This document shows positions 1 through 63,568 of a stretch of DNA of 63,568 nt, one piece after another. Positions within the stretch are counted from its first letter, which is position 1; the number at the start of each line of letters is the position of its first letter. A program made the position numbers and the translations under genes. Origin of the DNA: a virus; IMG/VR virus record IMGVR_UViG_3300021963_006734, positions 1 through 63,568 of that record. The stretch is one strand, 5' to 3'. The notes beneath the pieces were generated by a model. That model did not search any database. It was given only the letters and a program-made list of their open reading frames with translations, and was not told where the DNA came from.

Positions 1-44
1 AGACTATTGATACTGTCAAGGTTGATACAACTTTTATTAAGTAA
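1..44 (+). CDS. 3' end of an upstream gene (partial)
   Basis: Frame 3 reads TIDTVKVDTTFIK and then TAA at 42-44. No start lies in the window, so this is probably the C-terminus of a gene that begins upstream. The peptide is too short to identify. The other two frames also stop within 54 nt, so the call rests only on the plausible residue composition. Confidence 0.4.
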   Translation, partial: TIDTVKVDTTFIK

Positions 45-50
45 CGAGTT

Positions 51-134
51 ATAAGAATATTCCCGTGCGAGGTGTGACGCACTTGTTGTGGTGGCAGGAA
101 GAACAGGTTACTGTTTGATAGGGAATGTTCTTAT
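51..134 (+). ncRNA. Possible structured RNA before the tRNA pair
   Basis: Bases 51-64 pair with 121-134 to give a 14-bp stem with one G-U pair. Inside are two further hairpins: GTGCG/CGCAC (65-69 with 78-82) and AACAG/CTGTT (102-106 with 111-115, loop GTTA). The closing stem is followed by a short T-run. It lacks a T-loop and anticodon arm, so it is not a tRNA. It could be a phage small RNA, a processing signal for the tRNA transcript, or an elaborate terminator of the upstream gene. I do not recognise a known RNA family. Confidence 0.4.
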
Positions 135-140
135 TTTTCT

Positions 141-225
141 GGACAGGTGGCAGAGTGGTCTATTGCAGTGCTCTTGAAAAGCACCGAACTGAAAGGTTCC
201 GAGAGTTCGAATCCCTCCCTGTCCG
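141..225 (+). tRNA. tRNA-Ser (anticodon UGA)
   Basis: Cloverleaf with acceptor stem GGACAGG/CCTGTCC (141-147 with 218-224), anticodon stem GTGCT/AGCAC and loop CTTGAAA giving anticodon TGA (codon UCA). It has the long variable arm expected of tRNA-Ser and a TTCGAAT T-loop. The T-stem has one mismatch. No CCA is encoded. UCA is an A-ending codon favoured in this AT-rich genome. Confidence 0.93.
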
Positions 226-229
226 TTTT

Positions 230-301
230 GCCACAATAGCTCAGTGGTAGAGCACCCGATTTGTAATCGGGCGGTCGTCGGTTCAAGCCCGACTTGTGGC
301 T
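230..301 (+). tRNA. tRNA-Thr (anticodon UGU)
   Basis: Acceptor stem GCCACAA/TTGTGGC, D arm GCTCAGTGGTAGAGC, anticodon stem CCCGA/TCGGG with loop TTTGTAA (anticodon TGT, codon ACA) and T arm GTCGG-TTCAAGC-CCGAC. It lies 4 nt after the tRNA-Ser gene, so the two are probably co-transcribed. No CCA is encoded. Confidence 0.95.
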
Positions 302-322
302 CTTAAAACTCAATAAGCATGA

Positions 323-330
323 TATTTATA
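323..330 (+). promoter_or_regulatory. TATTTATA box (possible late promoter)
   Basis: It matches the box found before most structural genes of this window. Here it sits 78 nt before the hsp20 start, with a hairpin terminator between, so its role is less clear than elsewhere. Confidence 0.35.
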
Positions 331-332
331 TA

Positions 333-362
333 GGACTCGCACCGCGGTGGTGGAGTCCTTTT
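333..362 (+). terminator. Rho-independent terminator after the tRNAs
   Basis: GGACTC (333-338) pairs with GAGTCC (353-358), with CACC/GGTG able to extend the hairpin inside. TTTT follows at 359-362. It would end the tRNA transcript. Confidence 0.65.
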
Positions 363-407
363 ACCGTGATGCCCATATAGGGATCACATAACATAGGAGG
401 TCATTTT

Positions 408-887
408 ATGACTCGTTTAGTTTTTCGTCCGTTTAATACGCATGTTTTAAACAATCGTGACAGTTTCATTAGCACATTTGACAAAATGTTTGATGAAGTC
501 GCACGAAACAGTTTTCCAGAACTGTATCAAAATCTGGGAGTTGAACCATTTGGAAAATCGTCGTATCCAAAGGTTAATGTAATTTCTGATAATGATTCTG
601 TTGTAATTGAGGCAGAATTGGCTGGATATAAGAAAGAAGATATCGATATCGCAGTACAAGACGGTGTTCTTACTGTATCTGGAAAGGCATCGCAACACGC
701 CGGGTACACTGATAAAGCAGTTTATCTCCTCCGTGAGTTGAAGCGCAGTGCTTTCAGCCGGTCGTTTACGCTCGGTGACCAGTTGGATGTCTCAGATGTA
801 AATGCGAAGTTCGATAATGGGTTACTTACAATTTCAATCCAAAAGTTAACGAAGGAGCCAGAAACAAAAAAGGTTACGATTAAGTAA
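408..887 (+). CDS. hsp20: Small heat shock protein, Hsp20/alpha-crystallin family
   Basis: This is an ATP-independent holdase chaperone of 159 residues, typical for the family. The alpha-crystallin domain runs from about residue 54 to 147. It contains the conserved A-x(4)-G-x-L signature (A133, G138, L140) and a typical LAGYKKEDI strand/loop. The start follows a strong SD, TAGGAGG, at 394-400. Hsp20 genes are common in T4-like cyanophages, where they are thought to aid folding of virion proteins or protect the host during infection. A small hairpin (366-387: GTGAT-CCC/GGG-ATCAC) lies in the leader. Expression is probably monocistronic or joined with the next small element. Confidence 0.93.
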   Translation: MTRLVFRPFNTHVLNNRDSFISTFDKMFDEVARNSFPELYQNLGVEPFGKSSYPKVNVISDNDSVVIEAELAGYKKEDIDIAVQDGVLTVSGKASQHAGYTDKAVYLLRELKRSAFSRSFTLGDQLDVSDVNAKFDNGLLTISIQKLTKEPETKKVTIK

Positions 888-912
888 TCACTATTACTAA
901 ATGGAGGTCAGA

Positions 913-963
913 ATGATTTGTACTTGTGTTTTTTGTACTTGTTATTCACACATAACCGATTAA
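913..963 (+). CDS. Possible 16-aa Cys-rich micro-ORF
   Basis: ATG at 913 follows GGAGGT (903-908) with a short 4-nt gap. It encodes MICTCVFCTCYSHITD, with four cysteines in two CxC pairs. An in-frame ATG at 901 would add four residues. Nothing identifies a function. It could be a metal-binding micropeptide, a leader peptide for the structured element just downstream, or chance. Confidence 0.3.
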   Translation: MICTCVFCTCYSHITD

Positions 964-992
964 CTAGGAGGTGATCCTTAAAAGTTATGTGT
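948..992 (+). promoter_or_regulatory. Hairpin displaying an extended anti-SD complement
   Basis: ACACATAAC (948-956) is the perfect reverse complement of GTTATGTGT (984-992). The 27-nt loop holds AGGAGGTGATCC (966-977), a 12-nt perfect complement to the conserved 3' end of 16S rRNA (GGATCACCTCCT). A 7-codon ORF (ATG at 987, MCTAQNL) starts inside the 3' arm. It may be an exceptionally strong ribosome-binding element, a translational switch, or a ribosome decoy. Confidence 0.45.
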
Positions 993-1036
993 ACGGCTCA
1001 AAACCTCTAACATTTTGGGAGACAAAATAAAAATAT

Positions 1037-1072
1037 AATGGGCCGGACTGACAAGGTTCGGCCCATTTTTTT
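1037..1072 (+). terminator. Rho-independent terminator
   Basis: AATGGGCCGGAC (1037-1048) pairs with GTTCGGCCCATT (1056-1067), 12 bp with one G-U. The loop is TGACAAG and T's run to 1072. It separates the hsp20/micro-ORF transcript from the following membrane protein. The SD of that next gene (TTGGAGA, from 1071) directly abuts the T-tract. Confidence 0.88.
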
Positions 1073-1081
1073 GGAGAATAT

Positions 1082-2149
1082 ATGAGTAAATTTTTTAACT
1101 TCAAAACACTAGTTTCTTTTTCTGCATTAGTAATCGCAGGATGTGCTGCGTTATTTTCTGTAACTGGTATTGGGACATTGTTTGCCGGCGCAGCAGTGTC
1201 TGCGATGATAATGGCTAGTGCGTTGGAGTTAGGTAAACTGGTGGGTATTTCTTTTTTATATCGATATTGGGTAGAAATTCCCAAAGCACTAAAAACATAT
1301 TTGTCTATTGCAACGGTAATTTTAATTATTATTACATCTGCGGGAATTTATGGATATTTGTCATCTGCTTATGCTAAGGTAGCAGCAACACCCTTGAAAA
1401 TGAGCACAGATATTCAAATTTTAAATGGGCAAGTAGCAACAATAGATGAAGAAATAAAACGAAAAACCATTAGATTGGACCAGATTATTTCCCTACGGGG
1501 TCAACAAGAAAATAGAATTGATAATTTAATTAGTAAAAGTAGTACTGGTAATAATTCAACAATTAGAACAGCACAAAATTCATTACGACAATTAGATGTA
1601 ACGGTTACACAACTGCAAAAAGATATTAACAAAATATCAGCACAACGAGATAGTTTAAAATCAAAAAGTTTGATGACTGAGGTAGAAATTAATACTAACT
1701 CCGATATTGGTACTTTCGTATATATTTCAAAAGCAATCGGGGTATCGTTGGATACGGTAGTTAAATGGTTTATATTGGTTATTGTTTTTGTTTTTGATCC
1801 GTTATCTATTTGTTTAGTATTAGCTTATAATTTTTTACATAAGCGTGGTGAAGTAGTACAAGAACCCAAAATATTAACTATTTTTAACGAACTACCAACA
1901 GATCCAGTAGTACCTATATCTGAACCTGTTGAAGAAGAAATCGTCGATCCTGAGTCAATTGTGCAAGCACAAACGATGATAAAACGACAAGAAACACGAG
2001 TAAATGAAATTGATCACGAGCGTAAAATAATACCTTTTAATAATGGTGATTGGGATGAAGATGATCCGTTTCCACAATACATGACCAAGGCTGAAACAGA
2101 AGATGTTTTAGAAAAGTGGTGGGCGAAAAGAAACGGTAAAACTATATAA
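1082..2149 (+). CDS. Membrane protein with a central coiled coil
   Basis: 355 residues, family not recognised. Hydrophobic segments lie near residues 9-50 (possibly two helices with an Ala/Gly-rich turn), 72-95 and 226-252. Between the second and third is a long polar heptad-like stretch (about 105-215) predicted to form a coiled coil. The C-terminal 100 residues are acidic and polar. The topology suggests a host-envelope protein with a large coiled-coil loop. SD GGAGA precedes the ATG and a terminator lies just upstream, so its transcript may start from read-through. It could act in lysis control or superinfection exclusion, but nothing in the sequence decides this. Confidence 0.75.
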   Translation: MSKFFNFKTLVSFSALVIAGCAALFSVTGIGTLFAGAAVSAMIMASALELGKLVGISFLYRYWVEIPKALKTYLSIATVILIIITSAGIYGYLSSAYAKVAATPLKMSTDIQILNGQVATIDEEIKRKTIRLDQIISLRGQQENRIDNLISKSSTGNNSTIRTAQNSLRQLDVTVTQLQKDINKISAQRDSLKSKSLMTEVEINTNSDIGTFVYISKAIGVSLDTVVKWFILVIVFVFDPLSICLVLAYNFLHKRGEVVQEPKILTIFNELPTDPVVPISEPVEEEIVDPESIVQAQTMIKRQETRVNEIDHERKIIPFNNGDWDEDDPFPQYMTKAETEDVLEKWWAKRNGKTI

Positions 2150-2152
2150 CAC

Positions 2153-2181
2153 TTGACAATACACGACGGATTTAGTATATT
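2153..2181 (+). promoter_or_regulatory. Sigma70-type promoter for the UV endonuclease operon
   Basis: A perfect -35 TTGACA (2153-2158), a 17-nt spacer and a -10 TATATT (2176-2181) place transcription near 2188. This is the clearest host-type promoter in the window and suggests early expression of the genes from 2235 on. Confidence 0.82.
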
Positions 2182-2234
2182 ACATGTAAATAATGTAACT
2201 TACATATTTCATTAACTACTAATAGGTTATTTAT

Positions 2235-3131
2235 ATGCCACATCAAGTCGGCTATTGTTGTATCAATCTCACACTACAAAAGACTCGTAAAATTACTACT
2301 AATCGTGGTATGATACAGCGTACTTTTCTAGATCGTGGTGTTAAATATGCGTCTGAACTTGCACTACAGAACGCCAAGGATTTGGTGGAGATTATCAAGT
2401 GGAATGCACAGAATGGTGTTAAAGTGTTCCGACTATCCTCCGATTTGTTTCCGTGGAACTCTAAATACAAACTGACCGACCTTCCAGACTACGACAAAAT
2501 TAGTCAATATCTTCTTGCCGCTGGTGCGTTCGCGCATAATACTGGTCAGCGTATTACCGCACATCCTGACCACTTTGTTAAACTTGGGTCACTCAAACCC
2601 GAAGTTGTAGATAATGCTATCCACGACCTTGAACATCATTCCGAAGTATTTGACTTGATGGGATTGGAAGCATCGCATTACAACTGTCTCAATATCCATG
2701 TTGGTATGAACTATGACAACGATACGATTGACCGATGGGTTCGTGCATTTGACAGACTTTCCGACAACTGTAAGAAGCGCTTGGTGGTTGAAAATGATGA
2801 CAAACAAAACGCATTTTCTATCAAACAACTCCATCGTGAGATTACTACTCGCACTGGTGTTCCCTTGACTTTTGACTACTTTCACCATACATTTCATACA
2901 GATGGAATGTCGTCTACTGATGCGGCACACCTCGCTGCATCCACATGGGATACCAAACCACTGTTTCATTACAGCGAGTCCAAGAATCTAAACGAGAGTG
3001 TTTCTGGTAATCCACGGGCACACGCTGATTATGTATTTTCCAAGATTGATGATTATGGACTAGACATTGATGTTGACCTAGAAGCAAAAGCCAAAGAACT
3101 CGCATTATTTAAATATCGGGAGATACTATGA
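2235..3131 (+). CDS. uvdE: UV damage endonuclease UvdE (UvsE)
   Basis: This TIM-barrel metal-dependent enzyme nicks DNA 5' of UV photoproducts and starts alternative excision repair. At 298 residues it matches bacterial UvdE length. It opens with the family-typical GYCCIN strand. The metal-site motifs are visible: H110 and H113 (AHPDHF), H155 (HVGMNY), E186 (VVENDD) and D214 with H217/H218 (FDYFHH). No good SD precedes the ATG, but a sigma70 promoter lies 50 nt upstream. T4 uses the unrelated DenV for this job. UvdE makes sense for a phage replicating in sunlit water. It overlaps the next gene by 4 nt (ATGA). Confidence 0.93.
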   Translation: MPHQVGYCCINLTLQKTRKITTNRGMIQRTFLDRGVKYASELALQNAKDLVEIIKWNAQNGVKVFRLSSDLFPWNSKYKLTDLPDYDKISQYLLAAGAFAHNTGQRITAHPDHFVKLGSLKPEVVDNAIHDLEHHSEVFDLMGLEASHYNCLNIHVGMNYDNDTIDRWVRAFDRLSDNCKKRLVVENDDKQNAFSIKQLHREITTRTGVPLTFDYFHHTFHTDGMSSTDAAHLAASTWDTKPLFHYSESKNLNESVSGNPRAHADYVFSKIDDYGLDIDVDLEAKAKELALFKYREIL

Positions 3132-3754
3132 TTAGTTTCGCAATCACAACTCATAACGAAGGTCATTATATTCAACAACTACTTGACCAACTCATTCCTC
3201 ATTGTGAAAAAACTGGGGACGAGATTGTTGTTGTAGATGACAATTCTACCGATGAATATACACTACAAATTCTTTACAATTACGCGGATCAAGACAAAAT
3301 TAAATTACATAATCATGCATTAAATAATAATTTTGCAAATCATAAAAATTATTTGAATTCTCTGTGTCAGAGCGATTATATTTTTCAAGTAGATGCAGAT
3401 GAAAAATTCCACGAAAACCTCTTGACATATCTACATGATATTGTGTATAATAATACTAATGTAGATTTGTTTCTTATTCCCAGAGTCAATGTAGTAACAG
3501 GACTCACAGATGATGATGTTAAACGATGGGGTTGGGTATTAAACGAAAAGGGATGGGTGGTGTGGCCTGATTATCAAACGCGTTTGTATCGTAACAGTGA
3601 TGATATTAAATGGGAAGGAAAAGTTCACGAACGCATTGTTGGTTATAAGACACACGCACCATTACCAGCAGAAGAAGAATGGGCATTATATCATGTAAAG
3701 GATATTTCACGGCAACGGGAGCAGAATGATTATTATGCAAAACTTACACGGTAA
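3128..3754 (+). CDS. Glycosyltransferase family 2 (GT-A fold)
   Basis: 208 residues forming a compact GT2 catalytic domain. The N-terminal nucleotide-sugar strand is followed by VVVDDNSTD (residues 34-42), and the DxD metal motif is at D89-A90-D91. Substrate and acceptor are unknown. Phage GT2 enzymes modify DNA bases, virion proteins or host surface glycans. There is no membrane anchor. The SD GGGAG precedes its start, and its 3' end overlaps the next gene by 29 nt, so the two are translationally coupled. Confidence 0.85.
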   Translation: MISFAITTHNEGHYIQQLLDQLIPHCEKTGDEIVVVDDNSTDEYTLQILYNYADQDKIKLHNHALNNNFANHKNYLNSLCQSDYIFQVDADEKFHENLLTYLHDIVYNNTNVDLFLIPRVNVVTGLTDDDVKRWGWVLNEKGWVVWPDYQTRLYRNSDDIKWEGKVHERIVGYKTHAPLPAEEEWALYHVKDISRQREQNDYYAKLTR

Positions 3755-4757
3755 ACAGGCACTCACATATGATGACATCAATTTGGTTCCTGAATATTCA
3801 GAAATAGAATCACGATCAAAAATTGACCTCTCTACTCAATTAACAACTAATTATAGAATAAAGATTCCACTCATCGCATCACCGATGGATACGGTGTGTG
3901 ATAGTGAGATGGCTGTTGCTATGGCAGAATTAGGTGGAGTTGGATGCATTCACCGATTCATGACTATTGAAGAACAAGTAGAACACACAAGAACTACATA
4001 TCAGATAATTGCGGAAGAAGAATATGGTGTTCCTGTTATGGCCGCTGTTGGTGCAAACGGTGATTATTTTGAACGAGCGGAGGCGTTGTGTAACGCAGGT
4101 GCAAATGTTATATTAATTGATGTAGCACACGGTCACCATGTCTTTGTAAAAGATGCAATTCATAAAATAAAAGATAATCTGGATGTAGATGTAATAGCAG
4201 GTAATATCGCTACAGCAGAAGCAGCAGAAGATTTACAATTTTGGGGAGCAGATGCTCTTAGGGTAGGAATTGGTGGTGGATCACTGTGTACTACTCGTAT
4301 GAAAACAGGTTTCGGTGTACCAAATGTTACTTCGTTACAAATGGTTTCTGCAGCATCAAATGTTCCTGTTATTGCATGTGGTGGTATTCGTAATAGCGGA
4401 GATATTGCAAAAGCACTGGCGGTTGGGGCAAACTCTGTGATTCTTGGGTCAATTCTGGCGGGAACCAAAGAAGCGCCTGGTGCAATGATAGAGAAACAAA
4501 ATGGGTTATACAAACGATATCGTGGTGCCGCGTCTTTGGAAACAAAAAGTGTTCACGGACAAAGTACTCGTAATGTAGAGGGTGAATCTACTATTGTTCC
4601 ATTCAAGGGTAAAGCTAAGTTTATTGTTGATGGATTACTAGATGGATTACGGTCCGCCTTGTCATACGCAGGAGCACAAAATCTTCGAGAATTTGAACCC
4701 GCGTGTGTAATTGTAACAAACGCTGGAGTCAATGAGGCAAAACCACACCTTCTCTAA
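3726..4757 (+). CDS. IMP dehydrogenase / GMP reductase family enzyme without CBS domains
   Basis: This (beta/alpha)8 enzyme interconverts IMP, XMP or GMP using NAD(P). Residues 51-57 (ASPMDTV) and 181-192 (GIGGGSLCTTRM) match the family, with catalytic C188 and substrate-binding D132. The usual proline of GIGPGS is replaced by glycine. At 343 residues it lacks the two CBS repeats of most IMPDHs and has the length of GMP reductase. The sequence alone does not choose between the two activities. It would adjust the guanine nucleotide pool for phage DNA synthesis. The start at 3726 has GGGAG 4 nt upstream; an in-frame ATG at 3735 is an alternative. Confidence 0.9.
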   Translation: MIIMQNLHGKQALTYDDINLVPEYSEIESRSKIDLSTQLTTNYRIKIPLIASPMDTVCDSEMAVAMAELGGVGCIHRFMTIEEQVEHTRTTYQIIAEEEYGVPVMAAVGANGDYFERAEALCNAGANVILIDVAHGHHVFVKDAIHKIKDNLDVDVIAGNIATAEAAEDLQFWGADALRVGIGGGSLCTTRMKTGFGVPNVTSLQMVSAASNVPVIACGGIRNSGDIAKALAVGANSVILGSILAGTKEAPGAMIEKQNGLYKRYRGAASLETKSVHGQSTRNVEGESTIVPFKGKAKFIVDGLLDGLRSALSYAGAQNLREFEPACVIVTNAGVNEAKPHLL

Positions 4758-4770
4758 TATAGGAGAATGT

Positions 4771-5304
4771 ATGAAAAAATTAATAACCATTGTAAGTGTA
4801 TTTATAGTTTTGACTTTGTTAAAAATAGAGGATACGCAACATCAAACACCAAATAAAATTGTATTATCAAAACCTACAGAATTGGAAAGATTTCTTCATG
4901 ATATAGGAGAAAGGGAAAGTGATAATACACCACATGTGGTAAATAAATTTGGTATGATGGGAAAATATCAATTTGCACCAAGTACTATTAAAGTACTAGG
5001 ATTCAATATCACTAAAAAGAAATTCCTGACAGACCCAGAACTTCAAGACTCGGTAATGGTTGCATATTTACGAGCAAATAATAAAGAACTAAACTCATTA
5101 ATTACTAAATACGAAAATAAAATTTTTAAGGGTATAAAAATTACTAGATCTGGAATCTTAGCAGCGGCACATCTTGCTGGATCTGCTAATGTTGTTAGAT
5201 ATTTTTCAAACAATGACGCATACGGTACAACTGATGCAAATGGTACTAGTATTCGTGAATATATGACAACTTTTTCTAAGTATAAATTGAAAAAAACTAT
5301 ATGA
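4771..5304 (+). CDS. Secreted peptidoglycan lytic transglycosylase-like protein
   Basis: 177 residues. The ATG at 4771 is preferred to an upstream in-frame start because AGGAGAA (4761-4767) precedes it and the protein then begins with a signal-like segment (MKKLITIVSVFIVLTLL). A lysozyme-like fold follows: GERES with candidate catalytic E49-S50, then GKYQF, and a C-terminal AAAHLAGSANVVRYF helix as in phage transglycosylases. It probably cleaves the glycan backbone of murein in the periplasm. Placed next to a small membrane protein, it may belong to the lysis module. No clear lipobox is seen. Confidence 0.75.
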   Translation: MKKLITIVSVFIVLTLLKIEDTQHQTPNKIVLSKPTELERFLHDIGERESDNTPHVVNKFGMMGKYQFAPSTIKVLGFNITKKKFLTDPELQDSVMVAYLRANNKELNSLITKYENKIFKGIKITRSGILAAAHLAGSANVVRYFSNNDAYGTTDANGTSIREYMTTFSKYKLKKTI

Positions 5305-5588
5305 TAATAATATTAATTCTAAGTGTGCTTCTAAATCTACTATTCGTATATATGATGTACGCAGCTATGACAAAAGTGGAAATTTTGGAGCAAAGTGTAG
5401 AATATTTTTATTCTCGTATTGATATAACATTACGCACTATGCGGATGATAGATGAAAAACAAATGTTTGAAAAAGATGATGAAGTTGGAGAAGTATTTTC
5501 ACAACTTACAAATATTGTTAATGATCTTCGTCCTATTCTATATGGGAGTTTAGTTGATGGTGAAACAAGTAAAGAACAAGTTGGGTAA
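5301..5588 (+). CDS. Small membrane protein (holin or accessory candidate)
   Basis: 95 residues with one N-terminal hydrophobic helix (about 2-23, MIIILILSVLLNLLFVYMMY) and a polar, acidic, helical remainder. It overlaps the preceding transglycosylase-like gene by 4 nt (ATGA) and the following sigma-factor gene by about 30 nt. The pairing with a murein-degrading enzyme makes a lysis role possible. A single TM helix plus a long soluble tail is equally consistent with other roles. Confidence 0.7.
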   Translation: MIIILILSVLLNLLFVYMMYAAMTKVEILEQSVEYFYSRIDITLRTMRMIDEKQMFEKDDEVGEVFSQLTNIVNDLRPILYGSLVDGETSKEQVG

Positions 5589-6297
5589 AGTGTATTTTAC
5601 ACAAGAAACAGAAGATGCTATTATTTTGTACAACAAAACAGAAGATGATGAGCAACGAGAACTAATATATCGACAACACATACAAGCACCATTTGATAAA
5701 TTAGCCGAAAATGTAATCAATAGATTTAAATTTCCTTATATGGAAGGATCTTTTGAGGAAGTTAAATCGGAAGTTGTTGCATTCTTAGTAATTAATTTAC
5801 ATAAGTTCGCAGAAGGAAAAGGTAAAGCCTTTTCCTATTTTAGCGTGATTGCAAAAAATTATCTTATATTACATAATAACAATGCATATAAAGAAGAAAA
5901 ACGATCTGTTTATTTAATAGATAAAATTGATGAAACATTTTCTTTAGAAGAAACATTGGCGGTAGAACCAGAAGAAGAAGAATTGCATAGTGATATGAGA
6001 GATTTTATAATTATACTGGTGCAATATTGGGATTTTAATCTTACTAAGATATTCAAGAAAAAAAGAGATATAGACATAGCTACTGCTGTTGTAGAATTAC
6101 TCCGTAGAGTTGACGGAATAGACAACTTCAATAAAAAAGCATTGTACTTGATGATTCGTGAAATGACCAATTATAAAACATCCCACATTACAAAGGTCAT
6201 TAATAAAATGAAAGTGCATGTCTTTGAAAAAATGAAAGAATTTCGTAGAACAGGACATATTTCCGATCCATCCACATATTTCATGTATAAAAAATAG
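5557..6297 (+). CDS. 55: Late-transcription sigma factor, gp55-like
   Basis: 246 residues. It resembles T4 gp55, the small sigma factor that directs RNA polymerase to late promoters. It has the conserved helical region around residues 45-110 (FDKLAENVINRF, a KFAEGKGKAFSYF stretch like sigma region 2, then NYLILHNNN) and a C-terminal basic, tyrosine-rich tail (PSTYFMYKK) where gp55 binds the sliding clamp. ATG 5557 has GGGAG 8 nt upstream; TTG 5554 is an alternative. A late box follows immediately after its stop. Confidence 0.8.
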   Translation: MVKQVKNKLGKVYFTQETEDAIILYNKTEDDEQRELIYRQHIQAPFDKLAENVINRFKFPYMEGSFEEVKSEVVAFLVINLHKFAEGKGKAFSYFSVIAKNYLILHNNNAYKEEKRSVYLIDKIDETFSLEETLAVEPEEEELHSDMRDFIIILVQYWDFNLTKIFKKKRDIDIATAVVELLRRVDGIDNFNKKALYLMIREMTNYKTSHITKVINKMKVHVFEKMKEFRRTGHISDPSTYFMYKK

Positions 6298-6304
6298 CCT
6301 CTAA

Positions 6305-6313
6305 CTATTTATA
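6305..6313 (+). promoter_or_regulatory. Late promoter box CTATTTATA
   Basis: Exact CTATTTATA, 22 nt before the ATG at 6336. It heads the baseplate/tail operon. Confidence 0.7.
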
Positions 6314-6335
6314 GTATAGTAACTTGGAGGTTATA

Positions 6336-6734
6336 ATGAGTTTAGATAAAGAAATATTTGACGGAAAAACACTTTCCGATCTCTTTTCAGAAATTTACAA
6401 GAATACCGACTCTAAGAGACAACAGATTAACACCTTTGTCTCTAAGTTGGTTATGCTTATTCGTACACCAGAAGACGCCGCAGTTATTGGTCCTGTTATA
6501 AAAGATTTTATTGATGTTAATGTTAAAAATGACGAGCACTTGGTCAGAGTCGCTCAAATCGCACAAAGATTGGTAGGTGCTGCGTCAAAAAACGAATCTG
6601 TTGATGGACTACTCACGGAAGCGGAAAAGCAAGCATTACTTGGGGATCTAAAGGCAGAGTTAGACGAAATTAAACAAGAAAATTCTGAATTAGACGATGA
6701 AATATTTGCGGCAAATAACAGAGTAAAGAAATGA
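6336..6734 (+). CDS. Conserved phage protein, function unknown
   Basis: 132 residues. The ATG at 6336 has TTGGAGG upstream; a longer version would start at a TTG inside that SD. The protein is acidic and almost entirely helical, with a C-terminal coiled-coil stretch (KAELDEIKQENSELDDEI). There are no transmembrane or metal motifs. It is the first gene after a late box and overlaps the next structural gene by 4 nt, so a virion or assembly role is likely. Confidence 0.75.
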   Translation: MSLDKEIFDGKTLSDLFSEIYKNTDSKRQQINTFVSKLVMLIRTPEDAAVIGPVIKDFIDVNVKNDEHLVRVAQIAQRLVGAASKNESVDGLLTEAEKQALLGDLKAELDEIKQENSELDDEIFAANNRVKK

Positions 6735-8134
6735 CAGCACCAGGTGGATTTCGAGTAACTAATAAACAAGTAGGAAATGGTTCAGTAAATCCAGGACTTA
6801 ACACTGGAGCTGGTGTAATTACTCAACCGTTTATATATGGGGTTGCTCAAGTCGAACGAATATTAATCAACGAAGAAAGTGAAGGAGATAATATTCGTAG
6901 TGATAGTAGAGCTGCAAAAACAGTTGGCCGTGCTAAAATTAGACTTCTGGATATAAATCAAACTACCAAGAAAAGAGATCTGTACGAAGCAGATCCGCTT
7001 AATCCATACCAATCAACATTCCCATTGGTAGGAGAATATGTATTAGTATTTAGAGCGTTGGGGAAATATTATTATGTAGGACCACTCAATGTAGATCGCC
7101 GCATAACACAGAACGCCAGACCACTCATAGGAGACTTGGTAGAAGCTTCGTCACAAGAAAATAAATTAAGTAGACAACGAAATGCATTGAACGGTATACT
7201 TAAACAAAAACCTCTTGTCAAAACCAAACCTGGAAATAATTTTTTAGAAGCAGATGTACAACCCATTAAAACATTTGAGGGTGATGTAATATATCAAGGT
7301 CGATACGGACACAGTATTCGATTTGGTACGAGTCAAATGCATTTACGACCAGACAGACAATCTCCAAATATAGTTATTCGTACAGGTCAATCAAAAAATT
7401 CCCTAAAAGTTGAAAAAAATAAATCATCACTAACGATAGAAAGCTTAGATGAAGATGCATCGTCAATTTACATGACATCCGATGAACTGTTACCATTCAC
7501 ACCAGCAACAAGAAATAGCTCAACATTTTTATATTCAATGATAAGTAAACCTGGTGCATTCGACGGTGCCCAGGTATTAATCAATTCTGATAGCATTATC
7601 TTAAATTCAAAACTAAAATCAATATACATGTTTAGTAAAGAGGGTATTCACATGAATTCTCTCAAACAAGGTATGACATTGGATTCTGAAGGAGCTATCA
7701 CACAACGAACATTGCAAGATTTAACATTATTAGCGAATTTAAGTATTATAGGAAAGGCTCGAGAAGATGTTACCTATATTGCTGCACGAGATGTAAATGT
7801 GGATGCTGGTCGTTATGTAGTAATCCGTAGTAATGAAACTTACTTGGGTGGGTATAATAGTAGAGCAGAACCACTTGTTATGGGAACAACACTTAAAAAA
7901 TTTTTTATAGAACTATTAAAAGTGTTATCAACGACGCAACCATTGACATTGGGACCAACTGGAGTAATAAACCCTGCAGTAGTAGCTAGATTGACTTTGA
8001 CCTATGCACGATATCTGGTTATCCCCGGACCACTTAATAGTCGATGGGCATCCGACGATAATTTCACAGTAAAAGTTAATGAAAAAACAGAAGGTCCTGG
8101 ATTCCCACCTATCAGTAAGGGAGTACAGATATAA
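6731..8134 (+). CDS. Baseplate hub/spike protein, gp5-like (OB-fold plus beta-rich tail)
   Basis: 467 residues. Features shared with marine T4-like gp5-type proteins include an OB-like N-terminal half with conserved LVGEYVL and YYYVGPLNV strands, and a GRYGHSIRFGTSQ motif near residue 190. A C-terminal stretch of regularly spaced short strands follows (about 290-380), like the spike helix of VgrG/gp5. No lysozyme domain is visible, unlike T4 gp5; murein degradation may instead come from the separate enzyme at 4771. It is the second gene of the late operon. Confidence 0.65.
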   Translation: MTAPGGFRVTNKQVGNGSVNPGLNTGAGVITQPFIYGVAQVERILINEESEGDNIRSDSRAAKTVGRAKIRLLDINQTTKKRDLYEADPLNPYQSTFPLVGEYVLVFRALGKYYYVGPLNVDRRITQNARPLIGDLVEASSQENKLSRQRNALNGILKQKPLVKTKPGNNFLEADVQPIKTFEGDVIYQGRYGHSIRFGTSQMHLRPDRQSPNIVIRTGQSKNSLKVEKNKSSLTIESLDEDASSIYMTSDELLPFTPATRNSSTFLYSMISKPGAFDGAQVLINSDSIILNSKLKSIYMFSKEGIHMNSLKQGMTLDSEGAITQRTLQDLTLLANLSIIGKAREDVTYIAARDVNVDAGRYVVIRSNETYLGGYNSRAEPLVMGTTLKKFFIELLKVLSTTQPLTLGPTGVINPAVVARLTLTYARYLVIPGPLNSRWASDDNFTVKVNEKTEGPGFPPISKGVQI

Positions 8135-8136
8135 TC

Positions 8137-9738
8137 ATGTCTAACATTAATATAGGTGTTATTCGGCAGAGAATTGGTAGAGTACAAAATATTGTAAGTC
8201 AATTACCACAATCTTTGACATCTGCTACACGAGCAAATATAGTTGCATTAACTAGGCAACAAGAGTTACAAAAAACTTCAATACCTCAATCGTTGGAAGA
8301 TATATCTAACAAATTGAAAGAAGCCGAAGTATCGAGTAATATAGCAACAGAATTATCAAACTTTAAACCATTCATCGCACAGTCTGCTGTACAAAGACGA
8401 AGAGGGACAAATCCGCGAGTAGAAGGTGGTGACAGCGGTGAAAACCGAGGTAGATCACAAGCAAAACGACAGATATTTTCTCCAACAAATGGTTTAAATA
8501 ATGAAATTGCCAATAAGTTAAAAGAATTATCTAAATTAGGTTTGCAAAAAAATCAATTATCTCAACAAGCAGATGTATTAGAAAAACAAATTGCGGCACT
8601 ATCTGGAAAATTACAAAATTTATTAAATATAGGTGCTGGTGTTGAGCAAATTCGTCAGGTTGAGGCACAGATAGAGCAGTTTACATTGTTATACGACAGA
8701 ACAAAAGTTACACTAGAAAGAATAAAAAAATTATATGACGGACAATACAGAGTATTGGAAAAATTAAGAAAAAAACGGGATGATTTACAAAAGAAATTTT
8801 GGAATAATTACGACAAACTAATGAATGTTATTAAAAAGTTTAGAGAAATTCCAAAAAAACTAAGATTTCCAAAACTACCTAAATTACCAACACTAAACAT
8901 ACGAAAAGGTAATATAAAATCAAAGTTCATGGATGCGATAAATAAAATTAAACAAGCATCCCGTGACGCAGCAAAGATCGCAACTGTTAAGGCAAAGGAA
9001 GAATCTTTGGAGAAAATTCGTGATCCAAACAAAGGAGATCGATTTCAGAGAGCTGCATCGAAAGCACGACAAGCATTAAGAAATGCACAAGATCGGGTAA
9101 ATATTGTGCAAGCACAACGAGATGCTATAATTAATGCAACTTTGGGACAAGTCAATAATGAAATACAGAGAGCAAGAATTGGTATAGATAGCGCACAAAA
9201 ACAAGTAGAATTGGGAATAGACAAAGCTGCTGCAAGATCTAGTGCACAGTTAGTAAAACTAGCTGATGCAAAAAGAAGAGCAGAACAACTACGAGATAGT
9301 CAGTTAATAAAATTGGATAATTTTGCTTCCAGTTTAGCACAACAAGCTGCAGCAGGCATCAAAACAGCACAAGATACTTTAAATAAAGAATTAACATCTG
9401 CGGATCTACAAAGTTCACAAAATTTAGCAAATAGAAGTGTCGAAGAATTACAAAAAATTGAAGACTTAAAAAATAGTATAACAACTTTTTTGAATACAAA
9501 TAACATAAAAAATTTTACTACTGGTGTTGGGGTCGGGTCTACATTACGAACAGCTAGACAACAATCATTAACTTTGGATCAATTCAGTAAAACATATCCA
9601 GAAGTATTTAATCAAGGTGCATATGACAATACCAGTAGAATTGCTAATGTGTCGGGTGTGTATATAGTTGTTACGACATACTATCAGAAAGGTAATGTTG
9701 GGGTAGCAACGATAGGTAATCCTACTAAAAGTATATAA
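8137..9738 (+). CDS. Long coiled-coil structural protein
   Basis: 533 residues, Lys/Gln/Ala-rich and dominated by heptad repeats (about 125-240 and 290-470). A short proline-containing basic break (KLPKLPTLNIRKGN) lies near residue 250. The C-terminal 50 residues look globular (GVYIVVTTYYQ). It lies 2 nt after the gp5-like gene in the baseplate operon. It could be a hub-associated rod or tape-measure-like component, but its length is short for a T4-size tape measure. No family recognised. Confidence 0.65.
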   Translation: MSNINIGVIRQRIGRVQNIVSQLPQSLTSATRANIVALTRQQELQKTSIPQSLEDISNKLKEAEVSSNIATELSNFKPFIAQSAVQRRRGTNPRVEGGDSGENRGRSQAKRQIFSPTNGLNNEIANKLKELSKLGLQKNQLSQQADVLEKQIAALSGKLQNLLNIGAGVEQIRQVEAQIEQFTLLYDRTKVTLERIKKLYDGQYRVLEKLRKKRDDLQKKFWNNYDKLMNVIKKFREIPKKLRFPKLPKLPTLNIRKGNIKSKFMDAINKIKQASRDAAKIATVKAKEESLEKIRDPNKGDRFQRAASKARQALRNAQDRVNIVQAQRDAIINATLGQVNNEIQRARIGIDSAQKQVELGIDKAAARSSAQLVKLADAKRRAEQLRDSQLIKLDNFASSLAQQAAAGIKTAQDTLNKELTSADLQSSQNLANRSVEELQKIEDLKNSITTFLNTNNIKNFTTGVGVGSTLRTARQQSLTLDQFSKTYPEVFNQGAYDNTSRIANVSGVYIVVTTYYQKGNVGVATIGNPTKSI

Positions 9739-9785
9739 AAATTTAGATATGTGTTGTTAAATTGTTAAAATTCAATACTTTCTGA

Positions 9786-9795
9786 TATTTAAATA
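9786..9795 (+). promoter_or_regulatory. Variant late box TATTTAAATA
   Basis: A diverged form of the CTATTTATA box in the 93-nt gap before 9832, followed by AAGGAGA as SD. It is weaker than the exact copies. Confidence 0.35.
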
Positions 9796-9831
9796 AAGGG
9801 TCTAAGAGGTTATTTTTTTAAGGAGAATCGT

Positions 9832-10200
9832 ATGGATAAAGCATTATTCAGAGCATATGTAAAAGAACTGGTAAAAGAACAACTTGAAGAAACTGTTGAA
9901 AAAACAGTGAGAAAGGTACTGCCAGACATTTTGGGAGAAGCTGTTGCGGAAATCAAAGGATCTCAACGAGTTACCGAAAATACCACATCACAAAAAGCAA
10001 AATTATCTAGAACACAATTAGCAGAAATGATGGGATTGGAACGATTGGGGGATACATTATCGGCAACAACTTCTCGTATGGTAATGCCAGAAAATGTTCC
10101 AGCAAATTTGGATTTAAATAGTCCACAGATACAACCTGCGGTTGAAGCTATTACACGGGATTATAGCTTATTGATGAAAAAAATGGGATTATCTAAATAA
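9832..10200 (+). CDS. Small helical protein upstream of gp25, unknown
   Basis: 122 residues. The N-terminus is strongly amphipathic and charged (residues 1-45, KELVKEQLEETVEK), like several scaffold or chaperone leaders in this genome. A middle polar segment and a C-terminal helix ending in KKMGLSK follow. SD AAGGAGA at 9820-9826. It lies directly before gp25 and gp6, suggesting a baseplate assembly role. Confidence 0.7.
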   Translation: MDKALFRAYVKELVKEQLEETVEKTVRKVLPDILGEAVAEIKGSQRVTENTTSQKAKLSRTQLAEMMGLERLGDTLSATTSRMVMPENVPANLDLNSPQIQPAVEAITRDYSLLMKKMGLSK

Positions 10201-10203
10201 TTT

Positions 10204-10641
10204 ATGTCAAAAACCGTTTATCTGGGTCAACCACTTCCATTGAAACGAGGACCGAGAGGATATTTCTCGTCAACGACAGATGCTTTGGAAAATGAAAAAT
10301 CTAAGTTTATAAACTTAATTTTGACCATAAAGGGTGAACGAGTAGGAAATCCAACTTTTGGATGTGATATCCATAAATTATTATTTGAACAAAAAACAGC
10401 AGATGTACAAGACTTGGCACAACAATATGTTCTAGATGCAGTCAATAACTGGATGCCATATTTAATACTACAACAAATACAGGTAGTTAACGCAGATACA
10501 TTTTTAAACGATAATAGTATAATTTTGTATGTAAAGTACGGGTTCGTAAACAACCCATTAGCAGTACAGTCTGTACAGGTAGTTATAGGAGAAGTACCAA
10601 ATACTAGTCTAGTAAGTTCTGGACGACTAAGAACCGTGTGA
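10204..10641 (+). CDS. 25: Baseplate wedge subunit gp25
   Basis: 145 residues, the usual size of the gp25-like family, a core of every contractile injection system that joins the wedge to the sheath. Family features seen are the KFINLILTIKGERVGNPTFGCDI stretch (broken here as KFINLILT / KGERVGNP / FGCDI) and the alternating C-terminal strands. It lies directly before gp6, the order seen in T4-like phages. It starts 3 nt after the previous stop. Confidence 0.9.
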   Translation: MSKTVYLGQPLPLKRGPRGYFSSTTDALENEKSKFINLILTIKGERVGNPTFGCDIHKLLFEQKTADVQDLAQQYVLDAVNNWMPYLILQQIQVVNADTFLNDNSIILYVKYGFVNNPLAVQSVQVVIGEVPNTSLVSSGRLRTV

Positions 10642-10649
10642 GATAAACA

Positions 10650-12605
10650 ATGGCATTAACAAATGATGTTATAAAAAAATTAAATGTAGCACCAAAAGAG
10701 ATTCGGTATTTAAATCGAACATTTACAGATTTCAAATCCGACCTTATAACATTTATTAAACAATACTATCCATCCACATGGACAGATTTTAATGAATCCA
10801 ATCCAGGAATGATAATGCTTGAACTCGCCGCGTATGTCGGTGATGTATTATCATTCTACATAGATAATCAGTTTAAAGAAAATTTATTAGCATATGCAGA
10901 AGAAGAAAAAAATATTATTAGTATAGCACAAGCATTTGGATACAAACCAAAAATGATAGTTCCCGCGGTAACAGAACTATTAGTATCGCAGGTAGTTCCA
11001 GCAAAGGGTGCTGCAGATGGATATGTACCTGATACAGCTTATATGTTGAAAATTGATAAAAATTCTACATTTTCTACAACTGGAAACACAACAATCACCT
11101 TTAGAAATACTGAATTTATAGACTTTGCCGATCCAAAAAATAGAAGTATTCAACCATATCAAATTGATGACGATACCTTACAGATAACCACATATTTGGT
11201 AACAAAAACTGTTAATGCGACCGCGGGCCAACTAAAAACACAATCTTTTACTTTTGGTGATCCATCAAAATTTTCCAATGTTACATTGGGAGATGATAAT
11301 ATTACATCAATTTCTAAAGTAACTGATTCGGAAGGTAATACTTGGTATGAGGTAGATTACTTAGCACAAGATACAATTTTGGAAGACAAAGAAGTAACAT
11401 ATACCGCGTCGGAATCGGAATCAACAACTCCATCATATAGTCTTAAATTTAGAACAGTACCACGAAGATTTGTTTCCAGATTAACACCAGACAAACGAGT
11501 ACAGTTATTGTTTGGTTCTGGACAAGGTAATGTTTCCGAAGAAATTGTATCGTTAGATGCTCGTAGAGTAGCAAATGAAGATTTCACAACAGATCTAGCT
11601 AGTATTTCATTAGACACAACAGACTTTTTAAATACTGATAGTTTTGGATTGTCTCCCGCAAACACTACACTAACTGTAGAATATACAGTTGGTGGTGGAA
11701 TTAATACGAATGTTTCTTCTGGAGAAATTACTGAAGTTGGACAATTACGAGTAGTTAATTCAATAGAAGAATTTAATCAAGATGAATTAACATTATTTAA
11801 TGATATTAGAAATACTGTATCTGTATTCAATGCAATGCCGGCAACTGGTGGACTTGACGGTGAATCGGTGGAAGAAATTAGACAACGAGCATTAGCATTT
11901 TTAAATGCACAAAATCGTGTAGTAACACGTGAAGATTATGAGGGACGAGTGTTAGCAATGCCACCAAAATATGGGGCAGTTGCAAAAGTATTTGCAATTT
12001 CTGATAACCAACAAAACAAAATCCAAGCATTACCACCAGATACAAATTTACAAGATCAAAACCCAGACACAAATCGTGTATATGTGGAAGATAATCCAAA
12101 ACCAAACGCAATCAATTTGTATTTGTTGGGATATAATCAAAATAAAAAGTTAACAACACTAAATTCACTCGTGAAGAAAAATTTACAAAGTTATTTAGGA
12201 AAATACAGGATGTTAACTGATCAGGTTAACATTTTAGATGCATTCGTTGTCAACATTGGATTGAATTTTGATATAACAGTGTTCAAGGGGTACAATTTAC
12301 AAGATGTATTGGCTGTTTGTTTAGACGCTGTTCGTAAATACTTCGATATCAATAAATGGCAAATTAATCAACCTATACGATTATCTGATCTCCGAGTTTT
12401 GATTGTAGCACAAGAAGGTGTGCAAAGTTTAAATAATTTTGAAGTAGTAAACAAGTATTTCTTTAGAGATGGAAGAGACTACCAGAGTTATCGTTATGAT
12501 ATAGCAGAAGCTATAGTTGACGATGTGTTATATCCTTCGTTAGATCCGTGTATATTTGAAATACGATATCCAGAAACAGACATTGTTGGGACGGCAAGAC
12601 AATGA
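10650..12605 (+). CDS. 6: Baseplate wedge subunit gp6
   Basis: 651 residues, as for T4 gp6 (660 aa). The N-terminus has FKSDLITFIKQYYP and the conserved ESNPGMIMLELAAYVGDVLSFYID region (near residues 48-75), typical of gp6/J-type wedge proteins. The C-terminal half has the EEIRQRALAFL and VVTREDYEGRVLAMP motifs seen in this family. gp6 rings the baseplate and links wedges. The start follows gp25 by 8 nt, and the stop overlaps the next start (ATGA). Confidence 0.93.
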   Translation: MALTNDVIKKLNVAPKEIRYLNRTFTDFKSDLITFIKQYYPSTWTDFNESNPGMIMLELAAYVGDVLSFYIDNQFKENLLAYAEEEKNIISIAQAFGYKPKMIVPAVTELLVSQVVPAKGAADGYVPDTAYMLKIDKNSTFSTTGNTTITFRNTEFIDFADPKNRSIQPYQIDDDTLQITTYLVTKTVNATAGQLKTQSFTFGDPSKFSNVTLGDDNITSISKVTDSEGNTWYEVDYLAQDTILEDKEVTYTASESESTTPSYSLKFRTVPRRFVSRLTPDKRVQLLFGSGQGNVSEEIVSLDARRVANEDFTTDLASISLDTTDFLNTDSFGLSPANTTLTVEYTVGGGINTNVSSGEITEVGQLRVVNSIEEFNQDELTLFNDIRNTVSVFNAMPATGGLDGESVEEIRQRALAFLNAQNRVVTREDYEGRVLAMPPKYGAVAKVFAISDNQQNKIQALPPDTNLQDQNPDTNRVYVEDNPKPNAINLYLLGYNQNKKLTTLNSLVKKNLQSYLGKYRMLTDQVNILDAFVVNIGLNFDITVFKGYNLQDVLAVCLDAVRKYFDINKWQINQPIRLSDLRVLIVAQEGVQSLNNFEVVNKYFFRDGRDYQSYRYDIAEAIVDDVLYPSLDPCIFEIRYPETDIVGTARQ

Positions 12606-13636
12606 GAATATTTTTAACTGCATCCAAAGACACAACTTTATATCAAAGATATCCTACTAATAACGCGGGATTGGATGAAATTCTTGAAGTAGGAAAAGTT
12701 GCAAAACCAGAAGATTTGAGCATTGCATACTCTGGTAGTGCCGCTCGTGCGATCCTAAGTTTTAATTTAACAAACAGTGCTTCATTTTCTGCCGACGCAA
12801 AATATTATTTAAATTTAAAAATTGCAAATGCAACGAAGTTACCATACTCACAAGAAATATTGATTAAAAAATTATCTGCATCTTGGACAGAAGGATCTGG
12901 ATATTTTGTTCAACAATCAAAAAATGCAGGAGATGGTGCTACATGGAGACAAGCTACTACCGCAGTATCTTGGAGTACATCTGGTGGAACTGTATACAAT
13001 ACTCCAACTCAAAGTTTAGTATTAGACGAGTATCCATTACAAGATTTACGAATTGATGTAACAAATATTTTGAGTCCTGTTGTGTCACAATCACTTGATT
13101 GGAATGGATTATTATTACAATTCCCAACTAATAGTGAAATTGATCAAACAAATGAAGGTAATATTAAGTTGTTCTCAAAACAAACACACACAGTACACCA
13201 ACCAACATTAGAAGTAGTGTGGGATGATAGTACATTTGTAACAGGATCATTGTTGAAAACAATTCCAAATACATTAGATATTCTTGTTGCACCAAAAAAT
13301 GTGAAAGATGTATATACTCGTGGTACAAAAGAAAAAGTACGATTTATTGTTCGTGACAAATATCCACCAAAAACATTCGATGCAACTTTACGATATAAAG
13401 GTAAATATTATTTACCATCGTCTTCCTACTTTAGTATCACAGACACACAAGCTGGAACAACAATATACCCAGATGATGTATACGCTAAATTAAGTTGTGA
13501 TCCAACAAGTTCATATTTTGTATTGGATACTACACCTCTGTATAAAAATAGATATTATACTGTTAATTTAACTATTAATAACGGAACATCAGATACATCG
13601 ATTATTTCCGATGTATTCACATTCTTGGTAAAGTAA
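12602..13636 (+). CDS. Structural protein with DNRLRE-type jelly-roll domain
   Basis: 344 residues. The first 200 follow the DNRLRE-domain pattern: DTTLYQRYPTNNAG, then RAILSFNL, an aliphatic strand pair, SWTEGSGYF and GATWRQA. This beta-sandwich is used by bacterial and phage surface proteins to bind carbohydrates or bridge proteins. The last 110 residues look like an Ig-like fold. It sits between baseplate wedge genes and probably decorates the baseplate. I infer the domain from pattern only. Confidence 0.65.
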   Translation: MRIFLTASKDTTLYQRYPTNNAGLDEILEVGKVAKPEDLSIAYSGSAARAILSFNLTNSASFSADAKYYLNLKIANATKLPYSQEILIKKLSASWTEGSGYFVQQSKNAGDGATWRQATTAVSWSTSGGTVYNTPTQSLVLDEYPLQDLRIDVTNILSPVVSQSLDWNGLLLQFPTNSEIDQTNEGNIKLFSKQTHTVHQPTLEVVWDDSTFVTGSLLKTIPNTLDILVAPKNVKDVYTRGTKEKVRFIVRDKYPPKTFDATLRYKGKYYLPSSSYFSITDTQAGTTIYPDDVYAKLSCDPTSSYFVLDTTPLYKNRYYTVNLTINNGTSDTSIISDVFTFLVK

Positions 13637-13637
13637 T

Positions 13638-15062
13638 ATGTCGAATATTCGTTACATAGACAAAACATATATTGAAAGTCCTGATTTCCAAGAACCACAA
13701 GAAGATTTAACCTTACGGATAAATTTGTCGAGTGGACAAGAATTGTTATTTACTGCTGAAAAGGAATTTTATACTCCTCGCAGAATATCGACAAATTTGG
13801 CAGATGTTGTACAACTAGAAAATGTAGTAGAATATTCTCCAAATAATGTTGCGATTGTAAAATTACAAAATGGACAAACATCATTAACAACACCGCAATA
13901 TTATTTAAATTCTATAGTTAGAGACATATATAAACAATATCCATTAGACACATTCTTTACAGAACTGGATGATGATCTGGCGGTTCCTGAATATGTTGGA
14001 ACTGATTTTGAAAAACGACAATTGGCGTTAAACACTTTGTTAAATCTGGAAGATTTAGCAGTGGGTGCTGCGGTTAATGATCCAACACTTATCGCACAAG
14101 CAACGGACGACATAGATAACAATTTTTCAGAATTGGCAGGACTAGATATGGTTATGGAGTTAGGACCAGGAGAAATAACTACTCCCGAAGAAGATGATCA
14201 ACTTACATCTTTGGATTTTGTCGGATTAACTGATAATGGGTCATCTACTACTGGTGGATATGTTAGTTCACCAAATGTGGGAGCTTTTATTCCTGGACTA
14301 GATTCTACTGGAGTTTCTCCCGGAGACACAAAAATAATATTACCGAACGGAGATGTTGTAATTGCAAGTGGGGATCCGTTGAGTGAGATAACGGAACAAC
14401 AACAAGAAGAAGAATCTGTGGTACCTGATCAAACAGGATTATTTTCATCGGATGATACATCATCGGACATTATAGATCCAGTACCGGTAGTGGATGAAAC
14501 TGGATTAATTCGTATGGATGGGGGATTGCCTACTATTGCTGGAGAAATACCTGGTTTGGAAACTGTTAATAGAGCTATCGAATTATTAAACACAGGAACA
14601 CAACAAATTGAAAGTAGTATGCAAGTAACTACTACACCACCACAAGATGATTGTAAAACAATAACCATAGCAAAAGGTAAAAAAGGATTTGCCGGTCGTT
14701 TTGGAATAGGTAGAAAACCAGAGAGAAAAGTGTCTCGTTCTTCTATAGAAAATAAATTAGCATTGGTAAAAACAGATATTGCACAACAAGAAAATAGTAC
14801 CGAACCATTATTAAAAACAGCAAGTGGTACACCAACTTTAATAAAAACACAAAAATTTTCATTGTTTTCTAAATTAGCAAGTACTTTGGGTCGTGCTGGT
14901 GTATTAAATGCTATATCAAGAACTGTTGGTGCACCGGTACAAATAACGAGTACTACCGCCGCTGTACCAAGTGGATATCAACCAATGACTAAACAGCAAA
15001 TTTTAAATTTGTTATATAAAACTAAAACAGAATTGGAAACTATTTTAGCACAAGGATGTTAA
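13638..15062 (+). CDS. Virion protein, function unknown
   Basis: 474 residues. The first 190 form a compact acidic domain. Residues 190-330 are low-complexity, Gly/Ser/Asp-rich, with several short DETGL-type repeats. Residues 340-470 are basic with a KGKKGFAGRFGIGRKPERK segment and a C-terminal helix ending in cysteine. The linker-plus-basic-tail design suggests a flexible baseplate connector. No family recognised. It starts 2 nt after the DNRLRE gene. Confidence 0.6.
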   Translation: MSNIRYIDKTYIESPDFQEPQEDLTLRINLSSGQELLFTAEKEFYTPRRISTNLADVVQLENVVEYSPNNVAIVKLQNGQTSLTTPQYYLNSIVRDIYKQYPLDTFFTELDDDLAVPEYVGTDFEKRQLALNTLLNLEDLAVGAAVNDPTLIAQATDDIDNNFSELAGLDMVMELGPGEITTPEEDDQLTSLDFVGLTDNGSSTTGGYVSSPNVGAFIPGLDSTGVSPGDTKIILPNGDVVIASGDPLSEITEQQQEEESVVPDQTGLFSSDDTSSDIIDPVPVVDETGLIRMDGGLPTIAGEIPGLETVNRAIELLNTGTQQIESSMQVTTTPPQDDCKTITIAKGKKGFAGRFGIGRKPERKVSRSSIENKLALVKTDIAQQENSTEPLLKTASGTPTLIKTQKFSLFSKLASTLGRAGVLNAISRTVGAPVQITSTTAAVPSGYQPMTKQQILNLLYKTKTELETILAQGC

Positions 15063-15068
15063 TAAAAT

Positions 15069-15947
15069 ATGCCAAATCAACCTAACTATGTACAGTTAAT
15101 TCCAACAAAACCCCAATCGTTTCCTGTTTCTCGTATAGCAGAATCAGAAAACGATACAGATATTCTTGATGGTAGATTACCTGCGGAATTTGGGTTCGAC
15201 ATCGATGATAATTTGGAATTACATTTTTACGACAGTCAAAATACTCTTGTAAATACTACAATTGTTAGTTTGAATAGTGGTATAATTTCTATACGGTCTA
15301 TACTATTACCTGATGGTACACGAGAAGAAAAACTCGTGTTGGATATGACTAGAATACAAACTGAATTGGGATTATTTTTAACACCTGGAACATATACTCT
15401 AGTTGTAAATCTATTTTCAGATGAAATTGGTAGTTACGCAAATAAAAAATTAACAATAGAAGAAATTTCAGAATCTAGAACTGAATTAAGATTAGGATTC
15501 AATGTACCATTTACTGATAATGAGCAGCAAGAATTATACGAATTTATAGAACCAGCACTACCCAGAGTACTCGCTGGTGGTGCTATGAATTCAATTATGG
15601 GTATATCTGGTGGTGATGTAGTTTCTAATCAACAATTTGAAATAGCACAAACACAAGAATTTGTGAATGACATAAATGTTAAATTGGAAGAATTAGTTCC
15701 TTCGTTACGACAAGAAATGTTAACAATAGAAAATACTCTACCAACTGAATTGGATCAAACAATAGAAATTGCTAGCGCAGCAGTATATGATGAATTTGTA
15801 CAGTTGGTAGCAGCAACAAAGGATAGTAATTTGTTTGATAGATTACAATCCAGTGAATTAGATGTGTTGGTTGAACGAGCTGTCGAAAACGCATTTTTAA
15901 ATAACAATCTTGGATTATTAGTTCAAGGTAAAATTCAATTAATTTGA
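15069..15947 (+). CDS. Baseplate-region structural protein, unknown
   Basis: 292 residues. The N-terminal 140 are beta-rich, with a GTYTLVVNLFSDEIG strand pair and an ISESRTELRLGFN junction common in marine T4-like structural proteins. The C-terminal half is helical and acidic. It lies between two large structural genes in one operon and likely forms part of a wedge or of the fibre attachment site. Confidence 0.65.
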   Translation: MPNQPNYVQLIPTKPQSFPVSRIAESENDTDILDGRLPAEFGFDIDDNLELHFYDSQNTLVNTTIVSLNSGIISIRSILLPDGTREEKLVLDMTRIQTELGLFLTPGTYTLVVNLFSDEIGSYANKKLTIEEISESRTELRLGFNVPFTDNEQQELYEFIEPALPRVLAGGAMNSIMGISGGDVVSNQQFEIAQTQEFVNDINVKLEELVPSLRQEMLTIENTLPTELDQTIEIASAAVYDEFVQLVAATKDSNLFDRLQSSELDVLVERAVENAFLNNNLGLLVQGKIQLI

Positions 15948-15955
15948 GGTAAGGT

Positions 15956-17884
15956 ATGGCAACTGCAGCGGATTATATAACATTTTCAACACAACAAGTT
16001 GTTACGGAATATAAATTGCGTGATCGTGCAGCATCTAGTCAAGAAGTAACTGTCACCAATATATCTAATGTATTTCGAATTACTGTATTAATTGAAGATA
16101 CATTCGATGGATCTATTCTGTCTCCGAATCAATTGATTCTAGAACCTCAAGAAAGTAAAACATTTAAAATTACATACGATTTAAATGTAATGGAATCTTT
16201 GCCTGTGGGAATAATTCCGGCAACAATAAATTTCACAGCCACAGCAGAACCAGTTGTAATTGCTCCTCCACCACCTCCTCCACCGCTACCATTACCACCA
16301 CCACCATTACCTGTAGTCTATAGAGGATGTACAGACCCAGCTGCATTCAATTATAACAATGCAGCTACAGTTGATGATGGATCGTGTATTCAAAAAGTAT
16401 ATGGATGTACAAATCCATATGCATTAAATTACAATCCATTAGCTAATATAGATACAGGATGTCAATTACCTGAAATAGAAGGGCCAGCTATATTACTTGG
16501 GTGTACCAACAGAACAGCGTTGAACTATAATCCACAAGCAACACAAGATGATGGAAGTTGTATACCTTCTATTCCTGGTTGTCAAGATCAAAATGCATTA
16601 AATTATAATCCAAACGCTAATACACCAACAGAATGTAAATATGCATTACCAGTAGAGGGATGTACTGATGTCACCGCGAGAAATTATAATCCCGTAGCAA
16701 CAGTTGCTAAAAATGATGGGTGCTCGTACAATACGGAAGAAGAAATAACAGGTTGTTTAGATCCAAAAGCAAAAAATTATAATCCAAACGCTACAAAACC
16801 AGCAGTACCAGATATATGTTTACCACATGATGTATTTGGATGTAAGAGTTCTAATGCGTGTAATTATAATGTAAATGCAACTATTGATGATGGAAGTTGT
16901 ATATTCCCTGATAATAGGGGAAATTGTGGTCCTGTTTTTGGATGTACTAATACAAGTGCAACAAATTACAATCCAAACGCTACGCAGGATGACGGTAGTT
17001 GTCAGTTCGTACTTGACCAAGTTCTTGGATGTACAAATCCAAACGCAGTAAATTATTTTAGATTTGCAACAGTTGATGATGGTTCTTGTACATTTAATAA
17101 GTTTGGATGTACTAATATAAGTGCTGCAAACTACGATCCAACAGCTACCCAAGATGATGGATCTTGTAAGTTTGTTGGTTGTAAAAATTCATCAGCAGTT
17201 AATTACAATCCATCTGATGATTTTGTCGCATGTCCAAATGATATTTGTTGTAACTTTGGATGCACTAATGAAGTAGAGTGTACAACTATTGGAGCTATAT
17301 TCTCGGTTGGGGCTGCAGATAGTGAAGGATTTGCCGTAGTATGTCGTTATATACAAAATTATCTAACAACATCACCCGATAGAGGTAATCTTGTTGTTGG
17401 GCAATGTAAAACTGGATGTACTACATCTTGCACAACAGAATTTGTAGGTAAAACGAATGTGTTTGGGTGTACTGACTCAAGAATGGCAAATTATAATCCT
17501 GATGCTACAAAGGACGATGGAAGTTGTGTTCCAGTAAAAGGATGTACATCAGCAACTGCTCAAAACTACAATCCTCGTGCAATGCAAGATGATGGAAGTT
17601 GTGTGGAATCTATTGCAGGGTGTATGGATCCTACGGCAAAAAATTATAATCCAAAAGCAACAACTAATGACATAAAATGTGAATATGATGTAGCGGGATG
17701 TGCTGATTTTGTTGCGTTAAATTACAATCCGGCAGCTACAATAAATGATGGTACTTGTAGATACTATACAAGTGGAGGTGGCGGTGGAGGTAGTAAAACA
17801 GATCAACAAGATACACAGTTAATTAATAATGTTGGTGGTGGTACGGTTGAACAAGGTGGTGTAGTTACATCAAATCAAATATAA
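15956..17884 (+). CDS. Tandem DDGSC-repeat surface protein of the virion
   Basis: 642 residues. Residues 1-95 are a beta-sandwich-like head, followed by a polyproline linker (about 103-119). Then come sixteen repeats of about 22-40 residues with consensus GCT-(D/N)-P-x-A-x-NYNP-x-AT-x-DDGSC, spanning residues 124-601. A longer Cys-rich insert lies around 436-500, and the tail is Gly/Asn-rich. Each repeat has two cysteines and an acidic DDGS turn, so disulfide or calcium stabilisation is plausible. The same repeat is common in secreted proteins of marine Bacteroidetes. It is probably a stiff extended stalk or adhesin on the baseplate. SD GAGGTAAGGT precedes the start. Confidence 0.78.
   Translation: MATAADYITFSTQQVVTEYKLRDRAASSQEVTVTNISNVFRITVLIEDTFDGSILSPNQLILEPQESKTFKITYDLNVMESLPVGIIPATINFTATAEPVVIAPPPPPPPLPLPPPPLPVVYRGCTDPAAFNYNNAATVDDGSCIQKVYGCTNPYALNYNPLANIDTGCQLPEIEGPAILLGCTNRTALNYNPQATQDDGSCIPSIPGCQDQNALNYNPNANTPTECKYALPVEGCTDVTARNYNPVATVAKNDGCSYNTEEEITGCLDPKAKNYNPNATKPAVPDICLPHDVFGCKSSNACNYNVNATIDDGSCIFPDNRGNCGPVFGCTNTSATNYNPNATQDDGSCQFVLDQVLGCTNPNAVNYFRFATVDDGSCTFNKFGCTNISAANYDPTATQDDGSCKFVGCKNSSAVNYNPSDDFVACPNDICCNFGCTNEVECTTIGAIFSVGAADSEGFAVVCRYIQNYLTTSPDRGNLVVGQCKTGCTTSCTTEFVGKTNVFGCTDSRMANYNPDATKDDGSCVPVKGCTSATAQNYNPRAMQDDGSCVESIAGCMDPTAKNYNPKATTNDIKCEYDVAGCADFVALNYNPAATINDGTCRYYTSGGGGGGSKTDQQDTQLINNVGGGTVEQGGVVTSNQI
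16325..17758 (+). repeat. Array of 16 GCT..NYNP..DDGSC protein repeats
   Basis: Fifteen clear copies and one degenerate copy are visible. DNA identity between copies is moderate, with recurrent cores such as AATTATAATCC and GATGATGGAAGTTGT, so the array is old or under protein-level selection but could still recombine. Copies 8 and 10 are among the closest. Confidence 0.85.
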
Positions 17885-17896
17885 TCAAGGAATTGT

Positions 17897-20800
17897 ATGG
17901 CAATAAATCCATTAGATTATAGAATAGGAGGATATGTTGGTCCTACTATAGATGATCAAATAATATCGGGTGAAATTCAAGTACAACCGTTCACAGAACG
18001 GGACTATGACGATTATGCACGAGTTAACAATATTTACACATACACCCCAGATGCAGTTAGAGTAGAGACTGCTGTTGGGGGTGTTGTTTGGATATCTCCA
18101 AATGCTACCGATGTAATTGAAGCATATAGAAATGGAACATTAACTGGTGGATATGCCGAAGCTGCAGCCGGAGGGGTAATACTTCGTGTATTACCCAATA
18201 TAGTGCCACCACCAACACCACAAATAGTTCCTGTATTTATACCAAACCCAGACACTACAGTTGGGGTACAAATTTTCCCTACACAGGTACCACTAGATTT
18301 ACAGCAAGTAACACCAAAAACACCAGAAGAAATAAAAACAAATATACAACAATTACAAACACCAATTGAAAATAGAGCACCAATAACAGTTCCTCTGGTA
18401 GCCCCACAATCTGGATTGCAATCCATACAGTTAGTGGTACGAGTTTCACAAGAAGATGTTTCTTCTGCACAAAAACAATTACCATTAAACATTAATGTAT
18501 CTCCATATGATCCTGTATTAGTACCACTTCGTCAAGCAATGACGGAAGTATTAAAACAGAAAATGCGTAGTATTGTAAGTACATACTCTGATCCGGATAG
18601 ATACTTAAAAACATTATTAAATTTTGGTGATGATGTTCAACGAATTTTAATTAATTGGAAATTAGACCCTACCAATTCTACAAAACTATTAGTTAAATTA
18701 TTAGAACCACTTGATAATAATTTTGATAGTGGACAAAATGTTTTAATTAGTAGAGAAGTAGCAAATACTATAGTTGATACCATTAAATTTGAAATTGCAC
18801 CACTACAAGACACTAGTTTGTGGTTACGACCACTTAACAATGATGTAAAATTATTACATCAAGCTGGTAATGTATTACGCAATAAAACATTACAAAATAT
18901 TGGTATAAATGTTGATGGTGTAGAAGATGTATACGGTAATTATAGTTTTGCAGATGAAATATTACGCAAATGGTATACCGATGATTATAGATCAGTAGAA
19001 CTAAACACCGATTATACAAATTATGAAAAGTTTGTTAAATACAGTTCTGCAGAACTTAGATTAAAAACATTTAGGCAAAAATTATCTCGTTTATATGAAT
19101 TAGAACAAAATTCTAGATTTTTTGGTGGTATCGCAACAGGATCAATATTTGGTACAAACGCATTTTTAATTACTACTCCTGTTATAGTATCGAGTTCTAC
19201 TATATACCCAAGTCCAACTACTATAGTTCCACCAAGTGGATCATTGACAGTAAACACTGGTTCTATAGTTTCTATATTGAGTGCACCAGAATTACCATCC
19301 GCATCAATTTATTTACGAGAAGGATCTAAGAAAGCTGCGTTGGAAATTGAAGAAATAATTCGTGGATTTGATGGATACGAACGATATCTGTTTTATGGAT
19401 CGGGAAGTGCATATAGCGCAAGTGTGTACTGGACAGACAACAACACAGAATATAACACAGATGGTACTTGGCCAAAACGAGATAACGGAACTTTATATCT
19501 ACCAACAGAAACTCCTGCGGTAAATTGGTATGTAACTCAGAGTGCTATTGCTCAACGATATGATGAATTTAATTATGAAGTTTTGACAAATAGTATTCCA
19601 TCATATTTACAAGCAGACACACAGTCAGAAGATTTTGTCACATTTACAAAATTAATAGGACACTTCTTTGATAACCTTCGATTGTATATAGAAAACATGA
19701 CATCTATATACGATAGAAAAGTAAAATCCACAGAAGGATTGTCGCAAGACTTGGTATGGGATGTTGCAAAATCATTTGGACTAAATTTAGTTAATCCACA
19801 CGCAATGGATTCGTTGTACAATTACATAACTGATACAACACAAATAAACAAACGAAGAGAATTAACATCGGAATTGTTCAAACGATTCCTACACAATTCT
19901 TTATATTTAAATCGTATAAAAGGAACACGAACATCTTTACAAGCACTATTAAATATTTTTGGTTTAAATGAACAAATCGTAAATATTCGTGAAAGTGATA
20001 CACCAACTACTGGAAGTTTTGAAGTATTTGACGAAATTACTAATGTATTAAATTTTAATTCTGGTTCTTACATAAAGTTACCATTATCTTCGTCATTGCG
20101 TGAAGTACACACAATTCAATTTAGATTTAATTCTACAAATGATCAAATTACCACTTTAGCAACTGGTGATGATTTGTGGCACATGCGTCTAAATACTCAT
20201 CCATCGGCATCTTCTAGATTGGGACGAGTAGAAGTCACAAATGACATCGGAGAAGTATTATTAACGAGTAGTTACAGTGATGTATTTGGTGGTGATTATT
20301 TTGATGTAATGTTAAGATACAACACGGCAAGTGTTAATTTACAAGTTGCTAAGTCAGATGGTGAAGAAATTTTATATACATCTAGTATGTATACAACTTC
20401 ATCGTATATTCGTGATGCACTACCACTAACAAGTAACATGTATCTTGGTGGTTCTGGGTCTTTGTCACTCAACAACTTTGATGGTACTGTTGATGAAGTA
20501 CGAATTTGGGGTGAAGAAACAGAAGATGATAATTTCTTGGATCAATCATTAAATCCTGGAAGCTTTGCTGGTAATGCATACTGGTCCGCTGCAGAAAATT
20601 TATATGTTCGGTTGTCTTTCCACAAACCGACAAATCTTGCAACTGGAGTAATTAGTAATGATACACCATATAAAAATGTTGATGGTGTATCCGATCCAAC
20701 TAAACCACTATTACCAAATATTACATCACTAATCACTTATGGGTTCACACCAGTAACAGCGTTCCCATATCAAATGTCAAGAATCACTCGTAGATTGTAC

Positions 20801-22864
20801 CAATATACTACGAATGGTGGATCGTCTGCGTATGGTAGTAATAAAATAATATTACAACCACCTCCAGTATTTTTACAAACAACACCATTAGGTGAACCAT
20901 TATTAAGTAGAACAAAAAGTATAGTATCTATAGAAGCGCGTAAACAACAACCACAATCGAAGAAATTTGTAGGATTTTTCGTATCGCCAACTGATGCAAT
21001 AAATAATTTAATTATTCGTTCACTGGGAAATATTGATATTGGGAATAGTATTGGGTATCCAGGAAATCAATACAAAAACAAATATCCTGAATTAGAAGCA
21101 TATACGGCATACTACAATAAATTCTATTCTGTACCTGTAAACATTGCACAATTTGTACGATTCTTTGATAAAATATCTCCTGTTTTGTTTGAACAGGCCA
21201 AGGGGTTGGTACCTGCAAAAACTACTATAGCAACTGGAATTGTAATAGAACCTAATATACTAGAACGCAAAAAGTTATCTACGAGTAAACCAGCTAAATT
21301 CAGTGGAGCAAATACTCGTAAAAACACAAATGCAGTAAGTACTTCCCGTACAAGAAATCGTGACATGGATATAACACTATCCACAGAAACTACGATAGAC
21401 ATACGGGAAACATCTAAAATGGCACCCGCAGAATATACAGATATACTGGCTATATTTGATAAATCACAAGTATTTACTGAACCTACGAGTGATGTACTAA
21501 ACCTAGAAACGAAAGTACAGTTGAGTACAGGTAGTCTTGATACATCGTATTTAACATTTTTTGCAAACAATATTAATACATCAAGATCAATACGAGCGGA
21601 TGATATATTAGATGGATTACTAAATACAGCAACAGTAAATACAAATGTTGCAGAAGTTGATGGTATATATTCTGTGTATCAAGGAAATTCTATAAATTTA
21701 CATGAACGCAGAGTAGTTTCATCTTCATACATAACTTACGAAGAAACGATAGATATTGGAGACATAATATCACAACAAAATAAAAATATAGTTCAAGCAA
21801 CTATATTTAATGAAATACCGCCAAGAGCAGATTTCATGGACTATGGTGTTGTTAATTATTTTAATAAAACTAATGGTATTTATTATTTTGAACGAGTAAG
21901 GAAACAAGCGGTGGGAGAAAAACGATATAATTTCCTAACAGGTTCACAAGCTACTTGGTCATTTGGTAGCATTTATAACACAAACGATGTAGTGATACAA
22001 GCCGGAGGAACCGGAGATGCCAAGTACGGTAATAACAAATATTATAGATTTGTTGCACCGGACGCTCCTGTTCGGTCATACAATTATCCATCATTGGATA
22101 AAAATAACTGGGTACCACTGTTCTATGTAGGAAGAGCGGTACAAACACCATATCGAGTAATTTTTGATACATACAGAACAAACACAATCGAAGATTTGAG
22201 AATATTACCACTAAGTATAGTAGATATTTCACGACCAATTAATGAACCAAAACGATATACCACAAGATTACGAGTACAGTCGATAACCGCTAATACACAA
22301 TTGATTGGTTCTGTACGACTACAGACAATTGCAACTTTATTTTCCTTGCGATCAACTAATGGAAATTTAAGAATTCGTTTATATAACTCAAATCAAAATA
22401 GAAACGCTGATCTAAATAGACCTGTTGGTGTAGAACCCGTGGGGGATCATGGGGTATTATTTGATTTTACAATAACCCCCGATATTCAAAACATTAATTA
22501 TCCTTTATTTCCCGAAGTTAGACTGGAAAATAATGATCCGACACCCAACGCGTTAATTTATTACACAATAGATGAGGTGGGAGGAACCACCCAAACTAAT
22601 ATAACAATAGATTTTAGTTATTTCGCTATAGAAGCGGAATCAATAGTACCACAAGGATATTTACAGAGACATTATAAATTTTTTAGAGATAATTTATTGT
22701 CTACAAAACGAAGAAATTATCTGGGTTGTTTACAAACACAAGACACAACCACGGATGGTAGACCAGCGGTAGAAGTAACCTTTACAGCAGGTACTACAAT
22801 TACTGTGTCTCCGAACATACTGTTAAATGAAGAAAATTTGGGTGGAACAAACCTAAATGTGTAA
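17897..22864 (+). CDS. Giant baseplate wedge protein, gp7-like, with embedded LamG domain
   Basis: 1655 residues. The N-terminal 170 include a Pro-rich linker. Around residues 655-690 a FLHNSLYLNRIKGTRTSL / LLNIFG segment resembles the RT-K-GT signature of tail wedge proteins (P2 gpI/T4 gp7 type). Residues about 715-872 form a LamG/concanavalin-like sandwich ending FDGTVDEVRIWGE. The C-terminal 700 residues are beta-rich. I infer a wedge-initiator scaffold carrying a glycan-binding domain. T4 gp7 is 1032 aa, so this is expanded. Last gene of the long baseplate operon. Confidence 0.65.
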   Translation: MAINPLDYRIGGYVGPTIDDQIISGEIQVQPFTERDYDDYARVNNIYTYTPDAVRVETAVGGVVWISPNATDVIEAYRNGTLTGGYAEAAAGGVILRVLPNIVPPPTPQIVPVFIPNPDTTVGVQIFPTQVPLDLQQVTPKTPEEIKTNIQQLQTPIENRAPITVPLVAPQSGLQSIQLVVRVSQEDVSSAQKQLPLNINVSPYDPVLVPLRQAMTEVLKQKMRSIVSTYSDPDRYLKTLLNFGDDVQRILINWKLDPTNSTKLLVKLLEPLDNNFDSGQNVLISREVANTIVDTIKFEIAPLQDTSLWLRPLNNDVKLLHQAGNVLRNKTLQNIGINVDGVEDVYGNYSFADEILRKWYTDDYRSVELNTDYTNYEKFVKYSSAELRLKTFRQKLSRLYELEQNSRFFGGIATGSIFGTNAFLITTPVIVSSSTIYPSPTTIVPPSGSLTVNTGSIVSILSAPELPSASIYLREGSKKAALEIEEIIRGFDGYERYLFYGSGSAYSASVYWTDNNTEYNTDGTWPKRDNGTLYLPTETPAVNWYVTQSAIAQRYDEFNYEVLTNSIPSYLQADTQSEDFVTFTKLIGHFFDNLRLYIENMTSIYDRKVKSTEGLSQDLVWDVAKSFGLNLVNPHAMDSLYNYITDTTQINKRRELTSELFKRFLHNSLYLNRIKGTRTSLQALLNIFGLNEQIVNIRESDTPTTGSFEVFDEITNVLNFNSGSYIKLPLSSSLREVHTIQFRFNSTNDQITTLATGDDLWHMRLNTHPSASSRLGRVEVTNDIGEVLLTSSYSDVFGGDYFDVMLRYNTASVNLQVAKSDGEEILYTSSMYTTSSYIRDALPLTSNMYLGGSGSLSLNNFDGTVDEVRIWGEETEDDNFLDQSLNPGSFAGNAYWSAAENLYVRLSFHKPTNLATGVISNDTPYKNVDGVSDPTKPLLPNITSLITYGFTPVTAFPYQMSRITRRLYQYTTNGGSSAYGSNKIILQPPPVFLQTTPLGEPLLSRTKSIVSIEARKQQPQSKKFVGFFVSPTDAINNLIIRSLGNIDIGNSIGYPGNQYKNKYPELEAYTAYYNKFYSVPVNIAQFVRFFDKISPVLFEQAKGLVPAKTTIATGIVIEPNILERKKLSTSKPAKFSGANTRKNTNAVSTSRTRNRDMDITLSTETTIDIRETSKMAPAEYTDILAIFDKSQVFTEPTSDVLNLETKVQLSTGSLDTSYLTFFANNINTSRSIRADDILDGLLNTATVNTNVAEVDGIYSVYQGNSINLHERRVVSSSYITYEETIDIGDIISQQNKNIVQATIFNEIPPRADFMDYGVVNYFNKTNGIYYFERVRKQAVGEKRYNFLTGSQATWSFGSIYNTNDVVIQAGGTGDAKYGNNKYYRFVAPDAPVRSYNYPSLDKNNWVPLFYVGRAVQTPYRVIFDTYRTNTIEDLRILPLSIVDISRPINEPKRYTTRLRVQSITANTQLIGSVRLQTIATLFSLRSTNGNLRIRLYNSNQNRNADLNRPVGVEPVGDHGVLFDFTITPDIQNINYPLFPEVRLENNDPTPNALIYYTIDEVGGTTQTNITIDFSYFAIEAESIVPQGYLQRHYKFFRDNLLSTKRRNYLGCLQTQDTTTDGRPAVEVTFTAGTTITVSPNILLNEENLGGTNLNV

Positions 22865-22882
22865 TAAAAAGTATTTGTAACA

Positions 22883-22890
22883 TATTTATA
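22883..22890 (+). promoter_or_regulatory. Late promoter box TATTTATA
   Basis: ATATTTATA, 30 nt before the ATG at 22921, in the 56-nt gap after the giant wedge gene. Confidence 0.65.
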
Positions 22891-22920
22891 TTCGACAACT
22901 TAAGTTAAAGGGGTATTACC

Positions 22921-23547
22921 ATGGGATATCTAAACAATTCAACAATTACGGTTGATGCTATATTGACCAAAAAAGGACGAGAATTATTGTCCAAAGGTCA
23001 AAGTCAATTCAATATCACGCAATTCGCTGTTGCAGATGACGAAGTAGACTACACATTGTATACAACATCACATCCACTTGGTTCATCGTACTATGGATCA
23101 ATCATCGAAAATATGCCGGTTTTGGAAGCATCACCGGACGAAACACAATCAATGAGATACAAACTTGTATCGTTGGATCGTGGAACAAAAGAAATTCCAA
23201 CAATTTCTTTGGGAGTGACGGGGTATACACTAAATTATAATGACTCGGTAACAGTAAATCCAACAACCACGGCAGAACTAGCAACTGCGGGATACACTGC
23301 TATATTGTACGATGGTACCATATCAACAGTATCTACTGGGGCACCATTGCCAACGGGTACTACAACACCGTTCTTTACAGCAAACCAAGCTGTATCGGCA
23401 AACGCAATAGTTGTTCAAGGATTTACCTTCAACCTAACAGCAAAGGAATTGACGGTAGATCGCGTAACACAACTTACAATAATTAACAACTTAACGGGTG
23501 CAACCAAAACTGTAACAGTTACAGTTAAGGCAAAACCAACGGTATAA
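22921..23547 (+). CDS. Tail/baseplate structural protein (MGYLNNST family)
   Basis: 208 residues. The N-terminal 85 follow a pattern I associate with marine T4-like structural proteins: LNNSTITVDAILTKKGRELL, then FAVADDEVDYTLY and ENMPVLEASPDE. The C-terminal half is an Ig-like beta domain rich in Thr/Val. SD AAGGGG sits 8 nt upstream and a late box precedes it. Role in the virion unknown. Confidence 0.7.
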   Translation: MGYLNNSTITVDAILTKKGRELLSKGQSQFNITQFAVADDEVDYTLYTTSHPLGSSYYGSIIENMPVLEASPDETQSMRYKLVSLDRGTKEIPTISLGVTGYTLNYNDSVTVNPTTTAELATAGYTAILYDGTISTVSTGAPLPTGTTTPFFTANQAVSANAIVVQGFTFNLTAKELTVDRVTQLTIINNLTGATKTVTVTVKAKPTV

Positions 23548-23561
23548 TAGGGGTATAATTT

Positions 23562-24710
23562 ATGGCAATTAGAACATTCGTCCCATTTAATACCGAAGAA
23601 GATATTGTAGTGGCAAATCAAACCACTGTAACTACTGGCTTGTGGTCGGGAGACACAGGAAGTTTAGTATCATTCTTTTCTTCGAGTACACAAATTTCTT
23701 CTAGTGGTGAATATTACTTTGATATGTACGATAAAAACCCCGCAACCGATAGTACAGCAGAAGTACAGTTTGCTGTGGCCTATGGTCATTCTAATGGTGC
23801 AGGTACTCCGACATTATCACAAGATGATTTGGCAAATTTATCTACAAAAGCTACATATTTACAATACAAAAATATTTTATTAGATCCCTCTGATGAATTA
23901 TTTACATTCGGGGACTACAGTACAGACCACATTTATGTAATCAACATCGCAAGAAGTAGACTTCGTGAACAATTGGATCCTGGTAATTGGTTAATATCAC
24001 TTTCTGGATCAAGTGGAAAATTTACTTTTATTGATGATAGTGGTCAAACTTTAAGTGCAAAATCAGCAACCGCTAAGTCTGGTCGTGTATTTAATGTAGT
24101 GTCTGGATCATTAACTGGAATTAGTGGAAGTACCATCGCAGCATCACAGTCTGTACAAGGTAAGGGATTTGGATTGGTATATCCAGATTTGGGTATTATT
24201 GTATTAAATCCAGATGCGGTAGTTCCAACAGTAGGATTCTTGTCCGCATCAGTAACGGGATCATCAACTGGTACGGGTAACGGTAATACGGAAGATTTCT
24301 ACTATTCTACAGCAGTAGGAAGTGCAGGAAAACCATTCGCTCCATACACAGGATCAATTGCAGGAACAATTACTGGAACTCCACGAGCACAGTATAATCA
24401 TGATGGATTAGTTCGTTCAATTGTTTTAGGTGGTGACTTCCAAGCTCGTTCGGCAGAAACAATTTCATCAACACATTATTTCGTTCGTTTAAGAAATAAA
24501 GATTTTAATTATTCAAACAACCCAACATTCTATAACAATACAAATGGACAAATCTTGAATGAAGATTTCGTTCAAGATCCACATGTATACGCAACAACAG
24601 TTGGATTATATAATGATGCAAAGGAATTGTTAGCAGTTGCAAAGATGAGTCGTCCATTAGAAAAGACATTTGATAAGGAAGCTCTCGTAAGAGTACGATT
24701 GGATTTTTAA
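23562..24710 (+). CDS. Structural protein, paralogue of the next gene
   Basis: 382 residues, beta-rich with many Ser/Thr/Gly. It ends in a module TTVGLYNDAKELLAVAKMSRPLEK followed by a short strand (RVRLDF), shared with the product of 24730. The module probably mediates attachment to a common partner on the baseplate. The rest has no recognisable family. SD AGGGG 6-10 nt upstream. Confidence 0.65.
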   Translation: MAIRTFVPFNTEEDIVVANQTTVTTGLWSGDTGSLVSFFSSSTQISSSGEYYFDMYDKNPATDSTAEVQFAVAYGHSNGAGTPTLSQDDLANLSTKATYLQYKNILLDPSDELFTFGDYSTDHIYVINIARSRLREQLDPGNWLISLSGSSGKFTFIDDSGQTLSAKSATAKSGRVFNVVSGSLTGISGSTIAASQSVQGKGFGLVYPDLGIIVLNPDAVVPTVGFLSASVTGSSTGTGNGNTEDFYYSTAVGSAGKPFAPYTGSIAGTITGTPRAQYNHDGLVRSIVLGGDFQARSAETISSTHYFVRLRNKDFNYSNNPTFYNNTNGQILNEDFVQDPHVYATTVGLYNDAKELLAVAKMSRPLEKTFDKEALVRVRLDF

Positions 24711-24729
24711 TTAAGACTACGGAGGTTCT

Positions 24730-25668
24730 ATGAAAGTTTTGAAACCTCTTGGTCGTGATGGGTATTCAAGAGAACCATATGTTGCATACGCGTCACAAAG
24801 TTATACAATAATATCTGGAGCGGTAGATAATCCGCTCCAGGTATCTATTGATATAGCACACCAACCTCCACAAAATTGGTTGAGTTTTATTGAAAACGAT
24901 ATTGATGTGGGATATGTAAATGAATCTGGTGTACATGCATACCAATTATTTACATTATTGAATACCAGTTTTTATTCTTCACATTCATTTATTGGTTATG
25001 GAACTGAATCGGTTGCTATAACAAAATTTACTCCGTCAGGAAGTTTATTTGTATTTAACCTAGCAACAGAAGCTATAGGTGAAGGTGTAAAAGAATCAAC
25101 TTTTAGTGTAAAAACATCTGGATCATCGGTAAAGATTCTTGATGACGGATATGGTAGACTGTATGTAAACAACACAGGAAGTGTGGTAGGAAGTATATTT
25201 TATAAACAAGGTATCGCAGTGGTCAAAGCTAACACGGCAGCAACCACACAATCTATTAGTGTAAATGGATTACAACTAAAAGAGTATATACCACTGAATG
25301 TTGCATTTTCTTCATCGACTACTATATATGAAAATAAAGTAGTTTGTAATTTGGAACCATCGGATTTTAATACTAGTTATTTTAATCCAAGTTTAAAATA
25401 TATGAAGTCGGTTACTGGTTCATATGTGAGTGCATCAACAACAATAACATATACCGACTACGAATTAAACCCCAACCCAACGGCATCGGCAACAGCATCA
25501 TCCGGTGAATCATTGGCGGTGTTGTTTGAATCTGGTGCACTTTCACCCTATATAACAACTATAGGATTGTATAACGGTTATGAATTGGTTGCTGTTGCAA
25601 AATTAGCAAGACCTATACCCAGAACAGTAAATGTTCCTCAAACTTTCATTGTAAAGTTTGATACATAA
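24730..25668 (+). CDS. Structural protein sharing a C-terminal module with 23562
   Basis: 312 residues, beta-rich. The C-terminus TTIGLYNGYELVAVAKLARP and final strand FIVKFDT align with the end of the preceding gene product, so the pair arose by duplication or module exchange. SD ACGGAGG at 24719-24725 is strong. Exact virion location unknown. Confidence 0.65.
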   Translation: MKVLKPLGRDGYSREPYVAYASQSYTIISGAVDNPLQVSIDIAHQPPQNWLSFIENDIDVGYVNESGVHAYQLFTLLNTSFYSSHSFIGYGTESVAITKFTPSGSLFVFNLATEAIGEGVKESTFSVKTSGSSVKILDDGYGRLYVNNTGSVVGSIFYKQGIAVVKANTAATTQSISVNGLQLKEYIPLNVAFSSSTTIYENKVVCNLEPSDFNTSYFNPSLKYMKSVTGSYVSASTTITYTDYELNPNPTASATASSGESLAVLFESGALSPYITTIGLYNGYELVAVAKLARPIPRTVNVPQTFIVKFDT

Positions 25669-25681
25669 TGTGGAGATTACC

Positions 25682-26095
25682 ATGTCAAAATTAGTAGAAT
25701 TGTTACAAGATACAAAAAAATATGATAGATTAAATAACATTCAGGGTGGTGATAAAAAATTTAGTGTTCGTGCACAGTCGAATCTTGATGAAGGTATACG
25801 ACAAAAGAACGCAACAAATTTTATAGATGCACAGAATGTACTACAAGATGAATTTACTGTTGACGAAAATAAAAACGCACTAACTGTAGAAGGAATATCA
25901 AAAGCACCAGAAGCTGATTATACCAAGTATACAGAAAAGGCACTTGCTAATTATGAAACACGATCTGTAGATCCAAAATTAAGTCAATATAATTCAAAAC
26001 TTATACAAAAATATTTGGCAACAAAAGCAGATTCTCAATATAAAACAATAAATGAAACTACCGAAGGGGTTAAGTTAGTATATAATCCTGCATAA
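25682..26095 (+). CDS. Small protein, function unknown
   Basis: 137 residues. The ATG at 25682 has GTGGAGA upstream and is preferred over an in-frame TTG at 25658 inside the previous gene. It is hydrophilic, helical and Asn/Lys/Thr-rich with no cysteine, membrane segment or known motif. It sits between structural genes and the nuclease/primase cluster. Confidence 0.65.
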   Translation: MSKLVELLQDTKKYDRLNNIQGGDKKFSVRAQSNLDEGIRQKNATNFIDAQNVLQDEFTVDENKNALTVEGISKAPEADYTKYTEKALANYETRSVDPKLSQYNSKLIQKYLATKADSQYKTINETTEGVKLVYNPA

Positions 26096-26113
26096 TAAAA
26101 CTAAAGAGGTTAT

Positions 26114-26458
26114 ATGAAGGCTCGTAGCGCAAAAAATAAAGGGAAACGATTGCAAAACGCCATTCGTGACCTCATACTAGAACACTTTCCACAACTGGAA
26201 CCAGATGATGTAGTCTCGACACTTATGGGTGATTCGGGTACGGACATCAAACTTAGTCCAGCTGCTAGGAAAGTGTTCCCGTATTCACCAGAATGTAAGA
26301 ACCAAGAAAAGGTTAATATTTGGTCAGCCTTACAACAAGCGGAAAAAAATAGTAAGGAAAATACCCACCCCGTAGTGTTCTTTAAAAGAAACAATACAAA
26401 AACATATGCTATTATAGAAGCAGAACACTTCTTTGAATTGACAAAAAATAAACAATAA
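26114..26458 (+). CDS. PD-(D/E)XK-type nuclease or Holliday-junction-resolvase-like protein
   Basis: 114 residues. The N-terminal basic helix (KNKGKRLQNAIRDLI) is followed by a GDSGTDIKLS strand with D44 and then PECKNQEK with E60-x-K62. This is the D...ExK arrangement of the PD-(D/E)XK superfamily. A C-terminal strand (PVVFFKRNN) fits the core fold. It directly precedes primase and the Mre11-Rad50 fusion, so a role in recombination or branched-DNA processing is likely. Metal-binding residues are inferred by spacing. SD AAAGAGG. Confidence 0.68.
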   Translation: MKARSAKNKGKRLQNAIRDLILEHFPQLEPDDVVSTLMGDSGTDIKLSPAARKVFPYSPECKNQEKVNIWSALQQAEKNSKENTHPVVFFKRNNTKTYAIIEAEHFFELTKNKQ

Positions 26459-26484
26459 TAAATCAACACTTGTTTTTTTATAGG

Positions 26485-26523
26485 AGAGAGATTAGATTTC
26501 TTAATTATGAATCTAATCTCTCT
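26485..26523 (+). promoter_or_regulatory. Perfect 14-bp hairpin masking the primase ribosome-binding site
   Basis: AGAGAGATTAGATT (26485-26498) is the exact reverse complement of AATCTAATCTCTCT (26510-26523), with two G-U pairs able to extend it. The 11-nt loop TCTTAATTATG ends with the start codon (26507-26509). The SD (GGAGAGAG, 26483-26490) lies inside the 5' arm and the first primase codons form the 3' arm. Translation should be low unless the hairpin is opened by a protein, by coupling or by RNase. Confidence 0.75.
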
Positions 26524-27418
26524 TTTATCACAAATACTAGGCGACTTTCGACATCACGGGAAAGGTGAACATTACTTTTCCTGTCCATTCTGCCATCATC
26601 GAAACAAAAAATTTGCAGTCAACGTTGTCAAGAATAAATGGCACTGTTGGGTATGTGGTGCCAAAGGTAACCATTTAATAGGACTACTTAAAAAGTTAGA
26701 TGTATCACCACAACAAATAAAAGAACTTCGTAAACTATTATCTGATGAAGATGTAACAATCTACAAAGAAACAAATCAAGAAACTGTAGAGTTACATTTA
26801 CCGCACGAATTCAAACCGTTGTGGAAACCAGAAAATACATATGAATATATACACGCCATCAATTATTTAAAAAAACGAGGTATTACTGGATACGATATAA
26901 TTCGTTATCGTATGGGATATTGTGAAACAGGAAATTACAGTGGTAGAATAATTGTTCCTTCATATGAAGATGTGGGAAAGTTGAATTACTTTATCGCACG
27001 AAGTTATCATGATGGTGGAATGAAATATAAGAACCCACCTGTATCTAAAAATATTATTGTATTCGATGATCAAATAAATTGGAATCAACCAATTATTCTA
27101 TGCGAAGGAATATTTGACGCAATAGCAATACGGCGTAATGCAATTCCTATGTTGGGTAAATTTATACCCAAAAAATTAGAGACAAAATTACTTGAAAAAC
27201 AAGTCAAGCAAGTATATATTTTATTGGACGATGACGCTAAATCGGAGGCGTTGATCTTAGAACAAAAATTAAAATCACACGGTATACAAGTATCACAAGT
27301 GTCAGTGAACGGTGGTGACGCAGCTGACCTTGGATTTGAAAAGACCTGGGAGTTTATTAATAACTCAAAGGCAACTACCTTTAAGGACTTTATACAAAAT
27401 AGGTTACAAAATACATGA
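26507..27418 (+). CDS. 61: DNA primase, gp61-like
   Basis: 303 residues. It makes RNA primers for lagging-strand synthesis. The N-terminal zinc-binding domain has C26-x2-C29 and C47-x2-C50 (WHCWVCG). The TOPRIM domain shows E200 in ILCEGIFDA and D241-D242-D243. It is slightly shorter than T4 gp61 (342 aa). Its helicase partner (gp41-like) is not in this window. The start codon lies in the loop of a hairpin that also holds the SD. The stop overlaps the next start (ATGA). Confidence 0.9.
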   Translation: MNLISLLSQILGDFRHHGKGEHYFSCPFCHHRNKKFAVNVVKNKWHCWVCGAKGNHLIGLLKKLDVSPQQIKELRKLLSDEDVTIYKETNQETVELHLPHEFKPLWKPENTYEYIHAINYLKKRGITGYDIIRYRMGYCETGNYSGRIIVPSYEDVGKLNYFIARSYHDGGMKYKNPPVSKNIIVFDDQINWNQPIILCEGIFDAIAIRRNAIPMLGKFIPKKLETKLLEKQVKQVYILLDDDAKSEALILEQKLKSHGIQVSQVSVNGGDAADLGFEKTWEFINNSKATTFKDFIQNRLQNT

Positions 27419-30400
27419 ACATAAGTGTCCCATTTAATAAACTTAAAAAAATAGTTCATCTCGCAGACATTCATATCCGTCTGTTTAAGAGACATGAAGA
27501 ATATAACGAATGTTTCCAGACCCTCTATAACCAGTTGCGTCAAGAAGATTTGACCGACTCGGTTATTGTCGTTGCTGGTGATATCGTCCACGCTAAGACG
27601 GATATGAGTCCTGAGATGGTGGTCATGGCTACGGAGTTCTTAAAGACTTTAGCGGACATCGCACCAACAATCGTTATTGCGGGTAATCATGACCTGAATC
27701 TATCTAACATGAATAGATTAGATAGTTTGACACCAATTATCAATAGTATAAATCATACAGATCTTCACTATTTTAAGTACTCCGGCGTTTACACCATCGC
27801 AGATACAGACTTTGCTGTATACTCCATTCTTGACGAAAAGGAAAAATGGCCATCCCACAAGGATTGTCATTCTCGTCGTAAGGTTGCTCTTTACCACGGG
27901 CCCGTTCATGGAGCAACCACGGATGCGCGATATACAATTACGAATAGACATGTTGAAGTGTCAGCATTTAATGGATTTGACATGGTTTTACTTGGTGACA
28001 TCCATAAACATCAAGTATTACAAGAACGAGATGTGGACAGTAAAAAACCTGTAATTGTATACGCATCTTCCCTCATTCAACAGAATCATGGGGAAAGTGT
28101 AGACAATCATGGGTGGTGTATGTGGGATGTTGGTAGTTGTTCGTTTGAGTTTCGTCCACTTCCAAATAATTACGGATACTACACAGTAGAGGTTAAAAAC
28201 GGAAAGGTTCCTGTATTGAGTGATGTTCCTAAAAATGTTCGCATGCGGATATTCACAGGAAACCTTGATACTTCTGCCGTTAAGAAACTGACAGCGGTAT
28301 TACGAAAACAACACAATATTATTGAGTTAAGTATTAATAAATCTAGACACGATACTTCCACTCGTGACAAAATGAAAAGTGGTTTGGAAATAGTCGATGT
28401 GCAGAATATTAATATACAAAATCAACTAATCCAAGATTGGTTGGAACGACAATACGATGATACAATTGATAGAATTTTAATGACAAAAATTCTAGATGTT
28501 AATAAAAATCTTAATGCGCAGATCGTCCACGATGATCATTCGCGTAATATCAATTGGCGTCCCCTTCAATTAAAATTCTCTAATATGTTCTCATATGGTG
28601 AGGATAATATTATTAACTTTGGGAAGATGAAGGGAATATATGGTATCTTTGCCCAAAACGCATCTGGTAAGAGTTCTGCTATGGATGCCCTTATCTTTAC
28701 CTTATATGACAAGACACCACGGGCATTCCGTGGTGATCATATAATGAACAATCGTAAAGATGAGTTTACCTGTCAGTTAAAGTTTGAAATTAATAATGAA
28801 ATTTTCTATATTCGTAGAACTGGAACTCGTAAGAAAAATGGAGATGTCAAAGTAGATGTGTCTTTCTGGCGAGAAAATCCAGATGGTACCCACGAATCGT
28901 TAAATGGTGAGGATCGTCGTGATACCAATGCAAATATCCGTAATTATGTTGGTACTTACGAAGATTTCGTCTTAACAGCACTTAGTAGTCAAAATAGTAA
29001 TGCTCTGTTTATTGATAAGTCACACTCAGAAAGAAAAGATCTTCTTATTCAATTTATGGGGCTGAGTATCTTTGACAAATTATGCGATACTGCAAATGAC
29101 GAGATGAAAGAAATTTCGGGAGCACTCCGTAAGTTCAAGAAGATAGACTTCACTCAGACCTTATCAGACACCCAAAATAAGTTGGATATAACTCGCGAGG
29201 AACATGAAAGAGTAGAGGAATTATTTGTAAAGGTAAAACAGGAACAAGAAATTTTATACGAAAAGTTAAAGAGTTTACAAGAACAAAAACGACCAGTTCC
29301 AAACATTGAGTTAGACATCGGTACTTTATTGTCTAATCGTGATGAAATGGCAGAAAATGCGGTTGTGTATGAAAAAGAAAAATTACAAGCAGAAACACGA
29401 TTGGAATCATTACATGAAACTATTACACAAAAAACAAACGAAGTAACGGAAGCAAACATTCCAGAACTTCGTAAGTCGGTTGATGAGTATAATAAATTAT
29501 GTGATTTATTTAATAAGGGAAGTAATGCTTTAAAGTTGACCACTTCAAAGGTTACTGAAAAGGAAAAGTTCAAGACTAAATTGGAAAGTTACAAGTATAA
29601 TCCCGATTGTAATGTTTGCGTAGAAAACAATAAGTCAATTATTGAGGACATGGAATCGGTTACTCACGAGTTGATTGACTTATATGAACTTCAATCCAAA
29701 CAAGAAGATGCGGTAAACGAAATCAAGCAACAGATGGAACCGTTAATTGAGAAAGTCAATGTTTGTACACATTATGAGAAGTTACAAACTGAAGTTCAGC
29801 AACTACAAAAGAAAGCTAGTGGGATTGAATTAGACATTCAGAAATTATTGACTAGTATTGAAAAATGTGATCGTAAACGGGAACAAATTGAAAAAGACAT
29901 TGAACTTAATCGATTAAACAAAGAAAATATTGAATACAATATTGAAGTAGACAAACAAATCGTTCATGTCCAATATGACATTACCGCATCCAAGAAAAAG
30001 GCTGACCATATGGAAAAGGTGGTCCGTGACTTGCATGGTGAAATCAAGGTCTTGGAAGCCACCAAGATGGACATTATGAACCAGATTAAGGAAGCTGAGG
30101 AGTTGGAAGCGACCTATGAAGCATACAAGTATTACATGGAAGCGGTGGGGCGTGATGGTATCCCATACGAATTGATGAGTAAGGCAATCCCAAACATCGA
30201 AGCTGAAATAAATAATATTTTAAGTCAGATTGTGGAATTCACTATCTCACTTGAAGTGGACGGAAAGAACATCGTGGGTAAGTTAAACTACGATTATGAC
30301 CGTGTATGGCCGCTGGAAAATTCGTCTGGTATGGAACGGTTCATTAGTAGTCTGGCAATCCGTGTAGCTTTGATTAACGCAAGTAATCTTCCAAAATCAA

Positions 30401-30594
30401 ATTTTATGATAGTAGACGAAGGATTGGGAACACTAGACGCTGAGAATATGACTTCGATGCATACCCTATTTGGTATTCTGAAAGCCCAGTTTGACTTCCT
30501 TATCGTTATCAGTCATTTGGATGTGGTCAGAGATATGGTAGACAATTTAATTGAGATAAAAAGAGAGGACGGATTCTCCTATATTCAATCGTGA
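27415..30594 (+). CDS. Fused Mre11-Rad50 (gp47-gp46) recombination nuclease
   Basis: 1059 residues in one reading frame. The N-terminal calcineurin-like nuclease (about 1-340) has D18-x-H20, a GD near 55, and G90-N-H-D93. A linker leads into a Rad50/SMC ATPase with Walker A QNASGKSS (K419), a coiled coil, zinc hook C732-x2-C735, ABC signature SSGMERF near 970 and Walker B D1001-E1002. T4 and bacteria encode the two subunits separately. A single chain fixes stoichiometry at 1:1. It processes DNA ends for recombination-dependent replication. No internal start or frameshift is seen between the halves. Confidence 0.93.
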   Translation: MNISVPFNKLKKIVHLADIHIRLFKRHEEYNECFQTLYNQLRQEDLTDSVIVVAGDIVHAKTDMSPEMVVMATEFLKTLADIAPTIVIAGNHDLNLSNMNRLDSLTPIINSINHTDLHYFKYSGVYTIADTDFAVYSILDEKEKWPSHKDCHSRRKVALYHGPVHGATTDARYTITNRHVEVSAFNGFDMVLLGDIHKHQVLQERDVDSKKPVIVYASSLIQQNHGESVDNHGWCMWDVGSCSFEFRPLPNNYGYYTVEVKNGKVPVLSDVPKNVRMRIFTGNLDTSAVKKLTAVLRKQHNIIELSINKSRHDTSTRDKMKSGLEIVDVQNINIQNQLIQDWLERQYDDTIDRILMTKILDVNKNLNAQIVHDDHSRNINWRPLQLKFSNMFSYGEDNIINFGKMKGIYGIFAQNASGKSSAMDALIFTLYDKTPRAFRGDHIMNNRKDEFTCQLKFEINNEIFYIRRTGTRKKNGDVKVDVSFWRENPDGTHESLNGEDRRDTNANIRNYVGTYEDFVLTALSSQNSNALFIDKSHSERKDLLIQFMGLSIFDKLCDTANDEMKEISGALRKFKKIDFTQTLSDTQNKLDITREEHERVEELFVKVKQEQEILYEKLKSLQEQKRPVPNIELDIGTLLSNRDEMAENAVVYEKEKLQAETRLESLHETITQKTNEVTEANIPELRKSVDEYNKLCDLFNKGSNALKLTTSKVTEKEKFKTKLESYKYNPDCNVCVENNKSIIEDMESVTHELIDLYELQSKQEDAVNEIKQQMEPLIEKVNVCTHYEKLQTEVQQLQKKASGIELDIQKLLTSIEKCDRKREQIEKDIELNRLNKENIEYNIEVDKQIVHVQYDITASKKKADHMEKVVRDLHGEIKVLEATKMDIMNQIKEAEELEATYEAYKYYMEAVGRDGIPYELMSKAIPNIEAEINNILSQIVEFTISLEVDGKNIVGKLNYDYDRVWPLENSSGMERFISSLAIRVALINASNLPKSNFMIVDEGLGTLDAENMTSMHTLFGILKAQFDFLIVISHLDVVRDMVDNLIEIKREDGFSYIQS

Positions 30595-30597
30595 TAA

Positions 30598-30606
30598 CTA
30601 TTTATA
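30598..30606 (+). promoter_or_regulatory. Late promoter box CTATTTATA
   Basis: Exact box 26 nt before the ATG at 30633, immediately after the recombination gene stop. It marks the switch back to virion genes. Confidence 0.72.
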
Positions 30607-30632
30607 TTGAGTAGTTATAATGATGAGAAACT

Positions 30633-32459
30633 ATGCCAAGAACTAGAAAAACATTATCAAAACAAAATTTAGCAACACTACCAGTATTAATAAATGATAC
30701 AGCACCAGAATCTTTATATTTTAATATAAAACAGTTATCTGGTGTATTTAGTGGTGGTCGTAATGCTTTTCTAATATCTGGAACTTATCTACTAAAACCA
30801 AACACAGAGGTTTTGATAGAAATTATAGACTCTAACGGTAATAGTTTATATGTAGAAGCTATTAAAGGATTTGTGGAAGGTGGTGCGAGATTGGTGGTTG
30901 TTGAAGTGTATGAAAACACACCCCGTGGTTCTGCTCTATTAAACATCGTAGGAACCGCAAGAATAAACGCAGAAACGAACACAGTATTACCCAATGAGGT
31001 AACACGATCACCAAATGTACGATGGCAGAAAAAAATTATTATAGAACCAAAAACAAAAAATATAACACCAATTAGAATTAAAAAACAACCTGAAATAATA
31101 GTAGATGAGTTGTTACTAACGGGTTCGTTACTAAGTCAATCAGTAATTAATACTGCAATATCAAATATAACTTTGAAACCAAAATCTGTTTTAAATAAAC
31201 AACAAGGATATATTGTTATTGTAAATGATGGTGAATCAATTCAATTTAACTCGTCACACTTAACACCAAAAATAACTGGTAGTTTTACCTTACAGCAAAG
31301 AACATACAGAGGTACAATACCAGCAACAACCGAATCTATAGAAATTACACAAATTCACACAGCATCACTAAATTTACCACTTTCATTATTGAACGCATCA
31401 AAGTCATTTACCGACACAAATATTACAAGTTCTGTAGATAGTAGTATATTAAATATTACACCAATTAGAAATGGACAGTATGAAATTGGTGAAAATTTAT
31501 ATACGGCGTCCGCAACGACATATGTTAGAACAGCGAAATCCATTACTGGTTCTATACAATATTATCATGTAAGTGAAAGTTCTACTTTAACAACGGGTAG
31601 TATATTATCGTTCGCAAAACTTCGTATTATCAACTTGGATACGATCAGTGGTGAAATTTTTAGAATTAAAACTTCCAATAGACAAGCCGGTTCTCAAACA
31701 GATTTCGCCTTCGTTGCAGATACTCCGACACGAGTAGGTGAATTATTAATAACAAGTTCAGCAGATCAAGATGATAGAGAACAACCAATCGGAGTATTCA
31801 ATACATTATCGATATTAACTGCAAGTTGGTATGCACATAATGTTACGGGGTCAGGAATACCAGATATTTCGTATGGTGACGATACTATAAGTGCATCAGC
31901 GCACATCAGTTTGAGTCGTGATAACAATTATATGTTAGATGCTGGACACGCCGTAACAGCTACTAGTAGTTATTTCATTGGTACTCGTAAAGAAATTGAT
32001 CTGTTCCCAACATCGGAATACACATTGAAGTTCGATAGTTATGTATATACAACTTCTGCGTCATATGCATTTACTTCAAGTCAATATGTAATGGATGTAT
32101 ATTTAACTGGATCTGCTATAGTGGGTGACAATATATTCGGACAAAAAATAGCATCTGTTAGTACAAAAGAAAAAGTAGCATACTTTCCAAATAAAACATT
32201 TAACTTCACTGTTCCGCGAATTGGTAATGCGGGATTACGATTTGTTATTAACAATGGATTTTGGCAAATTGCAAACATTTCATTAAAGGTTGCTGAAGAA
32301 TACGCATTTAGTCCTGATGAAGTCACAATCACAGTACCTAACACAACACAAACAACTGCAAGTTTAGTATTTAAAACTGACTTGTTTGATATCAATAATA
32401 ACGCGTTGGATTTAAATATTCAATCAATACCAACCTTCTTCTCAGGTTCAAGACGATGA
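30633..32459 (+). CDS. Large virion structural protein, unknown
   Basis: 608 residues. Residues 15-110 form a beta-sandwich-like domain. The rest is beta-rich with many Ser/Thr pairs, SASYAF-like and TGS motifs similar to the fibre genes at the end of the window. A C-terminal jelly-roll-like segment (NKTFNFTVPRIGNAGLRF) ends the protein. It follows a late box and overlaps the next gene by 4 nt. It probably belongs to a fibre or baseplate appendage. Confidence 0.65.
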   Translation: MPRTRKTLSKQNLATLPVLINDTAPESLYFNIKQLSGVFSGGRNAFLISGTYLLKPNTEVLIEIIDSNGNSLYVEAIKGFVEGGARLVVVEVYENTPRGSALLNIVGTARINAETNTVLPNEVTRSPNVRWQKKIIIEPKTKNITPIRIKKQPEIIVDELLLTGSLLSQSVINTAISNITLKPKSVLNKQQGYIVIVNDGESIQFNSSHLTPKITGSFTLQQRTYRGTIPATTESIEITQIHTASLNLPLSLLNASKSFTDTNITSSVDSSILNITPIRNGQYEIGENLYTASATTYVRTAKSITGSIQYYHVSESSTLTTGSILSFAKLRIINLDTISGEIFRIKTSNRQAGSQTDFAFVADTPTRVGELLITSSADQDDREQPIGVFNTLSILTASWYAHNVTGSGIPDISYGDDTISASAHISLSRDNNYMLDAGHAVTATSSYFIGTRKEIDLFPTSEYTLKFDSYVYTTSASYAFTSSQYVMDVYLTGSAIVGDNIFGQKIASVSTKEKVAYFPNKTFNFTVPRIGNAGLRFVINNGFWQIANISLKVAEEYAFSPDEVTITVPNTTQTTASLVFKTDLFDINNNALDLNIQSIPTFFSGSRR

Positions 32460-35400
32460 ATTTAGATAAACTTTTTGAACAAGTAGTAGTATTAAATGAT
32501 TATATTGAGCAACACAATTTTTTGGTCGAAAAACTCGCACCTGATCTTGTGGAAGAATTATCTATCACTACTACCGATACTTTGGAAGAAGCAAAGAAGA
32601 AGCGTAAAAAAGCTAAACAAAAAATTAAACGCTATGGATTTTTCTATCCTTTGTATCCGCATATAATGAAAACTGGTGAGAAACCAAAAGAAGAACCAAC
32701 AACACCACCAACGGAACCAACCGATAGTGGTGATACAGGTGGGGACGCTGGTGGTGAAGACGCAGGTGGTGATGGTGGAGTAGAAGAAGATAAACGCATA
32801 CCAAGAAAACCAGGTCAACCTGCTGGTAGTAAGAAACATTCTGACTTATACACCGATGAAAATCCCAAAGGAACTATTCACGGATTAAAGTTTGCTACAC
32901 CAGAAGATGCTAAGGCCAGTGTATCAAAAATTCGTAATAGTGGTCGTAGTCATGCGCACAAAATACAAGCAGCTGTTGCTATGGAACAACGAGCACGAGC
33001 AGCAGGTAAAGCATCAGCAGCTGCGGTCTATCGTAAGTTTATCAATAGTATGAAAAAGAAAACAGACGAAGTAAAACCACAAAATATAGATAACGCATTC
33101 GCATTTCCCTACTCACTTGGTCCAGAACAAGACGATGAGTTCTTAAATAATGAAGCATTGTCTAGTACGGAACGGATGCGCAGATACAACCGTCGTCATC
33201 CCGAAAAAGTTCGAAACTATCTTAAAAAGACGCAAGATGACCGTGTTGCACGAAACCGTGATCGAGCAAAAGCTGTCAAAAAATATGGTAAGTCTAAAAT
33301 GAAAAATCACGATGTGCATCATCCAAATGGTGCAAAGAATGGTAATTGGAAACTTGCTCGTAAAGATCATGGTCGAGACAAAAAGAATGAAAATTTAGAA
33401 TATGTATATCTTTCTGAATTAGTTGAAGGTATGGTACCAAATGGTCCGTGGCAACTCATTACTGAAGGTGGTGCTGCTGGACACTTGGCACATCCATATG
33501 AGGATGATACATTAACATTTTCGGATATAAAAGAAATGGTTAAACGAGGCCTCGTGGGAGGTTTGGATGCCGAAGCACCCGTTACAGAAAAATTAGATGG
33601 ACAAAATATCATGTTCACGGTTCGTGATGGACAAGTAGTATTTGCTAGAAACAAAGGACAAGTAAAAAATCGTGGTAAAAACGCGTTGGATCTAGCTGGT
33701 ATTAGACAAATGTTTGCTGGTCGTGGTAATATTGAAAAAGCATTTACCGGAGCAGCAGAAGATCTAACGAAGGCTGTGGGTACACTACCTCAAGATCAAC
33801 GAGATGCGATGTTTGCAAACGGTTCTAAGTTTATGAATGTGGAAGTTATATTCCCAGATACAAAAAATGTTATACCATATGATAAGAGTGTGTTGGTATT
33901 TCACGGAACAGTTGAGTATGATGAAGAAGGAAATGAAGTTGGTCGTAATATAACAGATAGTAAAACACTGTCGGATCAAATCACAAAAGTAAACGCACAA
34001 CAACAAAAAACATTTGGTATTTCTGGTCCGCGTACTATTGCTTTTAACGATGCTGAAACTGCTCGTGATAAAGAAAAGATGAAAGATTATGGAGCACAAA
34101 TTGCTCGTATTCAAAATGAATATGGATTAGATGATAAAAGTACGATTGAAGACTACAAGAAAGAATGGTGGTCACGAGAAATTGATAAGCTGGGAGTGGA
34201 ATGGACACCAGAAGAGAAAGAGGGTCTAATATCAAGATGGGCATTGGGTGAAAAGAAATTTGGAGTTAAAAATATAGAGGACACCGAAAAGAAAAAGTTT
34301 TTCCGTGAGTACGAAGCAAATAAACTAACAGACGCTCAGAATGTAGCAAATCGTCCATTAGAAAGTATTTTTCTACGAGTCGGTGCGGATACACTTCGTC
34401 GTGTAACAAATACATTATCAGCAAACAATCCAGAATTAACAGCATCGTTGAAAAAAGAATTGTTGGACACTATAAAAAGTCTAAAGGATACAGATGATGC
34501 GAGTAAATTAGCAAAATTACAAAAACAAATAGAACGATTGGATGATATTGGTGTTGATAAGGTAGTACCATCGGAAGGATTGGTATTTATATACAAAGGA
34601 AAACCATATAAGTTTACTGGTACATTCGCACCGGTAAATCAAATATTGGGTACTTTAAAATTTGCCAAAGGAAAGGCCGAGGAAGCACCTGCAGAAAAAC
34701 CATCAGCAGAAAAAACTACAACAGAACCAGTAACACAACCTACAGAACAAAAAACAGTAGCTATTTTTCCTGGTAGATTTCAACCGTTTCATGCTGGACA
34801 TTATAGTATTTATAGAGCGTTGGTCAAAAAATTTGGTAAAGATAATGTGTATATAGGAACCAGTGATAAGACCGACCCAATAAAATCACCGTTTGGATTC
34901 AAACAAAAGAAAAATATTATGACAAAAATGTTTGATATCCCAGAAGATAAAGTAGTACAAGTTAAAAATCCATACGCACCAAAAGAAATAACAGATACTT
35001 TACCGGATAACACTGTATTTGTTACAGCAGTCAGTCAAAAAGATTCTGAAAGACTGGCTGGTAGTAAATATTTTTCACAGTATGACGACAAGAAATCAAA
35101 ATCTGGATATAAGGAAAAAGGATATTTCATTGTTGCTCCAGAAATGCAGTTACAACTCCAAGGAAAAAATATCAGTGGTACTCAAGTACGCGCATTGATG
35201 GGAGATCCAAAAATAACAGATAGAGCAAAACAAGAAATTTTTACAATGATATATGGAAAGTTTAATCCAGAAGTTTTTAAACAAATTGTAAAAACAACAA
35301 CAGATTCCGAAGAAGCTTTGAAATTGACACAACAGCATGGTGGGGATAAAGCTGCCAAAGCTAAGATGAAAAAAACAGAACCAACAAAAGCTCCAAAAAT

Positions 35401-35551
35401 ACGAGCTAAAGTAACTCCAAAAGATCCGTCATTCTATAAACCAGGTGAAACTTGGGAAACGGGTGGTGGTAATTTTGGTGGTAAAAATAAGAAAAATCAA
35501 GTAAGATATTTTAGTACACAAGAACGAGCCAAAAAGTTCGCTACAACATAA
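32456..35551 (+). CDS. Multidomain HNH-like / nucleic-acid-ligase-like / adenylyltransferase fusion
   Basis: 1031 residues. Residues 1-150 are a helical start and an acidic Gly/Pro linker. Residues 150-320 are basic and end with a possible HNH-like HDVHHPNG motif (H285, H288, H289). L334-I-T-E337 then G338 resembles a prohead protease site. A covalent nucleotidyltransferase domain follows: motif I K379-L-D-G382, ARNKG, motif III NVEVIF, motif IV E707-G-L-V-F and motif V K719-F-T-G. After a Pro/Glu linker comes a HIGH-superfamily nucleotidylyltransferase with GRFQPFHAGH (H779, H782) and ISGTQVR (906-912), as in NMN adenylyltransferases. Substrates are unknown: RNA or DNA sealing plus NAD synthesis, or co-factor supply to the ligase, are options. 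Confidence 0.8.
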   Translation: MNLDKLFEQVVVLNDYIEQHNFLVEKLAPDLVEELSITTTDTLEEAKKKRKKAKQKIKRYGFFYPLYPHIMKTGEKPKEEPTTPPTEPTDSGDTGGDAGGEDAGGDGGVEEDKRIPRKPGQPAGSKKHSDLYTDENPKGTIHGLKFATPEDAKASVSKIRNSGRSHAHKIQAAVAMEQRARAAGKASAAAVYRKFINSMKKKTDEVKPQNIDNAFAFPYSLGPEQDDEFLNNEALSSTERMRRYNRRHPEKVRNYLKKTQDDRVARNRDRAKAVKKYGKSKMKNHDVHHPNGAKNGNWKLARKDHGRDKKNENLEYVYLSELVEGMVPNGPWQLITEGGAAGHLAHPYEDDTLTFSDIKEMVKRGLVGGLDAEAPVTEKLDGQNIMFTVRDGQVVFARNKGQVKNRGKNALDLAGIRQMFAGRGNIEKAFTGAAEDLTKAVGTLPQDQRDAMFANGSKFMNVEVIFPDTKNVIPYDKSVLVFHGTVEYDEEGNEVGRNITDSKTLSDQITKVNAQQQKTFGISGPRTIAFNDAETARDKEKMKDYGAQIARIQNEYGLDDKSTIEDYKKEWWSREIDKLGVEWTPEEKEGLISRWALGEKKFGVKNIEDTEKKKFFREYEANKLTDAQNVANRPLESIFLRVGADTLRRVTNTLSANNPELTASLKKELLDTIKSLKDTDDASKLAKLQKQIERLDDIGVDKVVPSEGLVFIYKGKPYKFTGTFAPVNQILGTLKFAKGKAEEAPAEKPSAEKTTTEPVTQPTEQKTVAIFPGRFQPFHAGHYSIYRALVKKFGKDNVYIGTSDKTDPIKSPFGFKQKKNIMTKMFDIPEDKVVQVKNPYAPKEITDTLPDNTVFVTAVSQKDSERLAGSKYFSQYDDKKSKSGYKEKGYFIVAPEMQLQLQGKNISGTQVRALMGDPKITDRAKQEIFTMIYGKFNPEVFKQIVKTTTDSEEALKLTQQHGGDKAAKAKMKKTEPTKAPKIRAKVTPKDPSFYKPGETWETGGGNFGGKNKKNQVRYFSTQERAKKFATT

Positions 35552-35560
35552 GAGGTTACT

Positions 35561-36172
35561 ATGGCACAAATGGATGAAAAAGCGTTACGAGATGTAAGAA
35601 AAAGAATTGGTGAAGTAATGAATAAGGAAGAACAAAAAATAACTGTTGGATGGCGTCCAGAACAAGTAGATAGAAATGAGGGTGATGTCTGGGTTGGTCT
35701 GGACGGTAGACAGTGGACTAAGAAAAACGGCGTTGTTCAAGTTATTACAAAACTCGATGGTCTTAAAACTCCGTGGTGGTGTCCAAAGTGTAACACTCCT
35801 CTGAACGGGATACACATGAAGGCGTACAAAAAGCGTGGTTTTTGCTATAATTGTCTAGAAAAAGAAGAAATGGAATTAAAACTATCTGGACAGTGGCGTG
35901 ACACCGTTATTGAACGAGGTAAAAAAAGTCATATTGATTGGGTAAAAGATAAAATCCAAGAATTACAGGACTATCATAATAATCTGTCAAAACCAGAATT
36001 TATTCATGCTGATCAAGAAAAAATCTTGATGATTGAACAGTGGCATGTAGATCTGGATACAGTACGAAAAGATTTGGAAGAAGAAATACAAAAATTAAAA
36101 GATCACTTAATCAAAGTTGAAGCCGGAGAATTCGATGAAGTTTCTGAACAAAATACTGTCATTGGTGAATAA
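35561..36172 (+). CDS. Zinc-ribbon protein, unknown
   Basis: 203 residues. C74-x2-C77 (WWCPKCN) and C95-x2-C98 (FCYNCLE) form a likely zinc ribbon. The flanks are an N-terminal charged helix and a C-terminal coiled coil (about 130-195). The protein could bind nucleic acid or act as an assembly factor near the terminase. SD AGAGG 6-10 nt upstream. Its 3' end overlaps the next start by 38 nt. Confidence 0.75.
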   Translation: MAQMDEKALRDVRKRIGEVMNKEEQKITVGWRPEQVDRNEGDVWVGLDGRQWTKKNGVVQVITKLDGLKTPWWCPKCNTPLNGIHMKAYKKRGFCYNCLEKEEMELKLSGQWRDTVIERGKKSHIDWVKDKIQELQDYHNNLSKPEFIHADQEKILMIEQWHVDLDTVRKDLEEEIQKLKDHLIKVEAGEFDEVSEQNTVIGE

Positions 36173-36794
36173 ATTATTTACTATATTACAAAAAACTGAT
36201 CTTGTCAATAAAGGAATTATAGTTGGTCTTATAGTGCTTTTCTTGTACTTTTCGAAAGATTGTAGTGGTAAAGAATTGGATACACTCAAAGCACAAGTAG
36301 AACAAACTAAAAAACAGACACAACAATTAAACGATTCTTTAGAAACACTACAAGTTCAAGTAGTGGAAAGAGAAAATGCAATTACACAACTGAAATCGGA
36401 TGTGTCTGTAAAAGAAAAAGTAAAAGTAAAACTTGTTTATAAACAACAAGATTTGGAATCTCGTAGACAAGTGGAAACCGACACCGTTACAATTATTGCC
36501 TTACAAGACAGCACTATTGACAATTTGAAAACACAAGTTGCTGTAGCAGATACAATCATCAACACAAAAGATAAAATTATCGGAGAACGAGAAACACAAA
36601 TATCTTTATTACAAACAAGTGTAGGAGTTGCTAATACCAAGGCAGATTTGTTACAAACACAGTTAGATAATGTAATGAACTCATACAAAAAAGAAACAAA
36701 GGTATTTGGGTTTATACCAAAACCAACAAGAAAAGCTGCATTCATTGGTGGAGCAGCTATAGGACTAATAACAGGTATAGTAATAGCTAAATAA
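36135..36794 (+). CDS. Membrane-anchored coiled-coil protein (spanin-like candidate)
   Basis: 219 residues. ATG 36135 has GGAGAA upstream and is chosen over a TTG at 36117. One hydrophobic helix lies near residues 27-41 (GIIVGLIVLFLYFSK) and a long coiled coil runs over about 48-185. A Gly/Ala-rich hydrophobic helix ends the protein (AAFIGGAAIGLITGIVIAK). A helix-coiled-coil layout suits an inner-membrane spanin, but the second C-terminal helix is unusual for that. It lies directly before terminase, 1 nt away. Confidence 0.65.
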   Translation: MKFLNKILSLVNKLFTILQKTDLVNKGIIVGLIVLFLYFSKDCSGKELDTLKAQVEQTKKQTQQLNDSLETLQVQVVERENAITQLKSDVSVKEKVKVKLVYKQQDLESRRQVETDTVTIIALQDSTIDNLKTQVAVADTIINTKDKIIGERETQISLLQTSVGVANTKADLLQTQLDNVMNSYKKETKVFGFIPKPTRKAAFIGGAAIGLITGIVIAK

Positions 36795-36795
36795 T

Positions 36796-38382
36796 ATGAA
36801 TACATCAGCACAACAGTTACGAGAAAGAATTAAAGAAGAATACAAAAAATGCGCCATGTCTGCGGAGTATTTTTTAACAAAATATTCATATATTCAACAT
36901 CCGATCCGTGGTCGGGTGTTGTTTAATTTATACAAGTATCAAAAAGAAGCTCTTTTAGATTTTGAAAATCATGAATATAATATTGTTTTAAAAGGAAGAC
37001 AGATTGGTATTTCTACATTAGTTGCTGGATATTCTTTGTGGTTAATGTTATTTCATAACGACAAAAATATCTTAGTTATTGCAACAAAACAAGAAACTGC
37101 TAAAAATCTAGTAACGAAAGTAAAATTTATGCATGATAACTTACCAACTTGGTTACGGGGGTCTATCGTTACTAATAATAAATTATCATTACAATTTGCT
37201 AACGGATCACAGATTAAAGCAGTGGCATCTAGTCCAGACGCTGGTAGATCGGAAGCTCTTTCTCTTTTGATTCTTGACGAAGCCGCGTTTATTGATGCAG
37301 CAGATATAATCTGGACCGCTGCATCAAGTACACTTTCAACGGGTGGACAGGCTATATTATTATCTACTCCAAACGGTGTAGGTAATTTCTTCCATAAAAT
37401 GTGGCAACAAGCAGAGTCTAAAGAAAATAATTTCAATCCAATACTATTGGACTGGCGGGTACACCCAGAACGAGATCAAGCATGGAGAGATCGACAAACT
37501 GAACTGATGGGTGAATTGCAAGCAATACAAGAACATGACGCATCGTTCATATTTTCTGGTAACACGGTTATACCGGCAGAAATTATTGAATTTTACAAAA
37601 GTACCTTTGTTCAAGAACCAATTACCAAAGGTGGATTCGATGGCAATTTGTGGATATGGGAATACGCACAACCAGGAAAATCTTATGTAGTATCCGCCGA
37701 CGTATCTCGTGGTGATGGTGAAGATTATTCTGCATTTCATGTCATAGACATAGAAACCTCCGCACAAGTAGCAGAATATAAGGGGAAAGTAGAAACCAAA
37801 CAGTTTGGTAATATGTTGGTGTCGATAGCAACCGAGTACAATGACGCATTACTTATCCCAGAAAATAGTAGTATTGGATGGAACGCTATACAACAGATTA
37901 TTGATCGTGGATATAAAAATCTCTTTTATATGTCAAAGGATTTACAATATGTGGATGTAGAGCATCAAATGTCTGGAAAGTATCACAAGGAAGAACGAAG
38001 CATGGTACCTGGATTTACCACATCACAACGAACGCGTCCACTAATCATTTCCAGATTAAAAGAGTATATGTTAGAAAATAGTTTTACTATTCGTTCTACT
38101 CGTACATGTGCGGAATTAGAAACTTTTATTTGGAAAAATGGACGGCCGGAAGCTTTGTCTAGTTATAACGATGATTTGATTATGGCTTTGTGTATTGGGC
38201 TTTGGGTACGGGATACAGCGTTACGATTACGACAGGAAGGTATAGAATTAACAAAGTTAGCTATAGAAAAAACGAGATACCAAGTAGAGGGTATGGTATA
38301 TACCAATAATAGACCAAAACAAGATCCTTACAAGATGCAAATTGGTCAAATTACCGAGGATATTAGTTGGTTATTAGATTAA
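36796..38382 (+). CDS. 17: Terminase large subunit gp17
   Basis: 528 residues. It is the ATP-driven motor that packages DNA, with a C-terminal headful nuclease. The ATPase domain has a Walker A-type GRQIGIST (67-74) and Walker B LLILDEAAF (D161-E162). A coupling-motif-like LLSTPNG follows. The nuclease domain has D302 in SADVSRGDGEDY, an acidic PENSS segment and a final YNDDLIMAL motif. T4 gp17 is 610 aa, and this version is shorter at the C-terminus. No small terminase (gp16) is recognisable nearby. Confidence 0.95.
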   Translation: MNTSAQQLRERIKEEYKKCAMSAEYFLTKYSYIQHPIRGRVLFNLYKYQKEALLDFENHEYNIVLKGRQIGISTLVAGYSLWLMLFHNDKNILVIATKQETAKNLVTKVKFMHDNLPTWLRGSIVTNNKLSLQFANGSQIKAVASSPDAGRSEALSLLILDEAAFIDAADIIWTAASSTLSTGGQAILLSTPNGVGNFFHKMWQQAESKENNFNPILLDWRVHPERDQAWRDRQTELMGELQAIQEHDASFIFSGNTVIPAEIIEFYKSTFVQEPITKGGFDGNLWIWEYAQPGKSYVVSADVSRGDGEDYSAFHVIDIETSAQVAEYKGKVETKQFGNMLVSIATEYNDALLIPENSSIGWNAIQQIIDRGYKNLFYMSKDLQYVDVEHQMSGKYHKEERSMVPGFTTSQRTRPLIISRLKEYMLENSFTIRSTRTCAELETFIWKNGRPEALSSYNDDLIMALCIGLWVRDTALRLRQEGIELTKLAIEKTRYQVEGMVYTNNRPKQDPYKMQIGQITEDISWLLD

Positions 38383-38433
38383 TATACTACTTATAATGTA
38401 GTGTCTTTGTTGAATTTACCGAGGATGTATCTT

Positions 38434-38724
38434 ATGACGAAAGAAGAAATATTACGCATTATACAAGAAGAAATACAAGCAGTTCTTCAAGAAATGCAAC
38501 AGAAATCCGAAGAAGAATTGGACGAACGAACAGTTGCCAGCCGTGAACCACCCAGAAAAATGACACCAAAGCAAGTTTCTGGACGGGACAAAATTGGTAA
38601 AAAATTATTAGCTAATAAGAGATCTGTAAGTTACTTCAAGAAGAAATTTGGAAAAGATTGGAAATCATATTTGTATGCAACGGCAACAAATAAATCTATA
38701 GATCAAAAAGATAAAAAAAATTAA
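38434..38724 (+). CDS. Small head-region protein with helical leader and basic tail
   Basis: 96 residues. ATG 38434 has GAGG 9 nt upstream and is preferred over a GTG at 38401. The first 30 residues are an amphipathic Glu/Ile-rich helix with several I-x-E and L-x-E sites. The remainder is basic (RKMTPKQVSGRDKIGKKLL, then YFKKKFGKDWKSYLYATATN). This resembles a capsid-targeted internal protein: a leader removed by the prohead protease and a DNA-binding body. First of a run of nine small genes. Confidence 0.7.
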   Translation: MTKEEILRIIQEEIQAVLQEMQQKSEEELDERTVASREPPRKMTPKQVSGRDKIGKKLLANKRSVSYFKKKFGKDWKSYLYATATNKSIDQKDKKN

Positions 38725-38725
38725 T

Positions 38726-39031
38726 ATGAGATATAAAGATTTTTTTTCTGAACTATGCTGTGAAGGTTGTGGATGTGATCATTCTAACAACGAAGAGTAT
38801 CCATTTAGTGGTTATAAAATTACCCAAGCAGACATAGACGCGGATGAAAAAACCGTGCATAGTGTTGGTGAATACAAAAAACAGCACAAGAGAAGAGATC
38901 CTATGGGTCAAGAAGATGCTGATGTAAATAATGATGGTAAAATAGATTTAACGGATAAGATGTTGCGAGCCAAACGAGATTTATATAGACGGTATTTAAT
39001 AGCAAAAAAGAAAGGACAGACATCGTTCTAA
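38726..39031 (+). CDS. Putative internal head protein with EF-hand loop
   Basis: 101 residues. It begins MRYKDFFSE, a leader shared with neighbours, with predicted cleavage after E9. A Cys-rich segment follows (LCCEGCGCDH) and then a 12-residue calcium-loop match, DVNNDGKIDLTD, as in dockerins and EF-hands. The C-terminus is basic (RAKRDLYRRYLIAKKKG). It starts 1 nt after the previous stop. Confidence 0.75.
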   Translation: MRYKDFFSELCCEGCGCDHSNNEEYPFSGYKITQADIDADEKTVHSVGEYKKQHKRRDPMGQEDADVNNDGKIDLTDKMLRAKRDLYRRYLIAKKKGQTSF

Positions 39032-39049
39032 ACAATTTGGAGAAGTAAT

Positions 39050-39481
39050 ATGATTAGACTTATGGGATTGGTAGCTGGTATAAAAGGAATCGGTGATAAG
39101 CCAGTTGGCGCTGTGAAGGAAGCTCTTGATGCCGTTGGTAAGGAAGATGGTGATATTGATAACGATGGTGATAAGGATTCCTCAGACAAGTATTTAAAAG
39201 CTCGTCGTGATGCCATCGCTAAGGCAATGGAAAAGAAAGAAGAAATCGGACCTAAAGACAAAATTGATTCCGGTGAATATGATTATGAAGGCGATATGGC
39301 AAAGAATCAATTACAAACTATTATCAGAAATGCACAAATGTTGCATGATATGTTGTCGGATGATACCAACTTACCAGAATGGGTGCAAAACAAGATTTCG
39401 TTAGCCAAGGAATATACCGAATCTGCTGCACAATATATCAGTAGTGAAAAGGACCAAACAACATCTACAGGAACAATGTAA
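39050..39481 (+). CDS. EF-hand-loop head protein with LPEWVQ domain
   Basis: 143 residues. The N-terminal 33 residues look like a leader ending in Glu-rich sites (VKE, GKE). A perfect EF-hand loop [12 protein letters not shown] is followed by [13 protein letters not shown]. The C-terminal helical domain ([19 protein letters not shown], then AAQYISSE) is one I recall from many marine myophages and is of unknown function. SD GGAGAAG. The ATG of the next gene overlaps the stop by 1 nt. Confidence 0.75.
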
Positions 39482-39843
39482 TGGAAACGGTAGCAAAGTT
39501 TTTGTCCACACTATTCAATAGTCGTGACCAAGCACATATCTTCCATTTGCAAACATCGTCGTATGCTGCTCATAAAGCATTGAATGAATATTATGATGAA
39601 ATTGTAGATTTGGTAGATACATACGCAGAAACTTACCAAGGTCGTTACGGTATTATTCGTGGTTATACACCACAAAAACAATACTTTGAAGGTGATGAAG
39701 TAGTGAAGTATTTTACTGGATTATCAACTTATATTGATAGTGTTCGTAAGGGATTACCGCAAGATGGTGATCTTAATAATATCGTTGATGAAATTTCGGG
39801 GTTGGTCAATTCAACAATATACAAGTTAAAATTCTTAAAATAA
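39481..39843 (+). CDS. Helical DUF5856-like protein
   Basis: 120 residues, all helical, with HIFHLQTSSYAAHKALNEYY and a DLVDTYAETYQGRYG segment. The spacing of His/Glu residues recalls ferritin-like or Dps-like helical bundles, and phage proteins of this type are filed as DUF5856. If the fold is right, it could bind metal or protect DNA. It has no capsid-targeting leader, unlike most neighbours. Confidence 0.7.
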   Translation: METVAKFLSTLFNSRDQAHIFHLQTSSYAAHKALNEYYDEIVDLVDTYAETYQGRYGIIRGYTPQKQYFEGDEVVKYFTGLSTYIDSVRKGLPQDGDLNNIVDEISGLVNSTIYKLKFLK

Positions 39844-39844
39844 T

Positions 39845-40087
39845 ATGAAATATACAGACTTTTTCTCGGAACAACTAACAGTACGATTGGACGAAGAAAC
39901 TACAAAGAGAATACAAGAAGTAATTTCTTTATTAGAAAAAAATATTCCAACAAGTCCTGATAAATGGGCACGAGCAAAGGCAGCCGCTCGTTCCAAATTT
40001 AAAGTATATCCATCTGCGTACGCCAATCTCTGGGCAGCTAAGAAATATAAGAGTATGGGTGGTGGGTGGAAAAAAGGAAAAAAGTGA
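39845..40087 (+). CDS. Putative internal head protein, basic C-terminus
   Basis: 80 residues. The leader MKYTDFFSE is almost identical to that of 38726, with predicted cleavage after E9. The C-terminal domain (SPDKWARAKAAARSKFKVYP and ANLWAAKKYKSMGGGWKK) is a basic module common in aquatic phages. Loss of the leader would leave a small DNA-binding protein. Its stop overlaps the next start. Confidence 0.78.
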   Translation: MKYTDFFSEQLTVRLDEETTKRIQEVISLLEKNIPTSPDKWARAKAAARSKFKVYPSAYANLWAAKKYKSMGGGWKKGKK

Positions 40088-40239
40088 TTAAGTTAGTAGA
40101 TATTATTTTGGAAAGATGGACAAAAAAATATAAAAAGTCCATAAACTGTAGTAATCCAAAAGGTTTCTCCCAGAAAGCACATTGTGCGGGACGAAGAAAA
40201 AGAAAACGCGGTGGTAAAACCAAATCAAAACCAATATGA
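40084..40239 (+). CDS. 51-aa basic internal protein (GTG start)
   Basis: GTG at 40084 overlaps the previous stop (GTGA). The product begins MIKLVDIILE, the same leader type as its neighbours, and continues with SINCSNPKGFSQKAHCAG and then a run of Arg/Lys to the end. The Cys/His spacing (C...H-C) could bind zinc. It is too short for many gene finders. The 4-nt overlaps at both ends and the shared leader make it a real gene. Confidence 0.8.
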   Translation: MIKLVDIILERWTKKYKKSINCSNPKGFSQKAHCAGRRKRKRGGKTKSKPI

Positions 40240-40562
40240 TACTTTTAGCAGATTTACTAGAAGAAGTAATTGATGAACTTGACGAACGATATAAAACTAA
40301 GGGTAACTTAGGAAAGTGGCTTCGTCAAAAATGGGTGGATATATCCAGAACAGATAGAAAAACTGGAAAACATCCCCCATGTGGCGCTTCTGCTGGTAAA
40401 AAGGAAAGACGGGGAGGATCTGCAAAATATCCAAAATGTAGACCAGCTCGATCAGCCGCAGCAATGAGTAAAGGTGAAAAACGATCCGCTGTTGTTAGAA
40501 AAAGAAAAGCAGGAAACCCAGGTGGAAAACCAACAATGGTTTCTACCTTTAAAAAGAAGTAA
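40236..40562 (+). CDS. DUF6321-like basic protein with leader
   Basis: 108 residues. The leader MILLADLLEE fits the shared pattern. The body carries KWLRQKWVDISRTDRKTGKH, PPCGASAGKK, YPKCRPARSAAAMSKGEKRS and GGKPTMVST, the order seen in the DUF6321-type phage family. It is strongly basic and probably binds DNA. It overlaps the preceding 51-aa gene by 4 nt. Confidence 0.8.
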   Translation: MILLADLLEEVIDELDERYKTKGNLGKWLRQKWVDISRTDRKTGKHPPCGASAGKKERRGGSAKYPKCRPARSAAAMSKGEKRSAVVRKRKAGNPGGKPTMVSTFKKK

Positions 40563-40585
40563 GACTCTTGACATTGAGAGATACT

Positions 40586-41083
40586 ATGATTAGATTAACA
40601 GATATCCTATGTGAATCTTGTTGGGATGGATATAAACAAGTTGGTATGAAGGAACTTAACGGTAAAATGGTACCAAATTGTGTTCCAGTAGAGGAACTTT
40701 ACCACCGTCCAGAAAGTGATGTTACATCAGACGATGAATTAACAGAAGGTGAATTCTGTAATGAATGTCTAATTGAAGTTCTTGATGGATTACACGAAAA
40801 TCAACTTGGTGAAGCAGAATATCACGGCCGTAAGGTTCCTCTTGGTAAAATTATGAGAGGTGATGTCAAGAAGTTTAAGGTATATGTTCGTGATCCAAAG
40901 AGTGGAAATATCAAGAAAGTTAATTTTGGTCATGGTGGAACTTCAGCAAAACGCCGTGGTGAAAAGACCATGAAGATTAAAAAGAACATTCCTTCTCGTC
41001 GTAAATCATTCCGTGCAAGACATCGTTGTTCAACTGCAAAAGATAGAACTTCTGCTCGTTATTGGGCATGTCGTACTTGGTAA
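40586..41083 (+). CDS. Two-module internal head protein (CWxGYK + DUF5872-like)
   Basis: 165 residues. ATG 40586 follows GAGAG and is preferred over a TTG at 40568. The leader MIRLTDILCE is followed by CWDGYKQVGMKELNGKMVPNC, which I break here as CWDGYKQVGM and GKMVPNCVP. After an acidic linker comes KKFKVYVRDPKSGNIKKVNF and a C-terminal RRKSFRARHRC...RYWACRTW, as in DUF5872-type phage proteins. Two widespread phage modules are joined behind one leader. Confidence 0.78.
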   Translation: MIRLTDILCESCWDGYKQVGMKELNGKMVPNCVPVEELYHRPESDVTSDDELTEGEFCNECLIEVLDGLHENQLGEAEYHGRKVPLGKIMRGDVKKFKVYVRDPKSGNIKKVNFGHGGTSAKRRGEKTMKIKKNIPSRRKSFRARHRCSTAKDRTSARYWACRTW

Positions 41084-41087
41084 TAAT

Positions 41088-41444
41088 ATGAAAAAGAAAA
41101 TTTCACGGGAACAATCCGACAAGATATTAGATAAAATGGGTTATAAGTTTAACCCAACAGAATTCTTTTTAGGAATGAATACAGAATTAGAACACCAAGA
41201 TGTAACTAATGGAAATGTGTTGACAACGGCAAAAATTGCCGCAGCACATCTTAAAGAAAATCCAAAGTATTATTCATTATTATTAAAGCATGTAGAAAAA
41301 ACTAATGAGCAACTTGGTGGGATAGCAGGAGCATCACCAACCGCGTCGGGTCTAGTAGCACCTGGTGGTTATATTCGTGGAGCACCAAAACCAAAAGATG
41401 TTAAGAAAATGCGAGTACGACTCGACAAGGAGAAATCACAATGA
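41088..41444 (+). CDS. DUF5661-like phage protein
   Basis: 118 residues. ATG 41088 lies just after the previous stop; the upstream in-frame ATG at 41013 would run through the preceding gene and is rejected. Core motif: FNPTEFFLGMNTELEHQDVT, then TAKIAAAHLKENPKYYSLL, as in DUF5661 proteins. The His/Glu residues could bind metal. No leader of the shared type is present, and the C-terminus is basic. Confidence 0.75.
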   Translation: MKKKISREQSDKILDKMGYKFNPTEFFLGMNTELEHQDVTNGNVLTTAKIAAAHLKENPKYYSLLLKHVEKTNEQLGGIAGASPTASGLVAPGGYIRGAPKPKDVKKMRVRLDKEKSQ

Positions 41445-41794
41445 TTAAATTAAGTAATATTTTGTTGAACGAAGCTGGAAAAGAAAATCGTATCATTCCA
41501 ACTCGTTTAGTAGTAATACTAGAAAAATGTATGGGTGAGTTAAAAGAGTCAGATCAAAAACAAATCACAGAATTATTATCTCGTGTATTAGAAGGAATTA
41601 CCAAAGTTAATGAAATGCCATATAATTATAATACTATGACTACATGGCAAATGACTCAATTAGCTGAAGTTGAAGCACCTATAGCAATTCTCCGAGAAAA
41701 GTTAAATAACTTAATAACAAGTAAATCCACGAAAGTTAATGTAGAAACTGTTCGTCAAGCTGTGAAAGCATTGGACGAATTATATATATACTAA
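41441..41794 (+). CDS. Helical head-region protein with leader
   Basis: 117 residues. It begins MIKLSNILLNE-A, matching the leader pattern and giving a predicted site LLNE|A like that of the capsid protein. The rest is a helical bundle without known family. It overlaps the previous stop by 4 nt and precedes the portal by 13 nt. Confidence 0.75.
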   Translation: MIKLSNILLNEAGKENRIIPTRLVVILEKCMGELKESDQKQITELLSRVLEGITKVNEMPYNYNTMTTWQMTQLAEVEAPIAILREKLNNLITSKSTKVNVETVRQAVKALDELYIY

Positions 41795-41807
41795 AAGCTG
41801 AGGGATT

Positions 41808-43706
41808 ATGGCAGATACATCATTATTTGGTAGATTAAAGAGACTTTTTTCTACCAACACCGTTGTAAGAAATATCGGTGGAAAAAAATTAAAAGTAGCC
41901 GATACTGATAATATCCAAGCGTTTGTTAATAGACGAGGTATAGATCGTTATCATCGCGTGTACTCGTCATTGACGGGTGGATATGGATCTTCACACGGGC
42001 GATACGAAGCTGCCGCTGCATTCCAAGGATCACGATTACAGTTATTCCGTGATTATGATATGATGGACAACGATCCCATCATCTCATCGGTATTGGACAT
42101 TTATGCAGATGAAAGTACAATCAAAGATGAATTTGGACAGATATTAAGTATTAAAGCAAAAAATCAAAATGTTCAAGAAATTTTACATAATTTATTTTAT
42201 GATATTTTAAATGTAGAGTTTAATCTCTGGCCGTGGGTTCGTAACATGGCAAAGTACGGAGATTTCTTTTTATATTTAGATTTAGATGAAGAATATGGTG
42301 TAGTTAATGCTATACCGTTATCTGTTTATGAAACCATTCGTATCGAAGGCGAACAACCCGACCAACCATTCAGTGTGCGATTCAAAATCGAAAATGATTT
42401 CTTGCGACTAGGCAAGACAGATTTCGAAAATTTTGAAATTGCACATTTTCGTTTATTAGCCGATACAAATTTTCTTCCCTATGGAAAAGCCATGATTGAA
42501 GGTGGTCGTCGTGTCTGGAAACAACTCCAGCTTATGGAAGATGCGATGTTAATTCATCGTATTATGCGAGCACCGGATAAGCGTAAAATTTTAGTAGATA
42601 TTGGCAATATCCCGCCGGCAGAAATTGATACCTTCATGAATCGTGTAATGGATCGCATGAAAAAAACTCCGTTGGTGGATCCACAAACAGGAGATTATAA
42701 CCTTCGTTATAACATGCAGAATATTACAGAGGATTTTTATCTTCCTGTCCGCGGCAAAGACTCAGGAACCGATATTCAAAATCTTCCTGGATTGCAATTC
42801 AATGCAATCGAAGATATTGAATATTTAAGAAACAAATTAATGGCTGCGTTTAAAGTCCCTAAATCATTTATAGGATATGAAGAAGATATTAATGGAAAAG
42901 CTACGCTGGCTGCACAAGATGTGCGATTTGCTCGTACAATTGAACGCATCCAACGAATTATGGTATCGGAATTAACTAAAATTGCTATTGTACATTTGTA
43001 TATCCAAGGGTTCCGTGACGAAGAATTAGTTGATTTTGAACTAAGTTTGACATCACCTTCTATTGTATATGAACAAGAAAAACTCAATATGTGGAAGGAA
43101 AAGGTACAAGTTGCAAACGATATGATGGGTACCAAACTAATATCACAAGATTGGATCTACCATAATATATTTGAAATGTCGGAAGAAATGGCTAATGAAG
43201 AACGCAGTAAAGTCATGAATGATGTCAAACGAATGGCCGAACTTACTAGATTGGAACAAGAGGCATCACAACCACAACAAACGGGAACTCCTACCGGAGA
43301 AACACCACCAGAAGAAACATCACCAGAAGAAACACCATCGTCGGAAGAAGAAGAACAACAAATTGATGATGTAGATACGATTCTTGCATCATTAGAAACT
43401 GGTGATGAAGAAAGTGAACTAGAAGAAATTCCAGAAGAAGAATTGGAAGAAGCCAAGATGGGTAGACCAAAAACTGGAATGTCATACGGTCAAGATAGTC
43501 ACCCTAGAGGAAGAGATCCACTGGGTAGTAAAGAAAATAGTGATGTGTTGTCTGTAGGTAAAAAGCGAAACGATAAACGCAAGTCTCCGTTGGCATTAGA
43601 ATTACAATCTTTCTTTGGTAAAAAGAATAATAAAAAAATTATTATGGAATCACAAGAAACTGGTTCTTTTTTAGATGAAAATAATATTTTAGACCTTGAA
43701 AACTAA
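41808..43706 (+). CDS. 20: Portal vertex protein gp20
   Basis: 632 residues. It forms the dodecameric DNA gate and nucleates prohead assembly. T4-type motifs include RYHRVYSSLTGGYGSSHGR near the start, DNDPIISSVLDIYADEST, the long clip/stem region, LPGLQFNAIEDIEYLRNKL and AAFKVPKSFIGYE. The C-terminal 120 residues are an acidic Glu/Pro linker and a basic GRPKTGMSYG end that are poorly conserved in this family. T4 gp20 is 524 aa. SD GAGGGA. Confidence 0.95.
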   Translation: MADTSLFGRLKRLFSTNTVVRNIGGKKLKVADTDNIQAFVNRRGIDRYHRVYSSLTGGYGSSHGRYEAAAAFQGSRLQLFRDYDMMDNDPIISSVLDIYADESTIKDEFGQILSIKAKNQNVQEILHNLFYDILNVEFNLWPWVRNMAKYGDFFLYLDLDEEYGVVNAIPLSVYETIRIEGEQPDQPFSVRFKIENDFLRLGKTDFENFEIAHFRLLADTNFLPYGKAMIEGGRRVWKQLQLMEDAMLIHRIMRAPDKRKILVDIGNIPPAEIDTFMNRVMDRMKKTPLVDPQTGDYNLRYNMQNITEDFYLPVRGKDSGTDIQNLPGLQFNAIEDIEYLRNKLMAAFKVPKSFIGYEEDINGKATLAAQDVRFARTIERIQRIMVSELTKIAIVHLYIQGFRDEELVDFELSLTSPSIVYEQEKLNMWKEKVQVANDMMGTKLISQDWIYHNIFEMSEEMANEERSKVMNDVKRMAELTRLEQEASQPQQTGTPTGETPPEETSPEETPSSEEEEQQIDDVDTILASLETGDEESELEEIPEEELEEAKMGRPKTGMSYGQDSHPRGRDPLGSKENSDVLSVGKKRNDKRKSPLALELQSFFGKKNNKKIIMESQETGSFLDENNILDLEN

Positions 43707-43711
43707 AGTCT

Positions 43712-43719
43712 TATAAATA
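43712..43719 (+). promoter_or_regulatory. T4-orientation late box TATAAATA
   Basis: TATAAATA, the classical T4 late -10, 30 nt before the ATG at 43750. It is the only gene in the window with the box in this orientation; other copies read TATTTATA. Confidence 0.5.
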
Positions 43720-43749
43720 TTCGTTATATTTAATATATGACGGTATAAT

Positions 43750-44646
43750 ATGTCACAAAATGGAATACATATGAAATCAAACGTCAGACACAACAAAATT
43801 CGTAATACGGGCATTCTTTTCGAATTATTAGTCCGTAAAATTACTTCCGACGCATTGGAAAACCGTAAAAGTGATACGGCTATAAAACTTATGCGAGAAT
43901 ACTTCAATTCTAAAACAGAATTGGGTAAAGAATTAATACTCTATAGATCATTTTTCAATGTTCAGAACCTGAGTGAAGAAAAAGCATTTCAGTTGGTCGG
44001 ATTAATTTCCGAACAACGAAAGAGACTAAATGAAAATATGCTCAGTACACAAAAATATAATTTAATTAAAGAAATTAAAAAGTTTTACGATTTAAAAGAA
44101 TTCTTGGATGCAAGAATTCCTTCGTATAAAGTGTACGCGTCAATTTATAAAATGTTTGACGGGATGATTAACGAAATTACAGACTACGCAGAAATAGACA
44201 GTTTAGTTTCTGCAAAGTTTACTATAGTAGAGCATCTTACGGGTAATCTTGTTAATAAAGAAATAAAAAATGATACCCAATTATTTGAAACATTAAAGGC
44301 ACAAGAAGAAGATTTACGACTATTATCCTATCGTATATTAATAGAAAGATTTAATGAAAAGTATGCAGGATTAAATGACAGACAAAAAAATTTACTACGA
44401 GAATATATTTACAATGTATCAAATGGTGAACAGTTAAAAAAATACGCTGTAAAGGAAGCAGAACAACTTGTTAATGAATTAAAAATAAAAACCAAATTTG
44501 TAGATAACAAGATTACCCGTATTAAATTGTCTGAAGTTATCACACAACTAGAAAAAATTCGTTCGGTTAACATAGTAAAAGAAAATCATATGACTGCATT
44601 ACTCATTGCTTTGGAAATTACTAAAGCAATAGACACTAGAAAATAA
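43750..44646 (+). CDS. Head assembly protein (RHNKIRNTG family)
   Basis: 298 residues, helical and charged. The N-terminus RHNKIRNTGILFELLVRKIT is a signature I associate with T4-like phages, located between portal and prohead protease. An in-frame ATG at 43771 is an alternative start. It is likely a prohead core or assembly factor in the place occupied by gp67/gp68 in T4, though no homology to those is visible. Confidence 0.7.
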   Translation: MSQNGIHMKSNVRHNKIRNTGILFELLVRKITSDALENRKSDTAIKLMREYFNSKTELGKELILYRSFFNVQNLSEEKAFQLVGLISEQRKRLNENMLSTQKYNLIKEIKKFYDLKEFLDARIPSYKVYASIYKMFDGMINEITDYAEIDSLVSAKFTIVEHLTGNLVNKEIKNDTQLFETLKAQEEDLRLLSYRILIERFNEKYAGLNDRQKNLLREYIYNVSNGEQLKKYAVKEAEQLVNELKIKTKFVDNKITRIKLSEVITQLEKIRSVNIVKENHMTALLIALEITKAIDTRK

Positions 44647-44656
44647 GAGTTAACCT

Positions 44657-45154
44657 ATGAATCAACACGATAGACTCAGAGAAATGATCCGACAAATGAT
44701 CAGATCACAGTTAGAAGAAATGACCACCACTTCTGCTGTTCCTGGATACCTTACCCCGTATGCATTTCGAGGTAATAAAAAAGCATCGGTAGATAGAGCA
44801 AAACACATTGCAACCGACACAACAGGATTTAAATTAACTCCTCGTGGTGAAAAGGATATAAATCGTCCCGCCGATAAGATGGAAATCGTCACAAAAGATA
44901 TAAATGAAAATAAATATTATGAATATAAAAATGATGTGACGAAATCACCACATAGAAAAATTGCAGACGCCATTTCTCATTTAAATAAAAATTTACACGA
45001 AATAGAACGGGTAATAAAAATGAACGCTCGATTAAAAAATGAGTCGGGTATAACAAGTGAACAACTATGGAAGCGTACACAGCAAGGATTATTGAAGTTG
45101 GAATCCAAACTTCTTTCTATTGCAACACGCATCCGTGAAATTCGTGGACAATAA
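44657..45154 (+). CDS. Prohead core-like protein
   Basis: 165 residues. It begins with an amphipathic helix (REMIRQMIRSQLEE) ending in an L-x-E site, followed by MTTTSAVPGYLTPYAF, a motif I recall from many marine T4-like head proteins. The rest is basic and helical. A leader removed by gp21 is plausible. It lies 1 nt before the protease gene. Confidence 0.68.
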   Translation: MNQHDRLREMIRQMIRSQLEEMTTTSAVPGYLTPYAFRGNKKASVDRAKHIATDTTGFKLTPRGEKDINRPADKMEIVTKDINENKYYEYKNDVTKSPHRKIADAISHLNKNLHEIERVIKMNARLKNESGITSEQLWKRTQQGLLKLESKLLSIATRIREIRGQ

Positions 45155-45155
45155 T

Positions 45156-45743
45156 ATGCAAACACTTTTAGTTGAATATAATGTCATTTCATATGACAAC
45201 ACTTTATTAAACGAAGCAATGGATATAAGTAAACCACTCGTATTAAAAGATGTGGTATTACAAAGAGCCGATCACAAAAATCAAAACGGAAGAGTATATC
45301 CAAAAGATATATTAGCACGTGAAGCGGCAGTATACAAACAGAACTTCGTGGTACAGCGCAGAGCATTAGGAGAACTTGACCATCCAGAAAGTCCTGTAGT
45401 CAATCTAAAAAATGTATGCTGTAATGTAACAGATTTGTGGTTTGAAGGAACTGATGTAAAGGGAAATATTGAAATTCTTTCTACTCCATCTGGTAATATT
45501 GTTCGTGAATTAATTAAGAATAACATCCGATTGGGTGTTTCATCCCGTGGTATGGGATCGGTAAAACAAATTGGTGAAAGTACAGTTGAGGTCGGTGAAG
45601 ACTTTAATCTAATTTGTTTTGATATCGTAAGTAATCCATCAACACATGGTGCATTTATAAATGAAAATGCAGATAGTAAAATCGTAACACCATACTCTCG
45701 TATTGATGCATTAATTTACGATTTCTTGGGTGAATTAAAATAA
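45156..45743 (+). CDS. 21: Prohead maturation protease gp21
   Basis: 195 residues. It is a herpesvirus-type serine protease that cleaves scaffold, capsid and internal proteins after Glu. Catalytic H76 (GELDHPE) and the Ser in GVSSRGMGS (about 129-130) are visible. ATG 45156 is chosen; the ORF extends upstream into the previous gene. Self-processing may occur at LLNE20|A21. The other members of its presumed substrate set surround it. Confidence 0.93.
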   Translation: MQTLLVEYNVISYDNTLLNEAMDISKPLVLKDVVLQRADHKNQNGRVYPKDILAREAAVYKQNFVVQRRALGELDHPESPVVNLKNVCCNVTDLWFEGTDVKGNIEILSTPSGNIVRELIKNNIRLGVSSRGMGSVKQIGESTVEVGEDFNLICFDIVSNPSTHGAFINENADSKIVTPYSRIDALIYDFLGELK

Positions 45744-45762
45744 TCTTTAAAAGGAGTTGTTT

Positions 45763-46011
45763 ATGTTAACAGTTTTGGTTGTAGTTCTACTTGTATTTGG
45801 TATTGCATATTGGTTACACAAAAATAATCAACCAGTATTTACGCGATCAGTAAATAAGGTAGAAACCGTTGTTAAAGATGTTGTAGATGTAAATAATGAT
45901 GGTAAGGTAGATGTTAAGGATGCGGTAGAAGCAGTAAAGAAAGTAAAAAAGGCTGCAAAAATCACAGCAGAAAAAGTGAAAAAGACTGCAGGTCGTAAGA
46001 AGAAAAACTAA
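45763..46011 (+). CDS. Membrane-anchored EF-hand-loop protein with Lys-rich tail
   Basis: 82 residues. ATG 45763 has AAGGAG 7 nt upstream. One N-terminal hydrophobic helix (2-18) is followed by a linker and a perfect calcium-loop match DVNNDGKVDVKD. The C-terminus is Lys/Ala-rich (AAKITAEKVKKTAGRKKKN). It shares the loop with 38726 and 39050 but has a membrane helix in place of the leader. Role unknown; perhaps membrane-attached prohead assembly. Confidence 0.72.
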   Translation: MLTVLVVVLLVFGIAYWLHKNNQPVFTRSVNKVETVVKDVVDVNNDGKVDVKDAVEAVKKVKKAAKITAEKVKKTAGRKKKN

Positions 46012-46013
46012 TC

Positions 46014-46385
46014 ATGAAATTAATGGATTTATTATACGAAATTCATAATAAAGCCATTGTACATGACTTTGTAAAATTCGTTGCTCGGGAATTACAATTA
46101 AGTCATTTACCCAAAAAAATTCGTTTAACTAACGAACCGTTGGGACATACATTTGGAACTTATACACCAGATGCAGATGAATTGTACATATATGTTGGTA
46201 AACGACACATTGCCGATGTATTGCGTACCTTAGCACACGAATTGGTTCACCACAAGCAAATGGAACAAGATATTGAACCGGATGGTAGTGATGGATCCTC
46301 TGTAGAAAATGAAGCAAATGCGGTAGCAGGTACATTGATGCGAAAATATCGATATTCACATCCGGAAATATATTTGGAGAAGTAA
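46014..46385 (+). CDS. Zinc metallopeptidase, putatively packaged in the head
   Basis: 123 residues. H75-E76-L77-V78-H79 (LAHELVHHKQ) is a zincin active site, with E98 or E100 (VENEANAVAG) as third-ligand candidates. The N-terminus MKLMDLLYE matches the capsid-targeting leader of its neighbours. Inside the virion it could help processing or be injected to cut a host protein. Target unknown. The glutamate and both histidines are intact. Confidence 0.82.
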   Translation: MKLMDLLYEIHNKAIVHDFVKFVARELQLSHLPKKIRLTNEPLGHTFGTYTPDADELYIYVGKRHIADVLRTLAHELVHHKQMEQDIEPDGSDGSSVENEANAVAGTLMRKYRYSHPEIYLEK

Positions 46386-46386
46386 C

Positions 46387-46890
46387 ATGCCAGCAGTTAG
46401 TAAAGCGCAACAAAAATTATTTGGTATTGTACATGCTATACAAACCGGTAAAGCGGATCCTACAAAATTTAGTTCGATTGCAAGAAAATTGGCTAGAAAG
46501 ATGTCACATGCGGATGTGAAAAAATACGCAACAACAAAAATTGAAGATTTACCAAAGAAAATCAAGGAAATATTACAAACATCGGATGAAATAGCGATTG
46601 GTGGAACACCTGTGTCGGATTTCCCACCGGAAACTTCACAACAGCCACATATTTCCAATGATCCAACATTGGTTACCTTCGATGAAGATTATAGTGAAAA
46701 GCAAAGTAAAATATTTGCAATCGTCAAAGATAAAAAACCAATGGAATTGGATGGGGTGTTTGTTGATGTATATACCGCTGCATTATTAACAAAAGTGTTA
46801 CATAAGTTAACACCGGAAAATCGCAAGAAAATGTTATCACTTCCTGTTAATAAAATGGTAGCTACTGCGTATAAACTAGTAACTAGATAA
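46387..46890 (+). CDS. DUF3008-domain protein
   Basis: 167 residues. Residues 1-50 (MPAVSKAQQKLFGIVHAIQ, then LARKMSHADVKKYATTK) match the DUF3008 pattern found in many phages. A Pro/Thr linker follows, and the C-terminal 80 residues form a second helical domain. Function unknown. It lies 1 nt after the metallopeptidase gene. Confidence 0.78.
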   Translation: MPAVSKAQQKLFGIVHAIQTGKADPTKFSSIARKLARKMSHADVKKYATTKIEDLPKKIKEILQTSDEIAIGGTPVSDFPPETSQQPHISNDPTLVTFDEDYSEKQSKIFAIVKDKKPMELDGVFVDVYTAALLTKVLHKLTPENRKKMLSLPVNKMVATAYKLVTR

Positions 46891-46891
46891 T

Positions 46892-47596
46892 ATGGCAAGC
46901 GGTAAAATATTGTTTGTTAGTGATTTTGATGATACCTTGGCACGCACAGATGCCAAGGTAATTCTTATTCGTAATGGTGAACGAACGGAAATGGACCCCG
47001 CGGAATTTGCGGTGTACGAACCAGAAAAGGGTGATCAGTTTGATTTCTCTCAATTTGATCAATTAATTAATCCTCGTCCCATTCAACGATTTATTAAATT
47101 ATTAAAACAAGCTATTGGACGAGCTGATAAGATTTCAATTTTAACAGCACGCAATCATACATTACCAGTTGCACAATTTTTAAAGATGAATGGAATTACT
47201 TCTGGTGTATCTATTGCAGCGATTGGAAGCTCTGATCCTGAAAAGAAAGCAAGTTATATCCGTAAACACATTCAAGCTGGATTTGACAAAGTTGCGTTTA
47301 TTGACGATTCCCCAAAAAATATTGAAGCAGTAAAGCGACTTAGACAAGAATTTCCTGACGCAAAAATTTTAGCACATCAAGCAAAGGAAGAAGATGATCA
47401 TCCAAAAAATAAACCTACACAAACGGATGAACCAAAACAAACACAAAAAACAAAGTCAGAACCAGAAACTAGCTTGATTGCACAACAAGTTAAATCAATG
47501 GGACTGATAGATATGAAATTTGGACGATATGGAAAAGATGGTGTAGTTACGCATATTGTTCAAAACGGAAGATTGATTCCGAAACCCAAAAAATAA
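46892..47596 (+). CDS. HAD-superfamily phosphatase
   Basis: 234 residues. Motif I D11-F-D13-D-T15, motif II ILTAR (T85), a Lys near 118, and motif IV FIDDS (D138, D139) are all present, so it should be active. The fold suits a small-substrate or polynucleotide 3'-phosphatase like the phosphatase half of T4 Pnk. No kinase domain is attached. A charged linker (160-195) leads to a small C-terminal beta domain (GRYGKDGVVTHIV). It could act with the ligase fusion at 32456 in end repair, which is an inference. Confidence 0.82.
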   Translation: MASGKILFVSDFDDTLARTDAKVILIRNGERTEMDPAEFAVYEPEKGDQFDFSQFDQLINPRPIQRFIKLLKQAIGRADKISILTARNHTLPVAQFLKMNGITSGVSIAAIGSSDPEKKASYIRKHIQAGFDKVAFIDDSPKNIEAVKRLRQEFPDAKILAHQAKEEDDHPKNKPTQTDEPKQTQKTKSEPETSLIAQQVKSMGLIDMKFGRYGKDGVVTHIVQNGRLIPKPKK

Positions 47597-47624
47597 TATA
47601 AAATAAAATACGAAAGGGGGTTTT

Positions 47625-47843
47625 ATGCATGTAGAAGTAAAGGGAGATGGGAAGGACGATTTGGAAAAAGCATTACGAGTATTTACTCGAATGGTAAAGA
47701 AAGCAGAGATAGTCAATGAAGTTAAAAGACGAGAATTCTATGTTAAACGATCAAAGAAAAAAATACTAAAACAACAAGAAGCACTTCGTAAAAGAATTCG
47801 AGAAGAGAAAAAAGTAGAAAAAAGAAAAAACTCGGATTGGTAA
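47625..47843 (+). CDS. Ribosomal protein bS21 homologue
   Basis: 72 residues, matching bS21 in length and pattern: MHVEVKGDGKDDLEKALRVF, a basic middle (TRMVKKAEIVNEVKRREFY) and a KKKILKQQEALRKRIR tail. bS21 sits near the anti-SD helix of the 30S subunit and is the ribosomal protein most often carried by phages. The phage copy may replace the host one and bias translation. Leader CGAAAGGGGGTTTT before the ATG is identical to that of 53992. Confidence 0.88.
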   Translation: MHVEVKGDGKDDLEKALRVFTRMVKKAEIVNEVKRREFYVKRSKKKILKQQEALRKRIREEKKVEKRKNSDW

Positions 47844-47878
47844 AAATAACATTTTTCTAAATAATAACACTATATATT

Positions 47879-47911
47879 ACTAGTACACCTTTATTTGAGG
47901 TGTTTTCTAGT
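47879..47911 (+). terminator. Hairpin terminator after bS21
   Basis: ACACCT (47885-47890) pairs with AGGTGT (47898-47903), followed by TTTT; an outer ACTAG/CTAGT pairing (47879-47883 with 47907-47911) extends it. It ends the head-accessory operon before scaffold. Confidence 0.6.
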
Positions 47912-47917
47912 ATTTGA

Positions 47918-47926
47918 CTGTTTATA
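47918..47926 (+). promoter_or_regulatory. Late box variant CTGTTTATA
   Basis: One mismatch to CTATTTATA, 46 nt before the scaffold start and just after a terminator. It is the only candidate for driving scaffold and capsid. Confidence 0.55.
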
Positions 47927-47972
47927 ACCGCATAATGACTCTAAATAGTCGTTTTTATGGAGAACCCAAAGT

Positions 47973-49148
47973 ATGGCAGAAATTTCAAATCAACTTCTAA
48001 GAGATGCTATCGCAGATGCAGAAGCAGTTCGTCAAACCGCTATTGCAAACGCAAAGATCGCTTTGGAAGAAACATTTACACCTCAAATTAAGTCCATGTT
48101 GGCTCGCCGATTAAAGGCAGAAGCAATGGAAGCAGAAGGTGCAGAAAAGGCAAAGGAAGAACCATTCCAAGACGCAGACGCAGTTGGAGGAAATACTCCA
48201 GTTGATACATCAACAATTGGTGCTGGTGATAATAAAGAACCATCACCTGCAGCAAACGATTCATCCGACATAGATCAAGGAGGTGAAGGTGAATCAGACT
48301 CGTCAACTGACTGGTACGATGACTGGTCGGAATCGGATTTTGATCTTGATGAAGTAATCAAGGAATTGGAAGCAGATGTACAAGCACTTTCGGAAGCTGA
48401 AGAAGAGGAAGAAGAACTCGACGAAGCTATGCACGATGGTGAAGAAGAGGAAGAAGTGGATGAATATAAACTTGGAGAAGATGACAAATTACCGTCAGCT
48501 TCACCAGCAGATGTTCATGACAAAGAAGTTCCAGCACAATCCTCTGGTATCGGTAAGTCAGAAGCAGCTGCAACAGATGCATCCGATCCACATAAGTACG
48601 CAGTAAATCCAGCAAATCCAAAGATGGAAATGCATATGGATGGGGACACGGAAAAAGGTCATGAAGAAGGTGAAGAGGAACTTGATCTTGAAGCAATCCT
48701 TCGTGAATTAGAAGCCGAAGATGAAAAGGAAAAGAAATCATCCGAAGAAATGGCTCATAAGATGGATTCGCTACAAAAGGAACTTGCAGAATATCGTATG
48801 GTTGTAAATGTCCTACGAGGCAAGCTACAAGAAGTAAATCTTCTTAATGCAAAACTTTTGTTCACCAATAGATTGTTTAATAACAAGACATTGACCAACG
48901 AACAGAAAGTTGCAATTGTGGAAAACTTTGATAGAGCAACCACAGTGCGTGAAGTTAAGATTGTCTATACAACACTTGTTGAAACTCTCAATACAACAGC
49001 AAAGGCAATGAAGCGTCCAGCAAACACTGCTAAAGTTGTAACAGAAGGTTTAGCAAGTAAGGCAACCCCAAGTACAGCTCCAAAAGCTGAAATTTTGGAA
49101 GAAAATACTCTCGCAAAGAGATTACAACAACTCGCAGGCATTTTATAA
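47973..49148 (+). CDS. 22: Prohead core scaffold gp22
   Basis: 391 residues, very acidic in the middle (about 100-260, Glu/Asp runs) with helical ends. It lies directly before the capsid gene, as gp22 does in T4. gp22 forms the inner core on which gp23 assembles and is then degraded by gp21; several L-x-E sites are present. It is longer than T4 gp22 (269 aa) mainly through the acidic inserts. SD TGGAGA. Confidence 0.88.
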   Translation: MAEISNQLLRDAIADAEAVRQTAIANAKIALEETFTPQIKSMLARRLKAEAMEAEGAEKAKEEPFQDADAVGGNTPVDTSTIGAGDNKEPSPAANDSSDIDQGGEGESDSSTDWYDDWSESDFDLDEVIKELEADVQALSEAEEEEEELDEAMHDGEEEEEVDEYKLGEDDKLPSASPADVHDKEVPAQSSGIGKSEAAATDASDPHKYAVNPANPKMEMHMDGDTEKGHEEGEEELDLEAILRELEAEDEKEKKSSEEMAHKMDSLQKELAEYRMVVNVLRGKLQEVNLLNAKLLFTNRLFNNKTLTNEQKVAIVENFDRATTVREVKIVYTTLVETLNTTAKAMKRPANTAKVVTEGLASKATPSTAPKAEILEENTLAKRLQQLAGIL

Positions 49149-49168
49149 CCTATTAGGAGAAACAAATT

Positions 49169-50749
49169 ATGTCAGGTGTACAAGAATTTTTAGATGACGC
49201 TGGTTCAGCCCACAAAGTTGTGGTAGAAAAGACCCGTCAATTAGCAGGTAAGTGGGAAAAGTCAGGCCTTCTTGAAGGTTTGGCCGGACAAGAACGCCAA
49301 GGTATGGCGGTTATGCTTGAAAACCAAGCACAACAACTTCTTTCAGAAGCAACAACAACAAATCCAGGTGGATCAGGCACAGCTGGTGAAAACTGGGCAG
49401 GTGTCGCACTTCCATTAGTTCGTAAGGTATTCGGTTCAATCGCAAGTAAGAACTTCGTATCAGTACAACCAATGAACTTACCAGCAGGTTTGGTATTCTT
49501 CATGGATTTCAAGTATGCAAACACAGTAAATGGTAAGACAGCAGGTGGTTCACTTTATGGAACAACATCTGGTTCAGGCGTTCTTCCACGTGGTGGTTTC
49601 TACGGTGCTGGTGAATACGCATACTCAGTAAATGATGCAACATTAACACTCAACCCAGCAATCGCATCAGGTTCAGCAGTTGGTTATGGTGATGTAAACT
49701 ACAACGATACTTACTCATCATCATTTGCATCATTCTTCAAGTTCGTTGTTCCAGCAGTAAGTTTCTCAAACGCAGATTTCAACGCAGTTCGTTCATTCCG
49801 CGTAACAACAAATGTAGCAAACAGTGCACTTCTTCCAGAATTCACCAAGTATGACGGAACAAATGTTACACTTATCGTAAGTGGAACATCAGCTCTTGGT
49901 TCAATGGTATCTTGTTCAGCAGTAGAATATAACAAGCAACCAACAGACACCACCCGTGGTGACTTCGAAGATCGTGATAACTCAGTAACAAACTTGAACA
50001 TTCCACAAATTGATTTGGAACTTCGTTCAGAAACAATCGTTGCTAAGACCCGTAAGTTGAAGGCAGTCTGGTCACCAGAACTTGCACAAGACTTGAACGC
50101 ATACCACTCAGTAGATGCAGAAGCAGAATTAACAGCAATGTTAAGTGACTACATCTCAACTGAAATTGACCTCGAAATTCTTGATATGTTGATTGCAAAC
50201 GCAACCACAACAGAATTCTGGAACGCAGAAGTCGGTAAGGTATGGAACGGTTCAGCATTCGTACCAAGTGCAACATTGAGTGGACAAGCATGGACATCAA
50301 TGACCTGGTTCCAAACACTTGGTCAGAAGATGCAAAAGGTCAGTAACCGTATCCACCAACTCACAATGCGTGGTGGTGCTAACTTCGCAGTATGTTCACC
50401 AACTGTAGCAACAATCCTCGAAACCATTCCTGGTTTCATGGCAGCAACAGACGGTGATAAGATGGAATTTGCAGGTGGTGTAACCAAGGTTGGTTCATTC
50501 CAAAATCGTTACACAATCTACAAGAACCCATACATGACCGAAAATACATTGTTGATGGGCTTCCGTGGAAGTAACTTCCTCGAAACTGGTGCAGTATATG
50601 CTCCATATATCCCACTCATCATGACACCATTGGTCTATGATCCAAATAACTTCACACCACGCCGTGGCGTGATGACCCGTTACGCGAAGAAGATAGTCAG
50701 ACCCGAATTTTTTGGAAAAATCTTTATCGACGGACTCGCAACAGTCTAA
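49169..50749 (+). CDS. 23: Major capsid protein gp23
   Basis: 526 residues (T4: 521). The N-terminal 60 residues form the delta region, with predicted gp21 cleavage LLSE60|A61. HK97-fold features follow: NWAGVALPLVRKVFGSIASKNFVSVQPM, then PAGLVFFMDFKYA and, near the end, YAKKIVRPEFFGKIFIDGL. Codon use is visibly more GC-rich and regular than in neighbours, as expected for a highly expressed gene. SD TTAGGAG. Confidence 0.97.
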   Translation: MSGVQEFLDDAGSAHKVVVEKTRQLAGKWEKSGLLEGLAGQERQGMAVMLENQAQQLLSEATTTNPGGSGTAGENWAGVALPLVRKVFGSIASKNFVSVQPMNLPAGLVFFMDFKYANTVNGKTAGGSLYGTTSGSGVLPRGGFYGAGEYAYSVNDATLTLNPAIASGSAVGYGDVNYNDTYSSSFASFFKFVVPAVSFSNADFNAVRSFRVTTNVANSALLPEFTKYDGTNVTLIVSGTSALGSMVSCSAVEYNKQPTDTTRGDFEDRDNSVTNLNIPQIDLELRSETIVAKTRKLKAVWSPELAQDLNAYHSVDAEAELTAMLSDYISTEIDLEILDMLIANATTTEFWNAEVGKVWNGSAFVPSATLSGQAWTSMTWFQTLGQKMQKVSNRIHQLTMRGGANFAVCSPTVATILETIPGFMAATDGDKMEFAGGVTKVGSFQNRYTIYKNPYMTENTLLMGFRGSNFLETGAVYAPYIPLIMTPLVYDPNNFTPRRGVMTRYAKKIVRPEFFGKIFIDGLATV

Positions 50750-50776
50750 TAGATTTATCCAAAAAAGGAGCAAATT

Positions 50777-50801
50777 GGGGGTCCGAAAGGACTCCCTTTT
50801 T
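50777..50801 (+). terminator. Terminator after capsid gene
   Basis: GGGGGTCC (50777-50784) pairs with GGACTCCC (50789-50796) around a GAAA tetraloop, with one G-U, then TTTTT. Very stable. Confidence 0.9.
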
Positions 50802-50836
50802 GTTGCCCACAACTTCAGTTTTTACCATAAAACTCT

Positions 50837-50845
50837 CTATTTATA
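50837..50845 (+). promoter_or_regulatory. Late promoter box CTATTTATA
   Basis: Exact box 16 nt before the endonuclease start at 50862; AAGGAG follows as SD. Confidence 0.72.
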
Positions 50846-50861
50846 TAAAAAGGAGAATTTT

Positions 50862-51425
50862 ATGGAACATGTGATTTATAAATTAACATCACCGAGTGGA
50901 AAAATTTATATTGGTCGTACAAATAATTTTCAAGACAGAATGACGCAGCATAAACACTGTGCGTTAGTAAAAAAAATGAATAATTCTTTGTATAAAGCCA
51001 TGAGAAAGTATGGGTGGGAAAATTTTGTAAAAGAAATAATTGCTACCGCAAGTAGTCAAGAATCTGCTCAATTATTAGAAGAAGTATTAATTAAGCAATT
51101 TGATTCTGTTAAAAATGGATACAATGACACATATACCGGCGGTGGTGGAAATCAATTCGTAAATCAACCAGAACGATTAAAAACTTTTAAGAAAAAAATG
51201 TCACAAATTACTGCTGGTGACAAAAATGGCATGTATGGTAAGACACATAGTGACGAAGCACGGGAAAAACAAAAACAAAAAGCAAAAGGACGATTCTCGT
51301 TGGAATGGTATATTGACCGATATGGACAAAACGAAGGAACACAGTTATATACGAAACGATGTGAAAATTTGCGTAATCGTAAGTTGAATCGAAATGAAAA
51401 GGGTATATTTATTCCTTCGTTATAA
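50862..51425 (+). CDS. Free-standing GIY-YIG homing endonuclease (Seg-like)
   Basis: 187 residues. The GIY-YIG core appears as VIY (4-6) and YIG (16-18), with conserved R26 and a Glu in LLEEVLIKQ. A NUMOD3-type DNA-binding motif (GDKNGMYGKTHSDEAREK) follows, then a basic C-terminus. It sits alone between terminator and neck operon with its own late box and SD, as T4 seg genes do. It probably spreads by cutting phages lacking it near gp23 or gp13. ATG 50862 is chosen over an upstream in-frame start inside gp23. Confidence 0.88.
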   Translation: MEHVIYKLTSPSGKIYIGRTNNFQDRMTQHKHCALVKKMNNSLYKAMRKYGWENFVKEIIATASSQESAQLLEEVLIKQFDSVKNGYNDTYTGGGGNQFVNQPERLKTFKKKMSQITAGDKNGMYGKTHSDEAREKQKQKAKGRFSLEWYIDRYGQNEGTQLYTKRCENLRNRKLNRNEKGIFIPSL

Positions 51426-51436
51426 GTTATTTATGA

Positions 51437-51445
51437 CTATTTATA
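51437..51445 (+). promoter_or_regulatory. Late promoter box CTATTTATA
   Basis: Exact box 30 nt before gp13. Confidence 0.72.
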
Positions 51446-51475
51446 GTTTAGAGTCTTTCTACACATGAGATTACT

Positions 51476-52657
51476 ATGGCGATATTAAGTGATGATCCAA
51501 TTGTATATGATGGAAGTCCAGTCAATCCAAGTGGTGTAACACCATTCGGTATATTTGATGATGAAGCTGCATTTCAATCCGACGCGCCACGGGTAGCAGA
51601 ATATGTTGCTCGTCGTTTAGGATATAATGTTATAGATATAGAATTGGTAGATAAAATTTTCTATACTTGTTTTGAAGAAGCAGTAATAACATATGGATCA
51701 CAAGTTAATCAGTTTAATGCTCGTGAACATATGTTTACATTACAAGGATTACCAACATCGACCACAGTGACGCAACGAAACATAGTGGGATCACCTATTC
51801 CACAATTAATTCGTATATCAGCACAATATGGTACAGAAGCACAATCTGGTGGTGATGTGGATATTAAACGAGGATATATTACTCCAACTACTGGATCTGG
51901 TGGTGTATATGCACAAGAATATGATTTACAAACGCTTTGGGCAGATGTAAGTGAAAGTGGTAAACGATTAGAAATTCGTCGTGTGTATCATTATATGCCA
52001 TCAGCCGTTGCTCGTTACTATGACCCGTTTGCAACCACTGGTCTTGGTTTAACAAATCTAATGAGTGAATTTGGGTTTGATGGATACTCACCACCGGTGA
52101 CATTCGTGATGATGCCAGCATATGAAGATTTGCTTCGTATTCAGGCAATTGAAATAAATGACATGATTCGCAAGAGTCAATATTCATTTGAAATTTATAA
52201 TAATAAAATTCGATTCAGTCCAAAATTTAAAAACGATCTTCGTGTATATTTTGATTATATGGTGGTTGACGATAAATACGCTGGAGATAATATCGTAAAC
52301 CCTTCAGGAAGTACAACTTCAGATTATTCAAATATTCCATATAATCATATACCGTATACGACTATTAATTCTATTGGTAAAACTTGGATATTTAAATATA
52401 CTTTAGCATTAGCAAAAGAAACACTGGGAATGATTCGATCAAAATATGAAAATGTGCCAATTCCTGATGCTATTATTAAATTAGATGGTGAACTTCTTCG
52501 TAGAGAAGCAAAAGAAGAAAAGGATGTGTTGATAAAAGAAATCCGTGAAACATTAGAAGAAACTGGATTACAAGCACAGATGAAAAAACAAGCTGAAAAT
52601 TCGAAATTTATGCAAGAAATGTTTTCACGAGTACCAACTCTTATTTACATAGGTTAA
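51476..52657 (+). CDS. 13: Neck protein gp13
   Basis: 393 residues. It closes the head-tail connector below the portal. The N-terminal region (DAPRVAEYVARRLGYNVIDIEL, broken at the tract, then CFEEAVITYGSQVNQFNARE) and the middle YEDLLRIQAIEINDMIRKSQY stretch are typical of gp13 in marine T4-like phages. T4 gp13 is 309 aa, and the extra length is in the beta-rich middle. The next gene follows by 1 nt. Confidence 0.78.
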   Translation: MAILSDDPIVYDGSPVNPSGVTPFGIFDDEAAFQSDAPRVAEYVARRLGYNVIDIELVDKIFYTCFEEAVITYGSQVNQFNAREHMFTLQGLPTSTTVTQRNIVGSPIPQLIRISAQYGTEAQSGGDVDIKRGYITPTTGSGGVYAQEYDLQTLWADVSESGKRLEIRRVYHYMPSAVARYYDPFATTGLGLTNLMSEFGFDGYSPPVTFVMMPAYEDLLRIQAIEINDMIRKSQYSFEIYNNKIRFSPKFKNDLRVYFDYMVVDDKYAGDNIVNPSGSTTSDYSNIPYNHIPYTTINSIGKTWIFKYTLALAKETLGMIRSKYENVPIPDAIIKLDGELLRREAKEEKDVLIKEIRETLEETGLQAQMKKQAENSKFMQEMFSRVPTLIYIG

Positions 52658-52658
52658 T

Positions 52659-53123
52659 ATGCCAAGATTCGTAAGTCAACGAGATTTTAATTTATTTCAA
52701 CATTTTAATCGTGAACTGGTGAGCGATATTGTTGATGTAGATGTCATTCTGTATAAAATTGTACTCGATACGACCGCAATAAATATTTATGGAGAAGCTA
52801 CGGAAAAATCTCGTTACACTCCAGTAGAATTAAAAGCACTTGTTAAGTACGATAAAAATGTCGCTGATAGTAAAGATGGATTTGGTGTTGATGTTGTACA
52901 GAATGTAGAATTTAGATTTGTTCGTGCATTACTACAACAAGTCAGTGTATTTCCAGAAGTTGGTGATATTATTTATTACGATGATGGATATTACGAAATT
53001 GATAATGTCAACGATACACAATATATTGCAGGACAACCACAATATACTACATCGATTTTGTGTAATGCACACTTAACACGATTGAGTGGAATACAAATAT
53101 TAGACTCGGAGTTGTATGGCTGA
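52659..53123 (+). CDS. 14: Neck protein gp14-like
   Basis: 154 residues. It starts with NLFQHFNRELVSDIVDVDV and has YKIVLDTTAINIYGEATEK and FPEVGDIIYYDDGYYEIDN, matching the head-completion/neck protein that follows gp13 in T4-like phages. It is shorter than T4 gp14 (256 aa). It overlaps the next gene by 8 nt. Confidence 0.68.
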   Translation: MPRFVSQRDFNLFQHFNRELVSDIVDVDVILYKIVLDTTAINIYGEATEKSRYTPVELKALVKYDKNVADSKDGFGVDVVQNVEFRFVRALLQQVSVFPEVGDIIYYDDGYYEIDNVNDTQYIAGQPQYTTSILCNAHLTRLSGIQILDSELYG

Positions 53124-53925
53124 TTATAGTAATCAAACACCGGATAAATTACCAGTACAAAACACGGGAGTTAATACACCCGAAACATTTCAAAATCGTG
53201 GATTGGATACTAAATCCGATGCACAAGATTCACCTGTCACGGTAACTTTACACAATATTGATGAAACATTAATTCATTATTTAAATGAACGAATTAGACC
53301 ATTGGTACGACAAGACGGAAAACAAACGAAAGTACCAGTAATATATGGAAATCCAGAACGATGGAAAAGTGTTCAAAAAGATGGTATTTTTCGTGATGTC
53401 AAAGGTAAAATACAATTACCTTTGATTATGATCAGACGATCAAGTATGAAGAAAAATGTAAAAGTCAATTCTCCGATAAACAAGTATTTGGAACGAGAAT
53501 TTGAAACTGGGTGGAATAAATACAACCCATATGATCGATTCGCCGCGGTGAACGGTATTAAACCTGTTAAAAAACGATTGGTCACTATTACCCCAGATTA
53601 TTTTGATCTTACCTACGAATGTATGATTTGGACCGAATACATGGAACAAATGAACAAAGTCATAGAACAGATTTCGTTTGAGGATGACGAATTCTGGGGT
53701 GAACGAAATCGATATAAATTCCGTACTAGAATAGATGAATATAAAATAGAAAATACTTTACCAACCAACCAAGATAGATTGGTCCGTACCTCGTTTAATT
53801 TAAATGTCTCGGCGTACCTTCTACCAGAGCGTATGTTGGATCGTCATGGAAAATTGATGCAAACTTCCCAACAGCGATATACCGTTAAAAAAGTCGTCAC
53901 TTTCACAGAAATTGAAACAGATTAA
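53116..53925 (+). CDS. 15: Proximal tail sheath stabiliser gp15-like
   Basis: 269 residues (T4 gp15: 272). The characteristic VPVIYGNPERWKSVQKDG, QLPLIMIRRSS and PDYFDLTYECMIWTEYMEQM segments are present. It caps the tail and joins it to the neck. The 13-14-15 order supports the call; gp3, a related tail-end protein, is the alternative. Confidence 0.78.
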   Translation: MADYSNQTPDKLPVQNTGVNTPETFQNRGLDTKSDAQDSPVTVTLHNIDETLIHYLNERIRPLVRQDGKQTKVPVIYGNPERWKSVQKDGIFRDVKGKIQLPLIMIRRSSMKKNVKVNSPINKYLEREFETGWNKYNPYDRFAAVNGIKPVKKRLVTITPDYFDLTYECMIWTEYMEQMNKVIEQISFEDDEFWGERNRYKFRTRIDEYKIENTLPTNQDRLVRTSFNLNVSAYLLPERMLDRHGKLMQTSQQRYTVKKVVTFTEIETD

Positions 53926-53950
53926 ACTGGTGTTTCGAAAAAATAACCTA

Positions 53951-53958
53951 TATTTATA
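53951..53958 (+). promoter_or_regulatory. Late promoter box TATTTATA
   Basis: TATATTTATATT context, 33 nt before 53992. Confidence 0.65.
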
Positions 53959-53991
53959 TTACGAGTAGTAACATAACCGAAAGGGGGTTTT

Positions 53992-54267
53992 ATGAGTGAC
54001 GCAGTAAAATTAACAGAAGAAGAACTAACTTCTATTAAAACTTTAAGAGAACAAATAATAGAAGTAATTTCTACAGTCGGTCAAACAAAAATAACAACTG
54101 AATTGTTAAAAGAAGAATTGACAACTATAGAAAATAAAATAGTAGAACAAACAAAATTATACAAAGAATTACTAGAAAAAGAAAAATCTTTGGTTAATGG
54201 GTTATTGGAAAAGTATGGTGTAGGTTCGTTAGATATAGACACTGGTATTTTTACCCCTGAAAAATAA
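53992..54267 (+). CDS. Small coiled-coil protein before tail sheath
   Basis: 91 residues: a long two-helix coiled coil (about 5-75) and a short C-terminal segment (DIDTGIFTPEK). It lies between gp15 and gp18 and starts from a leader identical to that of bS21. Possible tail assembly chaperone. No family recognised. Confidence 0.68.
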   Translation: MSDAVKLTEEELTSIKTLREQIIEVISTVGQTKITTELLKEELTTIENKIVEQTKLYKELLEKEKSLVNGLLEKYGVGSLDIDTGIFTPEK

Positions 54268-54286
54268 GTAATATTGGAGATTCCGT

Positions 54287-56641
54287 ATGGCAGAACGCAT
54301 TGTTAGTCCTGGCGTTTTCACACAAGAGCGTGACCTTAGTTTTCTAGAACAAGGCATCTCTGAAATCGGTGGGGCATTTATTGGACCAACGCCAAAAGGT
54401 CCGGCTTTTATCCCAACGATTGTTGAAAGTCAACAACAATTTGAAAACATTTTTGGTACACCCGACAACAAATCGTTCGTTGGTCTTACGGTAAAAAACT
54501 ATCTCCGTGAATCAGGACGAGCAACAGTTGTTCGTGTGTTGGGATTAGATGGATATGATTCCACATTAAATACATCCGCAGTATTATACGCAACTGGATC
54601 TAGTGGTTCGTTCGTATATGCAATAATTCATCCAACTGTATCTGGAAGTAACATTGAAGCAATTAGTGCGACAGGACCAGCATCTAATTTCTCTTTGACT
54701 ATTTCTTCTTCTGCAGTGACAGATGTAACTACAACAGGATTAAGTACAACATCAACCGCTGCTTCATTTATTGGAAAATATTTAGGATATGGTGTAGAAG
54801 GAACAAAGAACGGATTCCTATACTCCATATTTCCAGAAGCAATTACCTCGGCTGGTGCTACAGTAAGTATGAGTGCAGCAACAAGTTCAGCAGTATTGAA
54901 CTTGTCTGGTAGTACATATGGATTATATTCACACGCAAGTACACCATATATCCAATCACAAACACTCGGTGGACAAAAGATTAATCTCTTCAAGTTGCAT
55001 ACCTTAACAGATGGTAACGCAGCAAATCGTGATATTAAAGTTTCAATTCTTGGACCAAAGAAAGGTCAAATTGAAGGTGATTGGGGATCATTCTCATTAC
55101 TCGTAAGAGAATTTGAAGACACTGACCAACGACCAGTAGTATTGGAACAATACGATAATTTGACATTAGACCCAGATAGTCCAAATTACATCGCTCGTCG
55201 CATCGGTAACAGTGCACCATATGATGATTCTGTAACTGGTGAACGATATTTCCAAGGTGAATTCCGTAACAATTCTACTTACATTCGTGTAGAAATGGCA
55301 CCTGGAGCAAATGATGTTCCAACCGATGCATTACCATTTGGATTTGCACAACTATTGTCACCAATTGGTTCCGAAACTAGTAAGTTAGTTTCACCATCAT
55401 TCTTGTCATCAAGTTGGGTATCTGGAAGTACTCGTGGATATAGTGCAACAGCATTACGCAATAACTACGAATTCTACGGATTCCAATACTCTGATGTATT
55501 AAATACTAACATGTCATACCTCGCACCATTACCTTCGGGTGCAGCAGCAATGGGAACAGCATTTAGTTTGGAAAATCTTCCATCAAATGAACTGTACGAT
55601 GATAGTGGAAATGCAGTTACACCAGCAAATTTCTTAAGTACACCATCTATCGTTGATGATTTGAAATTTACCGTCGCATTCCAAGGTGGATTCGATGGTG
55701 ATAATCCAGCACGATACATTAATATGTACGAAGCTATCACCAGCACCAATACACAAGGATTTAATTGTTCAACAGGAACATCAGATGGATCTCGTGCATA
55801 CAAGAAAGCATTGGATAATATCGCAAATCCAGACTTCTATGATATTAACTTGTTAGTATTACCTGGTATCGTATACGAGTTGCACCCATATGTTGCAAAT
55901 TACGCATTGAACATTTGTGAATCTCGTGGTGATTGTTTCTACATCATGGATTTAGCACAAGCAAGTGCAACAATTACCAGTGCAGTCAACTTAGCAGTAT
56001 TGTTAGACACGAACTACGCAGCGGCATATTATCCATGGATTCGAGTACTTGACGATAACATTAATAAGCTAGTATTCGTACCACCTTCGGTAGCACTTCC
56101 AGAAGTATTTGCATATAATGATAATGTCGCAGCAGAATGGTTTGCACCAGCAGGTTTAAACCGTGGTGGTATTCCAGGAGCAGCAGGTGTTCGTACACGA
56201 TTGGCACAAGTACAGCGTGATCAATTATATGAAGGTAAGGTTAACCCAATCGCACAATTCCCTGGACAAGGTATTTGTGTATGGGGTCAGAAGACATTAC
56301 AACGCCGATCCTCAGCGCTTGATCGTGTCAATGTTCGTCGTCTTCTTATCACTGTTAAGAAATTTATCGCAAGTTCAGCACGATTCCTCGTATTCGAACA
56401 AAATGTGGAATCAACTCGTCGTCGTTTCTTAAACATCGTCAATCCATATTTGGCAAATGTCCAAGAACGCTCTGGTTTGTACGCATTCCGTGTTATTATG
56501 GATGAAACCAACAATACACCGGATGTAATTGATCGTAACATCTTGGTTGGTCAATTGTATCTCCAACCAACAAAGACTGCTGAATTCATCAAGTTAGAAT
56601 TCAACATTCTCCCAACAGGCGCAGTATTCCCTGGGGCATAA
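54287..56641 (+). CDS. 18: Tail sheath protein gp18
   Basis: 784 residues (T4: 659). The contractile sheath subunit. The N-terminus RIVSPGVFTQERDLSFL and a C-terminal domain with FVPPSVALPEV, QFPGQGICVWGQKTL, DRVNVRRLLI and FEQNVESTRRRF are diagnostic. The extra length lies in the outer domains (about 95-250 and 320-440), Ser/Thr-rich and beta. SD TGGAGAT. Confidence 0.96.
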   Translation: MAERIVSPGVFTQERDLSFLEQGISEIGGAFIGPTPKGPAFIPTIVESQQQFENIFGTPDNKSFVGLTVKNYLRESGRATVVRVLGLDGYDSTLNTSAVLYATGSSGSFVYAIIHPTVSGSNIEAISATGPASNFSLTISSSAVTDVTTTGLSTTSTAASFIGKYLGYGVEGTKNGFLYSIFPEAITSAGATVSMSAATSSAVLNLSGSTYGLYSHASTPYIQSQTLGGQKINLFKLHTLTDGNAANRDIKVSILGPKKGQIEGDWGSFSLLVREFEDTDQRPVVLEQYDNLTLDPDSPNYIARRIGNSAPYDDSVTGERYFQGEFRNNSTYIRVEMAPGANDVPTDALPFGFAQLLSPIGSETSKLVSPSFLSSSWVSGSTRGYSATALRNNYEFYGFQYSDVLNTNMSYLAPLPSGAAAMGTAFSLENLPSNELYDDSGNAVTPANFLSTPSIVDDLKFTVAFQGGFDGDNPARYINMYEAITSTNTQGFNCSTGTSDGSRAYKKALDNIANPDFYDINLLVLPGIVYELHPYVANYALNICESRGDCFYIMDLAQASATITSAVNLAVLLDTNYAAAYYPWIRVLDDNINKLVFVPPSVALPEVFAYNDNVAAEWFAPAGLNRGGIPGAAGVRTRLAQVQRDQLYEGKVNPIAQFPGQGICVWGQKTLQRRSSALDRVNVRRLLITVKKFIASSARFLVFEQNVESTRRRFLNIVNPYLANVQERSGLYAFRVIMDETNNTPDVIDRNILVGQLYLQPTKTAEFIKLEFNILPTGAVFPGA

Positions 56642-56666
56642 TTGGTTCACATTTTTACATTATAGA

Positions 56667-56675
56667 CTATTTATA
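56667..56675 (+). promoter_or_regulatory. Late promoter box CTATTTATA
   Basis: Exact box 23 nt before gp19, giving the tube gene its own promoter. Confidence 0.72.
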
Positions 56676-56698
56676 GTTAAATCTGTTAGGAGATACAA

Positions 56699-57193
56699 AT
56701 GGCAAACAATATAGTAGCCGAAAATGAAATATTCTTTACCGCGTTTGAACCAAAAGTTAAAAATAGATTTTTACTTTTAATTGAAGGTATTCCAGCGTAT
56801 TTAGTAAAGAAAGTCGCACGGCCCGTATTAAATCAAGAAGCAATCAAGTTACCACACATTAACACTGTTCGTTTCGTAAAGGGTGTTTCTGTATGGCAAA
56901 CTATGGAAATGACTTTGTACGATCCAATTGTTCCATCTGGTGCACAAGCAGTTATGGAATGGGTTCGTTTACATCACGAATCAGTCACAGGTCGTGACGG
57001 ATATGCAGAGTTTTATAAGAAAGACCTTACATTACAGGTTCTTGGACCTGTTGGTGATAAGGTTGAAGAATGGATTATTAAGGGTGCACAAATTACAAAG
57101 GCAGACTTTGGTGGTTTAGAATGGAGTGATACAGGGGAAGTAGCAGAAATCACTTTGACAATCCAACCAGATTATTGTATATTGAACTACTGA
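56699..57193 (+). CDS. 19: Tail tube protein gp19
   Basis: 164 residues (T4: 163). Forms the rigid tube inside the sheath. FTAFEPKVKNRFLLLIEGIP, then SVWQTMEMTLYDPIVPSGAQ and EVAEITLTIQPDYCILNY at the C-terminus are typical. SD TTAGGAGA. Confidence 0.95.
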   Translation: MANNIVAENEIFFTAFEPKVKNRFLLLIEGIPAYLVKKVARPVLNQEAIKLPHINTVRFVKGVSVWQTMEMTLYDPIVPSGAQAVMEWVRLHHESVTGRDGYAEFYKKDLTLQVLGPVGDKVEEWIIKGAQITKADFGGLEWSDTGEVAEITLTIQPDYCILNY

Positions 57194-57216
57194 TATACAG
57201 TAAAAATAGAAGATGT

Positions 57217-57273
57217 TGTCCTACTACCTTATACTTATATAAAGTATATAAGGTGGTGGGACACTTCTTTTTT
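57217..57273 (+). terminator. 17-bp hairpin terminator after tail tube gene
   Basis: 57217-57233 pairs with 57247-57263 over 17 bp with two U-G pairs, then TTCTTTTTT to 57273. Unusually long stem. The next start codon is only 12 nt after the T-run, so it may also protect or process the mRNA end. Confidence 0.8.
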
Positions 57274-57284
57274 GGGTATTGAAT

Positions 57285-57632
57285 ATGGCAGAACTTACCG
57301 AATTTAATGTAGGTCAGGGAGAAACATTTCGAGTCGCTGCAACAATTATTAGTGATAGTGGAAGTATCCCATTTAATATAACAGACTATTCGTTTACGGG
57401 ACAATTACGAGAAAATTATACCACTGACGAAGTTGCGGCAACATTTAATGTGATTAAATTACTTCCATATAATTCTGGGAGTATTATATTAGAATTAACC
57501 CCTACACAGACATTAACATTAACACAACGAAAATATGTGTATGATGTCAACATGACCAGTGGATCGGTAACACCGATTACACGAAGAATTTTGGAGGGAT
57601 TGTTCACCGTCCGTCCCACAGCTACGAGATAA
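57285..57632 (+). CDS. Tail appendage protein (BppU-N-like)
   Basis: 115 residues. ATG 57285 is preferred over a TTG at 57279. Pattern: FNVGQGETFRV, IPFNITDYSFTGQLRENYTTD, TLTLTQRKYVYDVN and a final LEGLFTVRPTATR. This matches the small Ig-like N-terminal domain of lactococcal BppU-type and cyanophage fibre-base proteins. It likely anchors the fibres encoded next. No strong SD; it is 12 nt after a terminator. Confidence 0.68.
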   Translation: MAELTEFNVGQGETFRVAATIISDSGSIPFNITDYSFTGQLRENYTTDEVAATFNVIKLLPYNSGSIILELTPTQTLTLTQRKYVYDVNMTSGSVTPITRRILEGLFTVRPTATR

Positions 57633-57635
57633 TTA

Positions 57636-59894
57636 ATGAGTGGTTCTATAAACCTTGGTATACCTGATATTGCTGTTGTACTACGAGAAAATACTGATAC
57701 CAATAATGTGGTACTAGATGTACCGAATATCAGCGTTACCGTAGAACATGCCCCAGATTATAAAGTTAGTGTACAACCAAGTTCGTTAATAGTTCATAGA
57801 ACAGGATCATTACCATCCCTCGCAGTTTCTGCGCTTACCGCATCCTACGCATTATCAGCGAGTTATATTGCAGGTGGTACATTTACTAGTGCGTCGTATG
57901 CGGTACAGGCAGACACAGCATCATTAGCAACCACCGCAAGTTATGCACTAAATGCACAGAGTACAGGATTTCCATTTAGTGGGTCGGCAGTTATTACAGG
58001 ATCACTGGTTGTTACGGGAACAGTTAGTGCATCATCAATTACAGGATCATTCAGTGGTGATGGTAGTCAATTAACGGGTATAGCAACCACACTAAAAATT
58101 ACAGGATCTACTGGACAAGATAGTATAGATTTAAAAACTCAGGGATTATTAGTTACTGGGTCAAATGGAATTACTACAACAGTAACCGATAATACCGTAA
58201 CTATTGCCGCACCATCAGGTACCGTTACCAGCTCACAACAAATTAATGTATTCCAAACCACAGGTGGTGATAATGTCGCCAGTCTTGGCGCAAATACATT
58301 TCATGGTAAACAAACCATATTTGGTGATTTGGAAATTGATACAGGTAATATCGTAGTTACTACTGGAAATAGTTTAATTGTTTCTGGTGCAATCTTTGCA
58401 CAAAATGAATTTATTGGTGGATTTGTATCATCAAGTAGAATTGAAGCACCCAGTATAACAGGATCATTATTAGGAACTGCAAGTGTTGCTGATAATATTG
58501 ACATTATCTTTGCCGGTGGGTTTGAAACGGGAAGTGATGCACCAATTGTGCTACAAATGGGTGGAACGGGAAATGTTATTAGTGCAAGTTATGCGTTAAC
58601 GGCATCGTATGCAAGTAATAACAACTTACCACCAGGAGTATTGTCATCATCTACACAAATCATATACACACAAATTCCTAATATTCCACTAGGAACAATT
58701 TCTAGTTCTACGCAATTTAATGCACTATCAAATACTTCGGCATCATATGCACTGACTGCAAGTTACGCATTAAATTCAATTACAATTAATACTAGTTCAT
58801 TTGCCACAACAGGATCAAATACATTTATTGGTAATCAAATAATTACAGGATCATTAATTGTATCTGGTTCGTCAACATTCACCAATATTGGACCAGCAGT
58901 ATTTAGTGGGTCAGTAACAAGTGTTGGAGGTATCACTGGATCATTTAGTGGTTCATTATCTGGTACAATAACAAGTGCATCGTTTGCAACTACTGCAAGT
59001 TACGCACTAAATGCAACAGCTACAGTACCAGCAGGTACAGTTAGTAGTTCCACTCAAATAATAGCAGCATTACCAACAGGAACGGTATCATCATCGGTAC
59101 AGATAAATACAGGTTCATTCAGTGGTTCAATTACAACTGCGTCATTTGCTACAACTGCAAGTTTTGCACTCAACGCAGGGCAAAATATACCAGCAGGTAC
59201 AGTTAGTAGTTCTGCACAATATCCTGGGTGGGTAACAAGTTCTACTCAAATTATCTGGTCATCTGTAAATTATAATTCTGGTATTGTATCATCCTCTGCA
59301 CAATATCCTGGATGGGTTACCAGTTCAGCACAGATTAATACAGGATCATTTAGTGGGTCATTTACAGGATCATTAACTGGTACCATTACATCTGCGTCAT
59401 ACGCAATTACCGCAAGTTATGCAGCAAGTGCAGTAGCAATTACACCAGCAGGTACAGTCAGTAGTTCTGCACAGTATCCTGGTTGGGTGACCAGCTCTAC
59501 ACAAATTGTAAATTCATTACCAGCAGGCACAGTCAGTTCTTCTGTACAAGTAAGCGCAATAACTGCATCATTAACAACTACTGGTTCAAATACATTTGTT
59601 GGTAATCAAATTATTAGTGGTGCATTAACTGTAACATCGACCGCAAGTTTCAACGGTAATGCAACGGCAAATGATGTATCGTTATTATTAACAAATAGTT
59701 CATCGTTGATATTAACCTCGGGGTCATCAATAAATGTCGTATCACCTGGTTCAATAACAGGGTCAGTATTAGCAAATGAATTTATACTACCAATAGTTGC
59801 ACCAGCTACACCACAAACAGGATCTATGTATTTTAGTGGGTCATTTATTTATGTATACACAGGAACACAATATCGTAGTGCAAGCTTAACATAA
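57636..59894 (+). CDS. Tail fibre protein with tandem SASYA / SSAQYPGW repeats
   Basis: 752 residues. After a 50-residue attachment segment, the chain is made of recurring short units: SASYALTASYA, TGSFSGS, AGTVSSSAQYPGWVTSSTQI and a FSGDGSQLTGI module of about 60 residues. These give a fibrous beta structure. The C-terminus PATPQTGSMYFSG / YVYTGTQYRSASLT is a small globular end. Repeat structure and position after gp19 support a fibre role. Confidence 0.82.
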   Translation: MSGSINLGIPDIAVVLRENTDTNNVVLDVPNISVTVEHAPDYKVSVQPSSLIVHRTGSLPSLAVSALTASYALSASYIAGGTFTSASYAVQADTASLATTASYALNAQSTGFPFSGSAVITGSLVVTGTVSASSITGSFSGDGSQLTGIATTLKITGSTGQDSIDLKTQGLLVTGSNGITTTVTDNTVTIAAPSGTVTSSQQINVFQTTGGDNVASLGANTFHGKQTIFGDLEIDTGNIVVTTGNSLIVSGAIFAQNEFIGGFVSSSRIEAPSITGSLLGTASVADNIDIIFAGGFETGSDAPIVLQMGGTGNVISASYALTASYASNNNLPPGVLSSSTQIIYTQIPNIPLGTISSSTQFNALSNTSASYALTASYALNSITINTSSFATTGSNTFIGNQIITGSLIVSGSSTFTNIGPAVFSGSVTSVGGITGSFSGSLSGTITSASFATTASYALNATATVPAGTVSSSTQIIAALPTGTVSSSVQINTGSFSGSITTASFATTASFALNAGQNIPAGTVSSSAQYPGWVTSSTQIIWSSVNYNSGIVSSSAQYPGWVTSSAQINTGSFSGSFTGSLTGTITSASYAITASYAASAVAITPAGTVSSSAQYPGWVTSSTQIVNSLPAGTVSSSVQVSAITASLTTTGSNTFVGNQIISGALTVTSTASFNGNATANDVSLLLTNSSSLILTSGSSINVVSPGSITGSVLANEFILPIVAPATPQTGSMYFSGSFIYVYTGTQYRSASLT
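58040..59560 (+). repeat. Repeats in the fibre gene
   Basis: Units encoding AGTVSSS(A/T)Q, PGWVTSS(A/T)QI and TASYALNA recur many times with near-identical DNA (for example CAATATCCTGG and GCAGGTACAG cores). They are shared with the gene at 61685, so recombination within and between the two fibre genes is likely. Confidence 0.8.
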
Positions 59895-59902
59895 TAGATT
59901 AT

Positions 59903-60997
59903 ATGGCAATACAATTTACTAATGGATTTAGGGTAACACCAAATAATCGTAGTTTATATGACTTTACAACATTTACATTTACAAATGTAAATGTCACAGG
60001 ATCAAATCCACCGTTACTAACACAGTTTCTTGCAGCATATACTGGGTCAGCAACATGGACAGCAAATAGTGCATACTTTACTACACAATCTGGATTTATT
60101 GGATATCAAGTGTGGACAGTACCACAAACTGCAACTTATGAAATAGAAGTAGCTGGAGCAAGTAGTGGACGAGGTACACATACAGGTTTACCTGTTTCTG
60201 GTGCATTTAGTAGTGGTTCAAAAATGCGAGCAAGATTTAGTTTACAACAAAATCAAAAGTTATTGATAGTGGTTGGACAACAATCTGCAAACGCATCACA
60301 AGTTGCAACATATACTGGACTAGGTGGTGGTGGTGGAACTTTCGTAGTCCCATCAGGATCTAACTCTGGTTCAATCAATCCACTAATTGTCGCTGGAGGT
60401 GCAGGTGGTATAGGTGCATGGTCAAGTGCACTTCCAGTAGTAAGTGGTTCACAAATATTTGGTAGAACTACAACATCTGGTGGTAAAGCTGCATTTTTTG
60501 AAATTGGTGGGACTAATGGAAACGGAGGTCGTTCTCATATTTCATCATCTGCGAACCCATATGATGGTGGTGGCGGTGGTGGATTTGCAGTTGGTATAAG
60601 TGGTAGTGGTGCAAGTGGACTTGGAGTTTATAACGGACCTGGTTCAACCAATAATGGTGGCGGTGGTAAAGGATTTTGGACAGGTTCGGTTGGTGGAGGA
60701 ACATCGACAACATACCCACCACCAGGAAGTAGTGCTGGTGGATTTGGTGGCGGTGGTGGTGCGGGTCCAATCTGTGGTGGTGGCGGTGGTGGATACTCAG
60801 GCGGTGCGGGTAGTGCAAGAGCTACGTCTACTCTACCAGACTCAGGTGGCGGTGGTGGGTCATACATCAGTAGTAGTGGAACAACAGTCGCAACTGCCGA
60901 TGGATTATATGATACACTTTCTACATTTAGTGGATCTGCAATTACAACCATAGGATATCAAAGTGGGTCAGGATATGTGAAGATAACAAAACTGTAA
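59903..60997 (+). CDS. Glycine-rich adhesin (Gly_rich/ALK-type pattern)
   Basis: 364 residues. Residues about 70-130 form a beta domain (YQVWTVPQTATYEIEVAGAS), then at least seven runs of 4-6 glycines alternate with short polar loops (for example PICGGGGGGYSGGAG). The arrangement matches Gly_rich domains of ALK-type receptors and resembles the polyglycine adhesins (gp38) that tip T-even fibres. It probably binds the host receptor. Loops between glycine runs are the expected variable sites. Confidence 0.75.
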   Translation: MAIQFTNGFRVTPNNRSLYDFTTFTFTNVNVTGSNPPLLTQFLAAYTGSATWTANSAYFTTQSGFIGYQVWTVPQTATYEIEVAGASSGRGTHTGLPVSGAFSSGSKMRARFSLQQNQKLLIVVGQQSANASQVATYTGLGGGGGTFVVPSGSNSGSINPLIVAGGAGGIGAWSSALPVVSGSQIFGRTTTSGGKAAFFEIGGTNGNGGRSHISSSANPYDGGGGGGFAVGISGSGASGLGVYNGPGSTNNGGGGKGFWTGSVGGGTSTTYPPPGSSAGGFGGGGGAGPICGGGGGGYSGGAGSARATSTLPDSGGGGGSYISSSGTTVATADGLYDTLSTFSGSAITTIGYQSGSGYVKITKL

Positions 60998-61005
60998 TAT
61001 TTATA
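60998..61005 (+). promoter_or_regulatory. Late promoter box TATTTATA
   Basis: AATATTTATATA, 24 nt before 61030. It overlaps the end of the adhesin stop codon region. Confidence 0.6.
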
Positions 61006-61029
61006 TAAAGTTTTAATACAAGAGGTGTT

Positions 61030-61635
61030 ATGGCAGCAAATCGTTTTATACCATTAGTCAGTAGTCAATCCGGAGCAGTACCAACTGCGTCTGCGTTGTT
61101 TCCTGGTGAATTAGCTCTTAATATCGCAGACGGGAAAATATTTACTCGTTCTGGGTCGGCTATACTATTATTAAACGACAAGCAACTACCTGGAGGTATC
61201 CCCACCAGTTCAGCTCAAATAATAGGATATATTAGTGGTAGTACAATAACACCACATACAGTACAATCTGACGAATTTAAATTAAACGCAGGTAATGTTT
61301 CTCTTACATTTACGGGATCAGTTAATACAGGAATATTTGGTGCAACGGAATATGTGTACCCATTTATCCCAACATCCAGTTATGTGGGTACTACCGTAGA
61401 ATACGCAGCATCTAGACCAGGTGGTATTCGTATAGGCATATTATTGGCTGCTTGGAGCGGTAGTAATACCACGGTCACTGATATATCGAGTACAGATGTG
61501 GGTGATACTTCGGATATTAATTTTTCATTGGTACAAGATGGTGGTTATATAAAACTTCGTGTGGAAAGTTTAGGGAGTGGGTCATACCCCTGGACCGTCC
61601 AGAGTTTATTCAAATTATTTCCAACTTTATCCTAG
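61030..61635 (+). CDS. Fibre-associated protein with GELALN repeat
   Basis: 201 residues. The N-terminus ASALFPGELALNIADGKIFTR is the short repeat used by many phage fibres and spikes for trimer starts. Then comes a GGIPTSSAQIIGYISGS linker like the neighbouring fibres and a C-terminal beta domain of about 110 residues. SD AGAGG. A short fibre or fibre tip is likely. Confidence 0.72.
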   Translation: MAANRFIPLVSSQSGAVPTASALFPGELALNIADGKIFTRSGSAILLLNDKQLPGGIPTSSAQIIGYISGSTITPHTVQSDEFKLNAGNVSLTFTGSVNTGIFGATEYVYPFIPTSSYVGTTVEYAASRPGGIRIGILLAAWSGSNTTVTDISSTDVGDTSDINFSLVQDGGYIKLRVESLGSGSYPWTVQSLFKLFPTLS

Positions 61636-61642
61636 TAGTTAA

Positions 61643-61651
61643 CTATTTATA
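61643..61651 (+). promoter_or_regulatory. Late promoter box CTATTTATA
   Basis: Exact box 33 nt before 61685. Confidence 0.7.
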
Positions 61652-61684
61652 TTTTAGATACTTAGTACCATTTGGAGATGCCCT

Positions 61685-63568
61685 ATGGCAAATGAATTTG
61701 TCGCAAGACGAGGTATAATCGCTCAATCCGGTGGAGCAAAAATCACTGGTTCGTTACTAGTTAGCGGTACAGTAGATGCAACTGGATATAACATTATCGC
61801 ATCATCCTTTACTGGATCATTTTCTGGTTCAATCGGTACCGCAACCACCGCATCATATGTAAGTCCATCGGGATTACCAGCGGGTACAGTATCCGCATCA
61901 AGTCAAATTGATTATAACGCAATACAAAATAAATTAAGTGGTGTTATATCAAGTTCTGCACAATTTAATGCACTAAGTGGTACATCAGCATCATATGCAT
62001 TAACGGCTTCGTTTGCATCAAATGCAAATATTCCAGCAGGTACGGTATCTTCCTCAACACAATTTAAAACATTAACTGACCCCTTCACAGGTTCATTCAC
62101 AGGTTCATTTACTGGTGATGGTAGTGGATTAACGGGAATTGCAACGGTACTCAACATTACAGGCAGTACAGGTACCAGCACGGTTAATCTTAAAACACAA
62201 GCATTAACTGTTAATGGTGGAAACGGAATTACCACCAATGCATCAGGACAAACGATAACTATCAGTGCACCAGCAGGTACGGTATCCGCATCATCACAAA
62301 TTGATTATAACTCAATACAAAATAAGTTAAGTGGGGTTGTATCAAGTTCAACACAAGTAGCGCCATTACTTCCAGGTGGTACCGTATCATCTTCGGCACA
62401 ATATCCTGGTTGGGTCACCGCTTCGTCACAAATTGATATTACATCAACCACTGGATATTCAACATTTAGTTCATCAATCGCAACAAAGAATGATTTACAA
62501 GATGTATCAATTTCTGCATTAAATAATGCAACAGGATCATACGCAACTACAGCATCTAATAGTTTCACAGGTGTTCAAACTATCACCAATACAACAAATA
62601 GTACCAACTATACTAGTGGTGCATTAGTTGTACAAGGTGGTGTTGGTATTACGAAGGATGTTAATATTTCCGGTAGTTTGACGGTTACGGGCTTATTGAC
62701 CGCCGTATCAACATCTATTCAATATGTTACATCTTCACAACTTAATATCGGCGTAAGCAGAGTTACAGTAAATGACGATGACCTAGTAAGATTTGCTGGA
62801 CTATCAGTAATTGATTCGGGATCAACATATGGTACAGGATCACTTCTTTGGGATAGTTTAAATAATCGCTGGATTTATGAAGCCGACGATTTAGCATACA
62901 ATTCCGCAGTCATTATCGCAGGTCCAAAAAATACTGGAGCACTAGGTGGTGAAGTAGGGTTGACCGACTATCGTGTTCCAGTTGCACACGGTGATGACCA
63001 CATTGATAGTAGACCAGAATCAAGTTCTATCCGTGTAGATTTCCCATCACGACTCACCCACATTGAATCAGGATTATATATCACTGGTTCAGTTACCTCG
63101 TCAGTAGGATTTAAAGGCGATGGTTCACAACTTACAGGAATTGTTACCACATTAACAATTACAGGTTCAGATGCATCCACCGATAGTGTTGATCTTAAAA
63201 CATCTGGTTTGACATTTGCTGGTGGTAATGGTATAACCACAACAGTAGCAAATGATACAGTAACTATCAGCGCACCACTTGGTACTGTATCAAGTAGTGG
63301 TCAAGTTAAAAATCTATTACCAACGGATACAGTATCCAGTAGTACGCAAGTTGTAGGATTTTTGCCTGGTGGTACGGTATCTTCATCAGCGCAATATCCT
63401 GGTTGGGTCACGGCATCAAGTCAAATATTACTAAATAGTATTACTGGTGCAACATTTAGTAATCAAGCATTCTTGTTCCCACAAGATGTAACACTTACTG
63501 GTGATTTAACGGTCGCTGGTAACGACATTAAGAATAATAATGGTACCGCCGTAATTACCTTTGCTGGC
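61685..63568 (+). CDS. Long tail fibre protein (partial, 3' end beyond window)
   Basis: Open for all 628 codons to the window end. ATG 61685 follows TTGGAGATG. It begins MANEFVARRGIIAQSGGAK and continues with the same TASYALTASFA, AGTVS(S/A)SSQ and QYPGWVTASSQI units as 57636. Two copies of the F(T/K)GDGS-LTGI module (near 62108 and 63112) flank a non-repetitive domain (RWIYEADDLAYN, VPVAHGDDHIDS) at about 62740-63050. Probably the distal or largest fibre. Confidence 0.82.
   Translation, partial: MANEFVARRGIIAQSGGAKITGSLLVSGTVDATGYNIIASSFTGSFSGSIGTATTASYVSPSGLPAGTVSASSQIDYNAIQNKLSGVISSSAQFNALSGTSASYALTASFASNANIPAGTVSSSTQFKTLTDPFTGSFTGSFTGDGSGLTGIATVLNITGSTGTSTVNLKTQALTVNGGNGITTNASGQTITISAPAGTVSASSQIDYNSIQNKLSGVVSSSTQVAPLLPGGTVSSSAQYPGWVTASSQIDITSTTGYSTFSSSIATKNDLQDVSISALNNATGSYATTASNSFTGVQTITNTTNSTNYTSGALVVQGGVGITKDVNISGSLTVTGLLTAVSTSIQYVTSSQLNIGVSRVTVNDDDLVRFAGLSVIDSGSTYGTGSLLWDSLNNRWIYEADDLAYNSAVIIAGPKNTGALGGEVGLTDYRVPVAHGDDHIDSRPESSSIRVDFPSRLTHIESGLYITGSVTSSVGFKGDGSQLTGIVTTLTITGSDASTDSVDLKTSGLTFAGGNGITTTVANDTVTISAPLGTVSSSGQVKNLLPTDTVSSSTQVVGFLPGGTVSSSAQYPGWVTASSQILLNSITGATFSNQAFLFPQDVTLTGDLTVAGNDIKNNNGTAVITFAG

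Follow-up and report, generated by a model that had tools for sequence, protein, structure and literature searches.

In phage T4, the internal proteins IPI-III and Alt carry short N-terminal targeting leaders that are cut at L/I-X-E in the prohead, and the cargo is ejected with the DNA (PMC9026906). The protease, gp21, is active in the prohead and cuts after L/I-X-E, and the capsid targeting sequences are 10 residues long (PMC9026906). The closest concept to the protein described here is that of the polyvalent proteins known from phages and from conjugative elements. According to the accessible text of that study, they combine many disparate enzyme domains per chain, are shuffled and predicted to be packaged and delivered, and owe their processing mainly to built-in metallopeptidases (PMC5512222). 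The same accessible text names no adenylyltransferase, refers to RNA ligases just as not associated and mentions T4-like phages just for Alt (PMC5512222).

Here, we analysed a stretch of viral DNA of 63,568 nucleotides (IMG/VR record IMGVR_UViG_3300021963_006734; hereafter the window) that contains T4-like head genes. In the translation of the window, an ORF on the plus strand (32456-35551) is stop-free and encodes 1031 amino acids. Judging from sequence comparison, its product is probably the precursor of head cargo in a T4-like phage, composed of exchangeable modules, which would be packaged and cut by gp21 after [IL]xE, its enzymes being ejected with the DNA. The initial annotation had placed the motifs K379-LDG, EGLVF, KFTG, HAGH, ISGTQVR and LITE337/GG (the slash marks a predicted cut) in a chain of this length, and the ORF and every motif were found as given. 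Its polyprotein reading stood as regards the gp21-type site, the ligase-like and NMNAT-type domains and the head-gene context, and was refined in that the upstream part is exchangeable, ligase and NMNAT are expected in one fragment, and some relatives have internal starts. Our literature search found no publication on a phage fusion of an RNA ligase with an NMNAT, and such polyproteins were undescribed in the titles and abstracts found, most subscription papers lying beyond the search.

The late head-gene setting proposed for the gene was supported. It lies upstream of the gp17 terminase large subunit (36796..38382, plus strand; phrog_2, 2e-49), and the window also encodes the portal (41808-43706), the gp21 prohead protease, presumed to be the processing enzyme (45120..45743, plus strand; Peptidase_S77, 8e-27; phrog_207, 1e-49), and the gp23 major head protein (49169..50749, plus strand; phrog_138, 3e-69), in which QAQQLLSE/ATTT was read by eye as a possible cut. 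Among the matches listed, gp17 follows the polyprotein gene on the same strand at 0.5-3.5 kb in all 232 of the 232 matches with both genes mapped. Two other genes of the window deserve mention. A single ORF of 1059 aa at 27415-30594 appears by eye to join an SbcD/Mre11 (gp47-like) phosphoesterase N-terminus to an SbcC/Rad50 (gp46-like) remainder, possibly a natural fusion, and a GIY-YIG homing endonuclease gene (50712-51425; phrog_314, 3e-34) overlaps the end of gp23.

The chain may begin with a targeting and cleavage peptide, MNLDKLFE/ (32456..32479, plus strand; L-F-E at residue 8), and similar N-termini occur in relatives (MSVNKLFE/, MKSPVDILFE/ and MKSAIDILFE/). Such a leader is absent from NMNAT-first relatives, which begin MRKIAIYAGRF. 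In the window protein, the possible leader is followed by an exchangeable N-module (residues 9-72; 32480..32671, plus strand), recognized by its HMM in several architectures, and by a PGQ module (residues 114-203; 32795..33064, plus strand) common to the cyanophage proteins S-SM2_109 and P-TIM68 (83% identity; tblastn matches). Next comes a basic module (residues 233-321; 33152..33418, plus strand), tentatively a nuclease, with the pattern KMKNHDVHHP...KDHG in 29 sequences; HDVHHP and the DH of KDHG are invariant, and the middle Asn is variable. The HNH label given earlier to this region found no database or fold support despite these invariant residues: the module yielded no Pfam, PDB-sequence or usable fold match (the single chain given back by the fold search held no match), and its model is small, with two short strands. 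The basic C-terminal tail (residues 961-1031; 35336..35548, plus strand) matched none of the module HMMs in the window protein.

Relatives were collected by scans of viral contigs, the first giving at least 80 loci, a profile scan giving the best 80 of 529 confirmed candidates and another the best 80 of 304. The module HMMs revealed at least 28 module strings in ligase-bearing ORFs, some of them short as their contigs end within them. NMNAT stands first, last, twice or nowhere in these strings. Two or more disparate domains per chain, shuffled among relatives, are thus present, as in polyvalent proteins. Several individual arrangements were also recorded. In L107 (ORF 859-4113), two NMNAT domains flank one ligase. 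A protein of 1462 aa (L122:718-5103) has an N-terminal P-loop kinase domain (AAA_33/Zeta-like), then PGQ, NMNAT and ligase. Between gp16 and gp17, S-SM2_109 (L084:2489-4615) strings together modules that are separate in the window as the small ORFs 39050, 40236 and 40568. A short NPxTGxxI module (NPT; L058:4428-4562 and many relatives) closes many units; we presume a resemblance to the NCLDV 2-cysteine adaptor, minus its cysteines. In NMNAT-first relatives, a stretch similar to the N-module comes after NPT.

Residues 338-745 (33467..34690, plus strand) form a predicted covalent-nucleotidyltransferase domain with K379 as the putative nucleophile. In an alignment of 44 diverse relatives, K379, D381, G382, R398-N399, E463, E707-G708, K719 and T721 are invariant; motifs I (KxDG with the nucleophilic lysine), III and IV are present, and motif V reads K719-F-T-G, not KxK, with the first lysine alone kept in the 44 sequences. 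The AlphaFold model of residues 338-750 is of moderate quality (pLDDT 72, pTM 0.53) and, together with the alignment, places a large helical insert between motifs IIIa and IV. The best 22 PDB rows from VIA-align were all ligases (Z 5.2-7.2 over ~110 residues), which gives moderate support for a nucleotidyltransferase core fold; 19 of them were RNA or tRNA ligases, headed by Trl1 (Z 7.2), and three were ASFV DNA ligase. In these alignments the first model residue covered is 42 (K379), which stands opposite residues 148 of Trl1, 35 of T4 Rnl2 and 99 of Rnl1; these three we take to be the catalytic lysines of these ligases. Pfam RNA_ligase (PF09414) was the sole family to recur in many members (28/44), its best E of 0.003 being below the cut-off, and a PDB sequence profile search with the ligase alignments retrieved no ligase. 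Because the Foldseek match of the model to PDB was weak (best E 0.08) and motif V has one lysine, we call the domain RNA-ligase-like, a prediction of moderate confidence, and do not place it as a proven superfamily member.

It is somewhat unlikely that the domain is instead another lysine-adenylylating enzyme, such as a protein or small-molecule AMP transferase, a case in which the head-cargo account would stay the same. The missing second lysine of motif V, the helical insert and the Pfam matches under the cut-off would suit such an enzyme, but RNA and tRNA ligases are the best structural rows, and the P-loop kinase domain fused in L122, together with a polynucleotide-kinase-family HAD gene in the window, recalls RNA-repair sets. 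Two relatives (L081/L082, ORF 5797-7992 / 5923-8118) carry KLSRETV in place of KLDGQN and lack the cut site, and appear to be pseudo-ligases, possibly structural. The second enzymatic part, a NadM/NMNAT-like adenylyltransferase domain (34757..35293, plus strand), had been recognized from its motifs HAGH and ISGTQVR, which correspond to the HxGH and ISxTxxR of NadM-type enzymes, and this assignment is now backed by significant matches to Pfam CTP_transf_like (E 3e-6, above the cut-off), phrog_395 (1.6e-13) and PDB NadM 2qjt (3e-5).

Directly before the ligase-like domain lies a leader-like junction, YLSE321/LVEG..QLITE337/GG (33401..33466, plus strand), with predicted gp21-type sites. [IL]xE alone is short and common, and its 10 occurrences in the window chain are no clear excess over the 8.1 in shuffles, so the argument for cleavage rests on the conservation of the junction. 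This was followed in ~237 ligase ORFs (among the matches listed), selected by a pattern where the domain begins. Outside this set are L002 and the two pseudo-ligases, none of which has the site; at least two relatives depart from the junction rule in this way. The 129 distinct contexts before GG, among the matches listed, comprise 110 with [IL]xE, 2 with MxE and 17 with Met, and no other type. Upstream of the junction stand HNH, metallopeptidase (MPT), zinc ribbon (ZNR), NMNAT, NPT or ParB-like (PAR) modules, or a short leader of its own, and since the site is retained across such unrelated modules it is above chance. In the Glu set, column entropy is 0 bits at -1 and 1.1 at -3, compared with 2.9 at -2 and values of 2.6-3.7 in the columns from -5 to -12. 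An L/I-X-E at a functional boundary thus occurs in a genome that encodes gp21, which upholds the view of LITE337/GG as a gp21-type site ahead of the ligase-like domain. The initial annotation also mentioned related phage proteins that open here with a leader of their own, and such proteins do exist (L003/L164, MKFLKSYEEFLNENLILE/GG). Among isolates, Microcystis phage Mel-JY01 has a member of the family, with IIAE ahead of GG.

One could also take the residues before GG to be simply where the folded ligase domain begins; their conservation would then say nothing about cleavage. The segment does touch the conserved domain, with mostly Leu at -4 and just I, L or M at -3. We nevertheless find this very unlikely: -2 is variable, L080 retains LLLE though it has lost GG, and in at least six events the Glu at -1 and an ATG start replace each other, the ATG being mostly preceded by a Shine-Dalgarno sequence. 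Because of this interchange, the ligase domain evidently tolerates a start at the junction.

Returning to a gp21-type site, [IL]xE also marks the metallopeptidase-zinc ribbon and metallopeptidase-ligase junctions and 11/12 NPT-PAR linkers; some other contexts before the ParB-like module are without it. With at most 15 linkers inspected per junction type, no [IL]xE was found in ligase-NMNAT, ligase-NPT or PAR-NPT linkers, and the NMNAT-NPT linkers (at most 15) held a single one, an IEE. Cleavage at every module junction was considered and rejected because the motif is missing from the ligase-NMNAT, ligase-NPT and PAR-NPT linkers. As the inspected ligase-NMNAT linkers lack [IL]xE, ligase and NMNAT should remain in one mature fragment. 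For the window protein, cleavage is predicted to yield one product of residues 9-337, in which extra cuts are possible, e.g. after E321, and one of residues 338-1031.

In the 17 Met contexts, an apparent internal start falls on the same residue as the cut site. All Met-type sequences are in-frame fusions, and their DNA mostly reads AAGGAGTTATTACTTATG/GGTGGA (here the slash precedes GG), in frame with the upstream part. A Shine-Dalgarno-like match, mostly strong, was found in 16/17 of these contexts, the exception by the rule used being L110 (AGAGAG), and AAGGAG itself in 14/17; in the ORFs of Met-type loci, AAGGAG codes 24/334 Lys-Glu pairs, junctions counted in, and no probability is attached to these figures because the Met-type sequences are related to each other. 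On a tree built from 86 ligase domains, of which 18 are of Met type, 8 Glu/Met changes are needed, at least 6 of them forced by well-supported branches. These repeated switches between two states suggest selection for a ligase that begins at GG, whether by a cut site or by an internal start. During infection, relatives of the Met type could produce free ligase lacking a leader, a product that injection by itself would leave unexplained.

Several small genes of the window carry leader-like peptides conserved in relatives. They include a stand-alone metallopeptidase module with the leader MKLMDLLYE/ (46014..46385, plus strand; phrog_87 metallo-protease, 4e-4), which relatives carry inside the polyprotein, and two small cargo-like proteins, one with MIRLTDILCE/ starting at a conserved internal ATG (40586..41083, plus strand; leader kept in relatives, module also in S-SM2_109) and one with MIKLSNILLNE/ (41441..41794, plus strand; MIKLTDLITE/AG and MIRLSDILLNE/AG in relatives). 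A further leader-like peptide, MKYTDFFSE/, has Phe at -3. In the accessible parts of two cyanophage studies, NMNAT-like proteins, among them S-SCSM1 ORF91 and S-CREM2 ORF154, were detected in virions by mass spectrometry, and the authors caution that virion NMNAT may be carry-over; the published virion data found there concern related single proteins, not the full polyprotein (PMC9602691, PMC10665884). ORF91 begins MKSFLQFLKE/A and matches our NMNAT HMM (E 1e-6) but not the ligase HMM. Three proteins of the window (39050, 38726 and 46387) have their matches in S-SCSM1 ORFs 92 and 93, both of which bear a virion-protein annotation. Between gp21 and a putative scaffold gene, the window also encodes a HAD-type protein (46892-47596; phrog_415 polynucleotide kinase, 3e-8), possibly an RNA-end phosphatase.

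A different possibility is that the ligase acts unpackaged, as a free enzyme of the late infection stage inside the host cell, [IL]xE being a linker feature or a site for another protease. The Met-type relatives, whose apparent internal ribosome site would yield a leaderless ligase, and the leaderless NMNAT-first relatives speak for it. On the other hand, the site fits the gp21 pattern and persists behind unrelated modules, the stand-alone L003 has a leader with the same ending, the NMNAT homologue and several neighbours match S-SCSM1 virion proteins, and gp21 works in the prohead (PMC9026906). We therefore judge it unlikely and prefer packaging, which may not be the whole story since Met-type and leaderless NMNAT-first forms exist.

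If the protein is head cargo, the precursor chain would enter the prohead core, where gp21 would cut after [IL]xE. In this phage two fragments would result, the N-terminal one comprising N-module, PGQ and HNH-like module and the other, from G338 on, ligase and NMNAT. The internal junction looks like the leader of a formerly separate cargo gene that has joined the chain by in-frame fusion. Once released, the enzymes would leave the head together with the DNA and be active as infection begins; the ligase-like domain would self-adenylylate at K379 and seal damaged RNA (e.g. tRNA cut by host nucleases), and NMNAT would rebuild NAD+. We infer RNA sealing and NAD+ rebuilding at entry because of the enzyme types, the fused kinase domain, the nearby kinase/phosphatase-family gene and phage NAD biology, on which published work exists. 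More broadly, and quite tentatively, T4-like phages may possess a combinatorial cargo system in which RNA-repair and NAD modules are swapped between prohead-protease sites, the cut point being replaceable by an internal ribosome start, and in which ligase and NMNAT possibly form one unit, e.g. if the ligase uses NAD+ and the NMN that it sets free is recycled within the fragment. If the head-cargo account holds, the phage head would bring finished enzymes for RNA repair and NAD rebuilding into the cell ahead of phage gene expression, and so directly oppose host defences based on tRNA cutting or NAD+ depletion. A route of cargo-gene fusion would also come to light, in which leaders become internal protease sites, or ribosome sites end up serving that junction. 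From the junction rule follow predicted fragment ends that are checkable in virions.

With regard to known systems, the ligase-like domain shares nucleotidyltransferase motifs with the RNA ligases Trl1, T4 Rnl1, Rnl2 and Naegleria RNA ligase, but differs in low identity, an N-terminal HPxxD segment of its own, the large helical insert and the KFTG of motif V. Two BFVD/UniProt entries from uncultured phage (A0A6J5MCV5 and A0A6J5MBE6) match the whole ligase model structurally at 34% identity; their title, 'Cytidyltransferase-like domain-containing protein', covers the NMNAT part only. S-SCSM1 ORF91 and S-CREM2 ORF154 are NMNAT-like virion proteins, the former with a homologous domain and a leader, but ORF91 is a separate protein. 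Compared with T4 IPI-III and Alt, the window protein has several enzymes in one precursor, internal leader-like sites, and ligase-like and NMNAT-like cargo. Polyvalent proteins, as far as the accessible text of their description goes, have metallopeptidase, ParB-like and nucleotidyltransferase domains in common with the window family, in which, by contrast, gp21-type [IL]xE sites or internal starts delimit several junctions (PMC5512222). Relative to that text, the present family adds modules delimited by protease sites or starts in T4-like phages to the polyvalent concept.

What the first reader, a model, noticed from the sequence alone, without database searches (positions are those of the whole stretch)
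38434..46385. A family of small proteins sharing a capsid-targeting-like leader: a modular internal-protein cargo system
Seven products begin with the same pattern M-[KRI]-x-[LY]-x-[DN]-[FIL]-[FIL]-x-E: MRYKDFFSE (38726), MKYTDFFSE (39845), MIKLVDIILE (40084), MILLADLLEE (40236), MIRLTDILCE (40586), MIKLSNILLNE (41441) and MKLMDLLYE (46014). Behind this leader the bodies are unrelated: basic DNA-binding tails, an EF-hand loop, Cys modules, a helical bundle and a zinc peptidase. Known T4 internal proteins (IPI-III, Alt) carry a similar short leader ending in a gp21 site. The genes cluster between terminase and scaffold, around portal and gp21. Inference: they are loaded in the prohead, cleaved after Glu, and injected with DNA, so the leader acts as a tag onto which new effectors are fused.
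Basis: partly seen in the sequence, partly recalled or inferred. Interest (0 to 1): 0.88.

Follow-up and report, generated by a model that had tools for sequence, protein, structure and literature searches.

The report
Phage cargo tags around capsid genes
Seven small proteins of an uncultured T4-like phage start with the same short tag, which by comparison with T4 and marine relatives very probably loads otherwise unrelated proteins into the new virus head and is then cut off, so the tag shows which proteins a phage carries inside its particle.

Summary
Seven genes between terminase and scaffold share a 9-11 residue leader, and no other of 69 called genes has it (shuffle mean 0.47). The leader has the register mapped for the T4 capsid targeting sequence: hydrophobic residues at 4, 7 and 8, Glu at 10. 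The phage encodes a gp21-family prohead protease.

(1) The same body carries a different leader in each phage lineage: MIKLVDIILE| here, MKSFKQFQE| or MKTFKQFQE| in cyanophages. Leaderless copies start with Met exactly at the inferred cut. (2) Three of these modules also occur inside long proteins, where a hydrophobic-x-Glu site sits at the module border (9/9, 7/11 and 32/40 internal junctions), as in a polyprotein. (3) In the published virion proteome of cyanophage S-CREM2, the Kyanoviridae form of the leader marks 6 of 28 nonstructural virion proteins and 0 of 167 undetected ones (p = 5e-6).

So this is a T4-type capsid-targeting system with a lineage-specific tag. The principle is known from T4; the dialect, leader exchange, polyprotein form and link to virion proteomes appear new. 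Cleavage and injection in this phage are inferred. The zinc peptidase is the weakest case.

The parts
38726..39031 (+). Leader MRYKDFFSE (38726-38752) + Cys-rich and EF-hand/dockerin-like body
   Evidence: EF-hand stretch hits phrog_4359 and Dockerin_1 below cut-off; orthologues also have the site shifted, e.g. YIFE|DCGC
39845..40087 (+). Leader MKYTDFFSE (39845-39871) + basic body (phrog_27331), net +10
40084..40239 (+). Leader MIKLVDIILE (40084-40113, GTG start) + basic module B (WTKKYKKSINCSNPKGFSQKAHCAG), net +15
   Evidence: same body with other leaders in cyanophages; junction test
40236..40562 (+). Leader MILLADLLEE (40236-40265) + basic body phrog_23735, net +18
   Evidence: leader pattern in 19 of 21 homologues
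40586..41083 (+). Leader MIRLTDILCE (40586-40615) + Cys module A + linker with second site LGE|A (40805-40813) + basic module E (phrog_7595)
   Evidence: junction tests on modules A and E
41441..41794 (+). Leader MIKLSNILLNE (41441-41473) + helical body
   Evidence: leader Glu one of 8 invariant columns at down to 23% identity; leader modelled as a separate low-confidence helix
46014..46385 (+). Leader MKLMDLLYE (46014-46040) + HExxH zinc peptidase; weakest member
45156..45743 (+). gp21-family prohead protease, with a possible self-cleavage site LLNE|A (Glu ends at 45215)
   Evidence: phrog_207 E=6.3e-49; LLxE|A conserved in relatives
49169..50749 (+). Major capsid protein: leader-like start MSGVQEFLDD (E at position 10 in most relatives) and predicted cut LLSE|A after residue 60 (49346-49348)
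44657..45154 (+). Longer helical leader type (21 residues, SQLEE|M; LDE|A in relatives) + body
   Evidence: inferred to be a second leader class
38434..38724 (+). Similar longer helical N-terminus (MTKEEILRIIQEEIQAVLQE) + basic body, net +8
   Evidence: inferred

Best explanation
The leader is a T4-type capsid targeting sequence in a lineage-specific dialect. (1) The hydrophobic face of the 9-11 residue leader binds the assembling scaffold core, perhaps at the site used by the start of the capsid protein, which looks like the leader (inferred). (2) The gp21-family protease cuts after the leader Glu at the motif hydrophobic-x-Glu, releasing mature, mostly basic small proteins into the head (strongly supported by comparison, not shown biochemically here). 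(3) Any body fused behind the tag is packaged; bodies are exchanged between lineages while each lineage keeps its own tag (exchange shown by sequence, packaging inferred). (4) In other phages the same modules are strung in one chain with a cleavage site at each border (shown by sequence; processing inferred). (5) The cargo stays with the DNA and enters the host at infection (inferred from T4, about 60% likely).
For: Register equals the mutational map of the T4 targeting sequence (PMC9026906; T4 sequences). gp21-family protease in the same operon. Same body with different leaders in different lineages. Hydrophobic-x-Glu exactly at module borders, internal and N-terminal. Leaderless copies start with Met at the inferred cut; HTVC026P and Kolga, complete genomes with such copies, lack gp21 and Gp23. 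Leader Glu invariant while the body falls to 23% identity. Virion proteome of S-CREM2: 6/28 against 0/167, 6/28 against 11/167 with the untuned rule. S-SM1 virion protein T4-GC190 begins MKKFSAFLNE|A.
Against: No proteomics for this lineage. About half of the homologues of 46014 lack the leader, and its leader is modelled as one helix with the body. Several large contigs with the border site have no detected gp21. Contexts in the junction test are not phylogenetically independent. The tighter S-CREM2 rule was chosen after seeing the looser one, and most S-CREM2 virion proteins of unknown function have no leader.
Confidence: 0.85

Rival explanations
1. The leader targets or anchors the proteins in the head but is not cut; the Glu is part of the binding helix.
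For: Targeting and processing are separable in T4: Asp at position 10 blocks processing but not targeting (PMC9026906). In 46014 the leader is modelled as continuous with a body helix.
Against: Glu and the hydrophobic P3 also sit at internal module borders where no N-terminal targeting is possible, and leaderless copies begin exactly at the inferred cut.
Confidence: 0.08
2. These are scaffold-core components, like T4 gp67 and gp68, that are cut up and expelled, not cargo kept in the virion or injected.
For: They lie around portal and protease, where T4 has genes 67 and 68, and most bodies are small and without a recognised enzyme.
Against: T4 core proteins are cut into pieces, whereas here the bodies are conserved modules behind one site. 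Relatives place enzymes behind the same kind of leader and these are found in virions.
Confidence: 0.25
3. The shared N-terminus only reflects duplication of one small gene, or an assembly role unrelated to the protease.
For: The MIxLxxIL leaders of neighbouring genes are also similar as DNA, and the genes are tightly coupled.
Against: The bodies belong to different families, the same body bears unrelated leaders elsewhere, and virion enzymes of S-CREM2 share only the leader.
Confidence: 0.04
4. The Glu at the border is an intrinsic residue of the domains and no cleavage site.
For: It is very constant (43/45, 68/80).
Against: Leaderless copies have Met at that place, three unrelated modules show the same hydrophobic-x-Glu, and in module A the site shifts by 1-4 residues.
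Confidence: 0.04

Closest known systems
Phage T4 internal proteins IPI, IPII, IPIII and Alt with their capsid targeting sequences, cut by gp21 (reviewed in PMC9026906; PMC12373910)
   Same: Short N-terminal leader shared by unrelated bodies, same hydrophobic register, Glu at the end, gp21-family protease, mostly small basic bodies
   Different: Leader sequence MIxLxDILxE or MxYxDFFxE instead of MKTYQEFIAE; genes sit around portal and protease instead of in separate hypervariable loci; bodies are modules traded with marine phages; some are two-site proteins
Virion-associated enzymes of cyanophages (S-CREM2, PMC10665884; S-SM1, PMC3037559)
   Same: Leaders of the T4 form (MKNFSSFLTE|A, MKKFSAFLNE|A) on proteins detected in virions; shared small modules
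   Different: Cargo includes SAM hydrolase, kinase, Cas9-like nuclease and cytidylyltransferase; leader not described by the authors
SPN3US / phiKZ head proteins with propeptides (PMC5694885) and P1 DarB (PMC9024508)
   Same: N-terminal signals that bring proteins into the prohead; removed by a prohead protease in SPN3US
   Different: SPN3US propeptides are mostly over 100 residues; in P1 the first 30 residues suffice; sequences unrelated

Membership tests
T4-type capsid targeting sequence / internal proteins | One short N-terminal leader on several unrelated bodies | tested here: met
   Seven leaders, different body families
T4-type capsid targeting sequence / internal proteins | Hydrophobic residues at 4, 7 and 8 and Glu at 10 (L/I-x-E) | tested here: met
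   Rule from T4 data returns the same seven; register shifted by one in the 9-mers and by an insertion in 41441; P3 is Phe in 38726 and 39845
T4-type capsid targeting sequence / internal proteins | gp21-family prohead protease in the same phage | tested here: met
   45156-45743, phrog_207 E=6.3e-49
T4-type capsid targeting sequence / internal proteins | Present in the virion | not testable with these tools
   No proteome for this lineage; indirect support from S-CREM2 and S-SM1
T4-type capsid targeting sequence / internal proteins | Cut after the leader Glu | not testable with these tools
   Comparative support only: border sites and Met starts
T4-type capsid targeting sequence / internal proteins | Injected with the DNA | not testable with these tools
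   Known for T4 IPs (PMC12373910)
SPN3US/phiKZ-type head propeptides | Propeptides mostly of 100 residues or more | tested here: not met
   Leaders here are 9-11 residues; family feature from PMC5694885

The most novel reading that the evidence does not exclude
T4-like phages of very different hosts share a common stock of small, mostly basic modules that are loaded into the capsid, either one by one behind a lineage-specific leader or as polyproteins that the prohead protease cuts at each module border. The leader and border sites would then read out, from sequence alone, which proteins a phage carries inside its virion.
Probability: 0.6. Interest if true: 0.78.

Novelty: new variant of a known kind. 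Interest (0 to 1): 0.62.

Why it matters
Most proteins inside phage heads are unknown, and they are among the first foreign proteins a host meets. A leader rule that works across T4-like lineages turns many unannotated small genes into predicted virion cargo. It bears on published lists of unexplained virion enzymes: the S-CREM2 authors could not tell packaged proteins from contaminants, and the leader marks the SAM hydrolase, the kinase and the cytidylyltransferase, with a shifted form in the Cas9-like nuclease. Each leader could also be tested as a packaging tag in its own phage.

Tried and rejected
DNA near-identity search for the region found only one short hit. PF03420 was uninformative because it rang nowhere. 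Peptidase S78 as the alternative protease in large contigs without gp21: no match above cut-off, so the protease of those contigs is open. A synonymous/nonsynonymous comparison of leader codons was mixed: leader more constrained than the next residues for 39845, no clear difference for 40586 and 40236, and no usable sequences for 41441 because my filter was wrong; I rely on invariance of the Glu instead. Fold search for 41441 gave no match at E <= 0.001; the top named hit is an Avd-like protein. Pfam hits to the basic bodies are below cut-off.

Full report
WHAT THE WINDOW IS. The window is a 63.6 kb viral record, a fragment. It carries a T4-like head and tail block: terminase 36796-38382, portal 41808-43706, gp21-family protease 45156-45743 (phrog_207, E = 6e-49), a scaffold-position gene 47973-49148 (by synteny only) and the major capsid protein 49169-50749. 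The nearest named portals are Microcystis phage Mel-JY01 (53.5%) and Flavobacterium phage immuto (51%), so this is a distant T4-like lineage. Eighty environmental relatives were fetched by their protease.

THE OBSERVATION. Seven genes begin with MRYKDFFSE, MKYTDFFSE, MIKLVDIILE, MILLADLLEE, MIRLTDILCE, MIKLSNILLNE and MKLMDLLYE. Among 69 called genes no other fits, against a shuffle mean of 0.47. T4 mutational work places targeting mainly at residues 4 and 7 and processing at 8 and 10 (PMC9026906). T4 IPII and IPIII (MKTYQEFIAE|A) and gp24 (MAKINELLRE|S), read from the T4 genome, share this register with the window leaders. A rule built from the T4 data returns the same seven (mean by shuffling 1.11).

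LEADER AND BODY EVOLVE SEPARATELY. The body of 40084 (WTKKYKKSINCSNPKGFSQKAHCAG) occurs in Synechococcus phage Bellamy as MKSFKQFQE|SWSNKYKKSIDC..., in SynMITS9220M01 as MKTFKQFQE|GWSNKYKKSIDC..., and inside longer proteins of S-SM2 (RKTFEEFRE|SWSNKYKK) and P-TIM68 (KRMNE|GWSDKYKK). The leader therefore follows the phage lineage, not the body. Flavobacterium phage immuto has yet another recurring N-terminus, of the form FDLKKFLVENKLTxNSxLLKE, on a gene annotated as cob(I)alamin adenosyltransferase and on others. Conversely, orthologues of 41441 fall to 23% identity while the leader Glu stays one of only 8 invariant columns.

THE JUNCTION TEST. Module-based scans of viral contigs gave distinct upstream contexts for three modules. 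The residue before the module is Glu in 43 of 45 (B), 26 of 40 (A) and 68 of 80 (E); background Glu is 6-8%. For strictly internal junctions the exact hydrophobic-x-Glu site is present in 9 of 9, 7 of 11 and 32 of 40 (p from 5e-9 to 2e-30 against the site density of the protein or its upstream linker). Module E mostly reads L/M/I-x-E|A, close to the canonical gp21 site. Copies without any leader begin with Met exactly where the Glu would be (M|AKYKGR, M|AWSKKYKK, M|AEYRGRKV). Two of these are in complete named genomes (HTVC026P and Kolga), and neither has a gp21 or Gp23 match. This makes it unlikely that the Glu belongs to the domain fold. The window protein 40586 has both kinds of site: ILCE|SCWDGY and QLGE|AEYHGR. 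Limits: contexts are not phylogenetically independent, and several large contigs with the site show no gp21 match.

VIRION DATA FROM RELATIVES. The published proteome of S-CREM2 (PMC10665884) was compared with all 219 annotated proteins. With the general rule the leader is in 6 of 28 nonstructural virion proteins and 11 of 167 undetected ones (p = 0.02). With Phe at the second hydrophobic position, as in T4 and the cyanophage leaders, it is in 6 of 28 and 0 of 167 (p = 5e-6); this tightening was made after the first result. The six are a SAM hydrolase, a kinase, a cytidylyltransferase and three unknown proteins. The Cas9-like virion protein carries LRFASFMAE|A at residues 17-25, reminiscent of the longer IPI leader. 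The S-SM1 virion protein T4-GC190 (PMC3037559) begins MKKFSAFLNE|A. The S-CREM2 paper mentions neither a leader nor targeting, and its authors left open whether these proteins are contaminants.

WEAK POINTS. The zinc peptidase 46014 keeps a leader in about 18 of 46 homologues, a weaker form in 5, and none in about 23, most of which carry a C-terminal part related to the neighbouring gene 46387. Its model has one helix through residues 3-26 (mean pLDDT 91), so the cut would fall in a helix. The best folds are IrrE, minigluzincins and Wss1-like proteases, at weak E-values. In contrast, the leader of 41441 is modelled as a separate low-confidence helix. No proteomics exist for this lineage here; cleavage and injection are inferred.

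MECHANISM. Most likely the leader docks on the scaffold core during head assembly. The major capsid protein itself begins with a leader-like stretch (MSGVSEFINE|AGSAH in relatives; Asp at position 10 in the window), so cargo may use the same dock as the shell protein (inference). The protease then cuts after Glu, perhaps also at its own LLNE|A, at LLSE|A of the capsid protein and at LEE|A of the portal tail (sequence, inference). Mature cargo is mostly basic (net charge +10 to +18 for four whole products) and would stay with the DNA. Whether it condenses DNA or acts in the host is open; in T4, Ip1-3 inhibit Type IV restriction enzymes (PMC12373910).

NOVELTY. That T4-like phages use a leader to load various proteins is established (PMC9026906, PMC12373910). 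New here, as far as the held literature shows, are the lineage dialects, the exchange of leaders on constant bodies, the polyprotein form with sites at module borders, and the agreement of the leader with cyanophage virion proteomes. I therefore call it a new variant of a known kind.

Noticed in passing
window 43452-43703: The portal protein ends in a tail of 84 residues, AKMGRPKTGMSYGQDSHPRGRDPLG..., preceded in all relatives looked at by a conserved (E/D)LEE. The portal may be cut there by the prohead protease.
   Followed up: partly
L002 3806-4354, 17631-18632, 18632-18931: Flavobacterium phage immuto has its own recurring N-terminus (FDLKKFLVENKLTxNSxLLKE) on several proteins near terminase, one annotated as cob(I)alamin adenosyltransferase.
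   Followed up: partly
L084 4156-6012: Synechococcus phage Bellamy gp123 strings at least four small Cys/basic modules with hydrophobic-x-Glu sites at several borders, like a polyprotein.
   Followed up: partly
L255 7704-10313: The Cas9-like virion protein of S-CREM2 has a leader-like stretch LRFASFMAE|A at residues 17-25, which suggests it is packaged as cargo.
   Followed up: partly
window 39050-39481: The product starts [16 protein letters not shown], similar to the leader at its first residues but without the Glu, and conserved in relatives; it also has an EF-hand-like module.
   Followed up: no
window 39035-39049 and 46372-46386: Nearly identical 15-base stretches, ATTTGGAGAAGTAAT and ATTTGGAGAAGTAAC, lie directly upstream of two start codons.
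   Followed up: no
window 50862-51425: An ORF behind the major capsid gene starts like a GIY-YIG homing endonuclease (MEHVIYKLTSPSGKIYIGRTNN); only its own copy was found among the relatives.
   Followed up: no
window 47625-47843: A small protein matches phage ribosomal protein S21 homologues (phrog_21469), also present next to the protease in Mel-JY01.
   Followed up: no
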